Below, piece after piece: positions 1-64,000 of a stretch of DNA of 64,000 nt. The notes beneath the pieces were generated by a model. That model did no database searches, was not told the DNA's origin, and saw only the letters and a list, made by a program, of their open reading frames with translations. The position numbers and the translations under genes are program-made. Source of the DNA: Pelagicoccus sp. SDUM812003. GTDB lineage: Bacteria > Verrucomicrobiota > Verrucomicrobiia > Opitutales > Opitutaceae. Each line of letters opens with the position of its first letter. The stretch's first letter is position 1. Location of the stretch: positions 124,001 through 188,000 of the forward strand of contig NZ_JARXHY010000010.1 in NCBI RefSeq assembly GCF_031127815.1. Direction: 5' to 3'.

Positions 1-2900
1 CGATACGCCTCCTTGTCATTTCCAAGATAGCGAATGGGTACGGATTTTGTTTCATCGAAAACCGACTTCGAGCTTTCGGGATCGCCGTCGATAGTGCTGC
101 TTGGGTAGTAGATCACTTCGTATTCGAAGGTCGTTCCTTCGTCGCCATCCTCGTAGCTCGACTCCTTCCAGATATCTCCGAACCGGGCCAGTTTCAGCTG
201 CGCGTGCTTGTCGTCGGTGGCTCGAGGCGCTTCGATGTAAGCGAGGTCGCTGAAGTGGGTGGGAATGCCACCGACTCGTTCAGCGATCTGGTAGTAGATG
301 AGCTCGTTCGTCGCAACACCTGCTCCGTTCGCGAGGAAGCTCTCGCCATCGCCCTTGGGTATGGATCGACCGCCGTCGATGGATATGGTGTCGTGCGCCC
401 CGCGAAACAGGTGGTCGCTGGGAAACTTCACATTCCAGCCGACGCGAGGGGAACGACGACCGAAGGGCGAACCGCGAAGGCGGACGCCCGCGTCGTACCA
501 GATCTCGCTATCGCCGTATACCACCGTGGCTCCGAGTCGTCGCTCGCTGGTCACGTCGACATTTGAGTGCATGGAGTTCGCGTCATCGTCTGTCATGATT
601 AGCCTCAGGATCGGGCTTGGCGTAGAATTCTCAGTACGGTCCCCAATGCGAATCAAAGCCCGTGATCTTTCGCCAGCGGGTGGGTGGAGGGCGCTGACCT
701 GCTGCCCAGAAATTGCCTCTACATAGAACTGGATGATGGCGCCTGTCTTGAATGATGGAAGCATCGCTACGTATTCATTTCCTGAATGCAGAGACATCGG
801 TACGCTTTTCCACTGGCTTTGGTCGCGGTAGTGTACCGTAGTGGACGAGGATTCACTTGGAAAATCGACGAAAGCGGAGATCCTGATGGGTTCTCCCTCC
901 ATGGGGACAAGCGGACTGTGACTCACTCCGAGGATGGAAGGAGGAGGACCGCCATGAAGAAGCGTGCTGTTGGCTTGGCCGGGAGTGCCGCTGGATGACG
1001 GCTGGGAGAGGATATGAGCGCGGGCGAGACGATTGAAGTAGAGGCCTGTACGGAGTTGGGGAGATCCCGACAGCCATTTGGCCCTAAAGCTGATTTGGTA
1101 AGTTGATTCTGGATCGATCTGGTGTTGATCAGCGAGTGTTGTGGACGCGACATTGTAAGTGTGGTCCATGGCGGAACTGGCGTTGAGGCGAAGGGCTTTT
1201 CCCCCTCCTCCCAGATAGACTACCTGGCTTTCGAGGTGTGTGCCGAGGATGCGCCAGTTCAAGGGGGTGCTTCCGAGCGCATCAGTTTCGAAGTCTCCGT
1301 TTTGTATCAGTTCTTTCGCTACACCGTCGGGATCTAAGACTATCGAAATGTCGTCGATCAAAACCTCTCCGCGATCCAGCAAGCCAATGAGAAGTTCATG
1401 GAAGCCTATCGGGTTGTTCGTCCCTTCCGGTTCGGTGGCCAGTCCGCGATAGGAAATGTTCTGCCACATGGACTTTTCCGATTCGTCGCTAGCTTTCCAG
1501 GATGCGGGGTTTCCATTGTCGGCGAACGGATGCACAAGCTCCAGAGTAGATCCATCTCCATCGGCCCCTTTGGGCCACGGGACATCATCAAAGTAGTGCA
1601 CGTAGTCCGCGGTGTTCCCATTTGCATCGAGAAGGTGGATACGATCGTTCGAGTTGCTTAGACTTCGGGAAAATGCCTGATCGTTGAGAACGAGATACTG
1701 TCCCGGGCCCAAGCTCGCTCCGTTTGGAAAGTCGTATTCGAAGGCGTCTTGAAATGACCAACCGGAGAGATCGACCTGCTCCGAAGAGCGATTGTAGAGC
1801 TCGATCCATTCCAATCCGTTTTCCTGGTATTCGATACTGTTGTTAGGATCTGAATACGTCGGTCGAGCGTGGTAGTGGATCTCATTGATGACAATCTGAT
1901 CGTGATAGGCGAAGGCATTGGTCGATCCAGGGGTGTCCTGTTTCGGCGTTTGCCAAAGTCCGCGTTGGAAGTCGAAGCTACAATTTGCCTCCCCCATTCG
2001 CGCGGCGTCGACGATGGAATCGTTTGGGCCTGAGAGGAAGAGCAGGTCGTCAGCCTCTGGTCTTGATTCGAAGAAGGTGGAGTCGAGCAGCAGATAGGCG
2101 CCAGGGGCGAGAGATCCGTCTCTCAGAGCGATACCGTTTAGGGCGTAGTCTCCGAGTTCGACGGGTTGCGAATCGGTATTCACTATTTCGATAAAGTAAG
2201 ATTCTCCCTGCGTTCCGGAAAGCTCGCTGAGCCGCAGAGAGGCTGGCCTCTCGCCTCTGGAAGGAGCAAGATTCGCGAACTCCTGACTCGAAAAACTGGA
2301 TACAGAGGTCTGTTCTTCACCTGGAAAATTCGTTTCCCCTGGCGTTCCCCCATTTCGATCGCTCCAAGTCCAGTTGAAGGCATCGGCGCTGGCAAGATGT
2401 GGATGCCGTTTCGACAGGCTCGCTCCGCTGCCATCCGGGGCGCAGGGCCAGCGTCCTTCGTCATCGTAGGAAATCTCGTCCATGACTCTGCCATGACGGC
2501 TTTCCAGAAGAAGCGTCTCTCCGCCGTTGCTCAGGTTTCCCGAGAAGGGGCCGAACACCTGCTCGACTTCGCTGAAGGCGTGGTGATTCGGTTCAGAGCT
2601 GATGACCCAACGGGCCCCCGGTTCCATGACGCTGCCTTCCGGAAACTGGTAGCGGATGCCATCGCTCAGTCGCCAGCCGGACAGATCGATGGGGATCGAC
2701 ATCTGGTTGTGAAGCTCGATCCACTCCGGTTCGCCGCTCGCAGGATGATAGTGCAACTCGTTGAAAGTGACGACGCTATCAGCTCGCTGAGCGTCCAGAT
2801 CAGTCAAGCATGTCATGGCGCAGACAAAGGTCAGAAAGCTCGATACGAGCTGGCGCGTACCCAGACTTAAAGGGCGTTTGAAAAGGGAGGGTCGAAACAT
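1..2900 (-). CDS. Secreted lamin-tail / CotH-type protein (C-terminus beyond window)
   Basis: An open frame runs from an ATG at 2900 off the left edge, so about 966 residues are visible and the C-terminus is missing. The N-terminus (MFRPSLFKRPLS then a hydrophobic stretch ending near LDAQRA) looks like a signal peptide. Three lamin-tail-like beta domains follow, recognisable by the pattern NELHYHP...EPEWIELHN...LSGW (first copy about residues 46-150), a divergent copy near 200-300 and a third starting VINEIHYHARP. Next come a CBM-like beta region (NGDFETDALG) and the start of a CotH-like domain (DAGVRLRGSPFGRR, TISIDGGRS). Proteins of this layout are large secreted products common in Verrucomicrobiota and Planctomycetota; their function is not established. 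An inner ATG at 2816 would lose the signal peptide, so 2900 is preferred. It is the last gene before the gltB terminator. Confidence 0.8.
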   Translation of the reverse strand, partial: MFRPSLFKRPLSLGTRQLVSSFLTFVCAMTCLTDLDAQRADSVVTFNELHYHPASGEPEWIELHNQMSIPIDLSGWRLSDGIRYQFPEGSVMEPGARWVISSEPNHHAFSEVEQVFGPFSGNLSNGGETLLLESRHGRVMDEISYDDEGRWPCAPDGSGASLSKRHPHLASADAFNWTWSDRNGGTPGETNFPGEEQTSVSSFSSQEFANLAPSRGERPASLRLSELSGTQGESYFIEIVNTDSQPVELGDYALNGIALRDGSLAPGAYLLLDSTFFESRPEADDLLFLSGPNDSIVDAARMGEANCSFDFQRGLWQTPKQDTPGSTNAFAYHDQIVINEIHYHARPTYSDPNNSIEYQENGLEWIELYNRSSEQVDLSGWSFQDAFEYDFPNGASLGPGQYLVLNDQAFSRSLSNSNDRIHLLDANGNTADYVHYFDDVPWPKGADGDGSTLELVHPFADNGNPASWKASDESEKSMWQNISYRGLATEPEGTNNPIGFHELLIGLLDRGEVLIDDISIVLDPDGVAKELIQNGDFETDALGSTPLNWRILGTHLESQVVYLGGGGKALRLNASSAMDHTYNVASTTLADQHQIDPESTYQISFRAKWLSGSPQLRTGLYFNRLARAHILSQPSSSGTPGQANSTLLHGGPPPSILGVSHSPLVPMEGEPIRISAFVDFPSESSSTTVHYRDQSQWKSVPMSLHSGNEYVAMLPSFKTGAIIQFYVEAISGQQVSALHPPAGERSRALIRIGDRTENSTPSPILRLIMTDDDANSMHSNVDVTSERRLGATVVYGDSEIWYDAGVRLRGSPFGRRSPRVGWNVKFPSDHLFRGAHDTISIDGGRSIPKGDGESFLANGAGVATNELIYYQIAERVGGIPTHFSDLAYIEAPRATDDKHAQLKLARFGDIWKESSYEDGDEGTTFEYEVIYYPSSTIDGDPESSKSVFDETKSVPIRYLGNDKEAY

Positions 2901-2983
2901 TGGCGGTTGGGAGAAATCGAAAGCTGGGCTGAGGGGGCTGACGGGAAAACTGCTTAGCTTAGTTTCGCGCAACATGCGAAGCG

Positions 2984-3019
2984 AAAAAGAAAAGCCCCTT
3001 CCGTGGAGGAAGAGGCTTT
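2984..3019 (-). terminator. Rho-independent terminator of gltB
   Basis: On the minus strand, AAAGCCTCTTCC pairs with GGAAGGGGCTTT around a 5-nt loop and is followed by a T-rich tract. It lies 27 nt beyond the gltB stop. Confidence 0.85.
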
Positions 3020-3045
3020 GTAATGAGATACCGACTACTCGTGGC

Positions 3046-7569
<4,524 letters not shown>

Positions 7570-7674
7570 ATACGAATCCGGGATCGTTGTTGGTGCTGGA
7601 TGGCGAAGGCTGGAGGCAAAAAAGGCCGGAACGAAACTCCGGCCCGCTGAACGCGTCGATCTGTGGGCGCGAGC

Positions 7675-8016
7675 CTAGAAGAAGCGGATAGGCTTGGACG
7701 CCGAGCGCATCTTTTCGTGCTCCTCGTCGCTGCAGCCTTGGTTGGTGGGCGCGTCCGCTTGGGAGTCGGTGGCCTCGACCAGCTTGTTGCTGATCATGTA
7801 GGTCTCCACTTCCTCGCCGCTGACGTCGGCAAGCATCACGCCATCGATCTCCACGCATGGAGAGAGAGGCTGGCCGGACTTGGCGACCATTTCCGCGTAG
7901 TTGTCCGGGTTGTTGATGATGTCGATGTCCTCGTAAGGCAGATCGTATTTCGACATGATCGCTCGCACGCCCATGCTCCAGCCACAGGTAGGCTTCAAAT
8001 AAGCTTTTATCTTCAT
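7675..8016 (-). CDS. Glutaredoxin-like protein with CGWS site
   Basis: Starting at the ATG at 8016 (MKIKAYLKPTC) gives 113 residues; the 30 codons upstream do not look like glutaredoxin. The N-terminal 80 residues show the thioredoxin fold of glutaredoxins: the redox site TCGWSM, the cis-proline region (GQPLSPCVEIDG) and the GEEVETYM helix. The active site has one cysteine (CGWS), resembling the monothiol CGFS class rather than CPYC. A C-terminal tail of about 35 residues carries a further Cys (NQGCSDEEHEKM). Its likely role is thiol-disulfide exchange or Fe-S handling in the cytoplasm. It lies upstream of gltB, an Fe-S flavoenzyme, on the same strand 105 nt away. It is divergent from recA. 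Confidence 0.85.
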   Translation of the reverse strand: MKIKAYLKPTCGWSMGVRAIMSKYDLPYEDIDIINNPDNYAEMVAKSGQPLSPCVEIDGVMLADVSGEEVETYMISNKLVEATDSQADAPTNQGCSDEEHEKMRSASKPIRFF

Positions 8017-8084
8017 GATGTAAAAACGGTTGTTGCAGGTTCTGCGCCCAAATTTAGGCGCGTAGAGTCCATCTTCAAGCCCAG

Positions 8085-8134
8085 GCCCGATTTTCTGCAA
8101 GCGCATTTTCCACGGCCCGGAATCGGGCTTCTTT
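8085..8134 (+). promoter_or_regulatory. Two competing inverted repeats between the glutaredoxin gene and recA
   Basis: GCCCGATT (8085-8092) is an exact reverse complement of AATCGGGC (8121-8128). The second arm can instead close a short hairpin, GCCCG-GAAT-CGGGC (8115-8128), followed by TTCTTTT. The two folds exclude each other, as in an attenuator, but no gene that it would control is obvious because the likely recA promoter lies downstream. Confidence 0.35.
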
Positions 8135-8183
8135 TGGCTTCGAACGGGGAATTTTGATCAGGTTTCGTAGGGTCGGACGCCAT

Positions 8184-8212
8184 TTGTCTAATACCGCGCT
8201 CTATTCTATGCT
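8184..8212 (+). promoter_or_regulatory. Candidate recA promoter
   Basis: TTGTCT at 8184-8189 and TATGCT at 8207-8212 are separated by 17 nt, an acceptable sigma-70-type spacing, 92 nt before the recA start. No clear LexA-type palindrome was recognised next to it. Confidence 0.35.
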
Positions 8213-8303
8213 CGTGGGCACTCGAATCTTGCCAGCGTCAGAGCGGCTTTCCAGATTCTTGATCAACTCGCACCACAACCTAACAACTGTTTCCGATTAC
8301 ACT

Positions 8304-9365
<1,062 letters not shown>

Positions 9366-9395
9366 TCGATCGGTCCTCGCTCCCCTTTCCTTTCC

Positions 9396-9423
9396 AAAGG
9401 CCGCTTGTCAAAGCGGCCTTTTT
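9396..9423 (+). terminator. Terminator of recA
   Basis: AAAGGCCGCTT pairs with AAGCGGCCTTT around a 4-nt loop and is followed by T residues, 30 nt after the recA stop. Confidence 0.9.
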
Positions 9424-9537
9424 GCTCGATGGGTTGGAAGCGCCGCACGGGCTCGACTGGCGAGACCCTTCGGAGCGATGCTCCCCTCTGGCGTCTCCGA
9501 ACAAACGCTGAATAACGACCAAGACTTTTCGAAACGT

Positions 9538-10896
9538 ATGGAGAATGTAGATACAATAGCAGCTATAGCTACGCCTGGCGGCGAATCGGCGATCGCCATG
9601 ATCCGAGCCTCCGGCCCCCTTTGCCGGAAGATCGCCATGGACGCCTTCGGTTTGAAGAAAGCCCCCTGCCCTCGCCGCGTCTCCCACGCCAGCTACCGAT
9701 CGCGATCGCATGAGGTCCTGGACGACGTGGTTTTCGTGCTCTACAGCGCCCCGAAGTCCTACACCGGCGAAGATGTGCTGGAAATTTCCTGCCATGGAAA
9801 TCCGCTCATCGCCACGCGTATCCTGGAGGATCTGCTGCAACGGGGCTGCCGCCAGTCGGAACCGGGCGAGTTCACTCGCCGCGCCTTTCTCAACGGTCGC
9901 ATGGACCTGACGCAAGCGGAAGCGGTTATGGAGCTGATCCAAGCCCGCAGCGACAAGGCGATCAAGGTGGCCAACAACCAGCTGCGCGGAGCCTTCGGAA
10001 AGCAGCTCAACCAGCTAAAGACTCGCCTGCTCGAAACGGTAGCCATGGTGGAGGCCTATATCGACTTCCCGGAGGAAGACCTGCCTCCAGAGCGAAAGGA
10101 AGCGGAAATAAATAGTATCCAAGAAGTGCTTACGTTCTGCAGTCGAATCATCGATAGCGGCCGCTACTCGGCCTTCTTGCGCGACGGCGTGAAGACGCTC
10201 ATCCTCGGCGAACCCAACGCCGGCAAGAGCTCCCTGCTCAACTGCTTCATGGGGTTCGAACGGGCGATCGTGAGCGAGGAGCCAGGCACCACGCGGGACT
10301 TCATTCGCGAGCGAGTGATTTTGGGTGGTCATTGTCTCCAGATTATGGATACAGCAGGATTGCGCGAGGCCGAAAGCGGCATCGAGAAACAGGGCATTCT
10401 CAAGACGGTTGAATTGGCCGAGGAGGCGGATCTGTTTCTTCTGGTGGTGGATGCGACGAAGGACTCCCCTCACCTGCCCGATTCCATATCCAGCCGCATC
10501 GACCAGCGAAACTGCATTCTGGTTAAGAACAAGATCGATCTCGGCGACACCCTCTCGCCTTCCCAGCAGCTGACTCCTTTTGACAGCGTCGCCATCTCCG
10601 CTCGATCGGGAGACGGTCTGGAGGCCCTGAAGGCTTTGATCGTTCGGAAGATCGACGCCCATTTCGCCCGCGAGCAGGATGACCTGATTCTGGTGAACGC
10701 TCGCCACAATGCGGCCCTGCAGGAGCTTTCCCAGTGCTTGAACGCTGCCTTGAGCAACTTTCGGGCGGACGAACCGGCGGAGTTCGTAGCGAGCGAGCTC
10801 AGGGGCGCCCTGGACGCCATCGGGCGCATTTTGGGTCGCATCGACAACGAGGATATGCTCGATGTGCTCTTTTCCAGTTTTTGCATAGGTAAGTAG
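9538..10896 (+). CDS. mnmE: tRNA uridine-5-carboxymethylaminomethyl modification GTPase
   Basis: The start at 9538 (MENVDTIAAIATP) gives 452 residues, the normal MnmE length; an upstream in-frame start would add 20 residues of unrelated sequence. MnmE with MnmG builds the cmnm5U modification at the wobble base of several tRNAs. The folate-binding N-terminal domain is seen in TIAAIATPGGESAIAMIR. The G domain is inserted in the helical domain, with G1 GEPNAGKSS, the GTTRDF switch, G3 DTAG and the NKID motif. The protein ends in the diagnostic FCIGK, whose cysteine is functionally important in the family. mnmG follows 64 nt downstream, so both halves of the modification complex are probably co-transcribed. 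Confidence 0.97.
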   Translation: MENVDTIAAIATPGGESAIAMIRASGPLCRKIAMDAFGLKKAPCPRRVSHASYRSRSHEVLDDVVFVLYSAPKSYTGEDVLEISCHGNPLIATRILEDLLQRGCRQSEPGEFTRRAFLNGRMDLTQAEAVMELIQARSDKAIKVANNQLRGAFGKQLNQLKTRLLETVAMVEAYIDFPEEDLPPERKEAEINSIQEVLTFCSRIIDSGRYSAFLRDGVKTLILGEPNAGKSSLLNCFMGFERAIVSEEPGTTRDFIRERVILGGHCLQIMDTAGLREAESGIEKQGILKTVELAEEADLFLLVVDATKDSPHLPDSISSRIDQRNCILVKNKIDLGDTLSPSQQLTPFDSVAISARSGDGLEALKALIVRKIDAHFAREQDDLILVNARHNAALQELSQCLNAALSNFRADEPAEFVASELRGALDAIGRILGRIDNEDMLDVLFSSFCIGK

Positions 10897-10960
10897 CTCG
10901 TTTGCAGTGGGTTGCGTTCCGGCTTGAGCTGGGTCCCCTCTCCCCTATCGTCTTCCGGCT

Positions 10961-12811
10961 ATGAGCAAAATGCTGGATGAGTACGATGTGATCGTTTGCG
11001 GCGCTGGGCATGCCGGTTGCGAGGCCGCTTTGGCTGCCGCTCGCATGGGAGCGAGAACCTTGGTGTTGAGCGGCAATATCGACACCATCGCTGCCATGAG
11101 CTGCAATCCCGCGATCGGAGGCGTCGCCAAAGGACATATCGTACGAGAGATAGACGCTCTCGGTGGAGAAATGGCGGTCAACGCCGATGTTTCCGGCATA
11201 CAGTTTCGCCTGCTCAACGAATCCAAGGGGCCCGCGGTGCAATCCCCTCGCGTACAGTGCGACAAGAAGGTCTACGCCTTGCGCATGAAGCACGTGCTCG
11301 AGCACCAGGAAAATCTCTCCATCTTTCAGGCGACGGTGACCGGGTTGATCTTTAAGAACGGAAAAGTCGTCGGCTGCCGCACCAATCTGGACGTCGAGTT
11401 CTTCGGCAAGACGCTCGTCGTCACCACCGGCACCTTCCTGCGTGGCCTGATGCACATCGGCAAAAACAAGAACGAAGGCGGCCGCATGGGCGATTATTCA
11501 GCCAAAACCCTTTCCAGCAGCTTTCTCGATGCCGGGATCGAGCTGGAGCGGCTCAAGACCGGCACGCCACCCAGAATCCTGGGACGATCGATCGACTTCT
11601 CTGTGATGGAGGAGCAGCAAGGCGATGCGAATCCCACGCTCTTCGCATTCTACGACACGCGGGAGGACAAGGATTTGTTCCACGTGGAACATCGCGGGGA
11701 GCGGTTCGCTGGGTGGAAGCCGGGTTCGGAGCAAGTTTCCTGCTGGGTGACCTACACGTCACCCAGAACCCAGCAGATCGTGAACGACAACCTGCACCTT
11801 TCCGCCATGTATGGCGGAGAGATCCAGGGGACGGGTCCTCGCTACTGTCCTAGCATCGAGGACAAGTTCGTGCGCTTCGCCGACAAGAATCGGCACATGC
11901 TGTTTCTGGAGCCGGAGGGGCGAAACACCAACGAGTACTACATCAACGGTCTTTCCACCAGCTTGCCGTTCGCCGCTCAGATGGAGATGCTGCAGTCCAT
12001 TCCAGGGCTGGAAAAAGCCCATCTGCTGCGGCCGGCTTATGCGGTGGAGTACGATTTCGCTCCGCCGACCCAGCTTTTCCCGCATCTGGAGTCGAAGAAG
12101 GTGGAAAACCTCTTTTTCGCAGGTCAGATCAACGGCACCTCCGGTTACGAGGAGGCGGGGTGTCAGGGGTTGATCGCTGGCGTCAATGCCGTGCTGAAGG
12201 TGAGGGGAGAGGAGCCGATGACCTTGAAGCGCCATGATGGCTACACCGGAGTGTTGATCGATGATCTGGTGACGAAAGGAACCAAGGAGCCCTACCGCAT
12301 GTTCACCAGCCGGGCGGAGCACCGTCTGCTTTTCAATCACGGCAGCGCCGAATCCCGTTTGCTTGAGTACTCGGCTCGTTTCGGTCTTGTGCCGCCGGAT
12401 CGTCTGCAGCGCATGCGCGTCAAGCAGCGCCGCATCGAGCAGGGCGTGAAATGGCTGGAAACGAATCGGGTAGGGGGGGTGACTTGGGCGACTATGCTGC
12501 GCCGAAACATCAAGCCCGAAGAGTACCCGAGCGAGCTTTTGTCATTGGAACCTGCCGTGCGGGACCAGGTGGTCTATCTGGTGAAATACGATGGCTACCT
12601 TCAGCGTGAAAAGCGACAGATCGAAAAGCTCAACGATGTCGAGAGGATCAAGATTCCACCGGATTTTGACTTCGCAAAGGTGAAGGGCCTGCGCAACGAA
12701 TCAGCCGCCAAGCTCAAGGAAACCATGCCAGCCAACCTAGGCCAGGCCAGCCGCATCAGTGGTGTCAACCCTTCGGATATCAGCATTCTTATGGTAGCTT
12801 TGGGTAGGTAA
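10961..12811 (+). CDS. mnmG: tRNA uridine-5-carboxymethylaminomethyl modification enzyme, FAD subunit
   Basis: At 616 residues this is a full-length MnmG (GidA), the FAD-dependent partner of MnmE. The FAD-binding motif is at the N-terminus (VIVCGAGHAGCEAA) and is followed by the family signature MSCNPAIGGVAKGH. Further family segments are GTFLRGLMHIG, RLKTGTPPR, GRNTNEYYINGLSTSLP and the FFAGQINGTSGYEEA motif. The C-terminal helical domain that contacts MnmE ends in PSDISILMVALG. A two-component regulator follows after a gap of about 165 nt. Confidence 0.97.
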   Translation: MSKMLDEYDVIVCGAGHAGCEAALAAARMGARTLVLSGNIDTIAAMSCNPAIGGVAKGHIVREIDALGGEMAVNADVSGIQFRLLNESKGPAVQSPRVQCDKKVYALRMKHVLEHQENLSIFQATVTGLIFKNGKVVGCRTNLDVEFFGKTLVVTTGTFLRGLMHIGKNKNEGGRMGDYSAKTLSSSFLDAGIELERLKTGTPPRILGRSIDFSVMEEQQGDANPTLFAFYDTREDKDLFHVEHRGERFAGWKPGSEQVSCWVTYTSPRTQQIVNDNLHLSAMYGGEIQGTGPRYCPSIEDKFVRFADKNRHMLFLEPEGRNTNEYYINGLSTSLPFAAQMEMLQSIPGLEKAHLLRPAYAVEYDFAPPTQLFPHLESKKVENLFFAGQINGTSGYEEAGCQGLIAGVNAVLKVRGEEPMTLKRHDGYTGVLIDDLVTKGTKEPYRMFTSRAEHRLLFNHGSAESRLLEYSARFGLVPPDRLQRMRVKQRRIEQGVKWLETNRVGGVTWATMLRRNIKPEEYPSELLSLEPAVRDQVVYLVKYDGYLQREKRQIEKLNDVERIKIPPDFDFAKVKGLRNESAAKLKETMPANLGQASRISGVNPSDISILMVALGR

Positions 12812-12977
12812 GTGGTTGATAGTCAAAGGAATAAGATTTTTATGAGCGATTTGCATCCCTCTCTCGCTCAGAGGCTTGCGAGGTTCTGCCGAAGGTGGAG
12901 TGTTGCCAAAATGTAACTCACGGACGGTTGCCCTAACGCATTCGCTTGTAACAATCGCCTCGAATAATCTATTGGCT

Positions 12978-13676
12978 ATGGTAAGCATGAACGAAGCTCG
13001 CAGGATTCTTGTCGTCGACGACGAGGTGGATGTCACCGAATTGTTGGGGTATCATCTCCGTCAACGCGGTTATGAAATCAGCGCCCTAAACGACCCACGA
13101 CTCGCGCTGGAGACGGCGCGGCAATTTCGGCCGGAGCTGATCGTGCTCGACATCATGATGCCGGACCTGAACGGCATCCAGGTGTGTCGCTTGATCCGGG
13201 CTGATTCCAGCCTGAAGGGCGTGCCCATCATTTTCCTCAGCGCCAAGACGGAGGAGGGCGACCGCATCGAAGGCTTCGAAAGCGGCGCCGACGACTACGT
13301 CTGCAAGCCTTTCAGTCCCAAGGAGCTCATGCTGCGCGTGGGCGCCATGCTCAAGCGAATGGGAGAGCCGGAGGAAAACAAGATTTTGGAAGTTAATCGG
13401 ATTCGCATGGACGTGGAGCATCATCGCGTCGAAGTCGCGTCCAGCCCCGTCGATCTGACGGCGACGGAGTTCCGGCTGCTTAAGCTTCTTCTTCAGGAGC
13501 GTGGCAAGGTGCAGACGCGCGAGACGTTGCTGCAGAAGGTATGGAATTACGAAAACGATATCGAAACGCGCACGGTCGATACCCATATGCGTCGCTTGCG
13601 TGAAAAGCTGGGCGACGAAGCCTCTTGGCTTGAGACGGTTCGTGGGGTGGGCTATCGGTTAGTGGAAAGCCGCTAA
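12978..13676 (+). CDS. phoB: OmpR/PhoB-type response regulator
   Basis: The start at 12978 (MVSMNEARRILVVDDE) gives 232 residues; upstream in-frame codons lie in what looks like leader sequence. The receiver domain holds the acidic pocket (VDDE), the phospho-acceptor Asp in LIVLDIMMPD, and the conserved Thr/Ser and Lys positions (IIFLSAKTEE, VCKPFSPKEL). The C-terminal winged helix is of the OmpR/PhoB type (DLTATEFRLLKLLL, DTHMRRLREKLGD...VRGVGYRL). It is followed 6 nt later by a PhoR-like kinase, so the pair forms an operon. The PhoB name fits the domain order and kinase type and implies a phosphate-starvation response, but no clear Pho box was recognised here, so the specific role is inferred. 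Confidence 0.85.
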   Translation: MVSMNEARRILVVDDEVDVTELLGYHLRQRGYEISALNDPRLALETARQFRPELIVLDIMMPDLNGIQVCRLIRADSSLKGVPIIFLSAKTEEGDRIEGFESGADDYVCKPFSPKELMLRVGAMLKRMGEPEENKILEVNRIRMDVEHHRVEVASSPVDLTATEFRLLKLLLQERGKVQTRETLLQKVWNYENDIETRTVDTHMRRLREKLGDEASWLETVRGVGYRLVESR

Positions 13677-13682
13677 CATCCG

Positions 13683-14984
13683 ATGGACCTGATCCTTTTA
13701 GGCGTTGCTCTTTGCTTCGCCATCTTCTTCGCATTCAAATACTTCCGGCAAAAAGTTGCCATTCGGCTCCTCGCGGAGTCCCTCATCAGCCGCACCACGA
13801 TCCTGACCCATAGCCAGGAGTTTCGCGGCACCAACGAAAACTGGCGTCTGCTCATCGAGGAGCTGAATCGATTGATCGGCGATATCACTAGCCTCAGCCG
13901 ACAGAGCAGTGGTCAGCTCAATCAGATCGAAACCACCTTGGGCAGCCTGCAGGAAGGGGTGGTCATCGTCGATCGGGATAACTACATCCTGTTGGTCAAC
14001 AACGCCTTGAAGGATATTTTCCCACGCATGGGCGAACGGGTGGGGCAGCGTTTGGAGAGCGGCATACGCAGTCCGGAATTTCTCGACTTCGTGTGGGAGT
14101 TCAAGAAGGGCAAAGGCGAATCCAAGAAGGAAATCGGCTTCAAGGTGGGCTCCTCCGAAATCTGGCTCGAAATCACTGGCGCCCGCTTGGCGGACGCTTT
14201 CGAGGGCAATGCTCCGTTCTTCCTCTTCGTGCTGCACGACATCACTCGTCAGAAGCTGCTGGAAAGAACGCGCAAGCTCTTCGTGGCCAACGCTTCGCAT
14301 GAGCTGAAGACGCCGGTGTCCGTGATCAAGGGCTATGCGGAAACCTTGGTCACCGATCATGCCGAGATGAACGAAAGCGATCGGGATCGGTTCTTGAAGA
14401 CCATCCATCGGCATTCGGAACGCTTGACCTTGCTGATCAGCGATTTGCTGAGCCTCTCGAGACTGGAGAGCGACGCCCCCAGCTTCGATTGGAGCGAGAC
14501 AGACGTGCTGTCTTGGATTCGCGAGATCGTGGTCGACTATCGCATGAATGTGAAGCGTCCGGGCGTGCGCGTGGAGTTGGGTTTCGACGAGGATGCGAAG
14601 GCTCGCGTTCGCTTCGACGTGCTCAAGCTTCGTCAGGTGTTCGACAATCTGGTGGAAAACGCTACCAAATACTCTCCGGAGGGTGGGGCAGTGACGATCG
14701 GCGCCGACATCGAGCAGTCCGAGGTGACGCTTTGGGTGCAGGACGATGGCAATGGCGTGCCTGATGAGGACCTGTCGCGAATCTTCGAGCGTTTCTACCG
14801 GGTGGACAAAGGGCGTTCACGCGAAACCGGAGGGACCGGATTGGGGCTGAGCATCGTGAAGCACATCGTGGAGTGGCATCATGGGAGCGTTTGGGCGGAA
14901 AACGCGGATGAAGGCGGGTTGCGCGTCTGCTTCCGTCTGCCGTTGCTCGAAGCCAACACCGAGCGTAGCCGCGTCGTGGTCTAG
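13683..14984 (+). CDS. phoR: PhoR-type sensor histidine kinase
   Basis: This 433-residue membrane kinase begins 6 nt after the response regulator. One N-terminal membrane segment (about residues 3-20, LILLGVALCFAIFFAF) is followed by a short linker, a PAS-like domain (about 85-190, EGVVIVDRDNYILLVNNAL), and the HisKA dimerisation helix with the phospho-acceptor in ASHELKTPVSVIKGYAE. The ATPase domain has the N box (LVENATKYSPEGG), the G1 box (DDGNGVP) and the F/G2 boxes (IFERFYRVD, GGTGLGLSIVKHI). The single N-terminal anchor and PAS domain match PhoR. The signal is probably phosphate status relayed through the Pst/PhoU system, which is not in this window. Confidence 0.88.
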   Translation: MDLILLGVALCFAIFFAFKYFRQKVAIRLLAESLISRTTILTHSQEFRGTNENWRLLIEELNRLIGDITSLSRQSSGQLNQIETTLGSLQEGVVIVDRDNYILLVNNALKDIFPRMGERVGQRLESGIRSPEFLDFVWEFKKGKGESKKEIGFKVGSSEIWLEITGARLADAFEGNAPFFLFVLHDITRQKLLERTRKLFVANASHELKTPVSVIKGYAETLVTDHAEMNESDRDRFLKTIHRHSERLTLLISDLLSLSRLESDAPSFDWSETDVLSWIREIVVDYRMNVKRPGVRVELGFDEDAKARVRFDVLKLRQVFDNLVENATKYSPEGGAVTIGADIEQSEVTLWVQDDGNGVPDEDLSRIFERFYRVDKGRSRETGGTGLGLSIVKHIVEWHHGSVWAENADEGGLRVCFRLPLLEANTERSRVVV

Positions 14985-15083
14985 CCACGAAAGCCGCTTT
15001 CGCCGAAAAGTGGTGGGGAGCGGCGTCGATCGGGCGCCATTTACGGATTGAACCGCTCGCGATTTCTCTGCTTATACCGCCGC

Positions 15084-15674
15084 ATGCCAAGCGGATACGA
15101 GCAGCATTTGGATTGGGTCGCCCAGCGGCGTCGAAGCCTGAAGGAGCGTCTCGCGAAGCGCTTCGCGGAGCCGGTTTCCCTGACTTTGGAGATCGGGTGC
15201 GGCCACGGCCACTGGCTGGTCGACTACGCGGCTGCGTTTCCCGACAAAACCTGCTTAGGCATCGACATCATCGGCGACCGAATCGAGAGAGCGGAACGCA
15301 AGCGCCAGCGGGCGGGGCAGGGCAATCTGAGTTTCGTGCGCGGGGAAGCCTTCGAAACGCTCGACTTGATGCCGCCGCAAGTGACGCTGGCTGAGGTGTT
15401 TATCCTTTTTCCCGACCCATGGCCGAAGAAGCGCCACTGGAAGAAGCGCCTGTTTAGCCTGCCGTTTCTGGACGAGCTCGCCAAGCGCAGCGATCCAGGG
15501 GTCCTTTGCCATTTCCGCACCGATCACGATCCCTACTTCGATTGGGCCCTGGAGCTGCTTCCAGAGCAGCAGGCATGGGAGCGGGAAGAGGGGAGGGAAT
15601 GGCCCTTCGAGCGGGAGACCGTCTTTCAAGCGCGAGCCCCCAGCTATCAGTCGCTCATCCTCCGCCGCGTCTAG
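15084..15674 (+). CDS. trmB: tRNA (guanine-N7-)-methyltransferase
   Basis: Starting at the ATG at 15084 (MPSGYEQH) gives 196 residues; an upstream in-frame start would add 12 residues without family resemblance. TrmB makes m7G46 in tRNA variable loops from S-adenosylmethionine. Class I methyltransferase motif I is LTLEIGCGHGHWL. The TrmB signatures are CLGIDI, the FPDPWPKKRHWKKRL block that binds tRNA and SAM, and FRTDHDPYFDWALE. The gene stands alone between phoR and the ATP synthase operon and is followed by a structured intergenic element. Confidence 0.93.
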   Translation: MPSGYEQHLDWVAQRRRSLKERLAKRFAEPVSLTLEIGCGHGHWLVDYAAAFPDKTCLGIDIIGDRIERAERKRQRAGQGNLSFVRGEAFETLDLMPPQVTLAEVFILFPDPWPKKRHWKKRLFSLPFLDELAKRSDPGVLCHFRTDHDPYFDWALELLPEQQAWEREEGREWPFERETVFQARAPSYQSLILRRV

Positions 15675-15717
15675 GGACCTGCGGCATCCCCGCCCGTGGC
15701 GAATCCGCTCCCGACAT

Positions 15718-15779
15718 CGAGTGGAGATGCAGCACTATATATAAGGGTTTCTTACCCTGAGGTGAAGCGTAGCCACTCG
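15718..15779. repeat. Nested inverted repeats between trmB and the small membrane protein gene
   Basis: CGAGTGG (15718-15724) and CCACTCG (15773-15779) are exact reverse complements enclosing a second hairpin, AGGGT-TTCTT-ACCCT (15744-15758). The enclosed left arm contains an alternating TATATATA run. The two flanking genes converge here, so it may act as a bidirectional terminator, but no T tract follows; it could also be a small structured RNA. Confidence 0.4.
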
Positions 15780-15784
15780 CTAGC

Positions 15785-15800
15785 GCCCTTTCGATAGGGC
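15785..15800 (-). terminator. Possible terminator hairpin of the small membrane protein gene
   Basis: GCCCT and AGGGC pair around a 6-nt loop 9 nt beyond the stop of the minus-strand gene. No T run follows, so this is weak. Confidence 0.3.
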
Positions 15801-15809
15801 CTTGGGAGA

Positions 15810-16007
15810 CTAGGAGTAGAGAACGATCGCCAGAACCTGCAGGGCGAGCCCCATCGCCAGCAGAAAGGTGCTGAACACGTAGAAGGAATCGAAGGCCTTG
15901 GGGCGTCCGCGCTTCACCCGCGGCTTCTTGGCGGAAGGCTTGGGCTTTTTGCCTCGTTCGCGATCCTTCAGCTCGAAGAGCGCCTCATTCAAGTTGTCCT
16001 TCTTCAT
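15810..16007 (-). CDS. Small hypothetical protein with one C-terminal membrane helix
   Basis: From the ATG at 16007 the product is 65 residues (MKKDNLNEALFELKDRERG...). The N-terminal half is very basic (KKPKPSAKKPRVKRGRPK), and the last 25 residues form one hydrophobic helix (FSTFLLAMGLALQVLAIVLYS), so it is probably a tail-anchored inner-membrane protein with a cytoplasmic, possibly nucleic-acid-binding, head. It is divergent from atpB, in the place where atpI often lies, but it is not recognisably AtpI. No function is assigned. An earlier start at 16100 would add 31 residues of poorer composition. Confidence 0.6.
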   Translation of the reverse strand: MKKDNLNEALFELKDRERGKKPKPSAKKPRVKRGRPKAFDSFYVFSTFLLAMGLALQVLAIVLYS

Positions 16008-16207
16008 AGTAGCAGGCTTTTGCAGAATGCGGAACGAATTGCCAAGGCAGAAACGGTTCCAGGCCAGTTGAAGATGGATTCGAGACCTTGCGAAATTCAC
16101 CCCCTTCCTCGCTCAAGCGTTTCTAACGGTGTCTATAAGCGGAGGTGTTAACTGCGGGGCGAAAAGGTACAATTTCCCCTAATACCCCCAAAAACACTTT
16201 TCGAGAG

Positions 16208-16236
16208 TTGACGGCTTCCCAGCCCTCGTCCAACTA
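16208..16236 (+). promoter_or_regulatory. Weak candidate promoter of the ATP synthase operon
   Basis: TTGACG (16208-16213) lies 17 nt before CAACTA (16231-16236), 20 nt before the atpB start. The -10 match is poor, so the call rests mainly on the -35 element and position. Confidence 0.22.
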
Positions 16237-16255
16237 ATCCTTTTTCTATCGACCT

Positions 16256-17101
16256 ATGCCAGGCAGAAAACTAGCACTCCTCTTCACGCTGGCCGCAGTG
16301 TATCCGGCCACTAACTCCTCTGCGGCAGTTAGCCCCAAAGCCGAAGTTCTCTTTCCGATCTTCGGGCTTCCGGTTACCAACTCCATGGTGACAGGTTGGG
16401 TGGTTTCCATTCTGCTCATCATTGCAATTCGCATCATGGTGGGTCGTCCGTCGCTAGTGCCCTCCAAGGGACAGGCCATCATCGAGTCGGTGCTCAACTT
16501 TATTCGTGAAACCACGGCCCCTATCGTGGGCAAGAAGGCCATCAAAGCGTCGCTGCCGGTCATCGTCGGTCTGTTTTTCTACATTCTTATCCAGAACTGG
16601 AGCGGTCTGATCCCTGGTGTGGGAAGCATCGGTGGCGGCACCGTAGATGCGGAAGGCCATTTTCACCTCACTGATCCTTGGATTCGTCCGGCCAATGCGG
16701 ATTGGAACGGCACCATCGCGCTCGCGGCGGTGGCTATGATCGCTTGGCTCTTCATCGTTTTGAAGCTCGATGGTCCGGCGGTTCTGATCAAGGACCTCTT
16801 CGGCAACAAGGCTGACAAGAAGGAAGTCGGGGCCTTCATGTGGATGGCGCTGTGGCCGATCTTTCTCATCGTGGGCGTCATCGAAGTCGTTTCCATTCTC
16901 ATCCGTCCGCTCACGCTTTCGGTCCGTCTCTTCGGAAACATCTACGGCGGCGAGAGCTTGCTCCACCAGACCGGCTTCATTTTCCCATTCTACTTTCTCG
17001 AACTGATCGTCGGCTTCGTGCAGCCGCTCGTGTTCATCCTCCTGTTCAGCGTCTACATTGGACTCATCTGCAACCACGGAGATGGGGAGGAGCACCATTG
17101 A
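16256..17101 (+). CDS. atpB: F-type ATP synthase subunit a
   Basis: This 281-residue polytopic protein is the static half of the proton channel in the Fo sector. It has an N-terminal hydrophobic, signal-like segment (ALLFTLAAVYPATNSSAAV) and about five further membrane helices. The essential arginine lies in the conserved helix LIRPLTLSVRLFGNIYGG; the C-terminal helix has the family pattern GFVQPLVFILLFSVYIGL. No upstream atpI is present. It is the first gene of an eight-gene operon in the standard order. No Shine-Dalgarno sequence is visible before the ATG, which is true of many genes in this window. Confidence 0.95.
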   Translation: MPGRKLALLFTLAAVYPATNSSAAVSPKAEVLFPIFGLPVTNSMVTGWVVSILLIIAIRIMVGRPSLVPSKGQAIIESVLNFIRETTAPIVGKKAIKASLPVIVGLFFYILIQNWSGLIPGVGSIGGGTVDAEGHFHLTDPWIRPANADWNGTIALAAVAMIAWLFIVLKLDGPAVLIKDLFGNKADKKEVGAFMWMALWPIFLIVGVIEVVSILIRPLTLSVRLFGNIYGGESLLHQTGFIFPFYFLELIVGFVQPLVFILLFSVYIGLICNHGDGEEHH

Positions 17102-17182
17102 TCGAGAGCGCACTCTGTTGTCGGGACCATGTGCAATAAAACGTGGGCGGCAATATAACAGCTAAACAAAACCAATAGACAA

Positions 17183-17389
17183 ATGAACATCCTTGCAGAA
17201 ATCACTGGTAACATCGGTGCAGGTATCGGCGCTCTCGGCGCTGCAGTTGGCGTGGGAATGATCGGCCTCAAGGCCGCGGAAGCAGTGGGTCGCAATCCAG
17301 GCGCTTCCGGTAAGATCCTCGTGCAGGCCATCCTCGGTATGGCTCTGGCGGAAGGTCTCGGCATCCTCTCCATCTTCTTCATCAGTTAA
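17183..17389 (+). CDS. atpE: F-type ATP synthase subunit c (short form)
   Basis: The c-ring protein is only 68 residues, against roughly 75-90 in most bacteria. It is a two-helix hairpin with the polar loop GRNPGAS at residues 36-42 and the ion-carrying carboxylate Glu57 in ALAEGLGIL. The positions that ligate sodium in the Ilyobacter c subunit (Gln32 and Ser-Thr after the Glu) align here with Val and Gly-Leu, so a proton-coupled ring is inferred. After Glu57 only 11 residues remain, which makes the second helix unusually short. The gene sits between atpB and atpF. Confidence 0.92.
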   Translation: MNILAEITGNIGAGIGALGAAVGVGMIGLKAAEAVGRNPGASGKILVQAILGMALAEGLGILSIFFIS

Positions 17390-17481
17390 GCATCGCTTGA
17401 TTTTTCCAAAGGGCGTCGTTCGCCCCGCGAACGGCGCCTTCCCAGTTGTTTCGTAACGCTTTTCGAATACCCATTTCACAA

Positions 17482-18033
17482 ATGACTGACCTCATCCAAA
17501 TCCTGGCGGCAGCAGATCCGCAAGCCGCGACAGAATCGGCAGACCTCCTCACCGAGTTCGGAATCGAATGGAAGTACATCGTGATGCAGGCGATCAGCTT
17601 CTCCATCCTGGCAGGAGTTCTCTGGAAGTTCGCTTTCAAGCCTGTGCTTGCGACTATGGATGAGCGCGAGTCCAAGATCGATGCCGGCCTCAAGTACGCC
17701 GAGGAGATGAAGGTGAAGCTCGCCGAGGCGGAGGAGGAAAAGAAAAAGATCCTCGCCGAAGCTTCCGTTGAAGCCAAGGCCATCGTCACCGAAGCCCGCG
17801 AAACCGCGGAAGCCCGTATCTCCAAGTCGGCCCAGGACGCTATCAAGGTCGCGGACGACATCACCAAGAGAGCCGAGCTGCAGATCGAGAACGATCGCAA
17901 GCAGATGCTGGCCGAAGCCAAGAGCGAGATCGCTCGCCTCGTGGTCGCCACCACCGCTCAGGTGCTTTCCAAGGAATTGAGCGAAGACGAAAAGTCCCGC
18001 TACTCCGAACGCGCCAGCGCCTCGCTGGTCTGA
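17482..18033 (+). CDS. atpF: F-type ATP synthase subunit b
   Basis: Start chosen at the ATG at 17482 (MTDLIQILAAADP), giving 183 residues; the in-frame start at 17446 would add 12 residues. Subunit b is the peripheral stalk linking Fo to F1. A membrane helix (about residues 27-50, YIVMQAISFSILAGVLWKFAF) is followed by FKPVLATMDERESKI, typical of the b-subunit neck, and a long charged alanine/glutamate/lysine coiled coil. It is followed by atpH after 26 nt. There is one b gene and no b-prime paralogue, so the stalk is probably a homodimer. Confidence 0.94.
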   Translation: MTDLIQILAAADPQAATESADLLTEFGIEWKYIVMQAISFSILAGVLWKFAFKPVLATMDERESKIDAGLKYAEEMKVKLAEAEEEKKKILAEASVEAKAIVTEARETAEARISKSAQDAIKVADDITKRAELQIENDRKQMLAEAKSEIARLVVATTAQVLSKELSEDEKSRYSERASASLV

Positions 18034-18059
18034 GCCGAAACTTGGCATCATAAATTTTC

Positions 18060-18458
18060 ATGAAACGCGACAAGCAGGCAACCAACTTCGCCAAGGCGCT
18101 CCTCAAGATGTCCCTCGACGAAAACGCTCAGATTTCCGAAGAGCGCGCTTTAGCGATCTTGCAGACTCTGGAAAAGAATCCACCGCGTGGATACGCCGCC
18201 ATCCTCAAGGTCTTTCTTAAGCTGGTAGAGCGCGAGCTGGCCAAGAGCACTGCCGTCGTCGAGCATGCGGGCGCCATGTCCGCCACCGCTTCCGCGTCCA
18301 TCGCTTCGAAACTTTCCGCTCACTACGGGCGTTCCATCACTGTGGCAAGCCGGCAGAACGACTCCCTCATCGCAGGGCTTCGCGTTCGCGTGGGCTGCGA
18401 CCTCTACGAAAACTCCGTCGCCGGCTCGCTAGAAGAGCTCAGGGCATCCCTCTCATAA
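18060..18458 (+). CDS. atpH: F-type ATP synthase subunit delta (short)
   Basis: At 132 residues this is clearly shorter than the usual delta/OSCP subunit of about 170-180. The C-terminal part matches the family (SLIAGLRVRVGCDLYENSVAGSLEELRASL, the counterpart of the GG-x-R-V-G-x-x-x-Y-D-x-S block). The N-terminal helical bundle that binds the alpha subunit appears reduced (TNFAKALLKMSLDE...AILQTLEKNPP). The frame is intact with no sign of a frameshift, and the gene is in its standard place between atpF and atpA, so it is probably functional but minimal. Confidence 0.88.
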   Translation: MKRDKQATNFAKALLKMSLDENAQISEERALAILQTLEKNPPRGYAAILKVFLKLVERELAKSTAVVEHAGAMSATASASIASKLSAHYGRSITVASRQNDSLIAGLRVRVGCDLYENSVAGSLEELRASLS

Positions 18459-18513
18459 CCCCTCCATTTCGCACTTTCGCTAAGACAGCACCTTTCAAAA
18501 CGCTAGAACAACC

Positions 18514-20046
<1,533 letters not shown>

Positions 20047-20085
20047 TCGCGCTCAGCCGAGAATCTTTGCGAACCTTTCATCTAG

Positions 20086-20964
20086 ATGCCTAGCACCAAA
20101 GAAATTCGGACCCGTATTAAGTCTGTTAAGAACACTCGCCAGATCACCAAGGCGATGGAGCTTGTCGCGGCTTCGAAGATGAAGAAGGCCCAGCAGCAAG
20201 CGTCGTCAGGGCAGCCGTACGCCGCATTGCTGGCCGAAGTGCTCGCCAATGTCACGGGGCGTATCGATGGAGTGGAACATCCATTTCTTGAGGAGCGCGA
20301 GGTCAAGAAGCGCGGTATCCTTGTAGTCACTACAGACCGAGGGCTTTGCGGACCGCTTAACAGCAACCTCTTTCGCGAAATCCTGAAGCTGAAGAATGAC
20401 GCGAAGTTTGTGACCATCGGCCGCAAGGGCCTGCAGTTCGTTAGCCGCAACAAGTTGGACCTGCTCGCGGAGTTTTCCGTTCCGGACGCAGTTCCTTATC
20501 TTCAGGTTAAGCAAATCGTCGAGTTTATGGTCGAGAAGTACAACGCGGGGGAAATCGATACCATCGAGATCCTTTATCCCCGTTTCGTGAATACGCTCGT
20601 TCAGCAAGCGTCTATCGCAAAGCTGCTACCGATCGTCGATCTCGACGCCATGATCACTGGTCTGCGCGGCAAGGATGCAGCTCCGTATCAGCCAACCAAG
20701 GACGATCGCATGTTCAAGTGCGAACCGGATCCGGTCAGCATTCTGAGCAACCTCCTACCGCTTTTCGTAAACAGAGAGGCTCATCAGGCGATCCTTAGCT
20801 CCCGCGCCTCCGAACACAGCGCCCGCATGGTTGCCATGAAGACCGCCAAGGACAACGCAAGCAACCTGCTCGATTCTCTCACCCTTCAGTACAACAAGGC
20901 GCGTCAAGCAGCCATCACGCAAGAGATCCTGGAAATCGCTGCCGCGACCTCGGCCAACGGCTAG
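20086..20964 (+). CDS. atpG: F-type ATP synthase subunit gamma
   Basis: This 292-residue protein is the rotating central shaft. The N-terminal helix shows the conserved RTRIKSVKNTRQITKAMELVAASKMKKA, and the central Rossmann-like domain begins ILVVTTDRGLCGPLNSN. The C-terminal coiled-coil helix has the expected ARMVAMKTAKDNASNLLDSL and NKARQAAITQEILEI pattern. The start ATG is 39 nt after atpA. Confidence 0.97.
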   Translation: MPSTKEIRTRIKSVKNTRQITKAMELVAASKMKKAQQQASSGQPYAALLAEVLANVTGRIDGVEHPFLEEREVKKRGILVVTTDRGLCGPLNSNLFREILKLKNDAKFVTIGRKGLQFVSRNKLDLLAEFSVPDAVPYLQVKQIVEFMVEKYNAGEIDTIEILYPRFVNTLVQQASIAKLLPIVDLDAMITGLRGKDAAPYQPTKDDRMFKCEPDPVSILSNLLPLFVNREAHQAILSSRASEHSARMVAMKTAKDNASNLLDSLTLQYNKARQAAITQEILEIAAATSANG

Positions 20965-21024
20965 CAGCGGCAGCATTCGACTATCGTCTAATCAACTTCC
21001 TCAATTTTAATTCTGACTTCCTAA

Positions 21025-22452
<1,428 letters not shown>

Positions 22453-22500
22453 CGGGAAACCCGTACCACATTTTTACTTCATACCTCTTCATTTCGAAAG

Positions 22501-22905
22501 ATGCCCATACAGCTCGAAATCGTTACGCCATCCGGCAAAGTCTACGACGAGACAATCGATTCCGTTGTGGTGCCAACCACCACGGGTGAAGTAGGCATCA
22601 TGCCCGGCCACATCCCCCTGCTGACCGAAGTTCAGGCGGGGGATATCGCCGTTACCAAATCCGGCAGCGTAGACCATCTCGCTGTCAGCAAAGGATTTGC
22701 CCAATGCGTAGGGGACAAGGTTTCCATTTTGGCAGAACACGCCATCGACGTGGCCGACATCGATCTATCGGCAGTCGAAGCCGCCCAAGCCCGTGCCCAA
22801 GAAGCCCTCAAAAACGCCAGCCAAATGAGCGAAGAGGAAATCAACCAGCTCGAAACCACCATCCAGTACGCCAACATCCAGCAGCTGCTGAAAAAGAAAA
22901 AGTAG
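22501..22905 (+). CDS. atpC: F-type ATP synthase subunit epsilon
   Basis: This 134-residue protein is the regulatory subunit at the foot of the central shaft. The N-terminal beta sandwich shows LEIVTPSGKVYDE and GEVGIMPGHIPLLTEV, and the C-terminal alpha hairpin is DIDLSAVEAAQARAQEAL to the lysine-rich end. It closes the operon and is followed 25 nt later by a terminator, after which the polysaccharide island begins immediately. Confidence 0.95.
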   Translation: MPIQLEIVTPSGKVYDETIDSVVVPTTTGEVGIMPGHIPLLTEVQAGDIAVTKSGSVDHLAVSKGFAQCVGDKVSILAEHAIDVADIDLSAVEAAQARAQEALKNASQMSEEEINQLETTIQYANIQQLLKKKK

Positions 22906-22930
22906 TTGTTCTACCCTATTTTTAAGGATA

Positions 22931-22963
22931 ACCCATTTCCCACCCAGGGAAGTGGGTTTTTTT
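22931..22963 (+). terminator. Terminator of the ATP synthase operon
   Basis: ACCCATTTCCC pairs with GGGAAGTGGGT (one T-G pair) around a short loop, followed by seven T residues. The start codon of the next gene lies 3 nt after the T tract. Confidence 0.9.
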
Positions 22964-22966
22964 GTG

Positions 22967-23938
22967 ATGAAGTTAATAATTCAGATACCCTGTTATAACG
23001 AAGAGGAGACTCTAGCCGAGACTCTACATGACTTACCAAGAAAAGTAGAAGGCTTCGACAGGGTGGAATGGCTGATCGTGGATGATGGTTGCACAGATCG
23101 AACCGTAGAAGTGGCTCGTGCTAATGGTGTCGATCACATAGTTAGGCAACCGGTTAATCGCGGTTTAGCAAAAGCGTTTCTTAAAGGTCTCGAGAGTTCC
23201 GTTTCCTACGGAGCTGACGTTATCGTCAATACAGATGCTGATAATCAGTACAACGCGAAGGGAATTCATGAACTCGTTAAACCTATTGTAGGTGGTCAGG
23301 CAGATATCGTAGTAGGAGCTCGACCGATATCGGAGATTGAGGAATTCTCTCCTATCAAGAAATTACTGCAGAAGCTTGGTAGTTCAGTCGTGAGGAAGTT
23401 TAGTAATACTAATGTAACAGACGCTCCAAGCGGGTTTAGGGCATTTTCTCGTGAAGCGGCTCGGATGCTAAATGTATTTAGCGAGTATACATATACCCTG
23501 GAAACGCTTATTCAAGCGGGGCAATCGGGGCTAAGTATCATCAACGTACCCGTACGAGTGAACTCTAAGACGCGAGAATCAAGACTGGTTAAAAACATAT
23601 TTTCCTACGTGAATCGTTCTATCGCTACGCTGTTTCGAATTTACGTAATATACAAGCCAATGCGTTTCTTTCTGACGATCGGTACGATATTAAACGTGAT
23701 AGGAGGTTTAATTGGACTAAGGTTTTTATATTACTTTATAACAGAAGGTGAAGCAGGAAAGATCCAATCGCTTATTTTGGCTGCAATTCTGATTGGGTCA
23801 GGGATACAAATGTTTGTAGTCGGTGTTATAAGCGATTTGCTCTCTGTAAACAGGAGGCTTCTTCAGCAAAATCAGTTGAGGCTCAAGTACATTGAAGAAA
23901 AACTGACCAGTGAAAGTAAGATCAATACTAGAAAATAA
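22967..23938 (+). CDS. DPM1/GtrB-like polyprenyl-phosphate glycosyltransferase (GT2)
   Basis: From the ATG at 22967 (MKLIIQIPCYNEEETL) the protein is 323 residues. The first 210 residues are a GT2 domain of the dolichol-phosphate-mannose synthase type: IPCYNEE at the N-terminus, VDDGCTDRT, the metal-binding NTDADNQY (DxD-like) and the acceptor-region motif VTDAPSGFRAFSREAARML. Two C-terminal membrane helices follow (about residues 230-255 and 260-290) and a basic tail. Such enzymes load a sugar onto undecaprenyl phosphate at the cytoplasmic face. It overlaps the next gene, a flippase-like membrane protein, by 29 nt. The start codon follows the atpC terminator by 3 nt, so there is no room for a normal leader; a GTG one codon earlier is possible. 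Confidence 0.88.
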   Translation: MKLIIQIPCYNEEETLAETLHDLPRKVEGFDRVEWLIVDDGCTDRTVEVARANGVDHIVRQPVNRGLAKAFLKGLESSVSYGADVIVNTDADNQYNAKGIHELVKPIVGGQADIVVGARPISEIEEFSPIKKLLQKLGSSVVRKFSNTNVTDAPSGFRAFSREAARMLNVFSEYTYTLETLIQAGQSGLSIINVPVRVNSKTRESRLVKNIFSYVNRSIATLFRIYVIYKPMRFFLTIGTILNVIGGLIGLRFLYYFITEGEAGKIQSLILAAILIGSGIQMFVVGVISDLLSVNRRLLQQNQLRLKYIEEKLTSESKINTRK

Positions 23939-24842
23939 GAATTTAAGGATACTTGGCAATGTTCTTACTGTATTGGGGATTATTTTCATCGCGTACGCCT
24001 TGTACCAAAAGTCGTCAGAATTTGATGCTCTATACTTGAGCATACGTGTTGTTCTCTCCATATTTTTTGGTTCGATTCTTTGGATTCTCTTTAACGTATT
24101 CTTGGGACTTGGATGGTCATCGCTTCTCATTGTATTTGGAGAAAAGATTGATCCACGTTTTGCTCAAAAGATCTGTCTGAAGACGCAAATTGCTAAGTAC
24201 GTTCCAGGGAACGTGTTCCAGTTCGTGGGAAGGGCGTTGGAATACAAGCTTGTTTACGGGGGAGTTTCAGCAGCAGTACGTTCAATTCTGGCAGAAAGCA
24301 TAATACTAGTCTTTCTCGCTGCTAGTGTTGCTGTTCTGTTTTTTGTAAGCACCTCGTATTTTTTGAGTTACCTTGTGGCACCTGTTTTGATCACAATGAT
24401 GGTGTTGTCTGTAATCGCTTGGGCTGTTTTTCGGGCAGGAAAATATAGAATCTTGTTCAAGGTACATTATAGTAAGTATGGGGTGTTAAAATCAGTGTCA
24501 TGTTACTACATGATCTTTATTTTACAAACAACAATACTCTATGTGATTTTGGTTGGTATGAAAGTACCTATTCAGATGGACCTGTATGAATTACACTCAG
24601 TTTTGACCATTTCTTGGGTAGTAGGATACGTTGTTGTAGGCTCTCCCGGTGGTTTAGGCGTTCGAGAAACTGTATTCGCAATGTTGGTACAAAACGAATC
24701 AGACTCTGTAGAACTTGTGATAGCGATTGTATTTCTAAGAATAGCCGCAGCAATAGGCGACTTGTGGAGTTATCTACTGTCGCTTTTTATCAAAGCCCCA
24801 ATAGTACCCCACTTAATGAGACGAGGAGTTGATGCAGGATAG
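23910..24842 (+). CDS. UPF0104 / LPG-synthase-TM-like integral membrane protein
   Basis: This 310-residue protein has about eight hydrophobic helices. The motif KYVPGNVFQFVGRALEY and the later GSPGGLGVRE...FLRIAAAIGDLW are characteristic of the lysylphosphatidylglycerol synthase transmembrane-region family (UPF0104, AglD-like). Members near GT2 genes are thought to help move or present lipid-linked sugars. The start is a GTG at 23910 inside the end of the preceding GT2 gene; the end overlaps the next gene by 11 nt. This tight packing indicates one translationally coupled unit of three genes: a polyprenyl-P sugar synthase, a probable flippase-like partner and a membrane transferase. Confidence 0.8.
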   Translation: MKVRSILENKNLRILGNVLTVLGIIFIAYALYQKSSEFDALYLSIRVVLSIFFGSILWILFNVFLGLGWSSLLIVFGEKIDPRFAQKICLKTQIAKYVPGNVFQFVGRALEYKLVYGGVSAAVRSILAESIILVFLAASVAVLFFVSTSYFLSYLVAPVLITMMVLSVIAWAVFRAGKYRILFKVHYSKYGVLKSVSCYYMIFILQTTILYVILVGMKVPIQMDLYELHSVLTISWVVGYVVVGSPGGLGVRETVFAMLVQNESDSVELVIAIVFLRIAAAIGDLWSYLLSLFIKAPIVPHLMRRGVDAG

Positions 24843-26796
24843 CAAAATGCATGAGAATATATTAAGAATGGCGGTAACTTTGAAGTTGTCGGTATTTTTC
24901 GGGCTCGCACTGTCGATTTCTGCTTCGGTGGTTTTAACTGAATTGATCTTTTATTTTGGGTTCAGTTTTGATCTCGTTGTAGCTGTCTTTTGGATTACCT
25001 TTGGGGTTGGCGGTGCTATGTCTTATGGTGCCTTTAGGAAACTGAGAATATCGATTCCAAATGGTATGGAAATACTGACTCTATCTATTTTACTAGCAAT
25101 GTTCGTTTATTTGTATCGGTCACCAAATGAAGTTATTGTAGGTGGCCAAGATCCTTCGGTCTATTACGCGAAAGCAGTTGCATTGGTAGACTACGGCGAA
25201 TTGCACAAACCAATGAAGTCATGGGGAGTATTGAGCAGCTCCACGATTAATGAAACTGAAATACCGGCTTTACTAGGTCGTTATAATTATAGTTTTAATG
25301 GAATCATCCCCGAAGAACATGAAGGACAGTACTACCTAAAAAGTGACTTTTTGTCTGGTCCGGTGGTTTTACACGCAGTTCTTGGTAAGTTGAATAGGGA
25401 ACTGATAAGATATGGATCAGTTTTATATGCGGGAATGGCGTTTGCAGCATTTTATTTGCTTGTTAGGGAGTGTACAAATTTTTGGACCTCTTCTGTTGGT
25501 ACGGCGATCTTTATGTTAGTGCCATCGCAACTCTTTATTGGATTGTCTACTTTTTCTGAGATTCCAACGCAATTCCATTTACTGTTTCTTGTATTAGTGT
25601 GTAATTATGCTATTCGTGTGCGGGAGCAGGGACCGATCTTATTGATGACTACGCTCTTCTTAGCTGCTATGTCAATTGTTGCTATGCGTATCGACGGTTT
25701 TCTATATGTCTTGCCCTTTGCTTTGTGGCTTGTTGTCAGTGACTGTCTGCCAAGTAGGAGACTACAATTATTCCTATGGTCAATTGGAATTGTGTGCGTG
25801 CTTACGTTCATGAAGGAAAACCATGGATTGTACTTTTTCAGAATATATATCGAATTTCCTTTGATTAGATACCAGCGCGAACTCTCAGGCATCACTGTTG
25901 CACTTTTGTTCTTGCTTACTTTTAAAGAGTTGGGTCTTAAACGCTGGCTTAGCTACATCAAAACGATTCGGCCGATGTGGGGTGGAATTTTTGGTTTAGC
26001 AATTTTCATAATGCTTTATTATGTGCGGCCGAATGTGGAACCGTTTCATGAAAGGGAGGCTTTCGGCAGAATATTTCGTTCTTATCGAGAAAATACTCTT
26101 TTAAATGTTACCTACACTCTAAACTACGTATGTGTCTTGCTCGGTTTTGTAGGAGCCATGTATATGGTTAGAAAGGAAGTTAAGAGAGTGGAGCATTGTT
26201 CACTTCTTGCCTACCTTGGATGCTTTTTTGTATTTGCTGCACTTATGCTCTACAATACTACAGCGTCTCCGCAAATGTACTTTTCAGTTCGCAGGTTTTT
26301 GCCTATCGTCACCCCTGGACTCATTTTGATTGCCTTGTATCTTGTTCACCGGATGAGGTACAAATGGTTATCACGTTTCCTTCTAATACTGATGGTCTTA
26401 CTGCAAATGAGAATCTATGCTGGATCGGAATACAAAATTGAGATGGATGGTGCGGAACGGTCATTGAAAAATTTCTCACGACGCTATGGTAATGATAAAA
26501 TTATTGTAAGTGACCTCGATTATCGTCATGTTCTGTTCGCTCTAGTGTACGGAGGAAAAAACGAATTTATTCCAATTTCTGAAGCTGCTGGTAACAATTT
26601 GGAAACTGTAAAGAAGATTGGTCACGAGCTTGGAAATAAGCGTATATTGAGGGTAGAAAGAGACACTAGCGACGCAAACTTTGTATTTGAGTATGAACGA
26701 TTCGAAGAAAGATATGATAAATTGCCAAGACAAAGGCATAAATCTAGGGAACCATTGAGAGTAAGTGAAGCTGGCTCAAGCCAGCCTGGTCAATAG
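24832..26796 (+). CDS. Polytopic membrane protein, GT-C (GT39/GT83-like) glycosyltransferase candidate
   Basis: The start at 24832 follows a good Shine-Dalgarno (GAGGAG) and gives 654 residues. About a dozen hydrophobic helices are followed by a soluble C-terminal tail of about 110 residues. After the second or third helix there is a periplasmic-type loop, VGGQDPSVYYAKAVALVDYGEL, like the acidic first loop of PMT/ArnT-family transferases that use polyprenyl-phosphate sugars. The position behind a DPM1-like synthase and a flippase-like protein supports a role in adding a sugar outside the membrane. The family assignment is by pattern and context only. Two small inverted repeats, including GCTGGCT-CA-AGCCAGC at 26769-26784, lie at the 3' end. 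Confidence 0.65.
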   Translation: MQDSKMHENILRMAVTLKLSVFFGLALSISASVVLTELIFYFGFSFDLVVAVFWITFGVGGAMSYGAFRKLRISIPNGMEILTLSILLAMFVYLYRSPNEVIVGGQDPSVYYAKAVALVDYGELHKPMKSWGVLSSSTINETEIPALLGRYNYSFNGIIPEEHEGQYYLKSDFLSGPVVLHAVLGKLNRELIRYGSVLYAGMAFAAFYLLVRECTNFWTSSVGTAIFMLVPSQLFIGLSTFSEIPTQFHLLFLVLVCNYAIRVREQGPILLMTTLFLAAMSIVAMRIDGFLYVLPFALWLVVSDCLPSRRLQLFLWSIGIVCVLTFMKENHGLYFFRIYIEFPLIRYQRELSGITVALLFLLTFKELGLKRWLSYIKTIRPMWGGIFGLAIFIMLYYVRPNVEPFHEREAFGRIFRSYRENTLLNVTYTLNYVCVLLGFVGAMYMVRKEVKRVEHCSLLAYLGCFFVFAALMLYNTTASPQMYFSVRRFLPIVTPGLILIALYLVHRMRYKWLSRFLLILMVLLQMRIYAGSEYKIEMDGAERSLKNFSRRYGNDKIIVSDLDYRHVLFALVYGGKNEFIPISEAAGNNLETVKKIGHELGNKRILRVERDTSDANFVFEYERFEERYDKLPRQRHKSREPLRVSEAGSSQPGQ

Positions 26797-26857
26797 TAGA
26801 CCATGAATTGCATAAAAGCATATTTATTGAGCATGGGTGTTTTCGGATTATTAAAAA

Positions 26858-27871
26858 ATGCAAATATTTATTGAAACAACAGGTGAATCCAGAACGGTAG
26901 ATTTTGGAGGTGTCTACGATTTCAACGCTACCGATTCATACCGAGATACTGGAGTTGTTGCGATATCCCGAATCGTTAGGGAAATTCGGGAAGGTAAACC
27001 TTGGAAGCAAGCTGTGTTTGATGAGTTTGGTGTAGGTAGTTGGATAAGCGATATCATCACTTCCGATGCGAGGCATCGATTTTATACAGAAAGCCTAAGT
27101 TTGTGCGATCAGAGAGTATTAGATATCGGATCGGGATGGGGACAGATTGCAGCCCCTTTAACGAAAAAAAACGATCTGTTTTGCGTAGACTTGAGTTTAG
27201 ATAAACTAGTATTCACGCAGCTGATATCGAGAGTGGAAGGTGATTCTAGTCGGTTTTGTGGCATAGCTGCCGACATCGGTAAAATCCATTTTCAGGAAAA
27301 GTTTGATACTATCATACTTAATGGAGTTCTTGAGTGGATTCCTAAGTTTACCTTTAGTAGTAAAACCGTTCCCGAAGCTCAATACGATTTATTGCGACGG
27401 GCGAAGCAACAGCTCAAACCTGGAGGCCGCATCGTCATAGGTATTGAAAATAGGATAGGTTTAAAGTATTTATTGGGAGTGCCAGATGACCATATTGGTC
27501 GCCCGAATCTGTTAAATTTGGATTGGGAGACAGTTGTTAAAATTTCTGAAGATCAAAACGTTGAACCGCCGAGAGTTAGAACAATGACAATGAATGAGTA
27601 TGAAGATCTGCTGAAGAAGGTTGGTTTTCTTCCCATAGAGTTTTATTGTGCATTCCCTGATTACAAAATCCCTGAACGTGTCATAAGTGTTAACGATAGT
27701 GAGGGGTTAACTAATTTCGCTCTGAATGAAACCGTACCAAACGAGCGGTCGGGTTATGATGGTGCAAGTATAGATATAAATAGGGAGCTCAAATCCCATT
27801 ATCGCACATTTGCTCGAATGGGGGTATTAAAGTACTTCTCACCTAGTTATTATATAGTTGCTTTCGCGTGA
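26858..27871 (+). CDS. Class I SAM-dependent methyltransferase, partner of the kinase-coiled coil protein
   Basis: This 337-residue protein has a Rossmann methyltransferase core: motif I VLDIGSGWGQIAAPL (about residues 87-101), the acidic end of strand beta2 (FCVDLSLDKL), motif IV-like FDTIILNGVLEWIP and the post-core LRRAKQQLKPGGRIVIGIENR. An N-terminal region of about 80 residues and a C-terminal part (NEYEDLLKKVGF) complete it. Its stop overlaps the GTG start of the following kinase-coiled coil-GT2 gene by 4 nt, so the two proteins are made together. In E. coli O8/O9a, methyltransferase and kinase domains are fused in WbdD, which ends chain growth by adding a methyl-phosphate or methyl cap. 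A similar capping role is inferred here. Confidence 0.85.
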   Translation: MQIFIETTGESRTVDFGGVYDFNATDSYRDTGVVAISRIVREIREGKPWKQAVFDEFGVGSWISDIITSDARHRFYTESLSLCDQRVLDIGSGWGQIAAPLTKKNDLFCVDLSLDKLVFTQLISRVEGDSSRFCGIAADIGKIHFQEKFDTIILNGVLEWIPKFTFSSKTVPEAQYDLLRRAKQQLKPGGRIVIGIENRIGLKYLLGVPDDHIGRPNLLNLDWETVVKISEDQNVEPPRVRTMTMNEYEDLLKKVGFLPIEFYCAFPDYKIPERVISVNDSEGLTNFALNETVPNERSGYDGASIDINRELKSHYRTFARMGVLKYFSPSYYIVAFA

Positions 27872-30780
27872 AAACGTTAAAAGAGGAAGTTGATTTTTGG
27901 ATTGAGTCTAATGAACTCTTACGTGGTAAACAATGTGTTCAATTTGAACCTATAAAAACCAAGACTTTTAAGTGCACCACAGACTGTGACGAAGTTTTAA
28001 CGATAAAAGAAGTAACTGATCTTACCTCGAGGTTTCCAGATATCGAAAGACTGTATAGTAGGTTTGCTGACTTCGTTCAGAGGCCCTTGGGAAGAATTAA
28101 TTTCAAGAATAAGGCATTACTCGTTTCAGAGTTTGTAGAAGGAACGTCTGTTAGTGATTTATATAAAGAAGGTGTTTTAACTCGAAATGATGTTGTAAAT
28201 GTGTTCCTAGGTTTGCTCGACAGGCTAGATGATGCATTGGAGTTTTCGACTTCTGAGAGTCGATTACGGGAAATAATTGAACTGGAGGAGTCGTTGCATA
28301 CCCTCGTAGAGTCAGGCCTTTTGATTAGTTTTGAAGTCACTTCGGTTGTGAGTGCACTTAAAGAGCTTATTGATGAGGAAGAGCCAATGGTCCGATTTTC
28401 ACCAGGAGACCTAATCGCACAAAATATAATAATAAGACCGAATGGCGAACCTTGTTTAATTGATTTAGAGTATACACGCTATACACATTTTTATAAAGAA
28501 GATACACTGCGGTTTGTTTCGTTCTCTAATATTGATTTCGATAGGGAAAATTTAATTGATAGAGTAAAGGAAAGGCCGAGTGACGCTACCTGCCTTTATA
28601 TGTGGTTAAAACAGATATCGTTAGAAGCTCTACGACTTCAGAAGAGTACGTTTGGCCCGGTATTTGGACACAACCTTTCGAAGATTTACGATGTTTTGAA
28701 TAAGAACGGTTTCTTATCAAAATTAGGGTGTATGTGGCAGGGGATTGGGTATCTAAAATCTGTTGCCTGTCGATTGGAAGAGGAAAATAGGAACTTAACA
28801 GATATCCGAGAAAAACAATTGTCAGAAAAAGATTTCCTCTATCGGAATGAGATTGACCGTATAAGCGCAGAACGAGATCAATTGCTTGATAGAAAAGATA
28901 AAGCTTACCAGGAAGAGATCGAGAGGATTATAAAGGAACGAGATTGTTTACTTACGAAGAAAGATGAGGCTTATACGACTGAGATCGAACGAATTGGAGC
29001 TGAGCGAGATAGGCTGTTATTAGACAAGGACATTAGCTATCGGAATGAAATAGATAGAATAATACAAGAAAGAGAACAACTGTTATCAGAGAAGGATAAG
29101 TTATACCAATTGGAAATAAAGAGAATTTCTCTCGAACGTGAGAAACTCCTCTTAGATAAAGATCAAGCTTACCAAATTGAGATTAAAAGGCTCACAGATG
29201 AAAGGGAAGAGTTGTTGCTCAGTAAGGATGAAGATTATCAAGCAGAGATTAAACGGATCGGGGTTGAGCGCGATAGCATGTTAGCCGACAAAGATCGCGC
29301 ATTTCGAGAAGAGATAGACAGACTGGTTAAGGAACGTGACAGTCTACTTCAGGATAAGGACAGTGTCTATCAAGGAGAGATCGTGAGGATTCGCGACTTG
29401 CATGCAGAGGAAACGAAGACACTTCAAAGATTAAAGGCAGCAGAACTCGACGCGGTAACAATACAATTTAAAGCCGAGAGACAGCAAATAATAGAACACT
29501 TTGAAAGTCTATTGCCAGAAATTCTTGTAATTGTTGTAGACTATAATGGAGCTCACTACTTGGATAAATTGTTTCTGGCTCTCAAAAGGCAAACTTTTAA
29601 ACGATTTCGTATCTCGTTGGTCGTAAATGGCGATTATCAATCATGCGAAAAGATTGCATTATGTCACAGGGATAGTCTACGCATCGATTTGATAGTCCCT
29701 GAGAGAAACGTTGGTTTTGCAAGTGGTAATAATTTGGCTTACCGCAATAGCAGCGAGGAGTTTGTCGCACTGCTTAACAATGACACAATACCGGAAGATA
29801 ACTGGTTATATGAATTGTACCGAGAGATTATGATTTCACCGGATATTGCGGCCGTAAACTCAAAGATACTTTTTAATAGCAAATATGCTGAATTGCGTAT
29901 CACAAGTCCTACTTTTACTCCAAGTGAGATTGGGTTGTCGAAGGACTCACGAGAGTTAGGTGTTTTTATCTCTATTGAAGATGAAGACGGCAAACCAGTT
30001 AAGGTTTTTTCTAAAGGGGGACTTCACGACAAAGAAGTGGTAGAAGGAAGGGAATTCCGTTGGACTAATGGAGAAGCGACGATATGGATACCAGCAAATT
30101 CCCATTCAATAAACTTGTATTTGCGTACTAATCCTCAACTTTTTGACTCCGTCGTACAGTTGAAATCAGGAGACCTATCAATTGATGTTGTTATGGACGA
30201 GCAAGAAAAGCGATTGAGTCTTTCTGAATTGCTGAGGGATAATTTCTTTGATGTAATTAATAATGCCGGGTCCTATATTAAGAACGAGCGAGAGGTTGGA
30301 GATATCGGTATTTTTGAAAAGGATATAGGACAGTATAATGACTCTAGAAATGTGGATTCAGTTTGCGGATGTTCAATACTGCTAAGACGAAGAGCGGTTG
30401 GAGAAGATATTTTCCCCAATTCTTTTTTTGCGTATTTTGAAGACACCGATTTAAGTTGGAGGCTACGAAAGCAAGGATTCCGCTTGAGGTATACTCCTAG
30501 GAGTGTAGTTCGACATATTCATGGAGGCTCTGCTGGAGAGAGAAGTCCATTCTTTAATTATCATGTATACCGTAATTACCGTTGGTTGCTGGTTCGAAAT
30601 TGTACTAGTTACGTCAGAATTCTTTATCTTATTTTCAAAGAGTTAAGAGACTATTTTATTCCAGTAGGAGGGCTATCTCCAAAATATAATAGCGTAAAAT
30701 TGAAAAAAGATACGATTCGAGGTATGTTTAAATACCTGTTTCAGCGTTTGTTTGGTAAAAATGAGAATTGGAATTTATAA
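27868..30780 (+). CDS. Kinase-like / 22-residue-repeat coiled coil / GT2 glycosyltransferase fusion (WbdD-like)
   Basis: This 970-residue protein has three parts. Residues 1-300 resemble a protein-kinase/aminoglycoside-phosphotransferase fold: the hinge-like LLVSEFVEGTS, catalytic loop PGDLIAQNIII (Asp181, Asn186) and metal-site strand CLIDLEY (Asp199). Residues about 300-545 are a long charged coiled coil containing eight exact 22-residue repeats (325-500). Residues 551-970 are a GT2 rhamnosyltransferase-type domain (VVDYNG, NVGFASGNN, LLNNDTIP, FAYFEDTDLSWR), split between SKILF (665-669) and CGCSILLRR (833-841) by a beta-rich 163-residue segment. Methyltransferase, kinase and coiled coil in this order recall WbdD, the chain terminator and length ruler of E. 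coli O8/O9a. The GT2 fused at the far end is the novelty. It starts with GTG, overlaps the methyltransferase by 4 nt and the next GT4 gene by 20 nt. Confidence 0.85.
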   Translation: MKTLKEEVDFWIESNELLRGKQCVQFEPIKTKTFKCTTDCDEVLTIKEVTDLTSRFPDIERLYSRFADFVQRPLGRINFKNKALLVSEFVEGTSVSDLYKEGVLTRNDVVNVFLGLLDRLDDALEFSTSESRLREIIELEESLHTLVESGLLISFEVTSVVSALKELIDEEEPMVRFSPGDLIAQNIIIRPNGEPCLIDLEYTRYTHFYKEDTLRFVSFSNIDFDRENLIDRVKERPSDATCLYMWLKQISLEALRLQKSTFGPVFGHNLSKIYDVLNKNGFLSKLGCMWQGIGYLKSVACRLEEENRNLTDIREKQLSEKDFLYRNEIDRISAERDQLLDRKDKAYQEEIERIIKERDCLLTKKDEAYTTEIERIGAERDRLLLDKDISYRNEIDRIIQEREQLLSEKDKLYQLEIKRISLEREKLLLDKDQAYQIEIKRLTDEREELLLSKDEDYQAEIKRIGVERDSMLADKDRAFREEIDRLVKERDSLLQDKDSVYQGEIVRIRDLHAEETKTLQRLKAAELDAVTIQFKAERQQIIEHFESLLPEILVIVVDYNGAHYLDKLFLALKRQTFKRFRISLVVNGDYQSCEKIALCHRDSLRIDLIVPERNVGFASGNNLAYRNSSEEFVALLNNDTIPEDNWLYELYREIMISPDIAAVNSKILFNSKYAELRITSPTFTPSEIGLSKDSRELGVFISIEDEDGKPVKVFSKGGLHDKEVVEGREFRWTNGEATIWIPANSHSINLYLRTNPQLFDSVVQLKSGDLSIDVVMDEQEKRLSLSELLRDNFFDVINNAGSYIKNEREVGDIGIFEKDIGQYNDSRNVDSVCGCSILLRRRAVGEDIFPNSFFAYFEDTDLSWRLRKQGFRLRYTPRSVVRHIHGGSAGERSPFFNYHVYRNYRWLLVRNCTSYVRILYLIFKELRDYFIPVGGLSPKYNSVKLKKDTIRGMFKYLFQRLFGKNENWNL
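28840..29367 (+). repeat. Eight in-frame 66-bp repeats coding the coiled-coil rod
   Basis: Residues 325-500 of the fusion protein repeat every 22 residues without exception: an aromatic residue (Y325, 347, 369, 391, 413, 435, 457, F479, Y501), then an EI-x-RI-type helix, then ER-D/E-x-LL at 335, 357, 379, 401, 423, 445, 467 and 489, then a KD pair. Twenty-two equals two hendecads, which suits a nearly straight or right-handed coiled coil. The DNA copies have diverged, so the array is not recent, but it could still change by unequal recombination. Confidence 0.93.
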
Positions 30781-32269
30781 TAGATACTGGACTACGCTTG
30801 GAGGGGGAGAGAGGCATGTAGGTTCTATGATTGATGCGGTATTTAGCGGATCGGAAGTAGACTTGATATCTGTAAAACCCTTTGATCTAGAATCTCTTCG
30901 AGAGAAGCTATCACTTAAATTATGCAATTGCAGAGTGGTTGTTTGGCCCGATTTATCTGATAATGCTTTGGTCGCGAGGACTTGCGATTATGATCTATTC
31001 GTCAATGCAACCTATTGCTCTAGTCTGTACAGCCTAGCTACGCATTCTGTGTACTTTACTTTCTTTCCCCATAAAAGAATAAGGCAGGTTAAGTCTAAGT
31101 TTAACATTCCTAGAGCTATTGTTATAAGTGGTTCATACGAAAAAGAAGCGGATGGTCTCATGTGGACGTATCCCAAGTCTCGATGGACGTTCAATACTTT
31201 TAGAAAGGAGCTACGAATTCCCTTTAGAAGAATTAATCCAAACGCGAACCGAGATGAGCGGATTGTAGTTCGAAGTAGCGGGTGCCTTGTTGTAAAGGCT
31301 GATTTGGATGAGTTAATAATACGTGGTGTCAAACCATTCATTTCATCTATAACGATTGAATTCCCGAGCTACGAACCGGGAGTTAGTGACCGTAGGATAC
31401 TTGGAGCACCAGTTGATATGAATCTTCTTTGCGAATCAGGAGGTTTTCGGGAGGATGACGTTAACATTGTTAAACTTTTTAAGGCCGATTTTGTTAGATC
31501 TTATGATACTATAATTGCAAATTCGGAATATACCCGCCATTGGATTAAGAAACGTTGGAGGAGAAGTGCCTCGATACTGACGCCAGAGATCAACTCGCCG
31601 AATAGTTCTCGCCAGGAAAAAGAGAAACGGATCATTAGTGTTGGTCGTTTTTTTCCTGAAAGAGTAGGATCACACAACAAGAAGCAAGATGTCCTTATAC
31701 GTGCCTTTCGTACGCTTTGTGAACTCAAAGAGGTACGAGACCACTGGGTTCTGACCTTAGTAGGAACTATGATGAAGGCTCCGGAAGATGTGCTCTATTT
31801 GAAAGAACTACGACATCTAGCGGAGGGTTTACCTGTCGAGTTTCATGTAGACGTAGATAGGTCTGTTTTAAATACTCTCTATCAGAAGTCCTATCTTTTT
31901 TGGCAGGCAACTGGATATGGGGAAAGTATGAAAAGCCCAGAGCTCTTCGAACACTTCGGTATTACAACCTGTGAATCAATGAGTTATGGGTGTATTCCCG
32001 TTGTATATGATGCAGGTGGCCAGAGAGAAATCGTGGAGACTGGCACAAACGGTTTTCGATTCAGATCGATTGATGAACTTTGTGAACAGTCCCAACGAGT
32101 TATTGAGTTGTATCGTAAACCTGAGTCAGTGCGTATAGCGAATGAGGCGAGAGAAACGGCTCTTAGGTATGAACGTTTAGATTCGGGTGTTGTCGAAAAA
32201 TTGAAGAAGATTATAGAAAGCAACGATCAAGATAGACTAGGAAAGGGGGACGAAGTCTCTATACCTTGA
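30761..32269 (+). CDS. GT4-family glycosyltransferase with inserted beta-rich segment
   Basis: From the ATG at 30761 (MRIGIYNRYWTTLGGGERH) the protein has 502 residues. The N-terminal GT-B Rossmann domain opens with a GGGERH donor-loop motif; the C-terminal domain has IISVGRFFPERVGSHNKKQDVLIRAF and the acceptor/donor motif SPELFEHFGITTCESMSYGCIPVV, whose E-x7-E type glutamates are typical of GT4. About 100 residues between roughly 125 and 230 (containing IVVRSSGCLVVKAD and PSYEPGVSDRRILG) interrupt the first domain and do not look like GT4. The same P...DRR-x-LG pattern occurs in the inserts of the two GT2 enzymes of this locus. The gene overlaps the preceding stop by 20 nt, and its end overlaps the convergent methyltransferase gene by 11 nt. 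Confidence 0.85.
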   Translation: MRIGIYNRYWTTLGGGERHVGSMIDAVFSGSEVDLISVKPFDLESLREKLSLKLCNCRVVVWPDLSDNALVARTCDYDLFVNATYCSSLYSLATHSVYFTFFPHKRIRQVKSKFNIPRAIVISGSYEKEADGLMWTYPKSRWTFNTFRKELRIPFRRINPNANRDERIVVRSSGCLVVKADLDELIIRGVKPFISSITIEFPSYEPGVSDRRILGAPVDMNLLCESGGFREDDVNIVKLFKADFVRSYDTIIANSEYTRHWIKKRWRRSASILTPEINSPNSSRQEKEKRIISVGRFFPERVGSHNKKQDVLIRAFRTLCELKEVRDHWVLTLVGTMMKAPEDVLYLKELRHLAEGLPVEFHVDVDRSVLNTLYQKSYLFWQATGYGESMKSPELFEHFGITTCESMSYGCIPVVYDAGGQREIVETGTNGFRFRSIDELCEQSQRVIELYRKPESVRIANEARETALRYERLDSGVVEKLKKIIESNDQDRLGKGDEVSIP

Positions 32270-33041
32270 TTGCTTCAAATAGCAAGCCATTGTTACCAAG
32301 TATTCCCTGTTCTGGTGAATACAATTTGTACATGTTCGTATGGAAGCCAATTGCAGATAGTTTACACAGCATCTCTATAGAGAAAATTGTGTAAACTAGT
32401 ACGCCTTCTGGTCTGATTGGGTCATGATGATAGATAGGTTCAGAAAAGTGGTATATGGAATTGTCGGGTTTTAACTCTGCTCGAATATCGTCAAGGAAGC
32501 CTCCTTTGTGAAATGGAACAGTAAAGATGTGTCGTCCATCTTTTTTCAATACGCGGTAAACTTCTTTATGTGCTAGGTAAGGGTTCGGAATGTGTTCCCA
32601 TACGTCTGTGGAAAGTATGAGGTCGATGGAATCGTCTTCAAAGGATAGGTTCTGTGCGTCTTCGTTTCGGATTCCGTCGACTAGTTCGCCTGATGCAAAT
32701 TGAGGCCCGTAGTATTCTGAACAAGTGTAGTCTTTGTGCGCCTTCAACTTTTCGTGTATTGGTCCTTTTGCCTCTGTATTATAAATAGAAAGGGTTGTGC
32801 TGTTAATTAATTCTGTTATTGATTGATCGTATACTTTGCCTATTCCAACGCCCACTTGGCGCTGACGATTCGTTGAACCGCACTCTTCGCATATCCCGCT
32901 CTCTCGGAAGTTCTCTGTCCAATTGCTAAAGACGACGTACTTTTCACAGATTGGGCATGTTCCTGATGTTTTGTTCAGGGTAAGAGCAGACTTTTCAATA
33001 TCGGTGATCACAGTGTCTGCTAAAGGGTAGATTTTATTCAT
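32259..33041 (-). CDS. SAM methyltransferase with N-terminal zinc ribbon
   Basis: This 260-residue protein begins with a likely zinc ribbon, CPIC (about residues 29-32) and CEEC (51-54). It continues with a class I methyltransferase core: a divergent motif I region (SIYNTEAKGPIHEKL, SEYYG), the DIVLSTDVWEHIP-type motif (DLILSTDVWEHIPNP) and the post-core VYRVLKKDGRHIFTVPFHKGG. Proteins of this kind modify sugars or lipid-linked intermediates in polysaccharide loci. It is the last gene of the wzm-wzt minus-strand operon, 41 nt after wzt. Its 3' end overlaps the convergent GT4 gene by 11 nt. Confidence 0.85.
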   Translation of the reverse strand: MNKIYPLADTVITDIEKSALTLNKTSGTCPICEKYVVFSNWTENFRESGICEECGSTNRQRQVGVGIGKVYDQSITELINSTTLSIYNTEAKGPIHEKLKAHKDYTCSEYYGPQFASGELVDGIRNEDAQNLSFEDDSIDLILSTDVWEHIPNPYLAHKEVYRVLKKDGRHIFTVPFHKGGFLDDIRAELKPDNSIYHFSEPIYHHDPIRPEGVLVYTIFSIEMLCKLSAIGFHTNMYKLYSPEQGILGNNGLLFEAIKV

Positions 33042-33082
33042 TTTTAGAGAAAAAATTTAGACTATGGAGTCCTTAGGCGTCT

Positions 33083-34456
33083 TTATGAGATTGTTTCGAA
33101 TTGCGCATATAGATTTGCGATTCCAGCACAATGATCTTCCGGCAGTATTGTTATCTTGTGAAAATCGTATTTTCTATGGATGACTTTGATATCATCGCCT
33201 GAGAAGAAAACCCACCCGAGCGAGAGAAAGTAATCGCCGGGCATTAGATTTAATTCGATCTTTATGCAAAAGTGGGGACTACTCCCGCGTAATATCGCGG
33301 GGGTAGGGGTATTCGAAAACATTGTGTTGTAAATATATACTTCTTGTCCTGTCTTGGATTTTACAGTTAACCCGAAAACGGAGTCGAGAATGTCTTCATC
33401 GCCTCTAGCAGAGAATTTTAGTTGGAGCGAATCTCTAGGCAGAAATATATTCTTTTCCTCGTTGTTCGCACCGAGGATGGAGATGTTTTCAAGTCTTCCC
33501 AGTTTCTTTCCATACTCAAACTCTTTTAGATCTTGAATCTCTGAACCATTGGTTGAGCGCTTTTTGAAGAGATTTGATAGTATTGTTTCTAGGCGTTCCT
33601 CTCTAGACTTTTTGTTTGCTTGCTTCTCGGCAAAAGGCTCGCTGTTTTCAGATACAGATTCTGTGTCTTCAGATTTAGCTTCTTCAATGCTGACACCACT
33701 AGTCAATTTTGAGTATAAATTGCAAACATCATTTGGGTTACCTTCTACAATTACTTTACCTTGATCTAGAAGGACGGCTCGTTTGCAGTAGTTTTTTATT
33801 GCGATCGGACTATGCGATACGAGCAGCAGCGTTTTGCCGGACTTCACCAATTTGTCCATTGTTTTGGAACACTTTAGCTGAAACCAGGCGTCGCCTACAC
33901 TCAGAGCTTCATCTATGATAAAAATCTCTGCATCAACGTGAACAGCAATAGAAAACGCCAGTCTCATTTGCATGCCGCTAGAATACGTCTTCACGGGTTG
34001 GTCAATAAATTCAGAGATTTCGGAATACTCTATGATTTTTGGCGTTCGTTCATCAATTTCTTCAGGTGTGAGACCAAGTATTGTGGCATTTATTTTTATG
34101 TTCTCTCTTCCCGTGAACTCCGGATTAAAACCCGAACCTAGTTCAAGTAAGGCGGCAACTTTTCCAGTTACTTTCAATTCACCCTCTGTTTGTTTAAGGG
34201 TCCCGGCGACAATCTGGAGGAGGGTACTTTTACCAGCTCCGTTTCTTCCGATAATGCCCACGGATTCGCCTTTTTGGACATTTAATGAAACGTTGTCGAG
34301 TGCCTTGAATGTTCGAAAGTGTTTGTTGGTGTAGTTAGGATTGTAGCGCTTTACTAATGACCAAAATGACGCTCGCAGACGTGCGGATTGGCTTTTCCAG
34401 ATTCGGTAATGCTTGGATAGGTTCGACGCTTTGATTGCTAAAGTCTCAGATGACAT
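33083..34456 (-). CDS. wzt: ABC transporter ATPase for polysaccharide export with C-terminal glycan-binding domain (Wzt)
   Basis: At 457 residues this has the extended Wzt layout. The ATPase domain (about 1-250) holds Walker A GRNGAGKST, the signature YSSGMQMRLAFSIAV, Walker B IFIIDEALSVGD and the switch histidine in LVSHS. After an acidic linker (about 255-310, ESVSENSEPFAEKQ) a C-terminal beta-sandwich of about 150 residues follows (LENISILGAN...IFLPRDSLQLKFSA...LTVKSKTGQEVY), matching the Wzt_C domain. In E. coli O8/O9a this domain recognises the capped non-reducing end, so its presence beside a WbdD-like gene fits terminal-cap-dependent export. The start overlaps the end of wzm by 11 nt. 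Confidence 0.95.
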   Translation of the reverse strand: MSSETLAIKASNLSKHYRIWKSQSARLRASFWSLVKRYNPNYTNKHFRTFKALDNVSLNVQKGESVGIIGRNGAGKSTLLQIVAGTLKQTEGELKVTGKVAALLELGSGFNPEFTGRENIKINATILGLTPEEIDERTPKIIEYSEISEFIDQPVKTYSSGMQMRLAFSIAVHVDAEIFIIDEALSVGDAWFQLKCSKTMDKLVKSGKTLLLVSHSPIAIKNYCKRAVLLDQGKVIVEGNPNDVCNLYSKLTSGVSIEEAKSEDTESVSENSEPFAEKQANKKSREERLETILSNLFKKRSTNGSEIQDLKEFEYGKKLGRLENISILGANNEEKNIFLPRDSLQLKFSARGDEDILDSVFGLTVKSKTGQEVYIYNTMFSNTPTPAILRGSSPHFCIKIELNLMPGDYFLSLGWVFFSGDDIKVIHRKYDFHKITILPEDHCAGIANLYAQFETIS

Positions 34457-35231
34457 CGGCGAATGATTCCTTTAAGCGATTAAATACGAAAGTACCCAGG
34501 AAAAAGACGGAGATGCTTGTTCCATAGATGTAGTAAATGTTTGCGGGTGTTTCTCCTGTTTGCCAGAGGAGAGTGAATCGAGTCCATTCTATGAAATGAA
34601 TCAGTGGATTGTATTTCAATATTTCCCAAGCTTCGTCGGGGATTAAGTTAGTTCCATAGAAGACGGCACTGGAAAACAATAGTGCCATATTAAGGAAGCC
34701 GATAAAGTTGGATATGTCTTTTATGTATATCGCTAGGGAGGATAGTATCATGCTTATTCCCACTCCTGCGAGAAACATCGGAATTATTATAATGGGCAAA
34801 TAAAGAAAAGGAATGGCCGATCTGTCGCAGAAAAATGCTATAAGAATGGCCGAAAATACAAATTTGATAATTGCGTTGTATAGGGCTTGAGTGACGTGAG
34901 AGATAGGAAGGACCTGAAGAGGAAACACGACTTTTTTCACAAAATTGGGATTTGAAGAAACAGCTGTTGGAGAGATCGCCAGAATATCCGAAAAGTAACC
35001 AAAAAGAGTTATTCCAATTAGTATCGCAGCAGCGTGTTGATATGGGGTCTCATTCGTCACTACTTCGAAGGATCCGCCATATATGAAGCCAAAGACATAT
35101 GAATAGATCATAAGCATTAGCAACGGGCTTAGCAAGGTCCAGACCGCTCCCATGTAACTTCCTCTGTACTGAAGCTGTATCTGTCTCTTGGTAAATTGGT
35201 ATATTAAGTTACGATGCTTTAAGAAGTTCAT
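34446..35231 (-). CDS. wzm: ABC-2 type polysaccharide exporter permease (Wzm)
   Basis: This 261-residue membrane protein has six predicted helices and the ABC-2/TagG pattern at the N-terminus (KRQIQLQYRGSYMGAVWTLLSPLLMLMIYSYVFGFI). The central part shows NPNFVKKVVFPLQVLPISHV, the gate-helix region of the family, and the last loop contains KYNPLIHFIEWTR. It pairs with the downstream Wzt, whose gene overlaps its end. Transport would be of a complete lipid-linked glycan from cytoplasm to periplasm. Transcription starts in the 112-nt region shared with the divergent GT2 gene; no clear promoter was recognised. Confidence 0.94.
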   Translation of the reverse strand: MNFLKHRNLIYQFTKRQIQLQYRGSYMGAVWTLLSPLLMLMIYSYVFGFIYGGSFEVVTNETPYQHAAAILIGITLFGYFSDILAISPTAVSSNPNFVKKVVFPLQVLPISHVTQALYNAIIKFVFSAILIAFFCDRSAIPFLYLPIIIIPMFLAGVGISMILSSLAIYIKDISNFIGFLNMALLFSSAVFYGTNLIPDEAWEILKYNPLIHFIEWTRFTLLWQTGETPANIYYIYGTSISVFFLGTFVFNRLKESFADVI

Positions 35232-35343
35232 TTTGAAAAAGAAAACAGTGAAGCCTGGTTCTCTTGTCTATGTTTGGTTTAATCGTTTCTCCGAAAATTT
35301 GCTTTTGTTGACAGGGAAGGCGAACTATGTGTTTGGATCGCAT

Positions 35344-36606
35344 ATGATCCAGAGAATTTTGAAGACAAGTCCACTCGTTTCCGTGGTTGTTGTGGATCAT
35401 AATGGGTCTCATTTTTGGCCGGATCTGATTGACGGACTTGAAACGCAGAGCTTCAAAGACTTCGAAGTAGTCCTTGTCGAAAATGGAGGACGAGTCGAAA
35501 TCGGCTCGCAACAGCATAGTTTCAGTATCCGTAGGATAGTGACAGATACGAACATAGGGTTCTCTCAAGGTTGTAACTTGGGCTGGGTGAAGAGTGAGGG
35601 AGAATTCGTGGCTTTTTTGAATAACGATACAACTCTAGGCGAGAGGTGGCTAGAGATGCTCGTGCGGAGGGCTGAGGAATCCAGGGAGAATGCTATCGTG
35701 GCTTCGAAGATTCTTTTTGATAAAAGGTGCGCATTTTTCGACGTAGCATCGCCCACCTATATCCCGTCGATGGTGGGGAGTGGAGAAGATCGAAGGAGGT
35801 TGGGAATAAGGCTAAACTTGGGAGGCTATTCTTTGCTGCTGCACCTTCAGAAAAATGTTCACTTTCCCGAGCTGGTCTCGGCGAATTACTGGATTTGGAC
35901 CAAAGAAAAATCGGAGATCGCATTGTTCGAGTCGGATGATGGCGCTTATCGGGTTGAGTTTTGGGCGCCAGAACAACACGATGGAAAGTTCGTTTGTTTC
36001 GCAACCAAATCAGGTAAGCGTACTTTCGTGAAGGCGAAGGGTCGATCGAACGAAGTCGTAGAAATTACAGCTGAGAATTCGGAAAGCGGCTATTTGGTGA
36101 ATAGTGCTGGATGCTCGATATCTGAGAACTGGCTCGTTGAGGAGACTGGTCTCTACGAGCTGGACAATGGGCGTTTTGATGAACCAAGGGAGCTTGAAGC
36201 AGCGAGTGCCTGTTCAATACTCGTGAGAAAGTCTTCGTTTAGTGGTGAGTTGCCGTTTGATCCAGCGTTTTTCGCCTACTACGAAGATGTCGATTTTTGC
36301 CGGAAAGCGCGTGCTAGAGGATATCGAATTATCTATGAGCCGAAGAGTGTGGTCTACCACAAGAGATCTGGGACGGCGGGGGTGCAGTCGGCTTTCCAGG
36401 TGTTTCATTCGACGCGGAATCGATTTTGGGTGATCGCCAAGCATGCCCCTTGGAAAGTGGTCCTGAAGTCGATGTGGGGAGAGATGAGAAATCTCGATTG
36501 GTACGCTCCTTGGCTGGATGACGAGTTTTCGCTAAGTCGCTTGAAAAGAGAGACTTGGTTGGGGTTTGCGAAGCGTGTCTGGTGGCGTTTGACGGACGCT
36601 GAATAG
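35344..36606 (+). CDS. GT2 glycosyltransferase with 163-residue inserted segment
   Basis: The ATG at 35344 (MIQRILKTSPLVSVVVVDHNG) gives 420 residues; earlier TTG/GTG codons would add up to 52 residues and reach into the divergent wzm gene. Rhamnosyltransferase-type GT2 motifs are VVVDHNGSHF, TNIGFSQGCNLG, FLNNDTTLGERW and FFAYYEDVDFCRKARARGY. Between SKILF and ACSILVR lie exactly 163 residues, the same spacing as in the big fusion protein. Aligned marks at both ends include SPT-x-x-PS, DRRRLG and E-x-D-x-G. The two proteins are therefore paralogues of one GT2 subtype. Base composition is intermediate between the island and the GC-rich genes beyond. Its stop shares a hairpin with the convergent GT4 gene. 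Confidence 0.88.
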   Translation: MIQRILKTSPLVSVVVVDHNGSHFWPDLIDGLETQSFKDFEVVLVENGGRVEIGSQQHSFSIRRIVTDTNIGFSQGCNLGWVKSEGEFVAFLNNDTTLGERWLEMLVRRAEESRENAIVASKILFDKRCAFFDVASPTYIPSMVGSGEDRRRLGIRLNLGGYSLLLHLQKNVHFPELVSANYWIWTKEKSEIALFESDDGAYRVEFWAPEQHDGKFVCFATKSGKRTFVKAKGRSNEVVEITAENSESGYLVNSAGCSISENWLVEETGLYELDNGRFDEPRELEAASACSILVRKSSFSGELPFDPAFFAYYEDVDFCRKARARGYRIIYEPKSVVYHKRSGTAGVQSAFQVFHSTRNRFWVIAKHAPWKVVLKSMWGEMRNLDWYAPWLDDEFSLSRLKRETWLGFAKRVWWRLTDAE

Positions 36607-36633
36607 AGAACCGTCTTTCTCTAAGTCGTTTTT
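36604..36633. terminator. Hairpin over the two convergent stop codons
   Basis: TAGAGAA (36604-36610) and TTCTCTA (36617-36623) are exact reverse complements; the stop codon of the GT2 gene is in one arm and the stop of the minus-strand GT4 gene in the other. GTTTTT follows at 36628-36633 on the plus strand, giving a terminator for the plus gene. Confidence 0.55.
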
Positions 36634-37892
36634 GCTGTCGGGACGGCGGATGCAACTTGGAGGATGCGGATTTTGAGTTTCTCGGCTTCGGTGGGGAAGT
36701 GGAAGGTTTTTAGGTGGTCTGGGGTGGGGCGGTATTGGTCGGGATCTTGGTGGAGGGCGAGCAGGGCTTGGGCGATTTCCTGGGTGTTTTGGGGGTCGAA
36801 AAGCAGGGCTTGGGGTGGGGCGATTTCGGGAAGGCTGGCGATGGCGCTGCAGGCCAGCGGCTTTTGGAAGTGGCAGGCTTCGAGGATGGGGATGCCGAAG
36901 CCTTCGTAGAGGCTTGGGAATATGACGGCGGCGGAGAGTTCATAGAGGGCGATGAAGGCGGGCAGGTCGCTGTGTCCGAGGAAATGGACATGGCTCTCGA
37001 TTCCGAGTTTTTGGGCTAGGACGCGGATCTGGCTTTCTGTTTCCCCGGGGTTGCCTGTGAGGGCGAGGGCGTGGGGCGTCTCCGGGCAGGCTTTTCGGTA
37101 TGCGGCGTAGGCTTCGAGCAGGCGAAGGTGGTTTTTGTGGGGCCAGTAGTTGGCAGGGTAGAGGAAGAATCGGTGTGGCAGGTTGCTGAGGCTTGAAGGG
37201 AGTGAGCCTATCTCAACGTTGTCGAAGCGGTGGTTGAGGGGGAGGTATATGGAGAACAGCCTTTCTTTCGGGATTTCGAAATGGCGATGCAGGCTGTCGA
37301 TGCAGAACTGGGAGTTCGTTTGAATGAGGTCGGACTGAGCGATGGCGTTTCGGTAGTCGATGTCACGCTGCTTGGCCACGTGTGGAGGTAGATCGTCAGG
37401 ACGGTCGCGGTGGAGGACGTCGACGAGAAGGCTGATCTGCGGGGTTGTTGGCGAGGCCAAGCGCGAGTCGCCGAAGCCCCCATAGAGCGCGTCGATGCCC
37501 CATTTTTCCAGGAAGCCGCCGTCGAGATGGGGCCAGAAGTGGAGTGGAGGGAGAGAGCCGTCGCTCTTGCGGAAGTCGAAGTCGTGGCGGGAGCCGAGCA
37601 CGTGGATCTGGTTACATGGATTCGCGGAGAGGAAGCTCAGTTCCGGCACCAGCTCGGACTGGCAGAAGACGTGCAGCTCCAGATCTCTCTGATGGTGTTC
37701 CGAGAAATGGCGCAGGAACGCGAAATGGTGGGGCTTGATGCCGCCGTTGAGTCCACCGGCGGACAGCTTGAGGATATCGTAGGCGAGGCGGACGGGACGG
37801 CTGCGTTTTGATGATGATCCGGGTTTCATGGTTTGGGATACCCGCTTGCCATGTGAGAGCTGCGAAGGGCTTTCAATCTGCAAATCGCTCAA
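36621..37892 (-). CDS. GT4-family glycosyltransferase
   Basis: This 423-residue protein is a GT-B enzyme like mannosyltransferases of O-antigen loci. N-terminal marks are YDILKLSAGGLNGGIKPHHF and LLVDVLHRDRPDDLP; the C-terminal domain has FLYPANYWPHKNHLRLLEAY, VHFLGHSDLPAFIALY and the donor-binding FPSLYEGFGIPILEACHFQKPLAC with the E-x7-E spacing. The preferred start may be the Met at residue 22 (37829, MKPGSSSKRSRP), since the first 21 residues are low in structure. DNA here is GC-rich, unlike the core of the island, so this gene may belong to the resident genome. Confidence 0.87.
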   Translation of the reverse strand: MSDLQIESPSQLSHGKRVSQTMKPGSSSKRSRPVRLAYDILKLSAGGLNGGIKPHHFAFLRHFSEHHQRDLELHVFCQSELVPELSFLSANPCNQIHVLGSRHDFDFRKSDGSLPPLHFWPHLDGGFLEKWGIDALYGGFGDSRLASPTTPQISLLVDVLHRDRPDDLPPHVAKQRDIDYRNAIAQSDLIQTNSQFCIDSLHRHFEIPKERLFSIYLPLNHRFDNVEIGSLPSSLSNLPHRFFLYPANYWPHKNHLRLLEAYAAYRKACPETPHALALTGNPGETESQIRVLAQKLGIESHVHFLGHSDLPAFIALYELSAAVIFPSLYEGFGIPILEACHFQKPLACSAIASLPEIAPPQALLFDPQNTQEIAQALLALHQDPDQYRPTPDHLKTFHFPTEAEKLKIRILQVASAVPTAKTT

Positions 37893-38112
37893 AAATCAAC
37901 AGATGCGTTCTGAAACTGGGACTAGGGTCTTCGTCTAGGGGCGAATTTGCGACAATTTAGCTAATTTCACGATTAGAGTTGATAATACGTACGGGCATGG
38001 CATGAGCGGGGCATTGGGTCTGCTTACAGTTTTTTTAAGAATTGAGACCAATAGGCGGATGAAGTCCATCTGTTCGTCCGTTCCGGAATCGTTTTATCCA
38101 ATTCAGCTCGTC

Positions 38113-38334
38113 ATGAAGTTTCTCACACTAGTTTTTGCGCTTTTTGCCGTGGCCACCGCGGTGGGAGGGTCTTGGGAACCGGTTTCCGAGACGGTGAAAG
38201 CGGGTTCAGTTTTCGGATCCATTTTTTCGTGGATCGATCAGCTGGCGATCGCCAGTTTGCATGGCACTTATGGGCTGGCGGGAGCTTTGTTTTTCGGAAC
38301 CGCTGTTTTCGCTCGTCTCAGGGGGCGCCGCTGA
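38113..38334 (+). CDS. Small membrane protein of unknown function
   Basis: From the ATG at 38113 the product is 73 residues (MKFLTLVFALFAVATAVGG), with two hydrophobic segments, about residues 1-20 and 45-65, and a basic end (ARLRGRR). The first segment could be a signal anchor. An in-frame start at 38002 would give 110 residues but the extra part is not hydrophobically or compositionally convincing. No family was recognised. It lies alone between the polysaccharide genes and a MetW-like methyltransferase. Confidence 0.5.
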   Translation: MKFLTLVFALFAVATAVGGSWEPVSETVKAGSVFGSIFSWIDQLAIASLHGTYGLAGALFFGTAVFARLRGRR

Positions 38335-38516
38335 ATTGAGGGGGGTGAGCGAAGTCGGCTTCCCGATGCTTTGAGCCCGATGGGTTGACTGGCAGTTTGT
38401 CGGACGACGGCTCGGGCGCTGGCGGCTATGACGAGGCGGCTCGGATTCGCTATCGTTTCTAACTTGTACACGAAGGACTTGCGGCCTTTGGTAGGCGATC
38501 TCATTTGAGAGGTGCT

Positions 38517-39161
38517 ATGAAGGACAAGCGAACAGTCGACATGCAGGTGATGCGGGATTGGGTGAAACCCGGTTCGCGCGTGCTGGATCTGGGCTGTGGC
38601 CGCGGCGTGCTGTTGGACTATCTGAAATCCAAGCTCGGGGTGGAAGCGGTGGGAGTCGACCTGGACTCCGACAAGGTCCGGGCCTGCGTGAAGCGTGGCT
38701 TGAGCGTGTACATGGGCGACATGATGGATTTCATGAGAGCGTTTCCCGACAAGCATTTCGATTATGTGGTGTGTTCGCGCACCTTGCAGGAGCTCAAGCA
38801 GCCTGCCACGGTGATTCGCGAAGCGTTGCGGGTTTCGGACCAGATGCTGGTGGGATTCGTGAACTTCGCCTACTGGAGAAATCGGGTGAGCATGCTGCTC
38901 AAGGGGCATCGAATTCGCAACGAGGTGTACCCGACGCGTTGGTGGGACAATCGCCCTAGCAACCCGCTTTCGGTCGGGCAGTTCGATCGGTTTTGCGACG
39001 AGCGGGGTGTCCGGGTGGAGCGAAGGCTCTGCCTAGCGGGAAACTGGCGCACGCCGGTTCGCGTTCTGCCTAACTTGTTTTGTGGCTACGCCTTGTATGC
39101 GCTTTCCGAAGGTCGATTGAAGGCGGCGAAAAGCGAAGCGTCGGGTCAGGCTTCGGCGTAG
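38517..39161 (+). CDS. metW: MetW-like methyltransferase
   Basis: The 214-residue product starts MKDKRTVDMQVMRDWVKPG and has a class I methyltransferase core: motif I RVLDLGCGRGVLLDYL, the acidic VGVDLDSDKV strand and DYVVCSRTLQELKQP. This sequence, including the later GFVNFAYWRNR and the P-TRWWDNRPSNPLS segment, matches MetW, which in proteobacteria acts with MetX in methionine biosynthesis. metX is close by (39.9-41.2 kb) on the other strand, separated by an H-NOX-like gene, which supports the assignment. The two are usually adjacent in one operon; here they converge. Confidence 0.85.
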   Translation: MKDKRTVDMQVMRDWVKPGSRVLDLGCGRGVLLDYLKSKLGVEAVGVDLDSDKVRACVKRGLSVYMGDMMDFMRAFPDKHFDYVVCSRTLQELKQPATVIREALRVSDQMLVGFVNFAYWRNRVSMLLKGHRIRNEVYPTRWWDNRPSNPLSVGQFDRFCDERGVRVERRLCLAGNWRTPVRVLPNLFCGYALYALSEGRLKAAKSEASGQASA

Positions 39162-39271
39162 GCGATTTGTGAATACCGTTTTAAAATTCCATTTCGGCCG
39201 GATTCGGTGTAGCGGATTTCCGTCATCGGGGTAGAGTTCGCGGCTCAGTGAGTTGTCAGCTTTGCCTAGTT

Positions 39272-39787
39272 ATGATCGATGGAACCGAATTCGCTTTTCT
39301 GGATCTGCTTTCGCGCCGCTTCGAGAGGGCCGGAGCCTCTGACCTGTTGGGGGAGGCCAGGGATCGTTTCGCGAGCGAGAGCAGCGAGGCGGATTTCGAT
39401 CTCGCTCTTTGGTCGCTTGCCCAGGCGGTGGGAACGGATACGGAGGAGCTGATGCGCCAGGCGGGCGAGCTATGGTTTGAGGAAAACGCTCGTAGTGGAC
39501 GGTTTCTCTCGCGTTGGTCCGAAGAGGTTTTGGGGTATTTCGAGGCCATCGTGGTCGGCGAGAGTGTTTTGTCGGAAGCGCCGGTGCCTGGAATGTCGGA
39601 ATTCAAGGTGACGCTTTTAAGTCGGCGTGAGGAGTCGATTCGCTTGCAGTGCGAAGGGGCGCGCCGCTGCTGTTCCTTTCTCGAGGGAATCGCTCGCGGG
39701 GTGGGCGGCGAGATGGGAAAGTCGGTGCGGTACCTGAGGCGTCCCAAGCGGGCTCGGTCAGTGGAGCTTTCGATCAGTTGCTTTTGA
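39272..39787 (+). CDS. H-NOX-like protein lacking the heme ligand
   Basis: The ATG at 39272 (MIDGTEFAFLDLLSRRFERAG) gives 171 residues; a GTG at 39248 would add 8. The overall pattern resembles heme-NO-binding (H-NOX/HNOB) domains: an N-terminal helix like xxGxxFxxLxxxVExxxG, a central LMRQAGELWFEENARSGRFL, a proline-containing loop (PGMSEFKVTLLSRREESIRLQ) and a final compact beta region with FLEGIARGVG. The YxSxR motif is only SRR, and the protein has no histidine at all, so the usual proximal heme ligand is missing. It could be a heme-free sensor fold or bind a ligand by its four cysteines. The assignment is by pattern and is tentative. Confidence 0.5.
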   Translation: MIDGTEFAFLDLLSRRFERAGASDLLGEARDRFASESSEADFDLALWSLAQAVGTDTEELMRQAGELWFEENARSGRFLSRWSEEVLGYFEAIVVGESVLSEAPVPGMSEFKVTLLSRREESIRLQCEGARRCCSFLEGIARGVGGEMGKSVRYLRRPKRARSVELSISCF

Positions 39788-39797
39788 GAAGGGTGAG

Positions 39798-39897
39798 GGC
39801 GATCGCAGGATCGCGGCTACGAGGGTAGGCGATCCGCGGAGACGCGGCTGGGTGGCAGAGGAAATGGCGGGTCGGCGCCCCGCCCTGCGAGGGGCTG
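39798..39897. repeat. Cluster of small palindromes with two 30-bp tandem units
   Basis: Two consecutive 30-nt units (39798-39827, 39828-39857) both read GGCGATC-x-GC-x-GGA then CGCGGCT. Each folds: GCGATC-GCAG-GATCGC in the first and CCGCG-GAGA-CGCGG in the second. A third hairpin follows, GGCGGG paired with CCCGCC (39867-39885). The block fills the gap between two convergent genes. It resembles REP-type intergenic palindromes; a genome-wide copy number cannot be judged here. Confidence 0.7.
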
Positions 39898-39900
39898 CTG

Positions 39901-41193
39901 CTATTCGAGAAAGTCGCGGGTGAGCTCGAACAGCTCGGGCGAGTCGACGAGGAAGGAGTCGTGGCCGAGGTCGGTGTCGATCTGCACGTAGGAGGCCTCC
40001 TTGCCTTGGCGGAGCATGGCTAGGGCGACGTCGCGGTTCTGGGCGGGCGGGAAGAGCCAGTCAGAGGTGAAGCCGACCAGCAGGGCTCGGCATTTCATGT
40101 TGGCGACGGCGGCGTCGAGCGAGCCGTAGTCGCCGGCGAGGTCGAAGTAGCCGAGGGCTCTGGTGAAGTAGAGATAGGTGTTGGCGTCGAAACGGTTGGT
40201 GAAGCTGGCCCCTTGGTAGCGCAGGTAGCTCTCCACTTCGAATTCGATGTCGAAGCTGTACTTGCTGTCGTAGCCTTCTTGGCGGCGTCGGCCGAACTTG
40301 CGATCGAGGCTCTTATCCGAGAGGTAGGTGATGTGGGCCATCATGCGAGCGATGGCCAGACCGACGGCCGGTCCGCCGTCCGGTTCGTAGTTTCCTTCCT
40401 TCCACTCCGGATCCTGCATGATGGCCTGGCGCCCGACTTCGTCGAAGGCGATGGCCTGGGAGTTTTGCCGCCAGGTGGTGGCCATGGGCAGGATGCGCTG
40501 CACGTAGTCGGGATATTCGATGGCCCACTGCAAGGTCTGCATGCCGCCCATGGAGCCGCCGACGATGGCATGGAGCTGGGTAACGCCCAGGCTGTCCAGC
40601 AGCAGCTTCTGCGTGCGCACCATATCGGTGATGGTGACGAAGGGGAAGGTGAGGTTGTAGGGCTTGCCGGTTTCCGGGTTGATGGATTTGGGCCCGGTGG
40701 AGCCTTGGCAGCCGCCGATGCAGTTGATGCAGATGACGAAGAAGCGCTCGGTGTCGATGGGCTTGCCGGGGCCGATCATGTTGTTCCACCAGCCCGGCTT
40801 GCGGTCCTTGAAGCTGTGCACGCCGGCGCAGTGGTGGTCGCCGGTGAGGGCGTGAGCGATGAGAATGGCGTTGTTCTTGTCCGCGTTGAGCCGTCCGTAG
40901 GTCTCGTAGCGCAGGGTGAACTCGGGGATGGAGCGGCCGCTGATGAATTCGTAGGGATGCGGGTGGTGGAAGTCCACCGGCTCGACGAGTCCGACTTCGC
41001 CGGAGTCCTGGAGCTGGAGATCGTGTTCGGTCGCGTTCACGGAGGGAGACTTTGCGAGTCGCCTGACCGGTGTCGAGGCTGAAGCGGGGGCGAGCAAAGG
41101 CTGGTTTGGGTTGACAGGGAGGGCTTTCCAGATGGCATTTGAGTGTCGTCCGCCGCCGGGACGCTCTCTGGCGCTTTGGTGGCGAAACCGCAT
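39901..41193 (-). CDS. metX: Homoserine O-acetyltransferase
   Basis: MetX is an alpha/beta-hydrolase that acylates homoserine in methionine biosynthesis. The nucleophile is in VGGSMGGMQTLQWA; the Asp and His of the triad are in TSDWLFPP and LGHDSFLVD. Family signatures are HALTGDHH, GWWNNMIGPGKPIDTERFFVICIN and GCQGSTGP. The longest ATG frame starts at 41193 and gives 430 residues, but the first 50 residues (arginine, proline and serine rich) are not conserved; a GTG at 41040 would give 379 residues, the more usual length. The MetW-like gene lies nearby. No SAM-type riboswitch was recognised upstream. Confidence 0.95.
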   Translation of the reverse strand: MRFRHQSARERPGGGRHSNAIWKALPVNPNQPLLAPASASTPVRRLAKSPSVNATEHDLQLQDSGEVGLVEPVDFHHPHPYEFISGRSIPEFTLRYETYGRLNADKNNAILIAHALTGDHHCAGVHSFKDRKPGWWNNMIGPGKPIDTERFFVICINCIGGCQGSTGPKSINPETGKPYNLTFPFVTITDMVRTQKLLLDSLGVTQLHAIVGGSMGGMQTLQWAIEYPDYVQRILPMATTWRQNSQAIAFDEVGRQAIMQDPEWKEGNYEPDGGPAVGLAIARMMAHITYLSDKSLDRKFGRRRQEGYDSKYSFDIEFEVESYLRYQGASFTNRFDANTYLYFTRALGYFDLAGDYGSLDAAVANMKCRALLVGFTSDWLFPPAQNRDVALAMLRQGKEASYVQIDTDLGHDSFLVDSPELFELTRDFLE

Positions 41194-41345
41194 TCCCCCA
41201 TCGACCGTCAGGTCTATGACTCGCTCAAAGCGCGGGCTGGCACGCTCGTTTTTCGATAGTTGAATCCGAACGAACGGCGACGCGCGAACCTGTTCAATGA
41301 GAAGCGCTCTCGGAAAACCGAGCTGCTCTGCTCGTTTTCGCTGAA

Positions 41346-41897
41346 ATGAAGATCATATTGCTAATCACCTGCTTGCTTTGCCTGGCGAGCGCCTCCTTCG
41401 GCAAACCGAAGCGGGAGGCGCCGACCATCGAGCTGAATCCTGCGGACACTCTCTACATCCAGGTGATCGACAGCGTTCGCATGGGCAATATCGGCCGCAA
41501 CGATCGCTTTCGTCGGATTCGCAATACGCTGGAGGAGGTTTTCGAGGAGGCGGATTTTCCCATGCAGTACAAGATCATGCGTTTCAGCGGAAACCGTTTG
41601 CCGCCGGATCAGCCGAGCTTGCACATGACGATCATGAAGTGGGGCGACTACGGGCTGAGCCAGATCGAGGTGCAGTTCAGCGCCAGTCTGCGCCGGGAGT
41701 ACGATCGGAACAAGCTGGGCATGTTCTATCATCGGGGAGGGTCGAGTTTGATGGCTGACGAGCGGGTGTACAAGGACGTGTTGCGCAAGGCGTTGGAGGA
41801 AATGGTGTTCGAGCTAGGGCAACGTTTGGCGGCCGCACTCGATGATGAAGCCGAGGTGGTGGACGCGGAGGCCGACCAGGCTGTCGGACAGCAGTAG
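41346..41897 (+). CDS. Secreted hypothetical protein
   Basis: This 183-residue protein begins with a clear signal peptide (MKIILLITCLLCLASASFGKP, cleavage near residue 19). The mature part is a mixed alpha/beta sequence with LYIQVIDSVRMGNIGRNDRFRRI, LPPDQPSLHMTIMKWGDYG and a C-terminal helix ending in an acidic tail. No family was recognised. It lies 18 nt before an ECF sigma factor gene on the same strand, so it may be co-transcribed or respond to the same envelope signal. Confidence 0.65.
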   Translation: MKIILLITCLLCLASASFGKPKREAPTIELNPADTLYIQVIDSVRMGNIGRNDRFRRIRNTLEEVFEEADFPMQYKIMRFSGNRLPPDQPSLHMTIMKWGDYGLSQIEVQFSASLRREYDRNKLGMFYHRGGSSLMADERVYKDVLRKALEEMVFELGQRLAAALDDEAEVVDAEADQAVGQQ

Positions 41898-41914
41898 GAA
41901 GCCCGTTTCGCTGA

Positions 41915-42499
41915 ATGAAACCCGGTGTATCGATGGACGACGCAAGTTTCGAAGCAGAGTTGATCAGACGGATCGCGAATAGGGAGCGCGATGCCTTCGA
42001 CCAGCTGTACGCCCGTTATTCGCGTCCCTTGTTCTCCTACATTTTCAAATTTCTGCGGGACCATGGTCTAGCGGAGGAGGTACTGCAGGATGTCTTCGTG
42101 AAGATCTGGAAGACCGCTCATCGCTACGACCCGAAGCTCTCGCGCCCATTCAGCTGGTCGGTGCTGGTGACGAAACGCCTTTGCATCGATCGATTGAGGG
42201 CGTCCAAGCCGGTCACCGTCACCGACGACCCCATGGCCTACAAGCCAGCGGAGGAGCATCGGCAGGACGATCGGGACCCGTCCGATCACGTGGCGGTGAA
42301 GGACGAGATCGGCATCTTGCGAAGCTTGCTCGAGAAGCTGCCTGAGTCGCAGCGCTTGAGCTTGGAGCTGTCCATGGACAAGGGGCTCACGCAACAGGAA
42401 ATTTCAGACGAACTCGACATGCCGCTAGGCACGGTGAAAACCGCCATGCGCCGGGGCATGCAGAAACTTAAAACCATGATGGCTGCGAACAATGAATAG
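41915..42499 (+). CDS. ECF-type RNA polymerase sigma factor
   Basis: This 194-residue protein has the two ECF domains. Sigma-2 is at about residues 25-95 (AFDQLYARYSRPLFSYIFKFL, AEEVLQDVFVKIWK, RPFSWSVLVTKRLCIDRLR) and sigma-4 at about 135-190 (LEKLPESQRLSLELSMDKGLTQQEISDELDMPLGTVKTAMRRGMQKLK). The linker carries an acidic stretch. It overlaps the downstream anti-sigma gene by 8 nt. The sequence class and partner resemble the SigK/RskA type. An inner start, MDDASF, 6 codons later, is possible. Confidence 0.92.
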   Translation: MKPGVSMDDASFEAELIRRIANRERDAFDQLYARYSRPLFSYIFKFLRDHGLAEEVLQDVFVKIWKTAHRYDPKLSRPFSWSVLVTKRLCIDRLRASKPVTVTDDPMAYKPAEEHRQDDRDPSDHVAVKDEIGILRSLLEKLPESQRLSLELSMDKGLTQQEISDELDMPLGTVKTAMRRGMQKLKTMMAANNE

Positions 42500-43352
42500 G
42501 GAACAACGAGAGGAATACGCCTTGCTCTACGCTTTGGGGTCTTTGCCCGAAGACGAAACGGAAGCCTTCGAGAAGGAGGCGTCCGAGGATCGCGAGCTGC
42601 AGCGGTTGATCCACGAGAACCAGCGCTTGCAGGAGGAGTGGGTGAGGGAGTGCGAGCCCGTGGAGCCGCCGTTTCAGAGCTACTCCAGGATCATGTCGGA
42701 GATCGACTCGGACCGGACGAGAAAGGCGCCTTCGGAGAAGGAGCTTCGTCCTGAGGCCCCAGTTCGCCGTGTGGTCCCCTTCCTCAACTGGGGAGGTTGG
42801 GCGGCTGCGGCTTGCGTGGCCTTGGTCTTCAGCGTCTTGCGATTTGGAAACGGGGGCGCCGACTTGCGTTCCGACATCGTGCTCAACAATCTGGCGAACC
42901 CGAAGCTGATGGCGGTGGAGACGCCGTCGGAAGACATCGGAATCGAAGACCGCATGCTCGAGTTGGTGGGAATCGCCGAGGCGTATTGGTTCGCCCGCGA
43001 GGGAGTGCCGAGCGACCAGCTGCTGGCTGACTCCGCCACGGAGATCGCGCCGATTTCGGGCGGATTCACCGTCTTCGATCGTACCTACAAGCTCGGTTTC
43101 ATCGCGGTGGAGAACATGCCCAACGAGACGGCGGGCAAGTCCTATCACGTCTGGGCCAAGACCAGCCCCGAGTCCAAGCCGATACGGGCGGGAGCCCTGC
43201 CGATTGGCGACGAGTCGCGGGGGCTGTTTTTCTTCGATCTGTCGAGTTTGCCCAAGGATGTGGACGTGGGAAATCTGAGCTTTTTCGTCACTGAGGAGGA
43301 AAGCGACGACCCGGCGAAGCCCAGCCAGATGATCGTGCTGAGCGACTTCTAG
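42492..43352 (+). CDS. RskA-type anti-sigma factor
   Basis: This 286-residue protein has an N-terminal cytoplasmic domain (about 1-100, YALLYALGSLPEDETEAFE, the leucine-glycine pattern of anti-sigma domains), one membrane helix at about residues 103-118 (AAAACVALVFSVLRFG) and a periplasmic domain matching RskA (SGGFTVFDRTYKLGFIAVENMP, SYHVWAKTSPESKPIRAGALPI). The N-terminal domain lacks the HxxxCxxC zinc motif of ZAS proteins. It would hold the overlapping ECF sigma factor at the membrane until a signal leads to release, probably by proteolysis. Confidence 0.9.
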   Translation: MNREQREEYALLYALGSLPEDETEAFEKEASEDRELQRLIHENQRLQEEWVRECEPVEPPFQSYSRIMSEIDSDRTRKAPSEKELRPEAPVRRVVPFLNWGGWAAAACVALVFSVLRFGNGGADLRSDIVLNNLANPKLMAVETPSEDIGIEDRMLELVGIAEAYWFAREGVPSDQLLADSATEIAPISGGFTVFDRTYKLGFIAVENMPNETAGKSYHVWAKTSPESKPIRAGALPIGDESRGLFFFDLSSLPKDVDVGNLSFFVTEEESDDPAKPSQMIVLSDF

Positions 43353-43466
43353 GAACGGGCGTTCTTCTTTACGATCCGCTTACATTTTAGCGTTGCCGCG
43401 AGGCGGGCTGGGAGGTTTTTGTGGGAAGGCTCACTTCTTCGTTAACCTCTTCCCCCTTCCCGTCTT

Positions 43467-44759
43467 ATGAAACGCTTCAGCGCTTTTGCCGCGACTGTGG
43501 TCGCGCTCGCTTTGCCTAGCCTGGTTCATGCCCAGGAGCAGGCTTCCCTCAATGCCGGCGACACTGCATGGATGATCGTCGCTACCGCTCTGGTCCTCTT
43601 CATGACGCTGCCTGGACTGTCCCTGTTTTACGGCGGTTTGGTGCGTGCCAAGAACGTGCTCTCCATCCTGATGCAATGCTTCGCGATATGCGCGGTGATG
43701 TCGCTGTTGTGGGTGATCTTTGGATACAGCTTGGCGGTGACGGGTACCGGTCCGTTCATAGGCGGTTTGGAGTTCGCGTTCCTCAAGCACCTGACGGTGG
43801 ATTCCCTGTCCGGCACCATTCCCGAAAGCGTTTTCGTGACCTTTCAAATGACCTTTGCCATCATCACACCCGCTCTGATCGTGGGAGCGTTCGCGGAGCG
43901 CATCAAGTTTTCCGCGGTGATGCTGTTCAGCATCGGTTGGTTCGTGCTTTCCTACATCCCGATTTGGCACATGGCGTGGTCGGAGCACGGATTCTTTCAC
44001 AACTGGAGCGTCATGGATTTCGCTGGTGGCACGGTGGTGCACATCAACGCCGCTATGGCTGGTTTGGTCGGCTGTTTGATGGTTGGCCGCCGCAAGGGGG
44101 CGTTCGCGGAGCCAATCAAACCGCACAGCCTACCGCTCACCGTAGTCGGCGCCTCCATGCTCTGGGTAGGCTGGTTCGGCTTCAACGCGGGCAGCGCCGT
44201 GGCCGCTGACGGAACCGCTGGCATGGCGATGCTCGTCACCCAGATCGCCTGCGCCACTTCGGCTGTGGTTTGGATGCTCATCGAATGGCTCAAGCACGGA
44301 AAGGCCTCGGTGCTCGGCATCGCTACTGGCGCCGTGGCGGGTTTGGTCGCGATCACGCCAGCGTCCGGAAACGCGGGACCGATGGGCGCCATCCTGATCG
44401 GGGCCGCTTCTTCGGTGTGCTGCTATCTGGTGGCGGTTAAGCTGAAATTCGCTCTCAAGATCGACGACAGCTTGGACGTGTTCGGCGTGCATGGCATCGG
44501 CGGAATCGTGGGCGCCATCCTGACCGGAGTGGTCGCTTCGGAATCGTTTGGCGGCACCGGATATGGCGAGGGCATCACCATGCTCGCCCAGGTCTGGGGA
44601 CAATTCGTCAGCGTGGTGATTACCATCGTATGGAGCGGCGTGGTCTCGCTCATCCTCTTTTTCCTCATCGACAAGGCGATCGGACTGCGGGTCGACAACG
44701 ACAGCGAACTGAAGGGGCTCGACCTCAGCGAGCACGACGAGCAAGGCTACGAAATGTAG
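43467..44759 (+). CDS. amtB: Ammonium transporter
   Basis: At 430 residues this Amt/MEP channel starts with a signal peptide (MKRFSAFAATVVALALPSLVHAQ) and then has eleven membrane helices. Family marks are TALVLFMTLPGLSLFYGGLVRAKNVLS, IPIWHMAW and DFAGGTVVHINA (first pore histidine nearby), GWFGFNAGSA and DVFGVHGIGGIVGA (second pore histidine). No glnK PII gene is adjacent, so regulation must be by a PII protein encoded elsewhere. It links to gltB as part of nitrogen assimilation and is followed by a terminator. Confidence 0.96.
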   Translation: MKRFSAFAATVVALALPSLVHAQEQASLNAGDTAWMIVATALVLFMTLPGLSLFYGGLVRAKNVLSILMQCFAICAVMSLLWVIFGYSLAVTGTGPFIGGLEFAFLKHLTVDSLSGTIPESVFVTFQMTFAIITPALIVGAFAERIKFSAVMLFSIGWFVLSYIPIWHMAWSEHGFFHNWSVMDFAGGTVVHINAAMAGLVGCLMVGRRKGAFAEPIKPHSLPLTVVGASMLWVGWFGFNAGSAVAADGTAGMAMLVTQIACATSAVVWMLIEWLKHGKASVLGIATGAVAGLVAITPASGNAGPMGAILIGAASSVCCYLVAVKLKFALKIDDSLDVFGVHGIGGIVGAILTGVVASESFGGTGYGEGITMLAQVWGQFVSVVITIVWSGVVSLILFFLIDKAIGLRVDNDSELKGLDLSEHDEQGYEM

Positions 44760-44793
44760 CTCGTCCCGGCTCCGGCCTGAATACGATTTTCTC

Positions 44794-44828
44794 AGGCCCG
44801 TTCCGTTTTTCGCGGAGCGGGCCTTTTT
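44794..44828 (+). terminator. Terminator of amtB
   Basis: AGGCCCGTTCCG pairs with CGGAGCGGGCCT (one T-G pair) around a short T-rich loop, followed by five T residues, 35 nt after the amtB stop. Confidence 0.9.
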
Positions 44829-44911
44829 CGTGGCGCGATGCCCTGTTCTATCTCGCCCAACGCAACGACCTGAGCGAAAGGCTCCACGGAGAAACGAGGG
44901 AACAGTTTGTA

Positions 44912-44947
44912 GCAACTGATTTTTGCAACGTGGCAAAAAACAGTTGC
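44912..44947. repeat. 15-bp inverted repeat before the TatT gene
   Basis: GCAACTGATTTTTGC (44912-44926) and GCAAAAAACAGTTGC (44933-44947) are reverse complements with one mismatch around a 6-nt loop (AACGTG). It is the longest hairpin in the window's intergenic DNA. It lies 65 nt upstream of the start of the next gene, so it may be an operator or an RNA element of the TatT/TatP unit. Confidence 0.7.
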
Positions 44948-45011
44948 AGGCGGTGAGGAGTCCGCGAGCAGGCTTGAAAAGGGTGCGGTGCGGACTAGGG
45001 TGGTCGCTTCT

Positions 45012-45923
45012 ATGAAATCCACTTGGTCCATCGGCGTCGCGTGCTTGCTCAGTTCCTTGATCGTGAATGGTTGCTCGGTTAAGAAACTAGCTGTCAACCA
45101 GTTGGGAGATGCTTTGTCGGGAGGCGGCGATGTGTTCGCCTCGGACAACGATCCGGAGCTGGTGGGCGACGCGTTGCCGTTCAGCTTGAAGCTGATGGAG
45201 AGCGTGCTGGCGGAGACGCCGGAGCATGTGGGATTGCTGACGTCGCTGACCAGCGGGTTCACCCAGTACGCCTATGGTTGGGTGCAGCTCGATGCGGATG
45301 AGATCGAGGACGAGGATTACGATCGAGCGGTAGAGCTGCGGGAGCGGGCGATCAAGCTCTACGAGCGGGCGATGGGCTATGGCATGCGTGGTTTGGATGT
45401 TCGCCATGCGGGATTTTCCGATCAGCTCCGAGAGGATGAGGAGGCGGCGCTTGGCAGACTGCGGCCGGACGAGGTGGAGCTGTTGTACTGGACAGGCTTG
45501 GCTTGGGCGGGAGCGATTTCCCTCTCGCTCGACAACATGGATTTGGTGGGCGATCTGGCCTATGTGGAAGCGATGATGGAGCGGGCTCTCGAGCTGGATC
45601 CGGACTTCGACGATGGAGCGATTCAGACCTTTTTCGTGACCTACGAGGTAAGCCGCATGAATGCGGAGGGCGATCCTATCGAGAACGCGACTCGCTACTA
45701 CCACCGGGCGCTGGAGCTTTCGGACGGCCAGCTTGCTTCGGTGTATGTCGCTTATGCGGAAGCGGTTGCAGTGGAAACGCAGAACAAGGAACTTTTTGTG
45801 TCGCTGCTCAACCAAGCCTTGGAGATCGATGTGGACCAGCACCCTTCGACGCGCCTGAGCAACTTGATCTACCAGCGACGGGCGGAGTGGCTGCTCAATC
45901 GCTTGGAATGGTATTTCCTGTAG
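45012..45923 (+). CDS. TRAP transporter-associated TatT-family lipoprotein
   Basis: Starting at MKSTWSIGVACLLSS (45012) gives 303 residues with a lipobox LIVNGC, so Cys21 is the likely lipidated residue. The mature part is alpha-helical and shows TPR-like segments: RERAIKLYERAMGYGMRGL, YVEAMMERALELDPDFDDGA and YHRALELSDGQLASVYVAYAEAVAV. This composition matches the T component (TatT) of tetratricopeptide TRAP transporters, known from Treponema. The next plus-strand gene, about 200 nt on, is a TRAP substrate-binding protein, which supports the call. Its partner P component sits in the periplasm. Confidence 0.85.
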   Translation: MKSTWSIGVACLLSSLIVNGCSVKKLAVNQLGDALSGGGDVFASDNDPELVGDALPFSLKLMESVLAETPEHVGLLTSLTSGFTQYAYGWVQLDADEIEDEDYDRAVELRERAIKLYERAMGYGMRGLDVRHAGFSDQLREDEEAALGRLRPDEVELLYWTGLAWAGAISLSLDNMDLVGDLAYVEAMMERALELDPDFDDGAIQTFFVTYEVSRMNAEGDPIENATRYYHRALELSDGQLASVYVAYAEAVAVETQNKELFVSLLNQALEIDVDQHPSTRLSNLIYQRRAEWLLNRLEWYFL

Positions 45924-46124
45924 ATCCGATCTTGGAAGCGGGACGGCTCTGTCCGTAGGACTTTGGCTCCGCGAGCGAAATCCGAATCGAGCGGGGAGAT
46001 TTCTGGCTTCCGAATGAAACGATTGGGCGGCGAACTTGTATAAAACATTGAAGCTCCTAGGCGCTTGGTACGTCTTATGGAGGTCTGACTCGTTCGACGA
46101 GCCTGCAAAACCCTCTCGAAAATC

Positions 46125-47153
46125 ATGATGCTTGTTTCAAAACCGATTCGAATTCTCGCTTTGTTCGCAGTGATGGCTGCGGTATTTTCTGCGGCCCCAG
46201 ACGCGGAGGCGCGAAAGCAGCGGCTTCGCCTGACGACCTTGGCTCCCAAGGACTCGTCCTTCGACAAGTCCTTGCGCCGCATGGGCCAGGAGTGGAAGAA
46301 GGAAACGCGGGGCGAGGTGGACTTGATCATTTTCGCTGGTGGCGTGCAGGGTGGCGAGACGGCTATGATCGACCGCATGCGGGTCAACCAGACGCAGGCT
46401 GCCTTGATATCCGGAGTGGGCTTGGCGGAGATCGATCCGGCGGTGGCTGGATTGCAGCAGGTGCCCTTGATGTTTCACAGCTACGAGGAGCTGGAGTACG
46501 TGATGGACAAGCTCGGTCCGATGTTGGAAAAGCGTATTCGTGACAAAGGCTTCGTGGTGCTCGGCTGGATGGACTCCGGTTGGGTGCGCATTTTCAGCAA
46601 GAACAAGCTGGTGACGCCTGAGGACATGAAAAAGGGCAAGCTGTACACCTGGGCGGGTGACACCAAGCAGACCGATTTGCTCAAAAACATGGGCTTTCGC
46701 CCCGTACCCATCGACGCCACCGAAGTGACATCGAGCTTGCAGACCGGCCTCATCGATATCGTGCCGCTGCCGCCCTTTTTCGCTTTGGCCACGCAGACCT
46801 ACAAGCCCGCCCCGAACATGCTGAATATCAAGTACACTCCCATCATCGGAGCCATCGTGGTATCGGAGCAGGCGTGGAGCCGCATCGATCCTGAGGATCA
46901 GGAAGCCATGAAGCGGGTGGCGGAAGACGTTTGCCGCGAGATGACCCTGGCCGGACGCGAGGAGAACGAGCAAGCGGTCAAGGTGATGCAGGAGAAGTGG
47001 GGGCTCAAGGTCGTGGAATCCTCCGAGAAGGTGGAGGAGGCCTGGGAAACGGCTTCCGAGGAAGCCTATTCGCTCATTCGAGACAACACGGTGCCCGCGG
47101 AGATTTTCGACGAAGTCGTTCGCTTGCTAGAGGAGCATCGCGGGGGCGAGTAG
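46125..47153 (+). CDS. TRAP transporter substrate-binding protein (DctP/TatP type)
   Basis: This 342-residue protein has a signal peptide (about residues 1-30, LALFAVMAAVFSAAPDAEA) and a DctP fold: LTTLAPKDSSFDKSLRRMGQEWKKET, MIDRMRVNQTQAALISGVGL, DKGFVVLGWMDSGWVRIFS, and the substrate-salt-bridge region TPEDMKKGKLYTWAGD...GFRPVPIDATEV. It follows a TatT lipoprotein gene. No membrane subunits (DctQ, DctM) are present before the terminator, so either they lie elsewhere or the pair works with another carrier. Substrate unknown; TatP-type proteins may bind hydrophobic ligands. Confidence 0.9.
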   Translation: MMLVSKPIRILALFAVMAAVFSAAPDAEARKQRLRLTTLAPKDSSFDKSLRRMGQEWKKETRGEVDLIIFAGGVQGGETAMIDRMRVNQTQAALISGVGLAEIDPAVAGLQQVPLMFHSYEELEYVMDKLGPMLEKRIRDKGFVVLGWMDSGWVRIFSKNKLVTPEDMKKGKLYTWAGDTKQTDLLKNMGFRPVPIDATEVTSSLQTGLIDIVPLPPFFALATQTYKPAPNMLNIKYTPIIGAIVVSEQAWSRIDPEDQEAMKRVAEDVCREMTLAGREENEQAVKVMQEKWGLKVVESSEKVEEAWETASEEAYSLIRDNTVPAEIFDEVVRLLEEHRGGE

Positions 47154-47219
47154 GGATTCATCGCGGTGGAGACGCGTTTCGATGAATCGCGGAGCCGTTT
47201 GCGAGAGAAGTATTTATAG

Positions 47220-47252
47220 AAAAAGGCCGTCCTGATTTGGGACGGCCTTTTT
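47220..47252. terminator. Bidirectional terminator between tatP-like gene and yebC
   Basis: AAAAAGGCCGTCC and GGACGGCCTTTTT are exact reverse complements around a 7-nt loop. T tracts occur on both strands, so it can serve the plus-strand TRAP gene and the convergent yebC. Confidence 0.92.
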
Positions 47253-47303
47253 GGCGAAAGTCTGGTTCGCGGGGGTTGCGGTTTGTCTTGCGTGCCCGTC
47301 CTG

Positions 47304-48047
47304 CTAGTCCTCGAGAAGACCGTCGGCGATGTCGGCGTTGTGGAAGACGTTTTGCACGTCGTCCAGGTCGTCGAGGGCGTCGATCAGGGCCATGACCTGT
47401 TTGGCTTGGGCGGCGTCGCCGATTGGGGTGAGGGTTTCCGGCAGGTAGGCCAGTTCCGAGCTGGCCACTTCGATGCCGGCGTCGGAGAGGGCTTGGCTGA
47501 CCGCGTCGTATTCGGTGATGGGAGCCAGCACCTCGTAGCCTTCCTCTTCGGTTTTTATGTCTTCGGCTCCTGCTTCGAGGGCCACGTCCATGAGCTTTTC
47601 CTCGTCGATCTGATCCTTGGCGATGAGGAACTGGCCGCATCGGTTGAACATGAAGGCCACGGCTCCGGCTCCCGCCAGGTTGCCTCCGCGCTTGGTGAAG
47701 GTGGAGCGGATTTCCGAAGCGGCTCGGTTCTTGTTGTCCGTGGTCACCTCCACCACCACCGCGATGCCGTGCGGAGCGTAGCCTTCGTAGACGAACTCCT
47801 CGTAGACCACGCCGGGAAGCTCGCCGGTGCCTTTTTTGATGGCCCGATCGATATTGTCCGCTGGCATGTTGGCGTCGCGCGCTTTGAGCAGCACGGTGCG
47901 AAGCTTGGCGTTGGTGTCGGGGTCGCCGCCGCCGTCTTTGGCGGCCATGGTGATGTCCTTGGAGAGACGGCTGAAGATCTTGCCTCGCTTAGCGTCGACG
48001 GCTGCCTTGCGGTGCTTGGTATTGGCCCATTTGCTGTGTCCTGCCAT
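47304..48047 (-). CDS. yebC: YebC/PmpR-family protein (TACO1-like)
   Basis: This 247-residue protein is full length for the family: MAGHSKWANTKHRKAAVDAKRGKIFSRLSK at the N-terminus, NAKLRTVLLKARDANMPADNIDRAI, and the VYEGYAPHGIAVVVEVTTDN block. YebC proteins are described as transcriptional regulators and, more recently, as translation factors that relieve ribosome stalling. The gene is convergent with the TRAP gene and 67 nt after the end of yidC on the same strand. Confidence 0.96.
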   Translation of the reverse strand: MAGHSKWANTKHRKAAVDAKRGKIFSRLSKDITMAAKDGGGDPDTNAKLRTVLLKARDANMPADNIDRAIKKGTGELPGVVYEEFVYEGYAPHGIAVVVEVTTDNKNRAASEIRSTFTKRGGNLAGAGAVAFMFNRCGQFLIAKDQIDEEKLMDVALEAGAEDIKTEEEGYEVLAPITEYDAVSQALSDAGIEVASSELAYLPETLTPIGDAAQAKQVMALIDALDDLDDVQNVFHNADIADGLLED

Positions 48048-48114
48048 GGTGTGACTTTCGGTTCTTGGTCCTAAACGATAGGGGTTGGGTTTTTAGACTG
48101 CTGGGAAGGGAGAG

Positions 48115-49902
48115 CTAGTTTTTCTTGCGCTTCTTCTTCTTCGAGTTGTCGCCCTCGATGGCCTTCTTCATCGCGGGAGGCAGCTGCACCTCAAAGTCGT
48201 CCTGGCCGCGCTTGGTGAGCCATTGCTGTCCGATGGTGAAGAGGTTGCTGATCGACCAGTAGAGCACCAGACCTGAGGAGAAGGTGTAGGTGAAGGGGAA
48301 GAAGATGAACGGCATGAACTTCATCATCTTGGTCTGGGCGTTGTCGACGGTCGGCGTCGGCATGGTCCACATCTGGTAGGCGAGCGTGACCAGCCAGAAG
48401 AAGGGCAGCACGTTGAAGGGGAAGCCGGCGACGTAGCCGATGGTGTCGGGCTTGGAGAGGTCGGCGATCCAGAGGAAGTCGGCGAAGCGAAGCTCGGCGG
48501 CGCTGCGCAGCATATAGAACAGGGCGAAGAAGATGGGGATCTGAGCCAGCATGGGCAGGCAGCCCGCCACCGGGTTGATCTTGTTGAGCTTGTACAGCTC
48601 CATCATCATCTGCTGCTGCTTTTGGGTGTCGTCCGGAAACTTCTCCTTCAGGGCCTTCATCGGCTCCTGCAGCTTGGACATCTTGCGCATGGACTTCATG
48701 CTCATCAGGGTGATGGGCAGCAGCGTGCCGCGAACCACGACGGTGAGCAGGACGATGGCGACGCCCCAGTTGCCCACGAATCCATGGATCCAGGTCATCA
48801 GCTGCAGCAGGATCTTGGAAATGGCTCCGAAGAAGCCGAACTGCATGGCCTGTTCCTGTCCCTGTTTCAGCTTGGCGAGGCGTGTGTGCTCCTTGGGACC
48901 GGCGTAGAAATCGAAGCTTTTCGTGACGGTGCCACCTGCGGGCAGGGAGATGGCGCCCATCTTCACGTCGGCGGTGATTCCGGTCGCCGGCTCGCCGGTC
49001 TTGGGATCGAGAGGGAAGTCCACCGGTCGGGCGATGAAGCCGGAGCCCGGCTCGCCCGGGGTGAGCAAGGTGATGAAGAACTGGTTTTTAACCGAAGCCC
49101 AGACCACGGTGTCGTTGACCTGCTCGAAGTCCATGGGCTCGGATTTGAAGAAAAGGAAGCCTCCGCCCGAGAAGTCGCTTTGCTCGGTGAACTCCACGTC
49201 CTCGCCGTTGTAGTAGCCAAAGGTCTGCAGGTAGCGGTCTTGGTTTCCGGAGGGGGCTACGGTGCCGATGTTGAGGCTTGGTTCGCCCAGAGGGAGCGGT
49301 TGATCGCTCAGGTTCTTGAACTCCAGGGTATGCTCGATGGTGTAGGGAGCCGCGTAGGCGGCGTCTTCCGAAATGGTGTAGCGGCGGGTGATTTCGAGCT
49401 GGTCGGAGAGCTTGGCTCGGAAGGTGACGGTGTTGGGGGTGAGGGAAGGAACGCGTTCGAAGATCACGTCCTTGGCGTCGCCCAGATAGGTGGAGAGATT
49501 GAGGGCCGGCACGTAGCGCAGGCGATTCATGATGTAGGGATCCTCGCCGTCGATGGTCGCCTTTTTCTTTTTCAGTACGATTTCCTTGATGGAGCCGCCG
49601 TAGTTGGTGAAACGGGCTTCGATGAAATCGTTTTCCAGGGAGGCGATGACTTCGCCTTCTCGATCGGTGATCTCCTCCACCTTGGCATGACCGTTGGTGA
49701 CCGGTGTGATGGTCGACGGCACGGGCGGAGTGGCGGACGGATCGACGGGGCTTGCAGGGCCGGATTGATCCGAAGGGATGGCTTCGGGGGCGGTTTGAGG
49801 AGGAAGCTCGTTCGGCTCGACCTGACGCTGGCTGGTTTTCGTCATCAGCACCATGCCGACGATGAGCAACGCGACTCCGATTATGGTATTCTTTTTGTCC
49901 AT
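48115..49902 (-). CDS. yidC: Membrane protein insertase YidC
   Basis: At 595 residues this is a Gram-negative-type YidC. It has an N-terminal membrane anchor (ALLIVGMVLM), a proline-rich linker, a large periplasmic beta domain (about 75-350; GGSIKEIVLKKKK, AAPYTIEHTLEFKNLS) and the C-terminal five-helix insertase domain. The latter shows the conserved groove arginine in VVRGTLLPITLMSMKSMRKM and the segments MQMMMELYK-like QQQMMMELYKLNKINPVAGCLPMLAQIPIFFALFYML. It ends in a basic tail (KKKKRKKN) that can bind ribosomes. rnpA and rpmH are upstream on the same strand, the usual order. Confidence 0.97.
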   Translation of the reverse strand: MDKKNTIIGVALLIVGMVLMTKTSQRQVEPNELPPQTAPEAIPSDQSGPASPVDPSATPPVPSTITPVTNGHAKVEEITDREGEVIASLENDFIEARFTNYGGSIKEIVLKKKKATIDGEDPYIMNRLRYVPALNLSTYLGDAKDVIFERVPSLTPNTVTFRAKLSDQLEITRRYTISEDAAYAAPYTIEHTLEFKNLSDQPLPLGEPSLNIGTVAPSGNQDRYLQTFGYYNGEDVEFTEQSDFSGGGFLFFKSEPMDFEQVNDTVVWASVKNQFFITLLTPGEPGSGFIARPVDFPLDPKTGEPATGITADVKMGAISLPAGGTVTKSFDFYAGPKEHTRLAKLKQGQEQAMQFGFFGAISKILLQLMTWIHGFVGNWGVAIVLLTVVVRGTLLPITLMSMKSMRKMSKLQEPMKALKEKFPDDTQKQQQMMMELYKLNKINPVAGCLPMLAQIPIFFALFYMLRSAAELRFADFLWIADLSKPDTIGYVAGFPFNVLPFFWLVTLAYQMWTMPTPTVDNAQTKMMKFMPFIFFPFTYTFSSGLVLYWSISNLFTIGQQWLTKRGQDDFEVQLPPAMKKAIEGDNSKKKKRKKN

Positions 49903-49985
49903 CGAATCTTGTGAAAGAGAGTTTTTCGGGAGGGAATGCGCCCGAGGAAAGGGCTCATAAAAGGTGCGTCCTGTGGCCTAGCAAG

Positions 49986-50420
49986 CTAATCCTCCTGCGA
50001 GTGAGGCCGCGAATCGGTCGACTGCGTCGCCTGGCTGATCGGCGCGTCGAGCGGGCGCAGCAGCTTCTTGTACTTCAGGGCATGCAGAAAGCGCTGCTCG
50101 AGCTCATGGTAGGAGGCTTTGCCGGCTGGCTGCCGGATGCTCACCACGATATCCGCGGCCGCTTTCAGCTCGTGCTGGTGCAGGCGGAAGAGTTCGCGGA
50201 AGCGACGCTTCAAGGTGTTGCGCATCACGGCGTTGCCCACTCGTCTAGCCGCTGAGATGCCGACACGCGGAGACGAAGCATCCGCGCTGTCGCTAGCGCG
50301 GATGCGGGAAAATAGGGCGAAGTACCGGCAGCGATAGGGCTTGCCAAGACTTCTGATCTCAAGGAAGTCGGCGTTTCGGCGCAGACGGCTCGCAGGGCGG
50401 AGCTTGAATCTCCTCACCAT
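49986..50420 (-). CDS. rnpA: Ribonuclease P protein component
   Basis: This 144-residue basic protein binds the RNase P RNA and helps mature tRNA 5' ends. The diagnostic RNR motif is in RVGNAVMRNTLKRRFRELFR, and the N-terminal central cleft region is LRRNADFLEIRSLGKPYRCRYF. It has a longer, uncharged tail (LDAPISQATQSTDSRP). It lies 83 nt before yidC and 29 nt after rpmH. There is no yidD gene between rnpA and yidC, where it often is. Confidence 0.95.
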   Translation of the reverse strand: MVRRFKLRPASRLRRNADFLEIRSLGKPYRCRYFALFSRIRASDSADASSPRVGISAARRVGNAVMRNTLKRRFRELFRLHQHELKAAADIVVSIRQPAGKASYHELEQRFLHALKYKKLLRPLDAPISQATQSTDSRPHSQED

Positions 50421-50449
50421 GATCTTGCCGTCCGAAGACGCTCGCTCGA

Positions 50450-50587
50450 TTAAGCGACGGAGAGACGGGCGCGTCCCTTCTTGCGGCGGGCCTTGATGAC
50501 AGCGCGTCCGCCACGCGTGGACATGCGGGCGCGGAAGCCGATCTTGCGGACTCTCTTGAGGCGGTGTGGTCTGAATGTAGGTCTCAT
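50450..50587 (-). CDS. rpmH: 50S ribosomal protein L34
   Basis: A 45-residue, strongly basic protein starting at the ATG at 50587 ([18 protein letters not shown]) and ending GRARLSVA. The [19 protein letters not shown] core identifies L34. The open frame continues upstream to 51112, but that is noncoding extension; L34 is always about 44-46 residues. It is the first gene of the rpmH-rnpA-yidC unit. Confidence 0.97.
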
Positions 50588-50787
50588 GACGTGAAAAATG
50601 GAAAAAGAGGGAGAAAATGGTGAGAGCCCCGCAAGGGTGTCAAGCACCGATCCGGCAGAACAGGACCAGTTTTTGCCAATTTCAACCCTTTTAGCGCGTC
50701 CCCCGCCCCAGATTCGCCCATCAAGCCGGAAACGGATCCCGATCTCGGAGGTCCCTTCGAGAAGGGAGGCGTCCTGGAGGACGAAGT

Positions 50788-50830
50788 TATTTTGAATATT
50801 CAAAATATTAATTGACAGGTATTCAAAATA
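50788..50830 (+). promoter_or_regulatory. AT-rich palindromic operator upstream of the metal-binding protein gene
   Basis: A perfect 20-bp palindrome, TATTTTGAATATTCAAAATA, spans 50788-50807. A second copy of its right half, TATTCAAAATA, is at 50820-50830, 23 nt further, about two helical turns. TTGACA (50812-50817), a good -35 hexamer, lies between them. It is 27-70 nt before the start of the downstream gene, so a repressor binding here could block transcription. The inner TGAA..TTCA pattern resembles sites of ArsR/SmtB-type metal repressors; DtxR/MntR or Fur-family regulators are alternatives. Confidence 0.6.
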
Positions 50831-50857
50831 AGGCAGAGGTCGGGGGAAACGCGTCGT

Positions 50858-51784
50858 ATGAAACGAGTGAAGAAGACTGCATTGATTTTTCTGGGATGGC
50901 TGGCCTTGAGCTGCGTTCCTTTTTCCGTGGCTAAGATCCGGGTGGTGAGCAGCACTGCTCAGATCGGGGATATCGTGAGCAATGTGGCGGGCGATCGGGT
51001 GGAGAGCAGCGCCTTGATGGGGCCGGGGGTGGATCCGCATCTCTATAAAGCGACGGCGCGCGACGTCATCGCCCTGCAGCGAGCGGATTTGATCCTCTAC
51101 AACGGCTTGCATCTAGAGGGGCGTTTGGCGGAGACCTTGTCCAAGATGAGCGCCAAGGGGCGCAGGCTGGTGGCGGTAGCGGAGGCGATCCCGGGGGAGC
51201 GCTTGTTGAAGTCGGCCGCCTACGAGGACGCCTATGATCCGCATGTATGGTTCGATCCACAGCTTTGGGTCATCGTGGTCGACGAGGTGGTGTCGTCGCT
51301 TTGCGCCGCCGATCCGGAAAACGCGGGCTTCTATCGCCAGCAGGGAGCGAGCTATCGATCGAAGGTCGCCGGGCTGGACGCTTGGGCCAAGGCGCAGATC
51401 GAGAAGGTGCCAGCCGGTCGTCGGGTGCTGGTGACCAGTCACGACGCCTACAACTATTTCGGTCGAGCCTTCGGGGTGGAGGTGGTTGGCGTGCAGGGGA
51501 TATCCACGGTGACGGAGGCTGGATTGGCGGACGTCACCAAGACGGTGGATTTCATCAAACGCCGCGGCATTCCGGCGATATTTGTGGAGAGCAGCGTTTC
51601 GCCTGCCACCATCGAGCGCATCAGTCGGGACTCCGGAGCGCGGGTCGGGGGGGAGCTGTATTCCGATGCCTTGGGCGCCCTCGGCGAGATTCACGAGTCC
51701 CCTGATGGGGAGCGTTTCGATGTGGGCACCTACCTCGGCATGTTTCAGTACAATGTCTCCACCATAGTGGAAGCCTTGCGATAG
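50858..51784 (+). CDS. Metal ABC transporter substrate-binding protein (TroA/ZnuA cluster 9)
   Basis: This 308-residue protein has a signal peptide ([19 protein letters not shown]) and the cluster-9 fold. The four expected metal ligands are visible: His in VDPHLY, His in YDPHVWFDP, Glu in IFVESSV and Asp in YSDALG. His-His-Glu-Asp is the set found in manganese- and zinc-type TroA proteins. There is no long His-rich loop as in ZnuA, which favours Mn or Fe/Mn use. The ATPase and permease genes are not adjacent; a phosphatase gene follows. A palindromic operator precedes it. Confidence 0.9.
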
Positions 51785-51789
51785 GCCTC

Positions 51790-51811
51790 CTCCCTCGCTG
51801 GCGTGAGGGAG
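51790..51811 (+). terminator. Hairpin after the metal-binding protein gene
   Basis: CTCCCTC and GAGGGAG pair around an 8-nt loop, 5 nt after the stop. It lacks a T tract and so may only weakly terminate. Confidence 0.35.
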
Positions 51812-51886
51812 CGAAAATGTTGATGATTCGGCGCGCGAACGAGGTTGATTCGGCGTCCTCGGCTCGATTGGCTGAGGTCAAGGATC

Positions 51887-53515
51887 ATGTCTGCAAACCC
51901 TAGACTTTTCGCCCTCGGTTCCTTCGCCCTTTGCTCCCTGGTGGCCGGTTCCGAGGAAACTCCCGAACGTTGGCTCGCTGAAGGGCGGGCTGCCATCGAG
52001 CGCTCCGCTGAACTTGTGCCGATCGAGCGACCGGCGAAAAACGTCATCTTGGTGGTGGGCGACGGCATGGGCATTTCCACTGTAACCGCTGGACGGATAC
52101 TTGAAGGGCAGATGCGTGGAGAGACCGGGGAGGAGAACTGGCTCTCGTTCGAGCGGTTTCCCTATACCGCCTTGTCGAAAACCTACAACGTGGACCAGCA
52201 GACGCCCGACTCTGCTGGGACCATGACCGCCATGATCACCGGGGCCAAGACGGACGCCGGGGTGCTGTCGGTCGACCAGCGTGTGAGGCGAGGCGACGGT
52301 CCGTCCGCTGGCAATCGGGAGCTCTTCACCTTTCTGGAAAAGGCGGAAATCGCCGGAAAGGCCACCGGCATCGTCACCACCGCCCGAGTGACGCACGCCA
52401 CGCCTGGAGCCTGTTACGCCCACACTCCGGAGCGCAATTGGGAATGCGACGCCAAGGTGCCGCAAGGAGCGGGAGTGGCGGACATCGCCGCTCAGCTGAT
52501 CGAGATGCCGAGCCTTTGGGCGAAGCGCGGGTATGAGCAGGTGGATGGCCCGGAGGTGGTCTTCGGCGGCGGGCGAGCGAACTTTTTCCCGCAGGGGCCG
52601 ATCGATGAGAGGTATTCATCCGAAGGAGACTCCGGACAGCGTCTCGATGGGCGAAACCTTGTCCAGGAGTGGTTGAGCTCGCGGTCGAACGCGGCGTATA
52701 TCCACGATATCGATACGTTCGAGTCTTTGGATGTCGCTAGCGTGGGACACGTTCTTGGTCTGTTCGAAAACTCGCACATGCGGTACGAGGTGGATCGTTC
52801 GACCGATATCGGCGGGGAGCCGTCGCTGGCAGAGATGGCCAGCAAGGCGCTCGACCTATTGGAAAAGGACCAGGACGGATACTTCCTGATGCTCGAGGCG
52901 GGAAGAATCGATCACGGGCATCACGCTGGAAACGCGTATCGAGCGCTTCATGACACGGTGGCTCTGTCGGAAGCTGTCCGTCTGCTTGTGGAAAGGACGA
53001 ATCCGGAGGAGACGCTGATCATCGTGACCGCGGACCACAGCCATGTCTTCACCATGGCTGGCTATCCGGGGCGGGGAAACGACATCCTCGGCATGGTCGC
53101 CGACACCGAGGGGCGTCTTTCGAAGGACTTGCTCGGGCTGCCGTATACGACGGTCGGATACCAGAATGGGCCAGGGTATCTTGGAGCGACTGAAGAGCAG
53201 CCGGAAGGGTTTAAGCGCTACCCGCACGATCCGCATGAGGCGGAGCACAATCACGGCGGTCGGCCGGACCTGCGCGACGCCTGCTCCGATTGGGACAGCA
53301 TCGATGGCTGCGATGGCTGGGCCCAGCGGCATTTGCAGGAATCGGCCTATCCGCTGAACTCCGAGACGCATGGCGGAGAGGATGTGGGCATCTGGGCGAT
53401 CGGCCCATACGCCCACTTGCTCCACGGCACGGTTGAGCAAAACGTGATCTTTCACCTGATGGACTACGCCTCGGCTTGGGAGGTGGACGATCCGTTCGCT
53501 GGGAACCGGAAGTAG
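51887..53515 (+). CDS. Alkaline phosphatase (PhoA superfamily)
   Basis: The ATG at 51887 (MSANPRLFALGSFALCSLVAGSEE) gives 542 residues with a signal peptide. The metal and nucleophile sites of alkaline phosphatases are visible: Asp59 in VVGDGMG, the phosphorylated Ser109 in TPDSAGTMTAMITG, and the metal ligands in EAGRIDHGHHAGN, TADHSHVF and ETHGGEDVGIWA. The DSAG rather than DSAA around the serine sets it slightly apart from E. coli PhoA. It would release phosphate from organic esters in the periplasm, a plausible target of the PhoBR pair, although no Pho box was recognised upstream. Confidence 0.93.
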   Translation: MSANPRLFALGSFALCSLVAGSEETPERWLAEGRAAIERSAELVPIERPAKNVILVVGDGMGISTVTAGRILEGQMRGETGEENWLSFERFPYTALSKTYNVDQQTPDSAGTMTAMITGAKTDAGVLSVDQRVRRGDGPSAGNRELFTFLEKAEIAGKATGIVTTARVTHATPGACYAHTPERNWECDAKVPQGAGVADIAAQLIEMPSLWAKRGYEQVDGPEVVFGGGRANFFPQGPIDERYSSEGDSGQRLDGRNLVQEWLSSRSNAAYIHDIDTFESLDVASVGHVLGLFENSHMRYEVDRSTDIGGEPSLAEMASKALDLLEKDQDGYFLMLEAGRIDHGHHAGNAYRALHDTVALSEAVRLLVERTNPEETLIIVTADHSHVFTMAGYPGRGNDILGMVADTEGRLSKDLLGLPYTTVGYQNGPGYLGATEEQPEGFKRYPHDPHEAEHNHGGRPDLRDACSDWDSIDGCDGWAQRHLQESAYPLNSETHGGEDVGIWAIGPYAHLLHGTVEQNVIFHLMDYASAWEVDDPFAGNRK

Positions 53516-53545
53516 GGAAAACAAGCGCGCCGGGAGCGGGAAAGG

Positions 53546-53563
53546 CGGCGCGTCGCCGTTTTT
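53546..53563 (+). terminator. Probable terminator of the phosphatase gene
   Basis: CGGCG-CGT-CGCCG followed by five T residues, 31 nt beyond the phosphatase stop. The stem is short but GC-only. Confidence 0.55.
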
Positions 53564-53576
53564 GGGGCTCTGTCGC

Positions 53577-53615
53577 TGCCGCAGCGCCAGCGTTTTCCAG
53601 GGTTGCGCTGCGGCA
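53577..53615. repeat. 11-bp inverted repeat upstream of the hybrid kinase
   Basis: TGCCGCAGCGC (53577-53587) and GCGCTGCGGCA (53605-53615) are exact reverse complements separated by 17 nt. Centred about 80 nt before the kinase start, it could be an operator or part of a structured leader. Confidence 0.6.
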
Positions 53616-53677
53616 TCGATTTCGGATGATAGGGGACTGGGATCGCTTCGGCGTTTGATCAAATTTTACCCCTCCTA

Positions 53678-56600
53678 GTGATTCACCGTACCCTCTTGTT
53701 ACTTCTGTCCTTTTGGGGATTGTCGCTCGGCGTGTCCGCCTCGGCTTCGGGGCTGCGTTTCGATAGTCTCAACGCGGCCGGCGGGCTTTCCAACAATTGG
53801 GTACGCTGCTTTTACCAGGACGATTACGGCTTGATCTGGATCGGCACCAGCGACGGCTTGGACCGCTTCGACGGAGAGAGCGTCAGGGTCTACCAGCCGG
53901 AGATTGGCGATTCGGGGCGCAAGCTGAACATCCCGGTTAACGCCATCCTCGGCAAGTCGGAGCGCCAGTTTTGGGTGGCTACCGATGCCGGGCTGTTCGT
54001 CTTCGACCAAGGCAGCGGAGCGTTCACGCTGTTGGAGGCGTTGGGGGGGAAGCCATGTTTGGACTTGATGGAGGATAGCGATGGACTGCTCTGGATCGCT
54101 ACCAGCGATGGACTGTTCACCCTGAACCGAGGGCGGCCAGAGAGCTTGTTCCGCCATGCGGCGGATGGCTCGGATCCGGAAGCCTTGCCGCACCACTACG
54201 TGAACGACCTGCATCAGGATCGACAGGGGCGGATCTGGATCGGCACTAAGAATGGCATTTCCCTTTGGGTGCCTGGCGAGCGGCGTTTCCTTAGCTTCAC
54301 CGCTGGAAGCGAAACGGGGCTGAGGTCGGGCGACGTGCTGGCTATCGAGCAGGATGCCTTGGGCCGTATTTGGCTGGCGACTTCCGGTGGCGGCTTGGAG
54401 CTGATGCGGTTTTCGGACGAGGGCTCCGCCCGTTTCGAGCTTGTGCGAGGGGGCAAGGGGCTGGACCTGATGGTGGATCGGGATCAGGCCCTTTGGGCGG
54501 CTATGGGAGCGGGGGGCGGCTTGCTTCGCATTCCGAATCTGTCGACGAGGGAGGTGGAGGACTTTTCGGTGGAGCGCTACGGCTCGCGCTTGGGCGATCG
54601 CTGGAGTTTGAGCGACGATAGCGTGTTCTGTCTTTTCGAGGATCGGCTGGGCGACATCTGGGTGGGCACCTTCGGCAACGGGGTCAACTACTACTCCAAG
54701 CGAGCCAAGCGTTTTGGTGTGGTGAGAAAAGGCGGTCCGCCAGGCGAATCGATTTCGGAAAACATGGTGAACTGCTTTCTGGAGGATGACGACTATTTCT
54801 GGATCGGTACCATGAGCGGTCTGGAAAGGCAGCGAAAGTCCGACGGGCACTACACGGTTTATCGAAGCGAGCTGCACGATGAGAGTACTTTGGGAGGCGA
54901 TCCCATCTTCGCGCTGCGCAAGGATTCCCAGGGAAACCTTTGGGTGGGCGGATGGATGACGGGCTTGAATCGCTACGACTATGAAACCGATTCCTTCGAG
55001 CGTTTCATGCCCAGCGTGGCCCCCGGCAGCATCGGCGGTTCGATCGTCTTCGACATCGTGGAGGATGCGGAGGGAGCGCTTTGGGTGGCGACCGATGGCG
55101 GTGGATTGATTCGCTTCGACTATCAGGATCGTCGCTTCCAGAGGTACTCTCATGCGCAAGGCGATCCGAGCTCCCTGCGGGACGATTTCCTAAACGACTT
55201 GCTGATCGCTACCGATGGCAGCATGTATGTTTCCACGTACCATTCGATCGAGCGCTTCCATCCGGAAGAGGGCGTGACTGAACGGTTTCTCCATACCGAG
55301 GAGGCCGAAAACGGAAACGCGGGAGGTCAGGTCATGGCCTTGCACGAGGACAGTTCCGGGCGCATCTGGGTGGGCACCAATTCCGGTCTCGAGATACTGG
55401 ATACGGATAGCGGACAGTTTACCGTTTTCACGCAGAAGGACGGTCTTCCCTCCGACAGCATCAAGGCTTTGTTGGAGGACGGAAACGGCGACCTCTGGGT
55501 GTCCACCAGCCGTGGGCTTTCCGTTTTCGTAGGCGCGGTGGCCGATCCCCAGACGGCGCAATTTAGAAATATCAGCGAGAACGAAGGGCTCTCCTCCAAC
55601 CAGTTCAACATACGCGCCGCATACGAAGGATCGGACGGCTTGTTCTATTTTGGAAGTTCCCGGGGATACACCTTCTTCTGGCCGGAGGAGATCGCCTTCA
55701 ACGAAGAGCCTCCGCCAGTGGTGTTCACGGAGTTGAGCTTGCTGGAAACCTCCCCTGACGCGCTCGCCTCCTTTCGTTCGATCGGCGAGGATGTGAATGC
55801 GATCGACGAATTGAGCTTCGACTACGATGCCGCCAGTTTCACCATTGGCTTCGCTGCGTTGAACTATCTCAATCCGAGCGAGAATCGCTATCGGTATAAG
55901 ATGACTGGATACGATAGCGACTGGATCGAAGCCGGCGCTTCGGGTTTCGCGACCTACACCGGTCTGCCTGCAGGTCGGTACACCTTTAGCGCGAGGGGCT
56001 CCAACAACGATGGAGTTTGGTCTGACGAAACCCGCTCGATCCGTCTCCGGGTGCATCCGCCTTGGTGGAACACGGTGTGGTTCCGCACGCTCGCGGGCGC
56101 CGCGTTCCTGGCTTTGACGTTTTTCGCCTATCGGGCGCGATTCGCCTTTTTGCAGCGGCAGCGAGAGGTTTTGGAGAATCGCGTGAAGCGGCGCACGGAG
56201 GACTTGGAGATCGCCAACCGCGAGCTGGGAGCCAAGCAGGCCAAGATCGAAGCTCAGAACGAGGAACTGAAGGATCATCGCGAAGGATTGGAGCGATTGA
56301 TCCGCGAGCGCACGCGAGAGCTGGAGCTGGCCAAGCGGATGGCGGAGGAATCGGATCGCCTCAAGTCGAACTTTCTCATGAACATGAGTCACGAGATCCG
56401 CACCCCGATGAACGCCATCATCGGCTTTTCCTCGCTGCTCAATGACGAGGACCTTTCTCATGAGGAGCGAGAGGAATTTATCGAGGTGATCGCGAACAAC
56501 GGACAGGCCTTGCTGGTCCTGATCGATGACATACTGGACATTTCCCTGATCCAGTCGGATCAGCTTCGTCTTTCGGAAGAGCCGTTTTTCGTGGATGAAA

Positions 56601-57469
56601 TCCTGGTCGAGCTGCGAGACTTGTATCAGATGAAGCAGGACAAGCCGATTCGTATCGAACTATTGGATGCGGATCGGATCGTGGGGCTCTCGTTGGTCGC
56701 AGATCCAGTCCGTTTTCGGCAGGTGATGAACAACCTGCTGAGCAACGCGTACAAGTACACGGACGAGGGGGAGATTCGGTTCCGTTGCGTGGAGCGGGAG
56801 CACGAGCTCTTGTTTGAAGTTTCGGATACGGGGCTTGGGATCAGCGAGCGGGATCAGTCCCGCATCTTTGAAAACTTCTACAAGGTGGATCGGAATAGCT
56901 CTCGCTTGTATCCGGGCACGGGCATCGGCTTGGCCCTTTGTCGAAAGCTGGTCCATAAGATGGGCGGCGAACTCTGGGTCGAGTCGACCCTGGGCGCTGG
57001 TTCGAGCTTCTACTTCACGCTGCCGAAAAAGGATGCGGTCCCGCCCGAAGCCGCTCGGAAGCGCCTGCATGAGCCGCGGGAGTGCGTTCCAGTGGGAGGG
57101 CACGTCCTGGTCGCGGAGGACGACGATACGAACTATCAGCTGGTGGAGTTCTCCTTTCGCAATACCGACATCCAGCTGCATCGAGCAACCACGGGGAAGG
57201 AAGCGGTGGCGCTCGTGGAATCTCAATGGGGGGATCGCTTCAGTCTAGTCCTGATGGACATCAATATGCCGGAAATGGATGGCGTGGAAGCGGGGCGCAT
57301 CATCCGCAAGCTTCGCCCGGAGCTGCCATTGTATGCAGTCACAGCCCACGCGATGTCGGAAGATCGAAAGCGATTTCTCAACGAGGGCTTCGCCGGCGTG
57401 ATGACCAAGCCAGTCAGTGTCGACGCCTTGATCGCGCTCGTGTCGTCACACTGCGATTCGGCCCCCTAG
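53678..57469 (+). CDS. Hybrid two-component sensor with beta-propeller input (Reg_prop-Y_Y_Y-HK-REC)
   Basis: This 1263-residue protein starts at a GTG with a signal peptide ([19 protein letters not shown]). Residues about 30-700 are propeller repeats ([20 protein letters not shown] and many G-x-IW-x-G/A-T variants), followed by a Y_Y_Y domain (about 715-795), one membrane helix (about 803-823) and a coiled coil. Next come a HisKA domain with the phospho-acceptor in [16 protein letters not shown] (about residue 906), an ATPase domain ([20 protein letters not shown]) and a C-terminal receiver with Asp in [13 protein letters not shown] (about residue 1192). Unlike many Bacteroides hybrids it has no AraC output domain, so signal must pass to a separate protein. 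Such propeller sensors typically detect oligosaccharides; the convergent GH5 gene beside it fits that. Confidence 0.95.
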
Positions 57470-57495
57470 AGACCTTCCGGCTCGCGGCGCTAAGG

Positions 57496-58482
57496 CTAGT
57501 CCAACCCGGCCTTTTCGCGAAGGATCTTGCGGGTCGCTTTAGCGGATTCCCTCAGGTCGGATTCCTTCCAGCTGCCCCTGCTGCTGGCTTTCGGAAAGAG
57601 GAACGAGCAGGTTTCGTCCTTGTCGGACACGGACCAGGTGATCCAGCTGATCTTTCGTTCTTCGGCCCAGTCTCGCCAGACTTTCCAGGCGTCGTAGTCC
57701 AAGGGGCCATCGCCCGATGCCTCCATGCCGGCGGATTCGGAAATGAAGATGGGGGCGCCCTTGCTCAGAGCGTAGTCTCCGCGTTCGCGGAGGTACTCTC
57801 CATGCGTCGCCGCGTAGTAGTGCAGCGTGTACATGATATTGGATACGCCTTCGATCTGATTGTCGGCGACGATGTGCAAGTCCTGATCCCAATGGGGATT
57901 GCCGACGAGGATCAGGTTGTCCGGATCGATGGCCCGGATGACGGAGATGACCTCTTCGGCGTACGCCTTGACTTCGGGCCAGGTATCGTGGATCGGCTCG
58001 TTGTAGATTTCGTATATGACGTTTGGATACTTGCCGTAGCGTTCCGCCATATCGGCGAAGAAGGTCTTTGCCAGCTCCAGCTCCAAGTGGTGGCTGTGAA
58101 AGTCGATGATGACGTACACCCCGTTTTCGATCGCTCCGTCGATGACCCTCGAGATGATCTTGACCGCCTTTTCGGGGTGAGCGTTGTAGGTGCGTTTTTT
58201 CTCCTCGAAATGGATGCCCATGGCGGCTCGCACCACGTCTACGCCCCAGTCTTCCTTCAGCCACTTGACCGTGTCCTCGTTGTAGAATCGTGGCCACCAG
58301 TTGTGCCAGCCATAGCTGACCCCGCGCAGGACCACGGGTTCGCCGTGCTCGTTGACCAGTTGCGTGCCGTCGACGCTGAGCGCGGGCACTACGGGCGGAT
58401 CGGTGAGCGCCTGTTGGGTGTTGGTGCAGGATGCCATGAGCAGGGAGAGGGAGAGGAGGGTAGTGATAGCGAGTCGTGTCAT
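57496..58482 (-). CDS. Glycoside hydrolase family 5 (endoglucanase-type) lipoprotein
   Basis: This 328-residue protein has a lipoprotein signal (LSLLMASC, lipidated Cys19) and a GH5 TIM barrel. Family marks are VLRGVSYGWHNWW, VVRAAMGIHF, YVIIDFHSHH, the acid/base glutamate in VIYEIYNEP (about residue 163), NIMYTLHYYAATHG and the nucleophile glutamate in IFISESAG (about residue 248). It would cleave beta-linked glucans or mannans outside the cell or in the periplasm. It is convergent with the hybrid propeller sensor, and a GH1 beta-glucosidase begins 5 kb further on, so a beta-glucan-use theme is plausible. Confidence 0.93.
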   Translation of the reverse strand: MTRLAITTLLSLSLLMASCTNTQQALTDPPVVPALSVDGTQLVNEHGEPVVLRGVSYGWHNWWPRFYNEDTVKWLKEDWGVDVVRAAMGIHFEEKKRTYNAHPEKAVKIISRVIDGAIENGVYVIIDFHSHHLELELAKTFFADMAERYGKYPNVIYEIYNEPIHDTWPEVKAYAEEVISVIRAIDPDNLILVGNPHWDQDLHIVADNQIEGVSNIMYTLHYYAATHGEYLRERGDYALSKGAPIFISESAGMEASGDGPLDYDAWKVWRDWAEERKISWITWSVSDKDETCSFLFPKASSRGSWKESDLRESAKATRKILREKAGLD

Positions 58483-58748
58483 TGAAGGAGCTTAGCTAGC
58501 GAACTCACGAAGAGGGTCAACGTCTGAAGTTTTTTCGGATAAGGATCAGTTTGCCCGAGGATCGAGGTTTGGCATAGAGCGCGTCTCTTCTTTCAAAAGA
58601 GTTTGCGCCCCGGTTTTGCGGCTACTGCTAAAGGGCTCGTTATAAACAACTAGGGAAACTGACGGGGCTTTCGATCGCCCGAAGTCAAAGTCGTTGATTT
58701 TCCGGAGCCCGGTTTGACTCGCGCATTTTTCCCGTAAAGCTGGGGGCC

Positions 58749-60053
58749 GTGGAGAATAGGGGCCCCAGTCAGTCAGCCAAGCAGCCGGAGAGATCGGTTC
58801 CGACCGCATCGGATAACGATTTGCTGACGGCGCTGCTGGAAGGGGCATCGGACTACATCTATTTTAAGGATCGAAACTCCCGTTTCATCCGGGTCAATCG
58901 CTGCATGGCGACCGCCTTTGGTCTGAAGGATCCGCGAGATGCGGAGGGCAAGACGGACTTCGATTTCTTCACTGACGAGCACGCCCAGGCCGCTCGCGAT
59001 GACGAGCTCCGCATCATGGAGACGGGCGTTTCGATGATTGGCAAGGTCGAGCGCGAGACCTGGCCCAACGGCAGTGTCACCTGGGTGTCCTCTTCCAAGA
59101 TCGCGTTGCGCAACGAGGTGGGCAAAATCGTGGGCTTGTTTGGCATCAGCCGCGACATCACTTCCGCGGTGGAGTCCGAGCGCGAGCTGCGGCGCTTGAA
59201 CAAGCTGCTGGTGCAGGCCTCTCGTCAGGCCGGCATGGCGGAGATCGCGACCGGCATGCTGCACAATGTGGGAAACATCCTGAACTCCGCCAACGTGTCG
59301 TGTTCGGTCATTTCGGACACGGTTTCCGGTTCCAAGCTCTCGCGGCTGGGGGACCTGGTCAGGCTGCTTGATCGGCACAAGGATGATCTGCCCGCCTATT
59401 TGAGCGAGGATCCCCGCGGGCAGCGGGTGCCGGAATTCCTAGCCAGCCTCAGCGAGTGTTTGGAGTCGGAGCAGCGAAACGTGCGCGAGGAGCTGCGGCT
59501 GCTGCGCCAGTGCCTGGAGCACATCAAGTTCATCGTCACCTCGCAGCAGGACTACGCATCCGCTCCCAAGGTTCGGGAAGAGGCGTTGCTCAAGGACGTG
59601 ATCGAGGAGGCGGCCCGGATCCATCGCTCGAGCTTCGACCGGCATGAGGTCGCCATCGTGATGGAGTTGGAAGCCATCCCCGAAATGATGATCGATCGTC
59701 ACAAACTGCTCCAAGTGCTGGTGAATCTCATGCAAAATGCAAAGTTCGCATGCATGAAAAAGGGGTCGGATCAAAAGCGTGTCACCTTGCGCTCCCGGCT
59801 GCTGGAAAATGGAAAGGTGGAAATCGAAGTGGAGGACAATGGGATCGGGATCCCCGAGGAGAACCTCACCCGCATCTTCAACTACGGTTTCACCACCCGC
59901 AGCGATGGGCACGGATTCGGTCTGCACACCAGCGCCTTGGATGTGGCGGACATGGGCGGCCGCCTCTCGGTCACCAGTGGCGGCGTCGGTTACGGAGCCT
60001 GTTTCAAGATGCTGCTTCCCTTCTCCAAAGGAGAAGAAGGCGAGAAAAGCTGA
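58749..60053 (+). CDS. PAS-domain sensor histidine kinase with atypical H box
   Basis: The 434-residue frame starts at a GTG. A PAS domain spans about residues 25-140 (LLEGASDYIYFKDRNSRFIRVN, FGISRDIT). The presumed phospho-acceptor lies in MLHNVGNILNS, a variant H box (HN-x-GN-x-LN) that differs from the usual SHE-P-T motif. The ATPase domain is typical (LVNLMQNAKFA, EDNGIGIPEENLTRIFNYGFTT, GHGFGLH). There is no membrane segment, so it is cytoplasmic. No response regulator is adjacent. The 266 nt upstream hold no other gene. Confidence 0.9.
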   Translation: MENRGPSQSAKQPERSVPTASDNDLLTALLEGASDYIYFKDRNSRFIRVNRCMATAFGLKDPRDAEGKTDFDFFTDEHAQAARDDELRIMETGVSMIGKVERETWPNGSVTWVSSSKIALRNEVGKIVGLFGISRDITSAVESERELRRLNKLLVQASRQAGMAEIATGMLHNVGNILNSANVSCSVISDTVSGSKLSRLGDLVRLLDRHKDDLPAYLSEDPRGQRVPEFLASLSECLESEQRNVREELRLLRQCLEHIKFIVTSQQDYASAPKVREEALLKDVIEEAARIHRSSFDRHEVAIVMELEAIPEMMIDRHKLLQVLVNLMQNAKFACMKKGSDQKRVTLRSRLLENGKVEIEVEDNGIGIPEENLTRIFNYGFTTRSDGHGFGLHTSALDVADMGGRLSVTSGGVGYGACFKMLLPFSKGEEGEKS

Positions 60054-60261
60054 TCGCCCTCGCGGGACGCGGAAATTTCGCGCGATCGTTGGACTCTCCG
60101 GCCCGTATCTTCCTACTGCTAAGTTTCTTGGAAGGTCGACCTGCGACGGAGCGACGGGCAAACCCCGCCACCGTTTTTCAACCGTGATACGGGTGGAGAA
60201 GGGGCGGGACATCATGATCGGCGCGGCATTTGCAAGTCGGGTGGCCGAATTCTTCGAACGC

Positions 60262-60301
60262 TCGCTGGCGAATCCCTTGAGGAGAGCCAGCGAAGGGATT
60301 C
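60262..60301. repeat. Two interleaved inverted repeats upstream of dps
   Basis: TCGCTGGC (60262-60269) pairs with GCCAGCGA (60286-60293), and GAATCCCT (60270-60277) pairs with AGGGATTC (60294-60301). The order is A-B-A'-B', a pseudoknot arrangement, but no linker bases exist between A and B or between A' and B', so both stems can hardly form fully at once. Two alternative hairpins of 8 bp each are possible. It lies 43 nt before the dps start. Confidence 0.65.
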
Positions 60302-60343
60302 GATTTCCGCGGTGAGACCAGCCGCCAAAACTAGTTTCAGATT

Positions 60344-60802
60344 ATGAAGACGAAAAAGAAAAAAACGACCAACGCTCTCACGGAAGCCTTGCGCCTTGCG
60401 CTCGCCGACAGCTACGCGGTGCTAGCCCAGACGCACCTCTGCCACTGGAATGTTCGGGGGCCGAGCTTCTTCGCCCTGCATGCGGCGTTCGAGGAGCAGT
60501 ACACCGAGCTCTTTCCGGCGGTCGACGAGATCGCGGAACGCATCCGGGCTTTGGGCGAGCTGGCGCCGGGAGGTCTTGGCAGTTTGGCCAAGATCGCTGG
60601 CATCGAGGAAATCGAAGAGGACGCCCCCGCGGAGAAGATGGTTTCCCACTTGAGAGACATCAACACGCGCTTGGTGAAGGACCTCGCCAAGGCTCGCGAT
60701 GCAGCGGCCGAAGCGGACGACTCGGAAACCGAGGACATGATGATCGCCCGCATCCAGGTGCACGAGAAGACCATCTGGATGCTCGACAGCTACTTGGCCT
60801 AA
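60344..60802 (+). CDS. dps: Dps-family DNA-binding/ferritin-like protein
   Basis: At 152 residues this fits the Dps dodecamer-forming family, which oxidises ferrous iron with peroxide and protects DNA. The ferroxidase site at the subunit interface is visible: His in THLCHWNVRGPSFFALH and acidic residues in FEEQYTELFPAVDEIAERIRALG. The N-terminus is a lysine-rich tail (MKTKKKKTTN), which in Dps can bind DNA. It has its own terminator and a structured upstream region. It is isolated from other iron genes. Confidence 0.94.
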   Translation: MKTKKKKTTNALTEALRLALADSYAVLAQTHLCHWNVRGPSFFALHAAFEEQYTELFPAVDEIAERIRALGELAPGGLGSLAKIAGIEEIEEDAPAEKMVSHLRDINTRLVKDLAKARDAAAEADDSETEDMMIARIQVHEKTIWMLDSYLA

Positions 60803-60843
60803 ACCGAGGCGAGTCGTCGCTGCCAAACTGGCAGCGTTTCCAG

Positions 60844-60875
60844 GATCTCCGGCCGACGCGGGCGGAGATCTTTTT
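60844..60875 (+). terminator. Terminator of dps
   Basis: GATCTCCG and CGGAGATC pair around an 11-nt loop, followed by five T residues, 41 nt beyond the dps stop. Confidence 0.85.
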
Positions 60876-60898
60876 CCCGTACGCGTCTGGAAGCGGTG

Positions 60899-60937
60899 AA
60901 AAGGAAAAGGAGCGACCCTCGTAGAGAATCGCTCCTT
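60899..60937 (-). terminator. Terminator of the DUF4914-type gene
   Basis: On the minus strand AAGGAGCGA pairs with TCGCTCCTT around a 13-nt loop and is followed by a T-rich tract, 25 nt after the stop of the downstream-reading gene. Confidence 0.8.
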
Positions 60938-60962
60938 GGATTGGACGGAGTGAAATGGGTGC

Positions 60963-62876
60963 CTACGCCTTGCGCAGGGTTCCGTTGCCCAGCAGTTTGT
61001 CGTAGTCCTCGACCGTGGCTCCGTTGAGGCAGGCTTCGATGATCTGCTTGCCCAGCGGATCCAGATCTTCGGTGAGGAACTGCGAGAGCTCCTTGTGGAA
61101 GAACTCGGTGAGGATTCTGGCCCCTTCGTCGTAGGCCGCTTCGCCGACTTCCGGCTGCTCGTTCACGTTGAAGTAGCGAGTGCCGACCTGGCGCGATTCC
61201 ACCAGGATCGATTCCGGATTCCAGCCCAGCAACGGACAGCGCGAGGCCATGACCTGCTTTTCGGAAAACTTGGCTCCGTTGCGACGGGCCAGGTATTCGC
61301 GGGTGATCCACTGCGGCATGAAGCTGACCTTCCAGGCCCCGATGTGCTGGTTGGGCATCAGGATGTAGCTGACCTCGGGAGTTGCCACGATTTGCTTGAG
61401 AATCAGGTTGGCCTGATCGACGCGGCGGCCCGTAGCGAAGGGCCAGTAGGAGCCGACGCCTTCAGACGACATGCCTCCGGTGTCCACGATGCTCGGATTG
61501 GCGTGTCCGCGCGGCGCCACCAGACGCCAGAGCCAGGCTAGGGCGGGCGGCAGGATGTGGAACATGCCAATGATGCCGTAGCTAGGATTGTCCGCCGTGC
61601 AAGGCGGGCAGCGCACGCCGAAGCTGCGGATGTCGACCTCTACCTGCTCGTTGACGATGTTGGGAATGGCCTTGCGTGGAACGATCACCCGCGGGTTCGG
61701 GCAGGGCGAGCCCGGCTCGTCTTCGATGTGCTCCCAGATGAGGGCGGTCGCTCCCGGCTGGGCTTTGATGTTGAGGAAAAGCAGGTCCTCGGACGGGTGC
61801 ACGGTGAGGCTTTCCAGATTTGGATCCACGCCATACTTGTCGATGTGGTTGACGCGCAGGAACCAAGCGTCTTCGGCGTCCATAAGGCCGAGTTTTCCCG
61901 TGCCGCGGTCCAGCGACGGGTGGCAGAGGGCCATGTCGTCGGTGATGGGTCGCAGGTCGCAAGCCTGAGGCAGGCTGATGGTGCGCTTCACGCCGGTCAC
62001 GATGTTCTCGCCCAGGAGCAGGGACCCATCCGGCTGGCGGTGGGCTTGCTCGAGCAGCTCGCTCTTTCCGCCGCCGCTCGCCCCTTCGTGGGAGATGACT
62101 ACCCTGCTGTCGTAGGGAGTGACCACCTCCACGGTGGAGCAGTGCATGGTGATCCACTTCTGCTGTTCCCCGAGAGTCAGCAGCACCCCGTAGATGCCCT
62201 TCTTGGCGCTGGGACCCGGGTAGAGATTGTAGCTGAAAAGCTCATGCATGCCGGCGAGGCGATTGTGCACCACGACCTGCTTGCCGCCGAAATCGGTGTG
62301 ACGGAAGGGTGGGGCCACGTAGATGATGGCCTTGGGGGAAAAGCCTTCGGGCACCTCGTCCGGCTTCAGCATGCCCTGCAGCAGGGCCAGACCGAGGGCG
62401 AAGAAGCCAGCGTTCGCCGGACCGACCACCAAAGCGTCGGTGCCCTTGCCCGGAAGACCGGCGCTGAAGGGGAAGATCGCCAGCTCCTGCTTGGCCAGCC
62501 AGTCGAATGTCTCCTGACGCAGCCCGTCGAAGGGCTTGCCGTAGCGGCCCTCGTAGGTCGGCTTGTCAGTGGCTCCCTGGTCGCCGATCACCATGCAGTC
62601 CGGGTCGCGACGGCGCATGTACGGCTCCAGATAGTTGGCCGCGATGCCGTTGCTGACGCGGCATACCTTGGCCTCTACCACTTTGCCCTGGCCTTCGACC
62701 TCGTAGGCGACTTCGTGCCAGCCCTGCTCGTCGGCGTCCCGCAAGGACAAGGCCTTCAAGTCGTCGAGACTCTCGGGCACCACCACCGATGGAGCCTGGG
62801 CGAGAATCGCCGCGACTTCCTCAGGAAGCTCGAAGTTGATGAGAGGATGAGTGAATTGTGTCTCAGCTTTGTTCAT
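60963..62876 (-). CDS. PEPCK-like P-loop protein (DUF4914-type)
   Basis: This 637-residue protein contains a kinase-1a-like loop, GASGGGKSELL (about residues 264-274), like the GASGTGKT of ATP-dependent phosphoenolpyruvate carboxykinase. It also has flanking segments in the same order (MHCSTVEV before it, GKLGLMDAEDAWFLRVN after it). Later parts include PGSPCPNPRVIVPRKAIPN and RCPPC. It agrees in length with the uncharacterised DUF4914 family of Bacteroidota and Verrucomicrobiota, recalled from memory. The canonical PEPCK metal-site motifs are not evident, so the reaction is unknown; phosphoryl transfer on a carboxylated substrate is a guess. Divergent from an AraC regulator. Confidence 0.65.
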   Translation of the reverse strand: MNKAETQFTHPLINFELPEEVAAILAQAPSVVVPESLDDLKALSLRDADEQGWHEVAYEVEGQGKVVEAKVCRVSNGIAANYLEPYMRRRDPDCMVIGDQGATDKPTYEGRYGKPFDGLRQETFDWLAKQELAIFPFSAGLPGKGTDALVVGPANAGFFALGLALLQGMLKPDEVPEGFSPKAIIYVAPPFRHTDFGGKQVVVHNRLAGMHELFSYNLYPGPSAKKGIYGVLLTLGEQQKWITMHCSTVEVVTPYDSRVVISHEGASGGGKSELLEQAHRQPDGSLLLGENIVTGVKRTISLPQACDLRPITDDMALCHPSLDRGTGKLGLMDAEDAWFLRVNHIDKYGVDPNLESLTVHPSEDLLFLNIKAQPGATALIWEHIEDEPGSPCPNPRVIVPRKAIPNIVNEQVEVDIRSFGVRCPPCTADNPSYGIIGMFHILPPALAWLWRLVAPRGHANPSIVDTGGMSSEGVGSYWPFATGRRVDQANLILKQIVATPEVSYILMPNQHIGAWKVSFMPQWITREYLARRNGAKFSEKQVMASRCPLLGWNPESILVESRQVGTRYFNVNEQPEVGEAAYDEGARILTEFFHKELSQFLTEDLDPLGKQIIEACLNGATVEDYDKLLGNGTLRKA

Positions 62877-62991
62877 AAGAATTAAAGATACAGTTATCCT
62901 TATATAGTAGTTCGACTAATCCCGCTACGCGTTTGCCCATCATGTGCCGCATTTGTTGACATCAACTTCTAGCACGAACTAGTATTCGGGT

Positions 62992-63630
62992 ATGCCTCGG
63001 CTTGTTTTACAGATTTTGCGCCAGCGACTGGATCGCACGGGATTGCTGGACCGCGCGGTGAACGATGCTCGTTTGCTCTTTCGCAAGCGGCTTCAACTGC
63101 TGCCTGAGGGGGAGGAGGCCACGTGGGAGCAGCTTTCGGTGGAGCTGAAGATCGGGGCCGTGGTGCTCGGGCACCTGACTCTGAGTCCTCGTGGCGAGGC
63201 CGTGCAGGAGGGCGCGTTGCGGCGATGGCTTCAGTGGGTGGGGCAGGATATGTCTGACTCTTTGAGCATGCCGCACGCCCACGAGTTTTCCGCTATGCCG
63301 AAGAGCATCGTCGAGGCGGCTCGTTTTATCCGCGAACATCACCATGAAGGGCTCACGCTCGCCAGTGTGGCCGCTGTCGTGAAGCTCAGCCGAGAGCGCT
63401 TGTCTCGGCTCTTCCACGAAACCATGGGCATAACGTTTTCCGAATACCTGAACCACGCTCGACTGGAGGCTGCCCGTCCTCTTTTGAGGCAGAGTTCGAT
63501 GAAGGTGACGGATATCGCCTACGAGAGCGGATTTCAGTCCCTCTCCCAGTTCCATCGCCGTTTCCGAGCCGCGGAAGGCTGCAGTCCGCTGGAGTATCGG
63601 GAGCGCGGCAAGTCGCAGTCTGGGACGTAG
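62992..63630 (+). CDS. AraC-family transcriptional regulator
   Basis: This 212-residue protein has a C-terminal AraC double helix-turn-helix (about residues 105-205): SIVEAARFIREHHHEGLTLASVAAVVKLSRERLSRLFHETMGITFSEYL, then MKVTDIAYESGFQSLSQFHRRFRAAEGCSPLEYR. The N-terminal 100 residues show no familiar cupin and could bind an effector or dimerise. It is divergent from the PEPCK-like gene, 115 nt away, which suggests it controls that gene; the reverse-complement pair TAGTTCG/CGAACTA lies in the shared region. Confidence 0.9.
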   Translation: MPRLVLQILRQRLDRTGLLDRAVNDARLLFRKRLQLLPEGEEATWEQLSVELKIGAVVLGHLTLSPRGEAVQEGALRRWLQWVGQDMSDSLSMPHAHEFSAMPKSIVEAARFIREHHHEGLTLASVAAVVKLSRERLSRLFHETMGITFSEYLNHARLEAARPLLRQSSMKVTDIAYESGFQSLSQFHRRFRAAEGCSPLEYRERGKSQSGT

Positions 63631-63657
63631 GCTGTCTTCCCGGATGGGCTCCGCTAA

Positions 63658-64000
<343 letters not shown>

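Follow-up and report, generated by a model that had tools for sequence, protein, structure and literature searches.

A methyltransferase gene and a kinase-rod-glycosyltransferase gene near wzm/wzt in Pelagicoccus: a putative two-polypeptide glycan chain terminator with a matching Wzt sensor type

What is the role of two overlapping genes, one encoding a methyltransferase and the other a kinase-like domain joined to a rod and a glycosyltransferase, that lie close to the genes of an ABC transporter? Such a pair occurs in the window, a 64,000-nucleotide stretch of Pelagicoccus sp. SDUM812003 (contig NZ_JARXHY010000010.1, positions 124,001 to 188,000). The first gene (26858..27871, plus strand; 337 aa, ATG start) encodes a protein with Pfam methyltransferase domains (best E 4.5e-8), presumably the separate half of a capping enzyme. 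It overlaps by 4 nt the second gene (27868..30780, plus strand; 970 aa, GTG start), an arrangement that a sequence-only reading of this DNA had described and that ORF coordinates and Pfam bear out. The 970-aa protein is composed of a kinase-like domain (residues 1-296; 27868..28755), a predicted rod (residues 297-545; 28756..29502) and a GT2 region (residues 549-962; 29512..30753), all on the plus strand.

We propose, with a probability of about 0.72, that the pair is a two-polypeptide methyl-phosphate terminator for a surface polysaccharide exported by the ABC transporter, and that it has a modular ruler and a Wzt sensor to match. The kinase domain would phosphorylate the non-reducing end of the glycan and the separate methyltransferase, presumably in physical association with the 970-aa protein, would methylate the end phosphate, thus stopping extension; we infer this phosphate-then-methyl chemistry from Klebsiella pneumoniae O7 and Escherichia coli O9a. 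The repeat-built rod would carry the kinase at one end and the GT2, probably a participant in polymerisation, at the other. Since the two would then sit at opposite rod ends, capping would be restricted to chains that can reach across the rod. Wzt would finally read the cap through its matching C-terminal domain and so allow Wzm/Wzt to export the chain.

The neighbourhood is that of a polysaccharide export cluster. The pair is followed by a group 1 glycosyltransferase gene (30752..32269, plus strand; Pfam Glycos_transf_1, E 8.4e-18), and the predicted presence of wzm/wzt with Wzt_C nearby is confirmed at 33083-35231 on the minus strand. Here wzt (33083..34456) encodes an ATPase (Pfam ABC_tran) with a C-terminal domain of the cap-binding type (Wzt_C at residues 314-447, E 3.3e-20; the whole sensor domain spans residues 306-457, 33086..33541, minus strand), and wzm (34446..35231) encodes the permease (ABC2_membrane, E 8.4e-21). 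Two further glycosyltransferase genes are common to the corresponding site in five genus relatives: a GT2 (35188..36606, plus strand; 37-52% identity, 47.5% GC) and a group 1 enzyme (36621..37892, minus strand; 46-51% identity, 59.4% GC, host-like). The five relatives have wzm/wzt at this site and lack the methyltransferase-kinase pair. In the window, the pair and wzm/wzt fall within a low-GC stretch (~40%) between atpC and metW (22906..35900, right edge approximate). Other cassette products resemble a side-chain module, namely a GT2, a multi-span protein and a membrane protein of 655 aa. The GT2 of the 970-aa protein (Pfam match at residues 554-663, E 4.1e-13) is a paralogue of the one at 35188-36606, with 31% identity to it and 31-38% to the stand-alone GT2s of the five genus relatives.

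The same gene pair is present beside wzt in many genomes, as had been suggested for checking, and this recurrence makes the pairing more than a chance one. Of 80 loci from a genome scan, 68 have wzt upstream on the same strand (gap of -600 to 1500 nt), as do 17 of 22 family loci. Where a kinase was called (72 of the scanned loci), it always comes after the methyltransferase, fused to it in 49 and encoded by the following gene in 23; the other eight comprise seven loci that are probably fused and lack a kinase call, and one methyltransferase at a contig end. The split form therefore accounts for 23 of the 80 scanned loci and, window included, for 19 of the 22 family loci (L156, from genome G480, was dropped, its genes and scores being equal to those of L040), which rules out that a separate methyltransferase is unusual or unique to this locus. 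Also the split arrangement with a kinase-rod-GT2 protein recurs, in three further loci, after three (L059, with the rod call inside the glycosyltransferase, and L048 and L066, with the rod call after it) were set aside from the seven fused and four split loci scored as having both coiled coil and glycosyltransferase. The one annotated record of the family that was consulted, on a Citrobacter plasmid, is labelled only as a methyltransferase.

Wzt sensor type and the methyltransferase-kinase pair go together. When scored against the sensor of the window, 17 of 18 Wzts from split-pair family loci reach 76-112 bits, and all 25 pairless family Wzts stay at or below 23.8 bits (13-21% identity) although their ATPase domains are almost as close to that of the window, in a pairless set that was hand-picked (five of seven genus genomes plus 20 from the upper ranks of a list of 151 genomes with a match, some others of similar rank being omitted). 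The same holds within two genomes that have both kinds of Wzt, where the pair-adjacent copies score 86.8 and 95.1 bits and those away from the pair 1.5 and 15.1 bits. In the genome scan, 67 of the 72 Wzts found exceed 23.8 bits and five lie at or below this pairless maximum. Two family loci have the pair and a non-matching sensor, namely L036, the one fused family locus (-3.5 bits), and the split L040 (15.7 bits). Wzt C-terminal sensor domains read non-reducing-end caps, according to an excerpt of PMC9445017.

This match may alternatively go back to common descent, wzt, methyltransferase and kinase having been imported as one block, rather than to a coupling between writer and reader, an explanation that we consider unlikely and that would be compatible with capping. 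The co-occurrence counts are uncorrected for ancestry, the low-GC stretch includes wzm/wzt, and the ATPase domain of the window is also closer to that of pair-bearing split Wzts (51-58% identity) than to that of pairless ones (45-51%). Wzm, however, does not follow, with identities of 33-39% (six pair-bearing family loci that gave a hit) and 33-42% (the five genus loci lacking the pair). Moreover, the sensor match extends to Paenibacillus (35% identity, 71 bits), despite an ATPase domain that is only 46% identical.

The proposed terminator needs two enzymatic activities. The methyltransferase is well modelled by AlphaFold (pLDDT 89.0, pTM 0.90), and the top Foldseek matches of the model are SAM methyltransferases (E 9.6e-11); CgnL, the nearest structure in PMC11231755 (excerpt), is not named among the best 50. 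Six residues published for the O7 methyltransferase (Y28, Y66, G91, G93, E112, Y158) form a fingerprint that, at the published spacing, is matched at five or six positions in 18 of 102 relatives and at five or more in none of 897 control ORFs. The window protein has three of the six, which says little about it because 431 of the 897 control ORFs have at least three.

For the second activity, we relied on several lines of evidence. The 970-aa protein carries the PGDLIAQN and IDLEY motifs noticed earlier, and residues D181, N186, D199 and E201 are invariant in a 62-row alignment of the window with relatives from several phyla (the relatives being 61 of 72 kinase regions from the locus scan), the N-lobe lysine not being established. 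A profile of 15 family kinases matches corramycin phosphotransferase (E 1.4e-4), and Pfam APH is found in two of the 15 (best E 2.5e-5). Other profile matches are fainter: choline kinase is hit by Pfam below threshold at residues 158-206 (E 0.024) and by the broad kinase profile at E 0.018 only, and a Pfam scan assigned a kinase family to just one of the 62 regions. The iterated kinase profile is prone to drift, yet its listed matches lie in or beside a methyltransferase gene, except for one 259-aa ORF in L098. The predicted structure is modest (pLDDT 63.2, pTM 0.54, with residues 1-80 at 31-59). In the structural comparison, done by Foldseek only, the best 50 of 1602 matches (E <= 10) are all kinases or kinase-domain proteins, none of the matches has E <= 0.001, and WbdD, AmiN and CgnL are all absent from the names of the best 50 for this and for the methyltransferase model. 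A kinase-type fold for residues 1-296, whose absence from residues 1-300 had been named as the refuting outcome, is thus supported, and from its sequence matches the domain looks APH-like rather than WbdD-like.

It is distinctly improbable that this kinase is degenerate or acts elsewhere, leaving the methyltransferase alone to add a methyl-only cap, as in E. coli O8 and WsaE, and the kinase-rod-GT2 protein to serve as scaffold and polymerase. Methyl-only caps do exist (O8 WbdD, PMC3482155; WsaE, PMC2943079; both in excerpt), the model of the window kinase is poor in its N-terminal region, and D199 is replaced in one of the 15 family kinases (L155, second alignment). Against this, a scaffold would not need the four residues that are invariant in 62 rows across several phyla, and the methyltransferase keeps its kinase partner in split and fused forms alike.

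The two-polypeptide terminator would owe its ruler to the rod, which may measure glycan chain length. The rod was called by a crude custom coiled-coil script rather than a published predictor and would extend ~37 nm if fully helical (our own arithmetic, 1.485 Å per residue). It contains nine consecutive repeats of ~22 residues (66 nt), the ninth degenerate, at residues 319-516 (28822..29415, plus strand); self-identity is 0.51 at lag 22, compared to a maximum of 0.207 in 1000 shuffles (lags 7-59). The repeats are visible at the protein level and were not found by a DNA tandem-repeat search; lag-66 identity of the repeat-region DNA is 0.53. They place a coiled coil between the kinase and the C-terminal GT2, which starts at residue 549. 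By the same crude score, a rod after the kinase is missing from 13 of the 19 split family loci (L022 and L039 among them are cut by a contig end), and therefore a ruler is not required for the methyltransferase-kinase pair. Such relatives without a rod call and the side-chain-like proteins of the cassette would fit a pair that modifies internal or side-chain sugars, with chain length set otherwise, which is nevertheless very improbable given that the sensor type tracking the pair belongs to domains that read non-reducing-end caps (PMC9445017, excerpt).

Among described systems, K. pneumoniae O7 ORF6 comes closest, judged from its published description in an excerpt of PMC11231755. This methyltransferase-kinase-coiled coil-GT2-GT2 protein, with tested methyl-phosphate capping, refutes the earlier statement that no system with this architecture had been described; WbbB and WsaE also combine termination with glycosyltransferases. 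Like the window, O7 ORF6 has a methyltransferase, an APH-like kinase, a coiled coil and a C-terminal GT2 in an ABC-transporter pathway, and it has terminator and polymerase at opposite rod ends, as we propose here. Its kinase resembles AmiN, in agreement with the APH-type matches of the window kinase family. In O7 ORF6, however, everything is on a single chain, the GT2 modules number two and the coiled coil is preceded by an additional carbohydrate-binding-like domain, whereas the window has a separate methyltransferase gene with a 4-nt overlap, one detected GT2 and a rod of ~22-residue repeats. O7 was biochemically tested, and the pair of the window was analysed from its sequence.

The sequence-only reading had called the pair a relative of WbdD, and this we reject. 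Neither window protein matches WbdD of E. coli HS by blastp better than E 0.33 (residues 1-320 of the 970-aa protein: best E 0.46), hhalign aligns the methyltransferase at the SAM-binding core only (residues 84-184, probability 78.7, E 1.7e-5) and returns nothing useful for the kinase (probability 1.9), and the iterated kinase profile yields only a 6-bit match at WbdD 326-370. What stands of the suggested WbdD-like logic is the co-occurrence of methyltransferase partner, kinase-type fold, rod, GT2 and Wzt C-terminal domain. The E. coli O9/O9a system shares methyltransferase, kinase, coiled coil and wzm/wzt with a C-terminal sensor (PMC3482155, excerpt), but its sensor is only 19% identical to that of the window, its eukaryote-like kinase is fused to the methyltransferase and its polymerase WbdA is separate, whereas the window has a kinase that looks non-WbdD-type, separate genes and a GT2 fused to the rod. 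WsaE of Geobacillus stearothermophilus likewise has its capping methyltransferase in one system with glycosyltransferases, next to wzm/wzt; there the methyltransferase is joined to two glycosyltransferases and the excerpt of PMC2943079 describes no kinase, in contrast to the kinase-like domain and separate methyltransferase of the window. In K. pneumoniae O12, a single WbbB molecule both terminates and polymerises and has a coiled-coil ruler, as in our proposed layout, but its Kdo cap is added by a glycosyltransferase, without methyltransferase or kinase (PMC11231755, excerpt).

This kind of terminator is thus already known and widespread. The new detail is its two-gene form with a matched export sensor, and split forms may already appear in a survey of termination chemistry (doi 10.1093/glycob/cwz066). 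These data suggest that the O7-type terminator is a member of a large family, including the window's own family, Clostridia and Proteobacteria, and is often encoded by two genes. More tentatively, at somewhat less than even odds for the whole, cap writer (the pair) and matched cap reader (the Wzt C-terminal type) may form an exchangeable module that spreads across phyla, Gram-positive Clostridia and Paenibacillus included, with a changing set of permease, rod and glycosyltransferases around it, and in the window about nine units of 22 residues may make the rod a modular ruler, so that chain length could change stepwise as units are gained or lost. If so, sequence alone would suffice to predict the kind of glycan cap, through the type of Wzt sensor domain, and a rod built of equal units would allow a clean test of how a ruler controls chain length.

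We confirmed both open reading frames of the sequence-only reading, including their 4-nt overlap: a SAM methyltransferase gene (26858-27871, + strand, 337 aa; ORF, Pfam, AlphaFold and Foldseek) and a gene encoding a 970-aa protein with kinase-like, rod and GT2 parts (27868-30780, + strand). The methyltransferase was modeled with a pLDDT of 89.0 (best Foldseek E 9.6e-11). The GT2 domain of the 970-aa protein lies at residues 554-663 (Pfam E 4.1e-13) and is a paralog of the GT2 at 35188 (31%). On the strand opposite to the pair, Pfam identified wzt (with Wzt_C) and wzm at 33083-35231.

Pfam gave a weak choline-kinase match to residues 158-206 of the 970-aa protein (E 0.024). The model of residues 1-320 had an overall pLDDT of 63.2, with 88-94 at residues 91-120, 91 at 181-200 and 31-59 at 1-80. 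None of its 1,602 Foldseek matches (E <= 10) reached E <= 0.001, and the best 50 were all kinases or kinase-domain proteins (E 0.0047 upward). A narrow profile of 15 sequences (the window, L040 and 13 family loci) matched corramycin phosphotransferase (E 1.4e-4), and Pfam APH was found in two of these sequences (best E 2.5e-5). Against this, a broader 62-row profile reached choline kinase alone (E 0.018), and a Pfam scan of its rows assigned a kinase family to the window only (E 0.0078). D181, N186, D199 and E201 are invariant across the 62-row alignment; D199 is missing from one locus (L155) of the 15-row alignment. We regard the region as an APH-like kinase domain, a moderately confident assignment.

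The methyltransferase profile matched 23 of 252 genomes of the family Opitutaceae, 10 of 384 of the class Verrucomicrobiia and, in the order to which a Pantoea relative belongs, 4 of 394. Scanning named genomes retained 80 loci of at least 158 confirmed relatives. Among the matches listed, most hosts were Lachnospiraceae; others included Paenibacillus, Pseudomonas graminis, Pantoea, Hydrogenophaga, Pseudoxanthomonas and an Opitutia MAG. The split into two genes is found in 23 of these 80 loci (49 are fused, 7 probably fused with no kinase call, and 1 has the methyltransferase alone) and in 19 of 22 family loci, counting the window and leaving out L156, a copy of L040. In 68 of the 80 named-genome loci and 17 of the 22 family loci, a same-strand wzt gene occurs no more than 1.5 kb upstream; in the window wzt is on the opposite strand. 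The split kinase-rod-GT2 order recurs in three loci (L041, which also has the 4-nt overlap, L074 and L112), a fourth (L052) has kinase, rod and RgpF-type GT, and five fused loci carry a rod ahead of GT2 (L062, L072, L075, L102, L115). Within the family, split, rod and GT2 occur together in the window only, by a crude coiled-coil score. By the same score, seven of the 19 family split loci (L031, L032, L143-L147) have a kinase and GT with no rod call, which suggests that termination may be possible in loci lacking one; five have a kinase and rod without GT. One family relative (L036, 5274-8609, - strand) is a single 1112-aa protein with methyltransferase, kinase-like motif, rod and GT2, and adjoins a Wzt whose sensor differs from the split-locus type. 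A surface-sugar cluster on Citrobacter braakii plasmid pF217-3, typed conjugative (L189, record 86452-101291), holds rml sugar genes, genes for the permease and ATPase of an ABC transporter, three glycosyltransferase genes and a 649-aa protein annotated merely as methyltransferase, sharing 27.5% identity with the window protein across residues 86-277.

To compare Wzt proteins, we divided them into the ATPase (residues 20-270) and the C-terminal sensor, taking residues 312-450 of the latter for identity and 306-457 for bit scores. Against 18 split-locus Wzts, the window Wzt showed 51-58% identity in the ATPase and 20-42% in the sensor. Against 25 pairless Wzts (5 from the genus and 20 from elsewhere in the family, two of them from genomes with the pair elsewhere), drawn from the upper part of the search list, a choice favoring similarity, the values were 45-51% and 13-21%. 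Sensors of 17 of the 18 split loci scored 76-112 bits (the exception, L040, 15.7), and all 25 pairless sensors scored 23.8 bits at most; the fused L036 and E. coli O9 Wzt scored -3.5 and 10.0 bits. Apart from the self-match, the 18 top-scoring Wzts in the 252 family genomes all came from pair-bearing genomes. Across the 80 named-genome loci (of at least 158), 67 of the 72 Wzts found exceeded 23.8 bits and 5 did not; a Paenibacillus sensor (L058) reached 71 bits. Wzm showed no such division (33-39% to six pair-bearing family loci, 33-42% to five genus loci). Because Wzt C-terminal sensors of this kind bind end caps, according to the consulted part of PMC9445017, the simplest reading of these raw counts, which ignore kinship, is that the pair would make the cap read by the co-occurring sensor type.

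The rod contains nine consecutive 22-residue units at residues 319-516 (eight clear, the ninth degenerate; approximate consensus KDxxYxxEIxRIxxERDxLL), with a self-identity of 0.51 at lag 22 (shuffles <= 0.207). At the DNA level, identity at lag 66 is only 53%; the repeats are therefore either old or maintained at the protein level. If fully helical, residues 297-545 would span ~37 nm, compared with the ~20 nm quoted for WbdD in the consulted part of PMC5082667. Repeat lengths differ in some relatives: a family relative (L149, 9884-12139) has 57-residue repeats after the kinase (identity 0.78 at lag 57), closer copies than those of the window rod. By the crude score, no rod follows the kinase in 13 of the 19 family split loci (two cut by the contig end), so the ruler would be an addition in some loci, dispensable to the definition of the pair.

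The matching region was taken from five of seven genus relatives. All five carry wzm, wzt, metW and orthologs of the window GT2 (35188-36606) and group 1 GT (36621-37892). The methyltransferase had no match at this site in the five, nor anywhere in the seven genus genomes, and matches to the 970-aa protein in the five were confined to its GT part. In two relatives atpC lies within the compared stretch: in L168 it directly adjoins wzt, and in L167 a distance of ~3 kb that includes a further GT separates the two genes. The extra genes of the window span 22952-33041; GC is 38.5-42.1% for genes from 22952 through wzm and 55-59% for atpD, atpC, group 1 GT and metW. Three successive genes at 22952-26796 (+ strand) encode a GT2 whose C-terminal part has two hydrophobic stretches, a 310-aa protein containing six such stretches and a 655-aa protein containing ten, the last unmatched in Pfam; the trio resembles a three-part periplasmic side-chain module. 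A second methyltransferase gene (32259-33041, - strand; Pfam Methyltransf_11, E 6.2e-12) adjoins wzt on the same strand.

The pair had been called a relative of WbdD, which our comparisons did not bear out. E. coli HS (L163), which we take to be an O9 strain, is annotated with O9-family wzm/wzt; its 708-aa WbdD lies between wzt and wbdA. The best blastp E-value of the window proteins against this WbdD was only 0.33. By hhalign, the SAM-binding core of the methyltransferase aligned (prob 78.7, E 1.7e-5) and no other part of it did, and the kinase gave no useful alignment (prob 1.9). Bit scores were 5.1 for the methyltransferase profile and 6 for the iterated kinase profile, whose match fell at WbdD 326-370. 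With blastp, hhalign and profile scores insignificant outside the SAM-binding core, we rejected WbdD membership. The pair may nevertheless function in a WbdD-like manner.

The closest known system is K. pneumoniae O7 ORF6 (Kelly and others 2024; PMC11231755), described in the consulted sections as methyltransferase, AmiN-like kinase, carbohydrate-binding-like domain, coiled coil and two GT2 modules. It puts methyl-phosphate on the end sugar in vitro, and D441A abolishes its kinase activity. The orthologs reported there, from alpha- and gammaproteobacteria and cyanobacteria, have C-terminal GTs in some cases and lack them in others, and all are fused, with the methyltransferase N-terminal within one polypeptide, whereas in the window it is a separate gene. 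WsaE likewise joins a capping methyltransferase to two GTs (PMC2943079, consulted in part). Since both are already published, the claim that no such system has been described does not hold for terminator, rod and GT joined in one protein. For the split form, we found no description in the portions of the literature searched, a coverage lying outside the main chain-termination survey (cwz066).

In the mechanism we propose, the two proteins would associate, kinase and methyltransferase would together cap the glycan chain, the rod would fix its minimum length, GT2 would extend it and the Wzt sensor would gate export. The window locus is a variant of the O7-type terminator whose novelty is real, although smaller than first claimed, and what deserves follow-up is the co-occurrence of sensor type and pair, together with the repeat-built rod.
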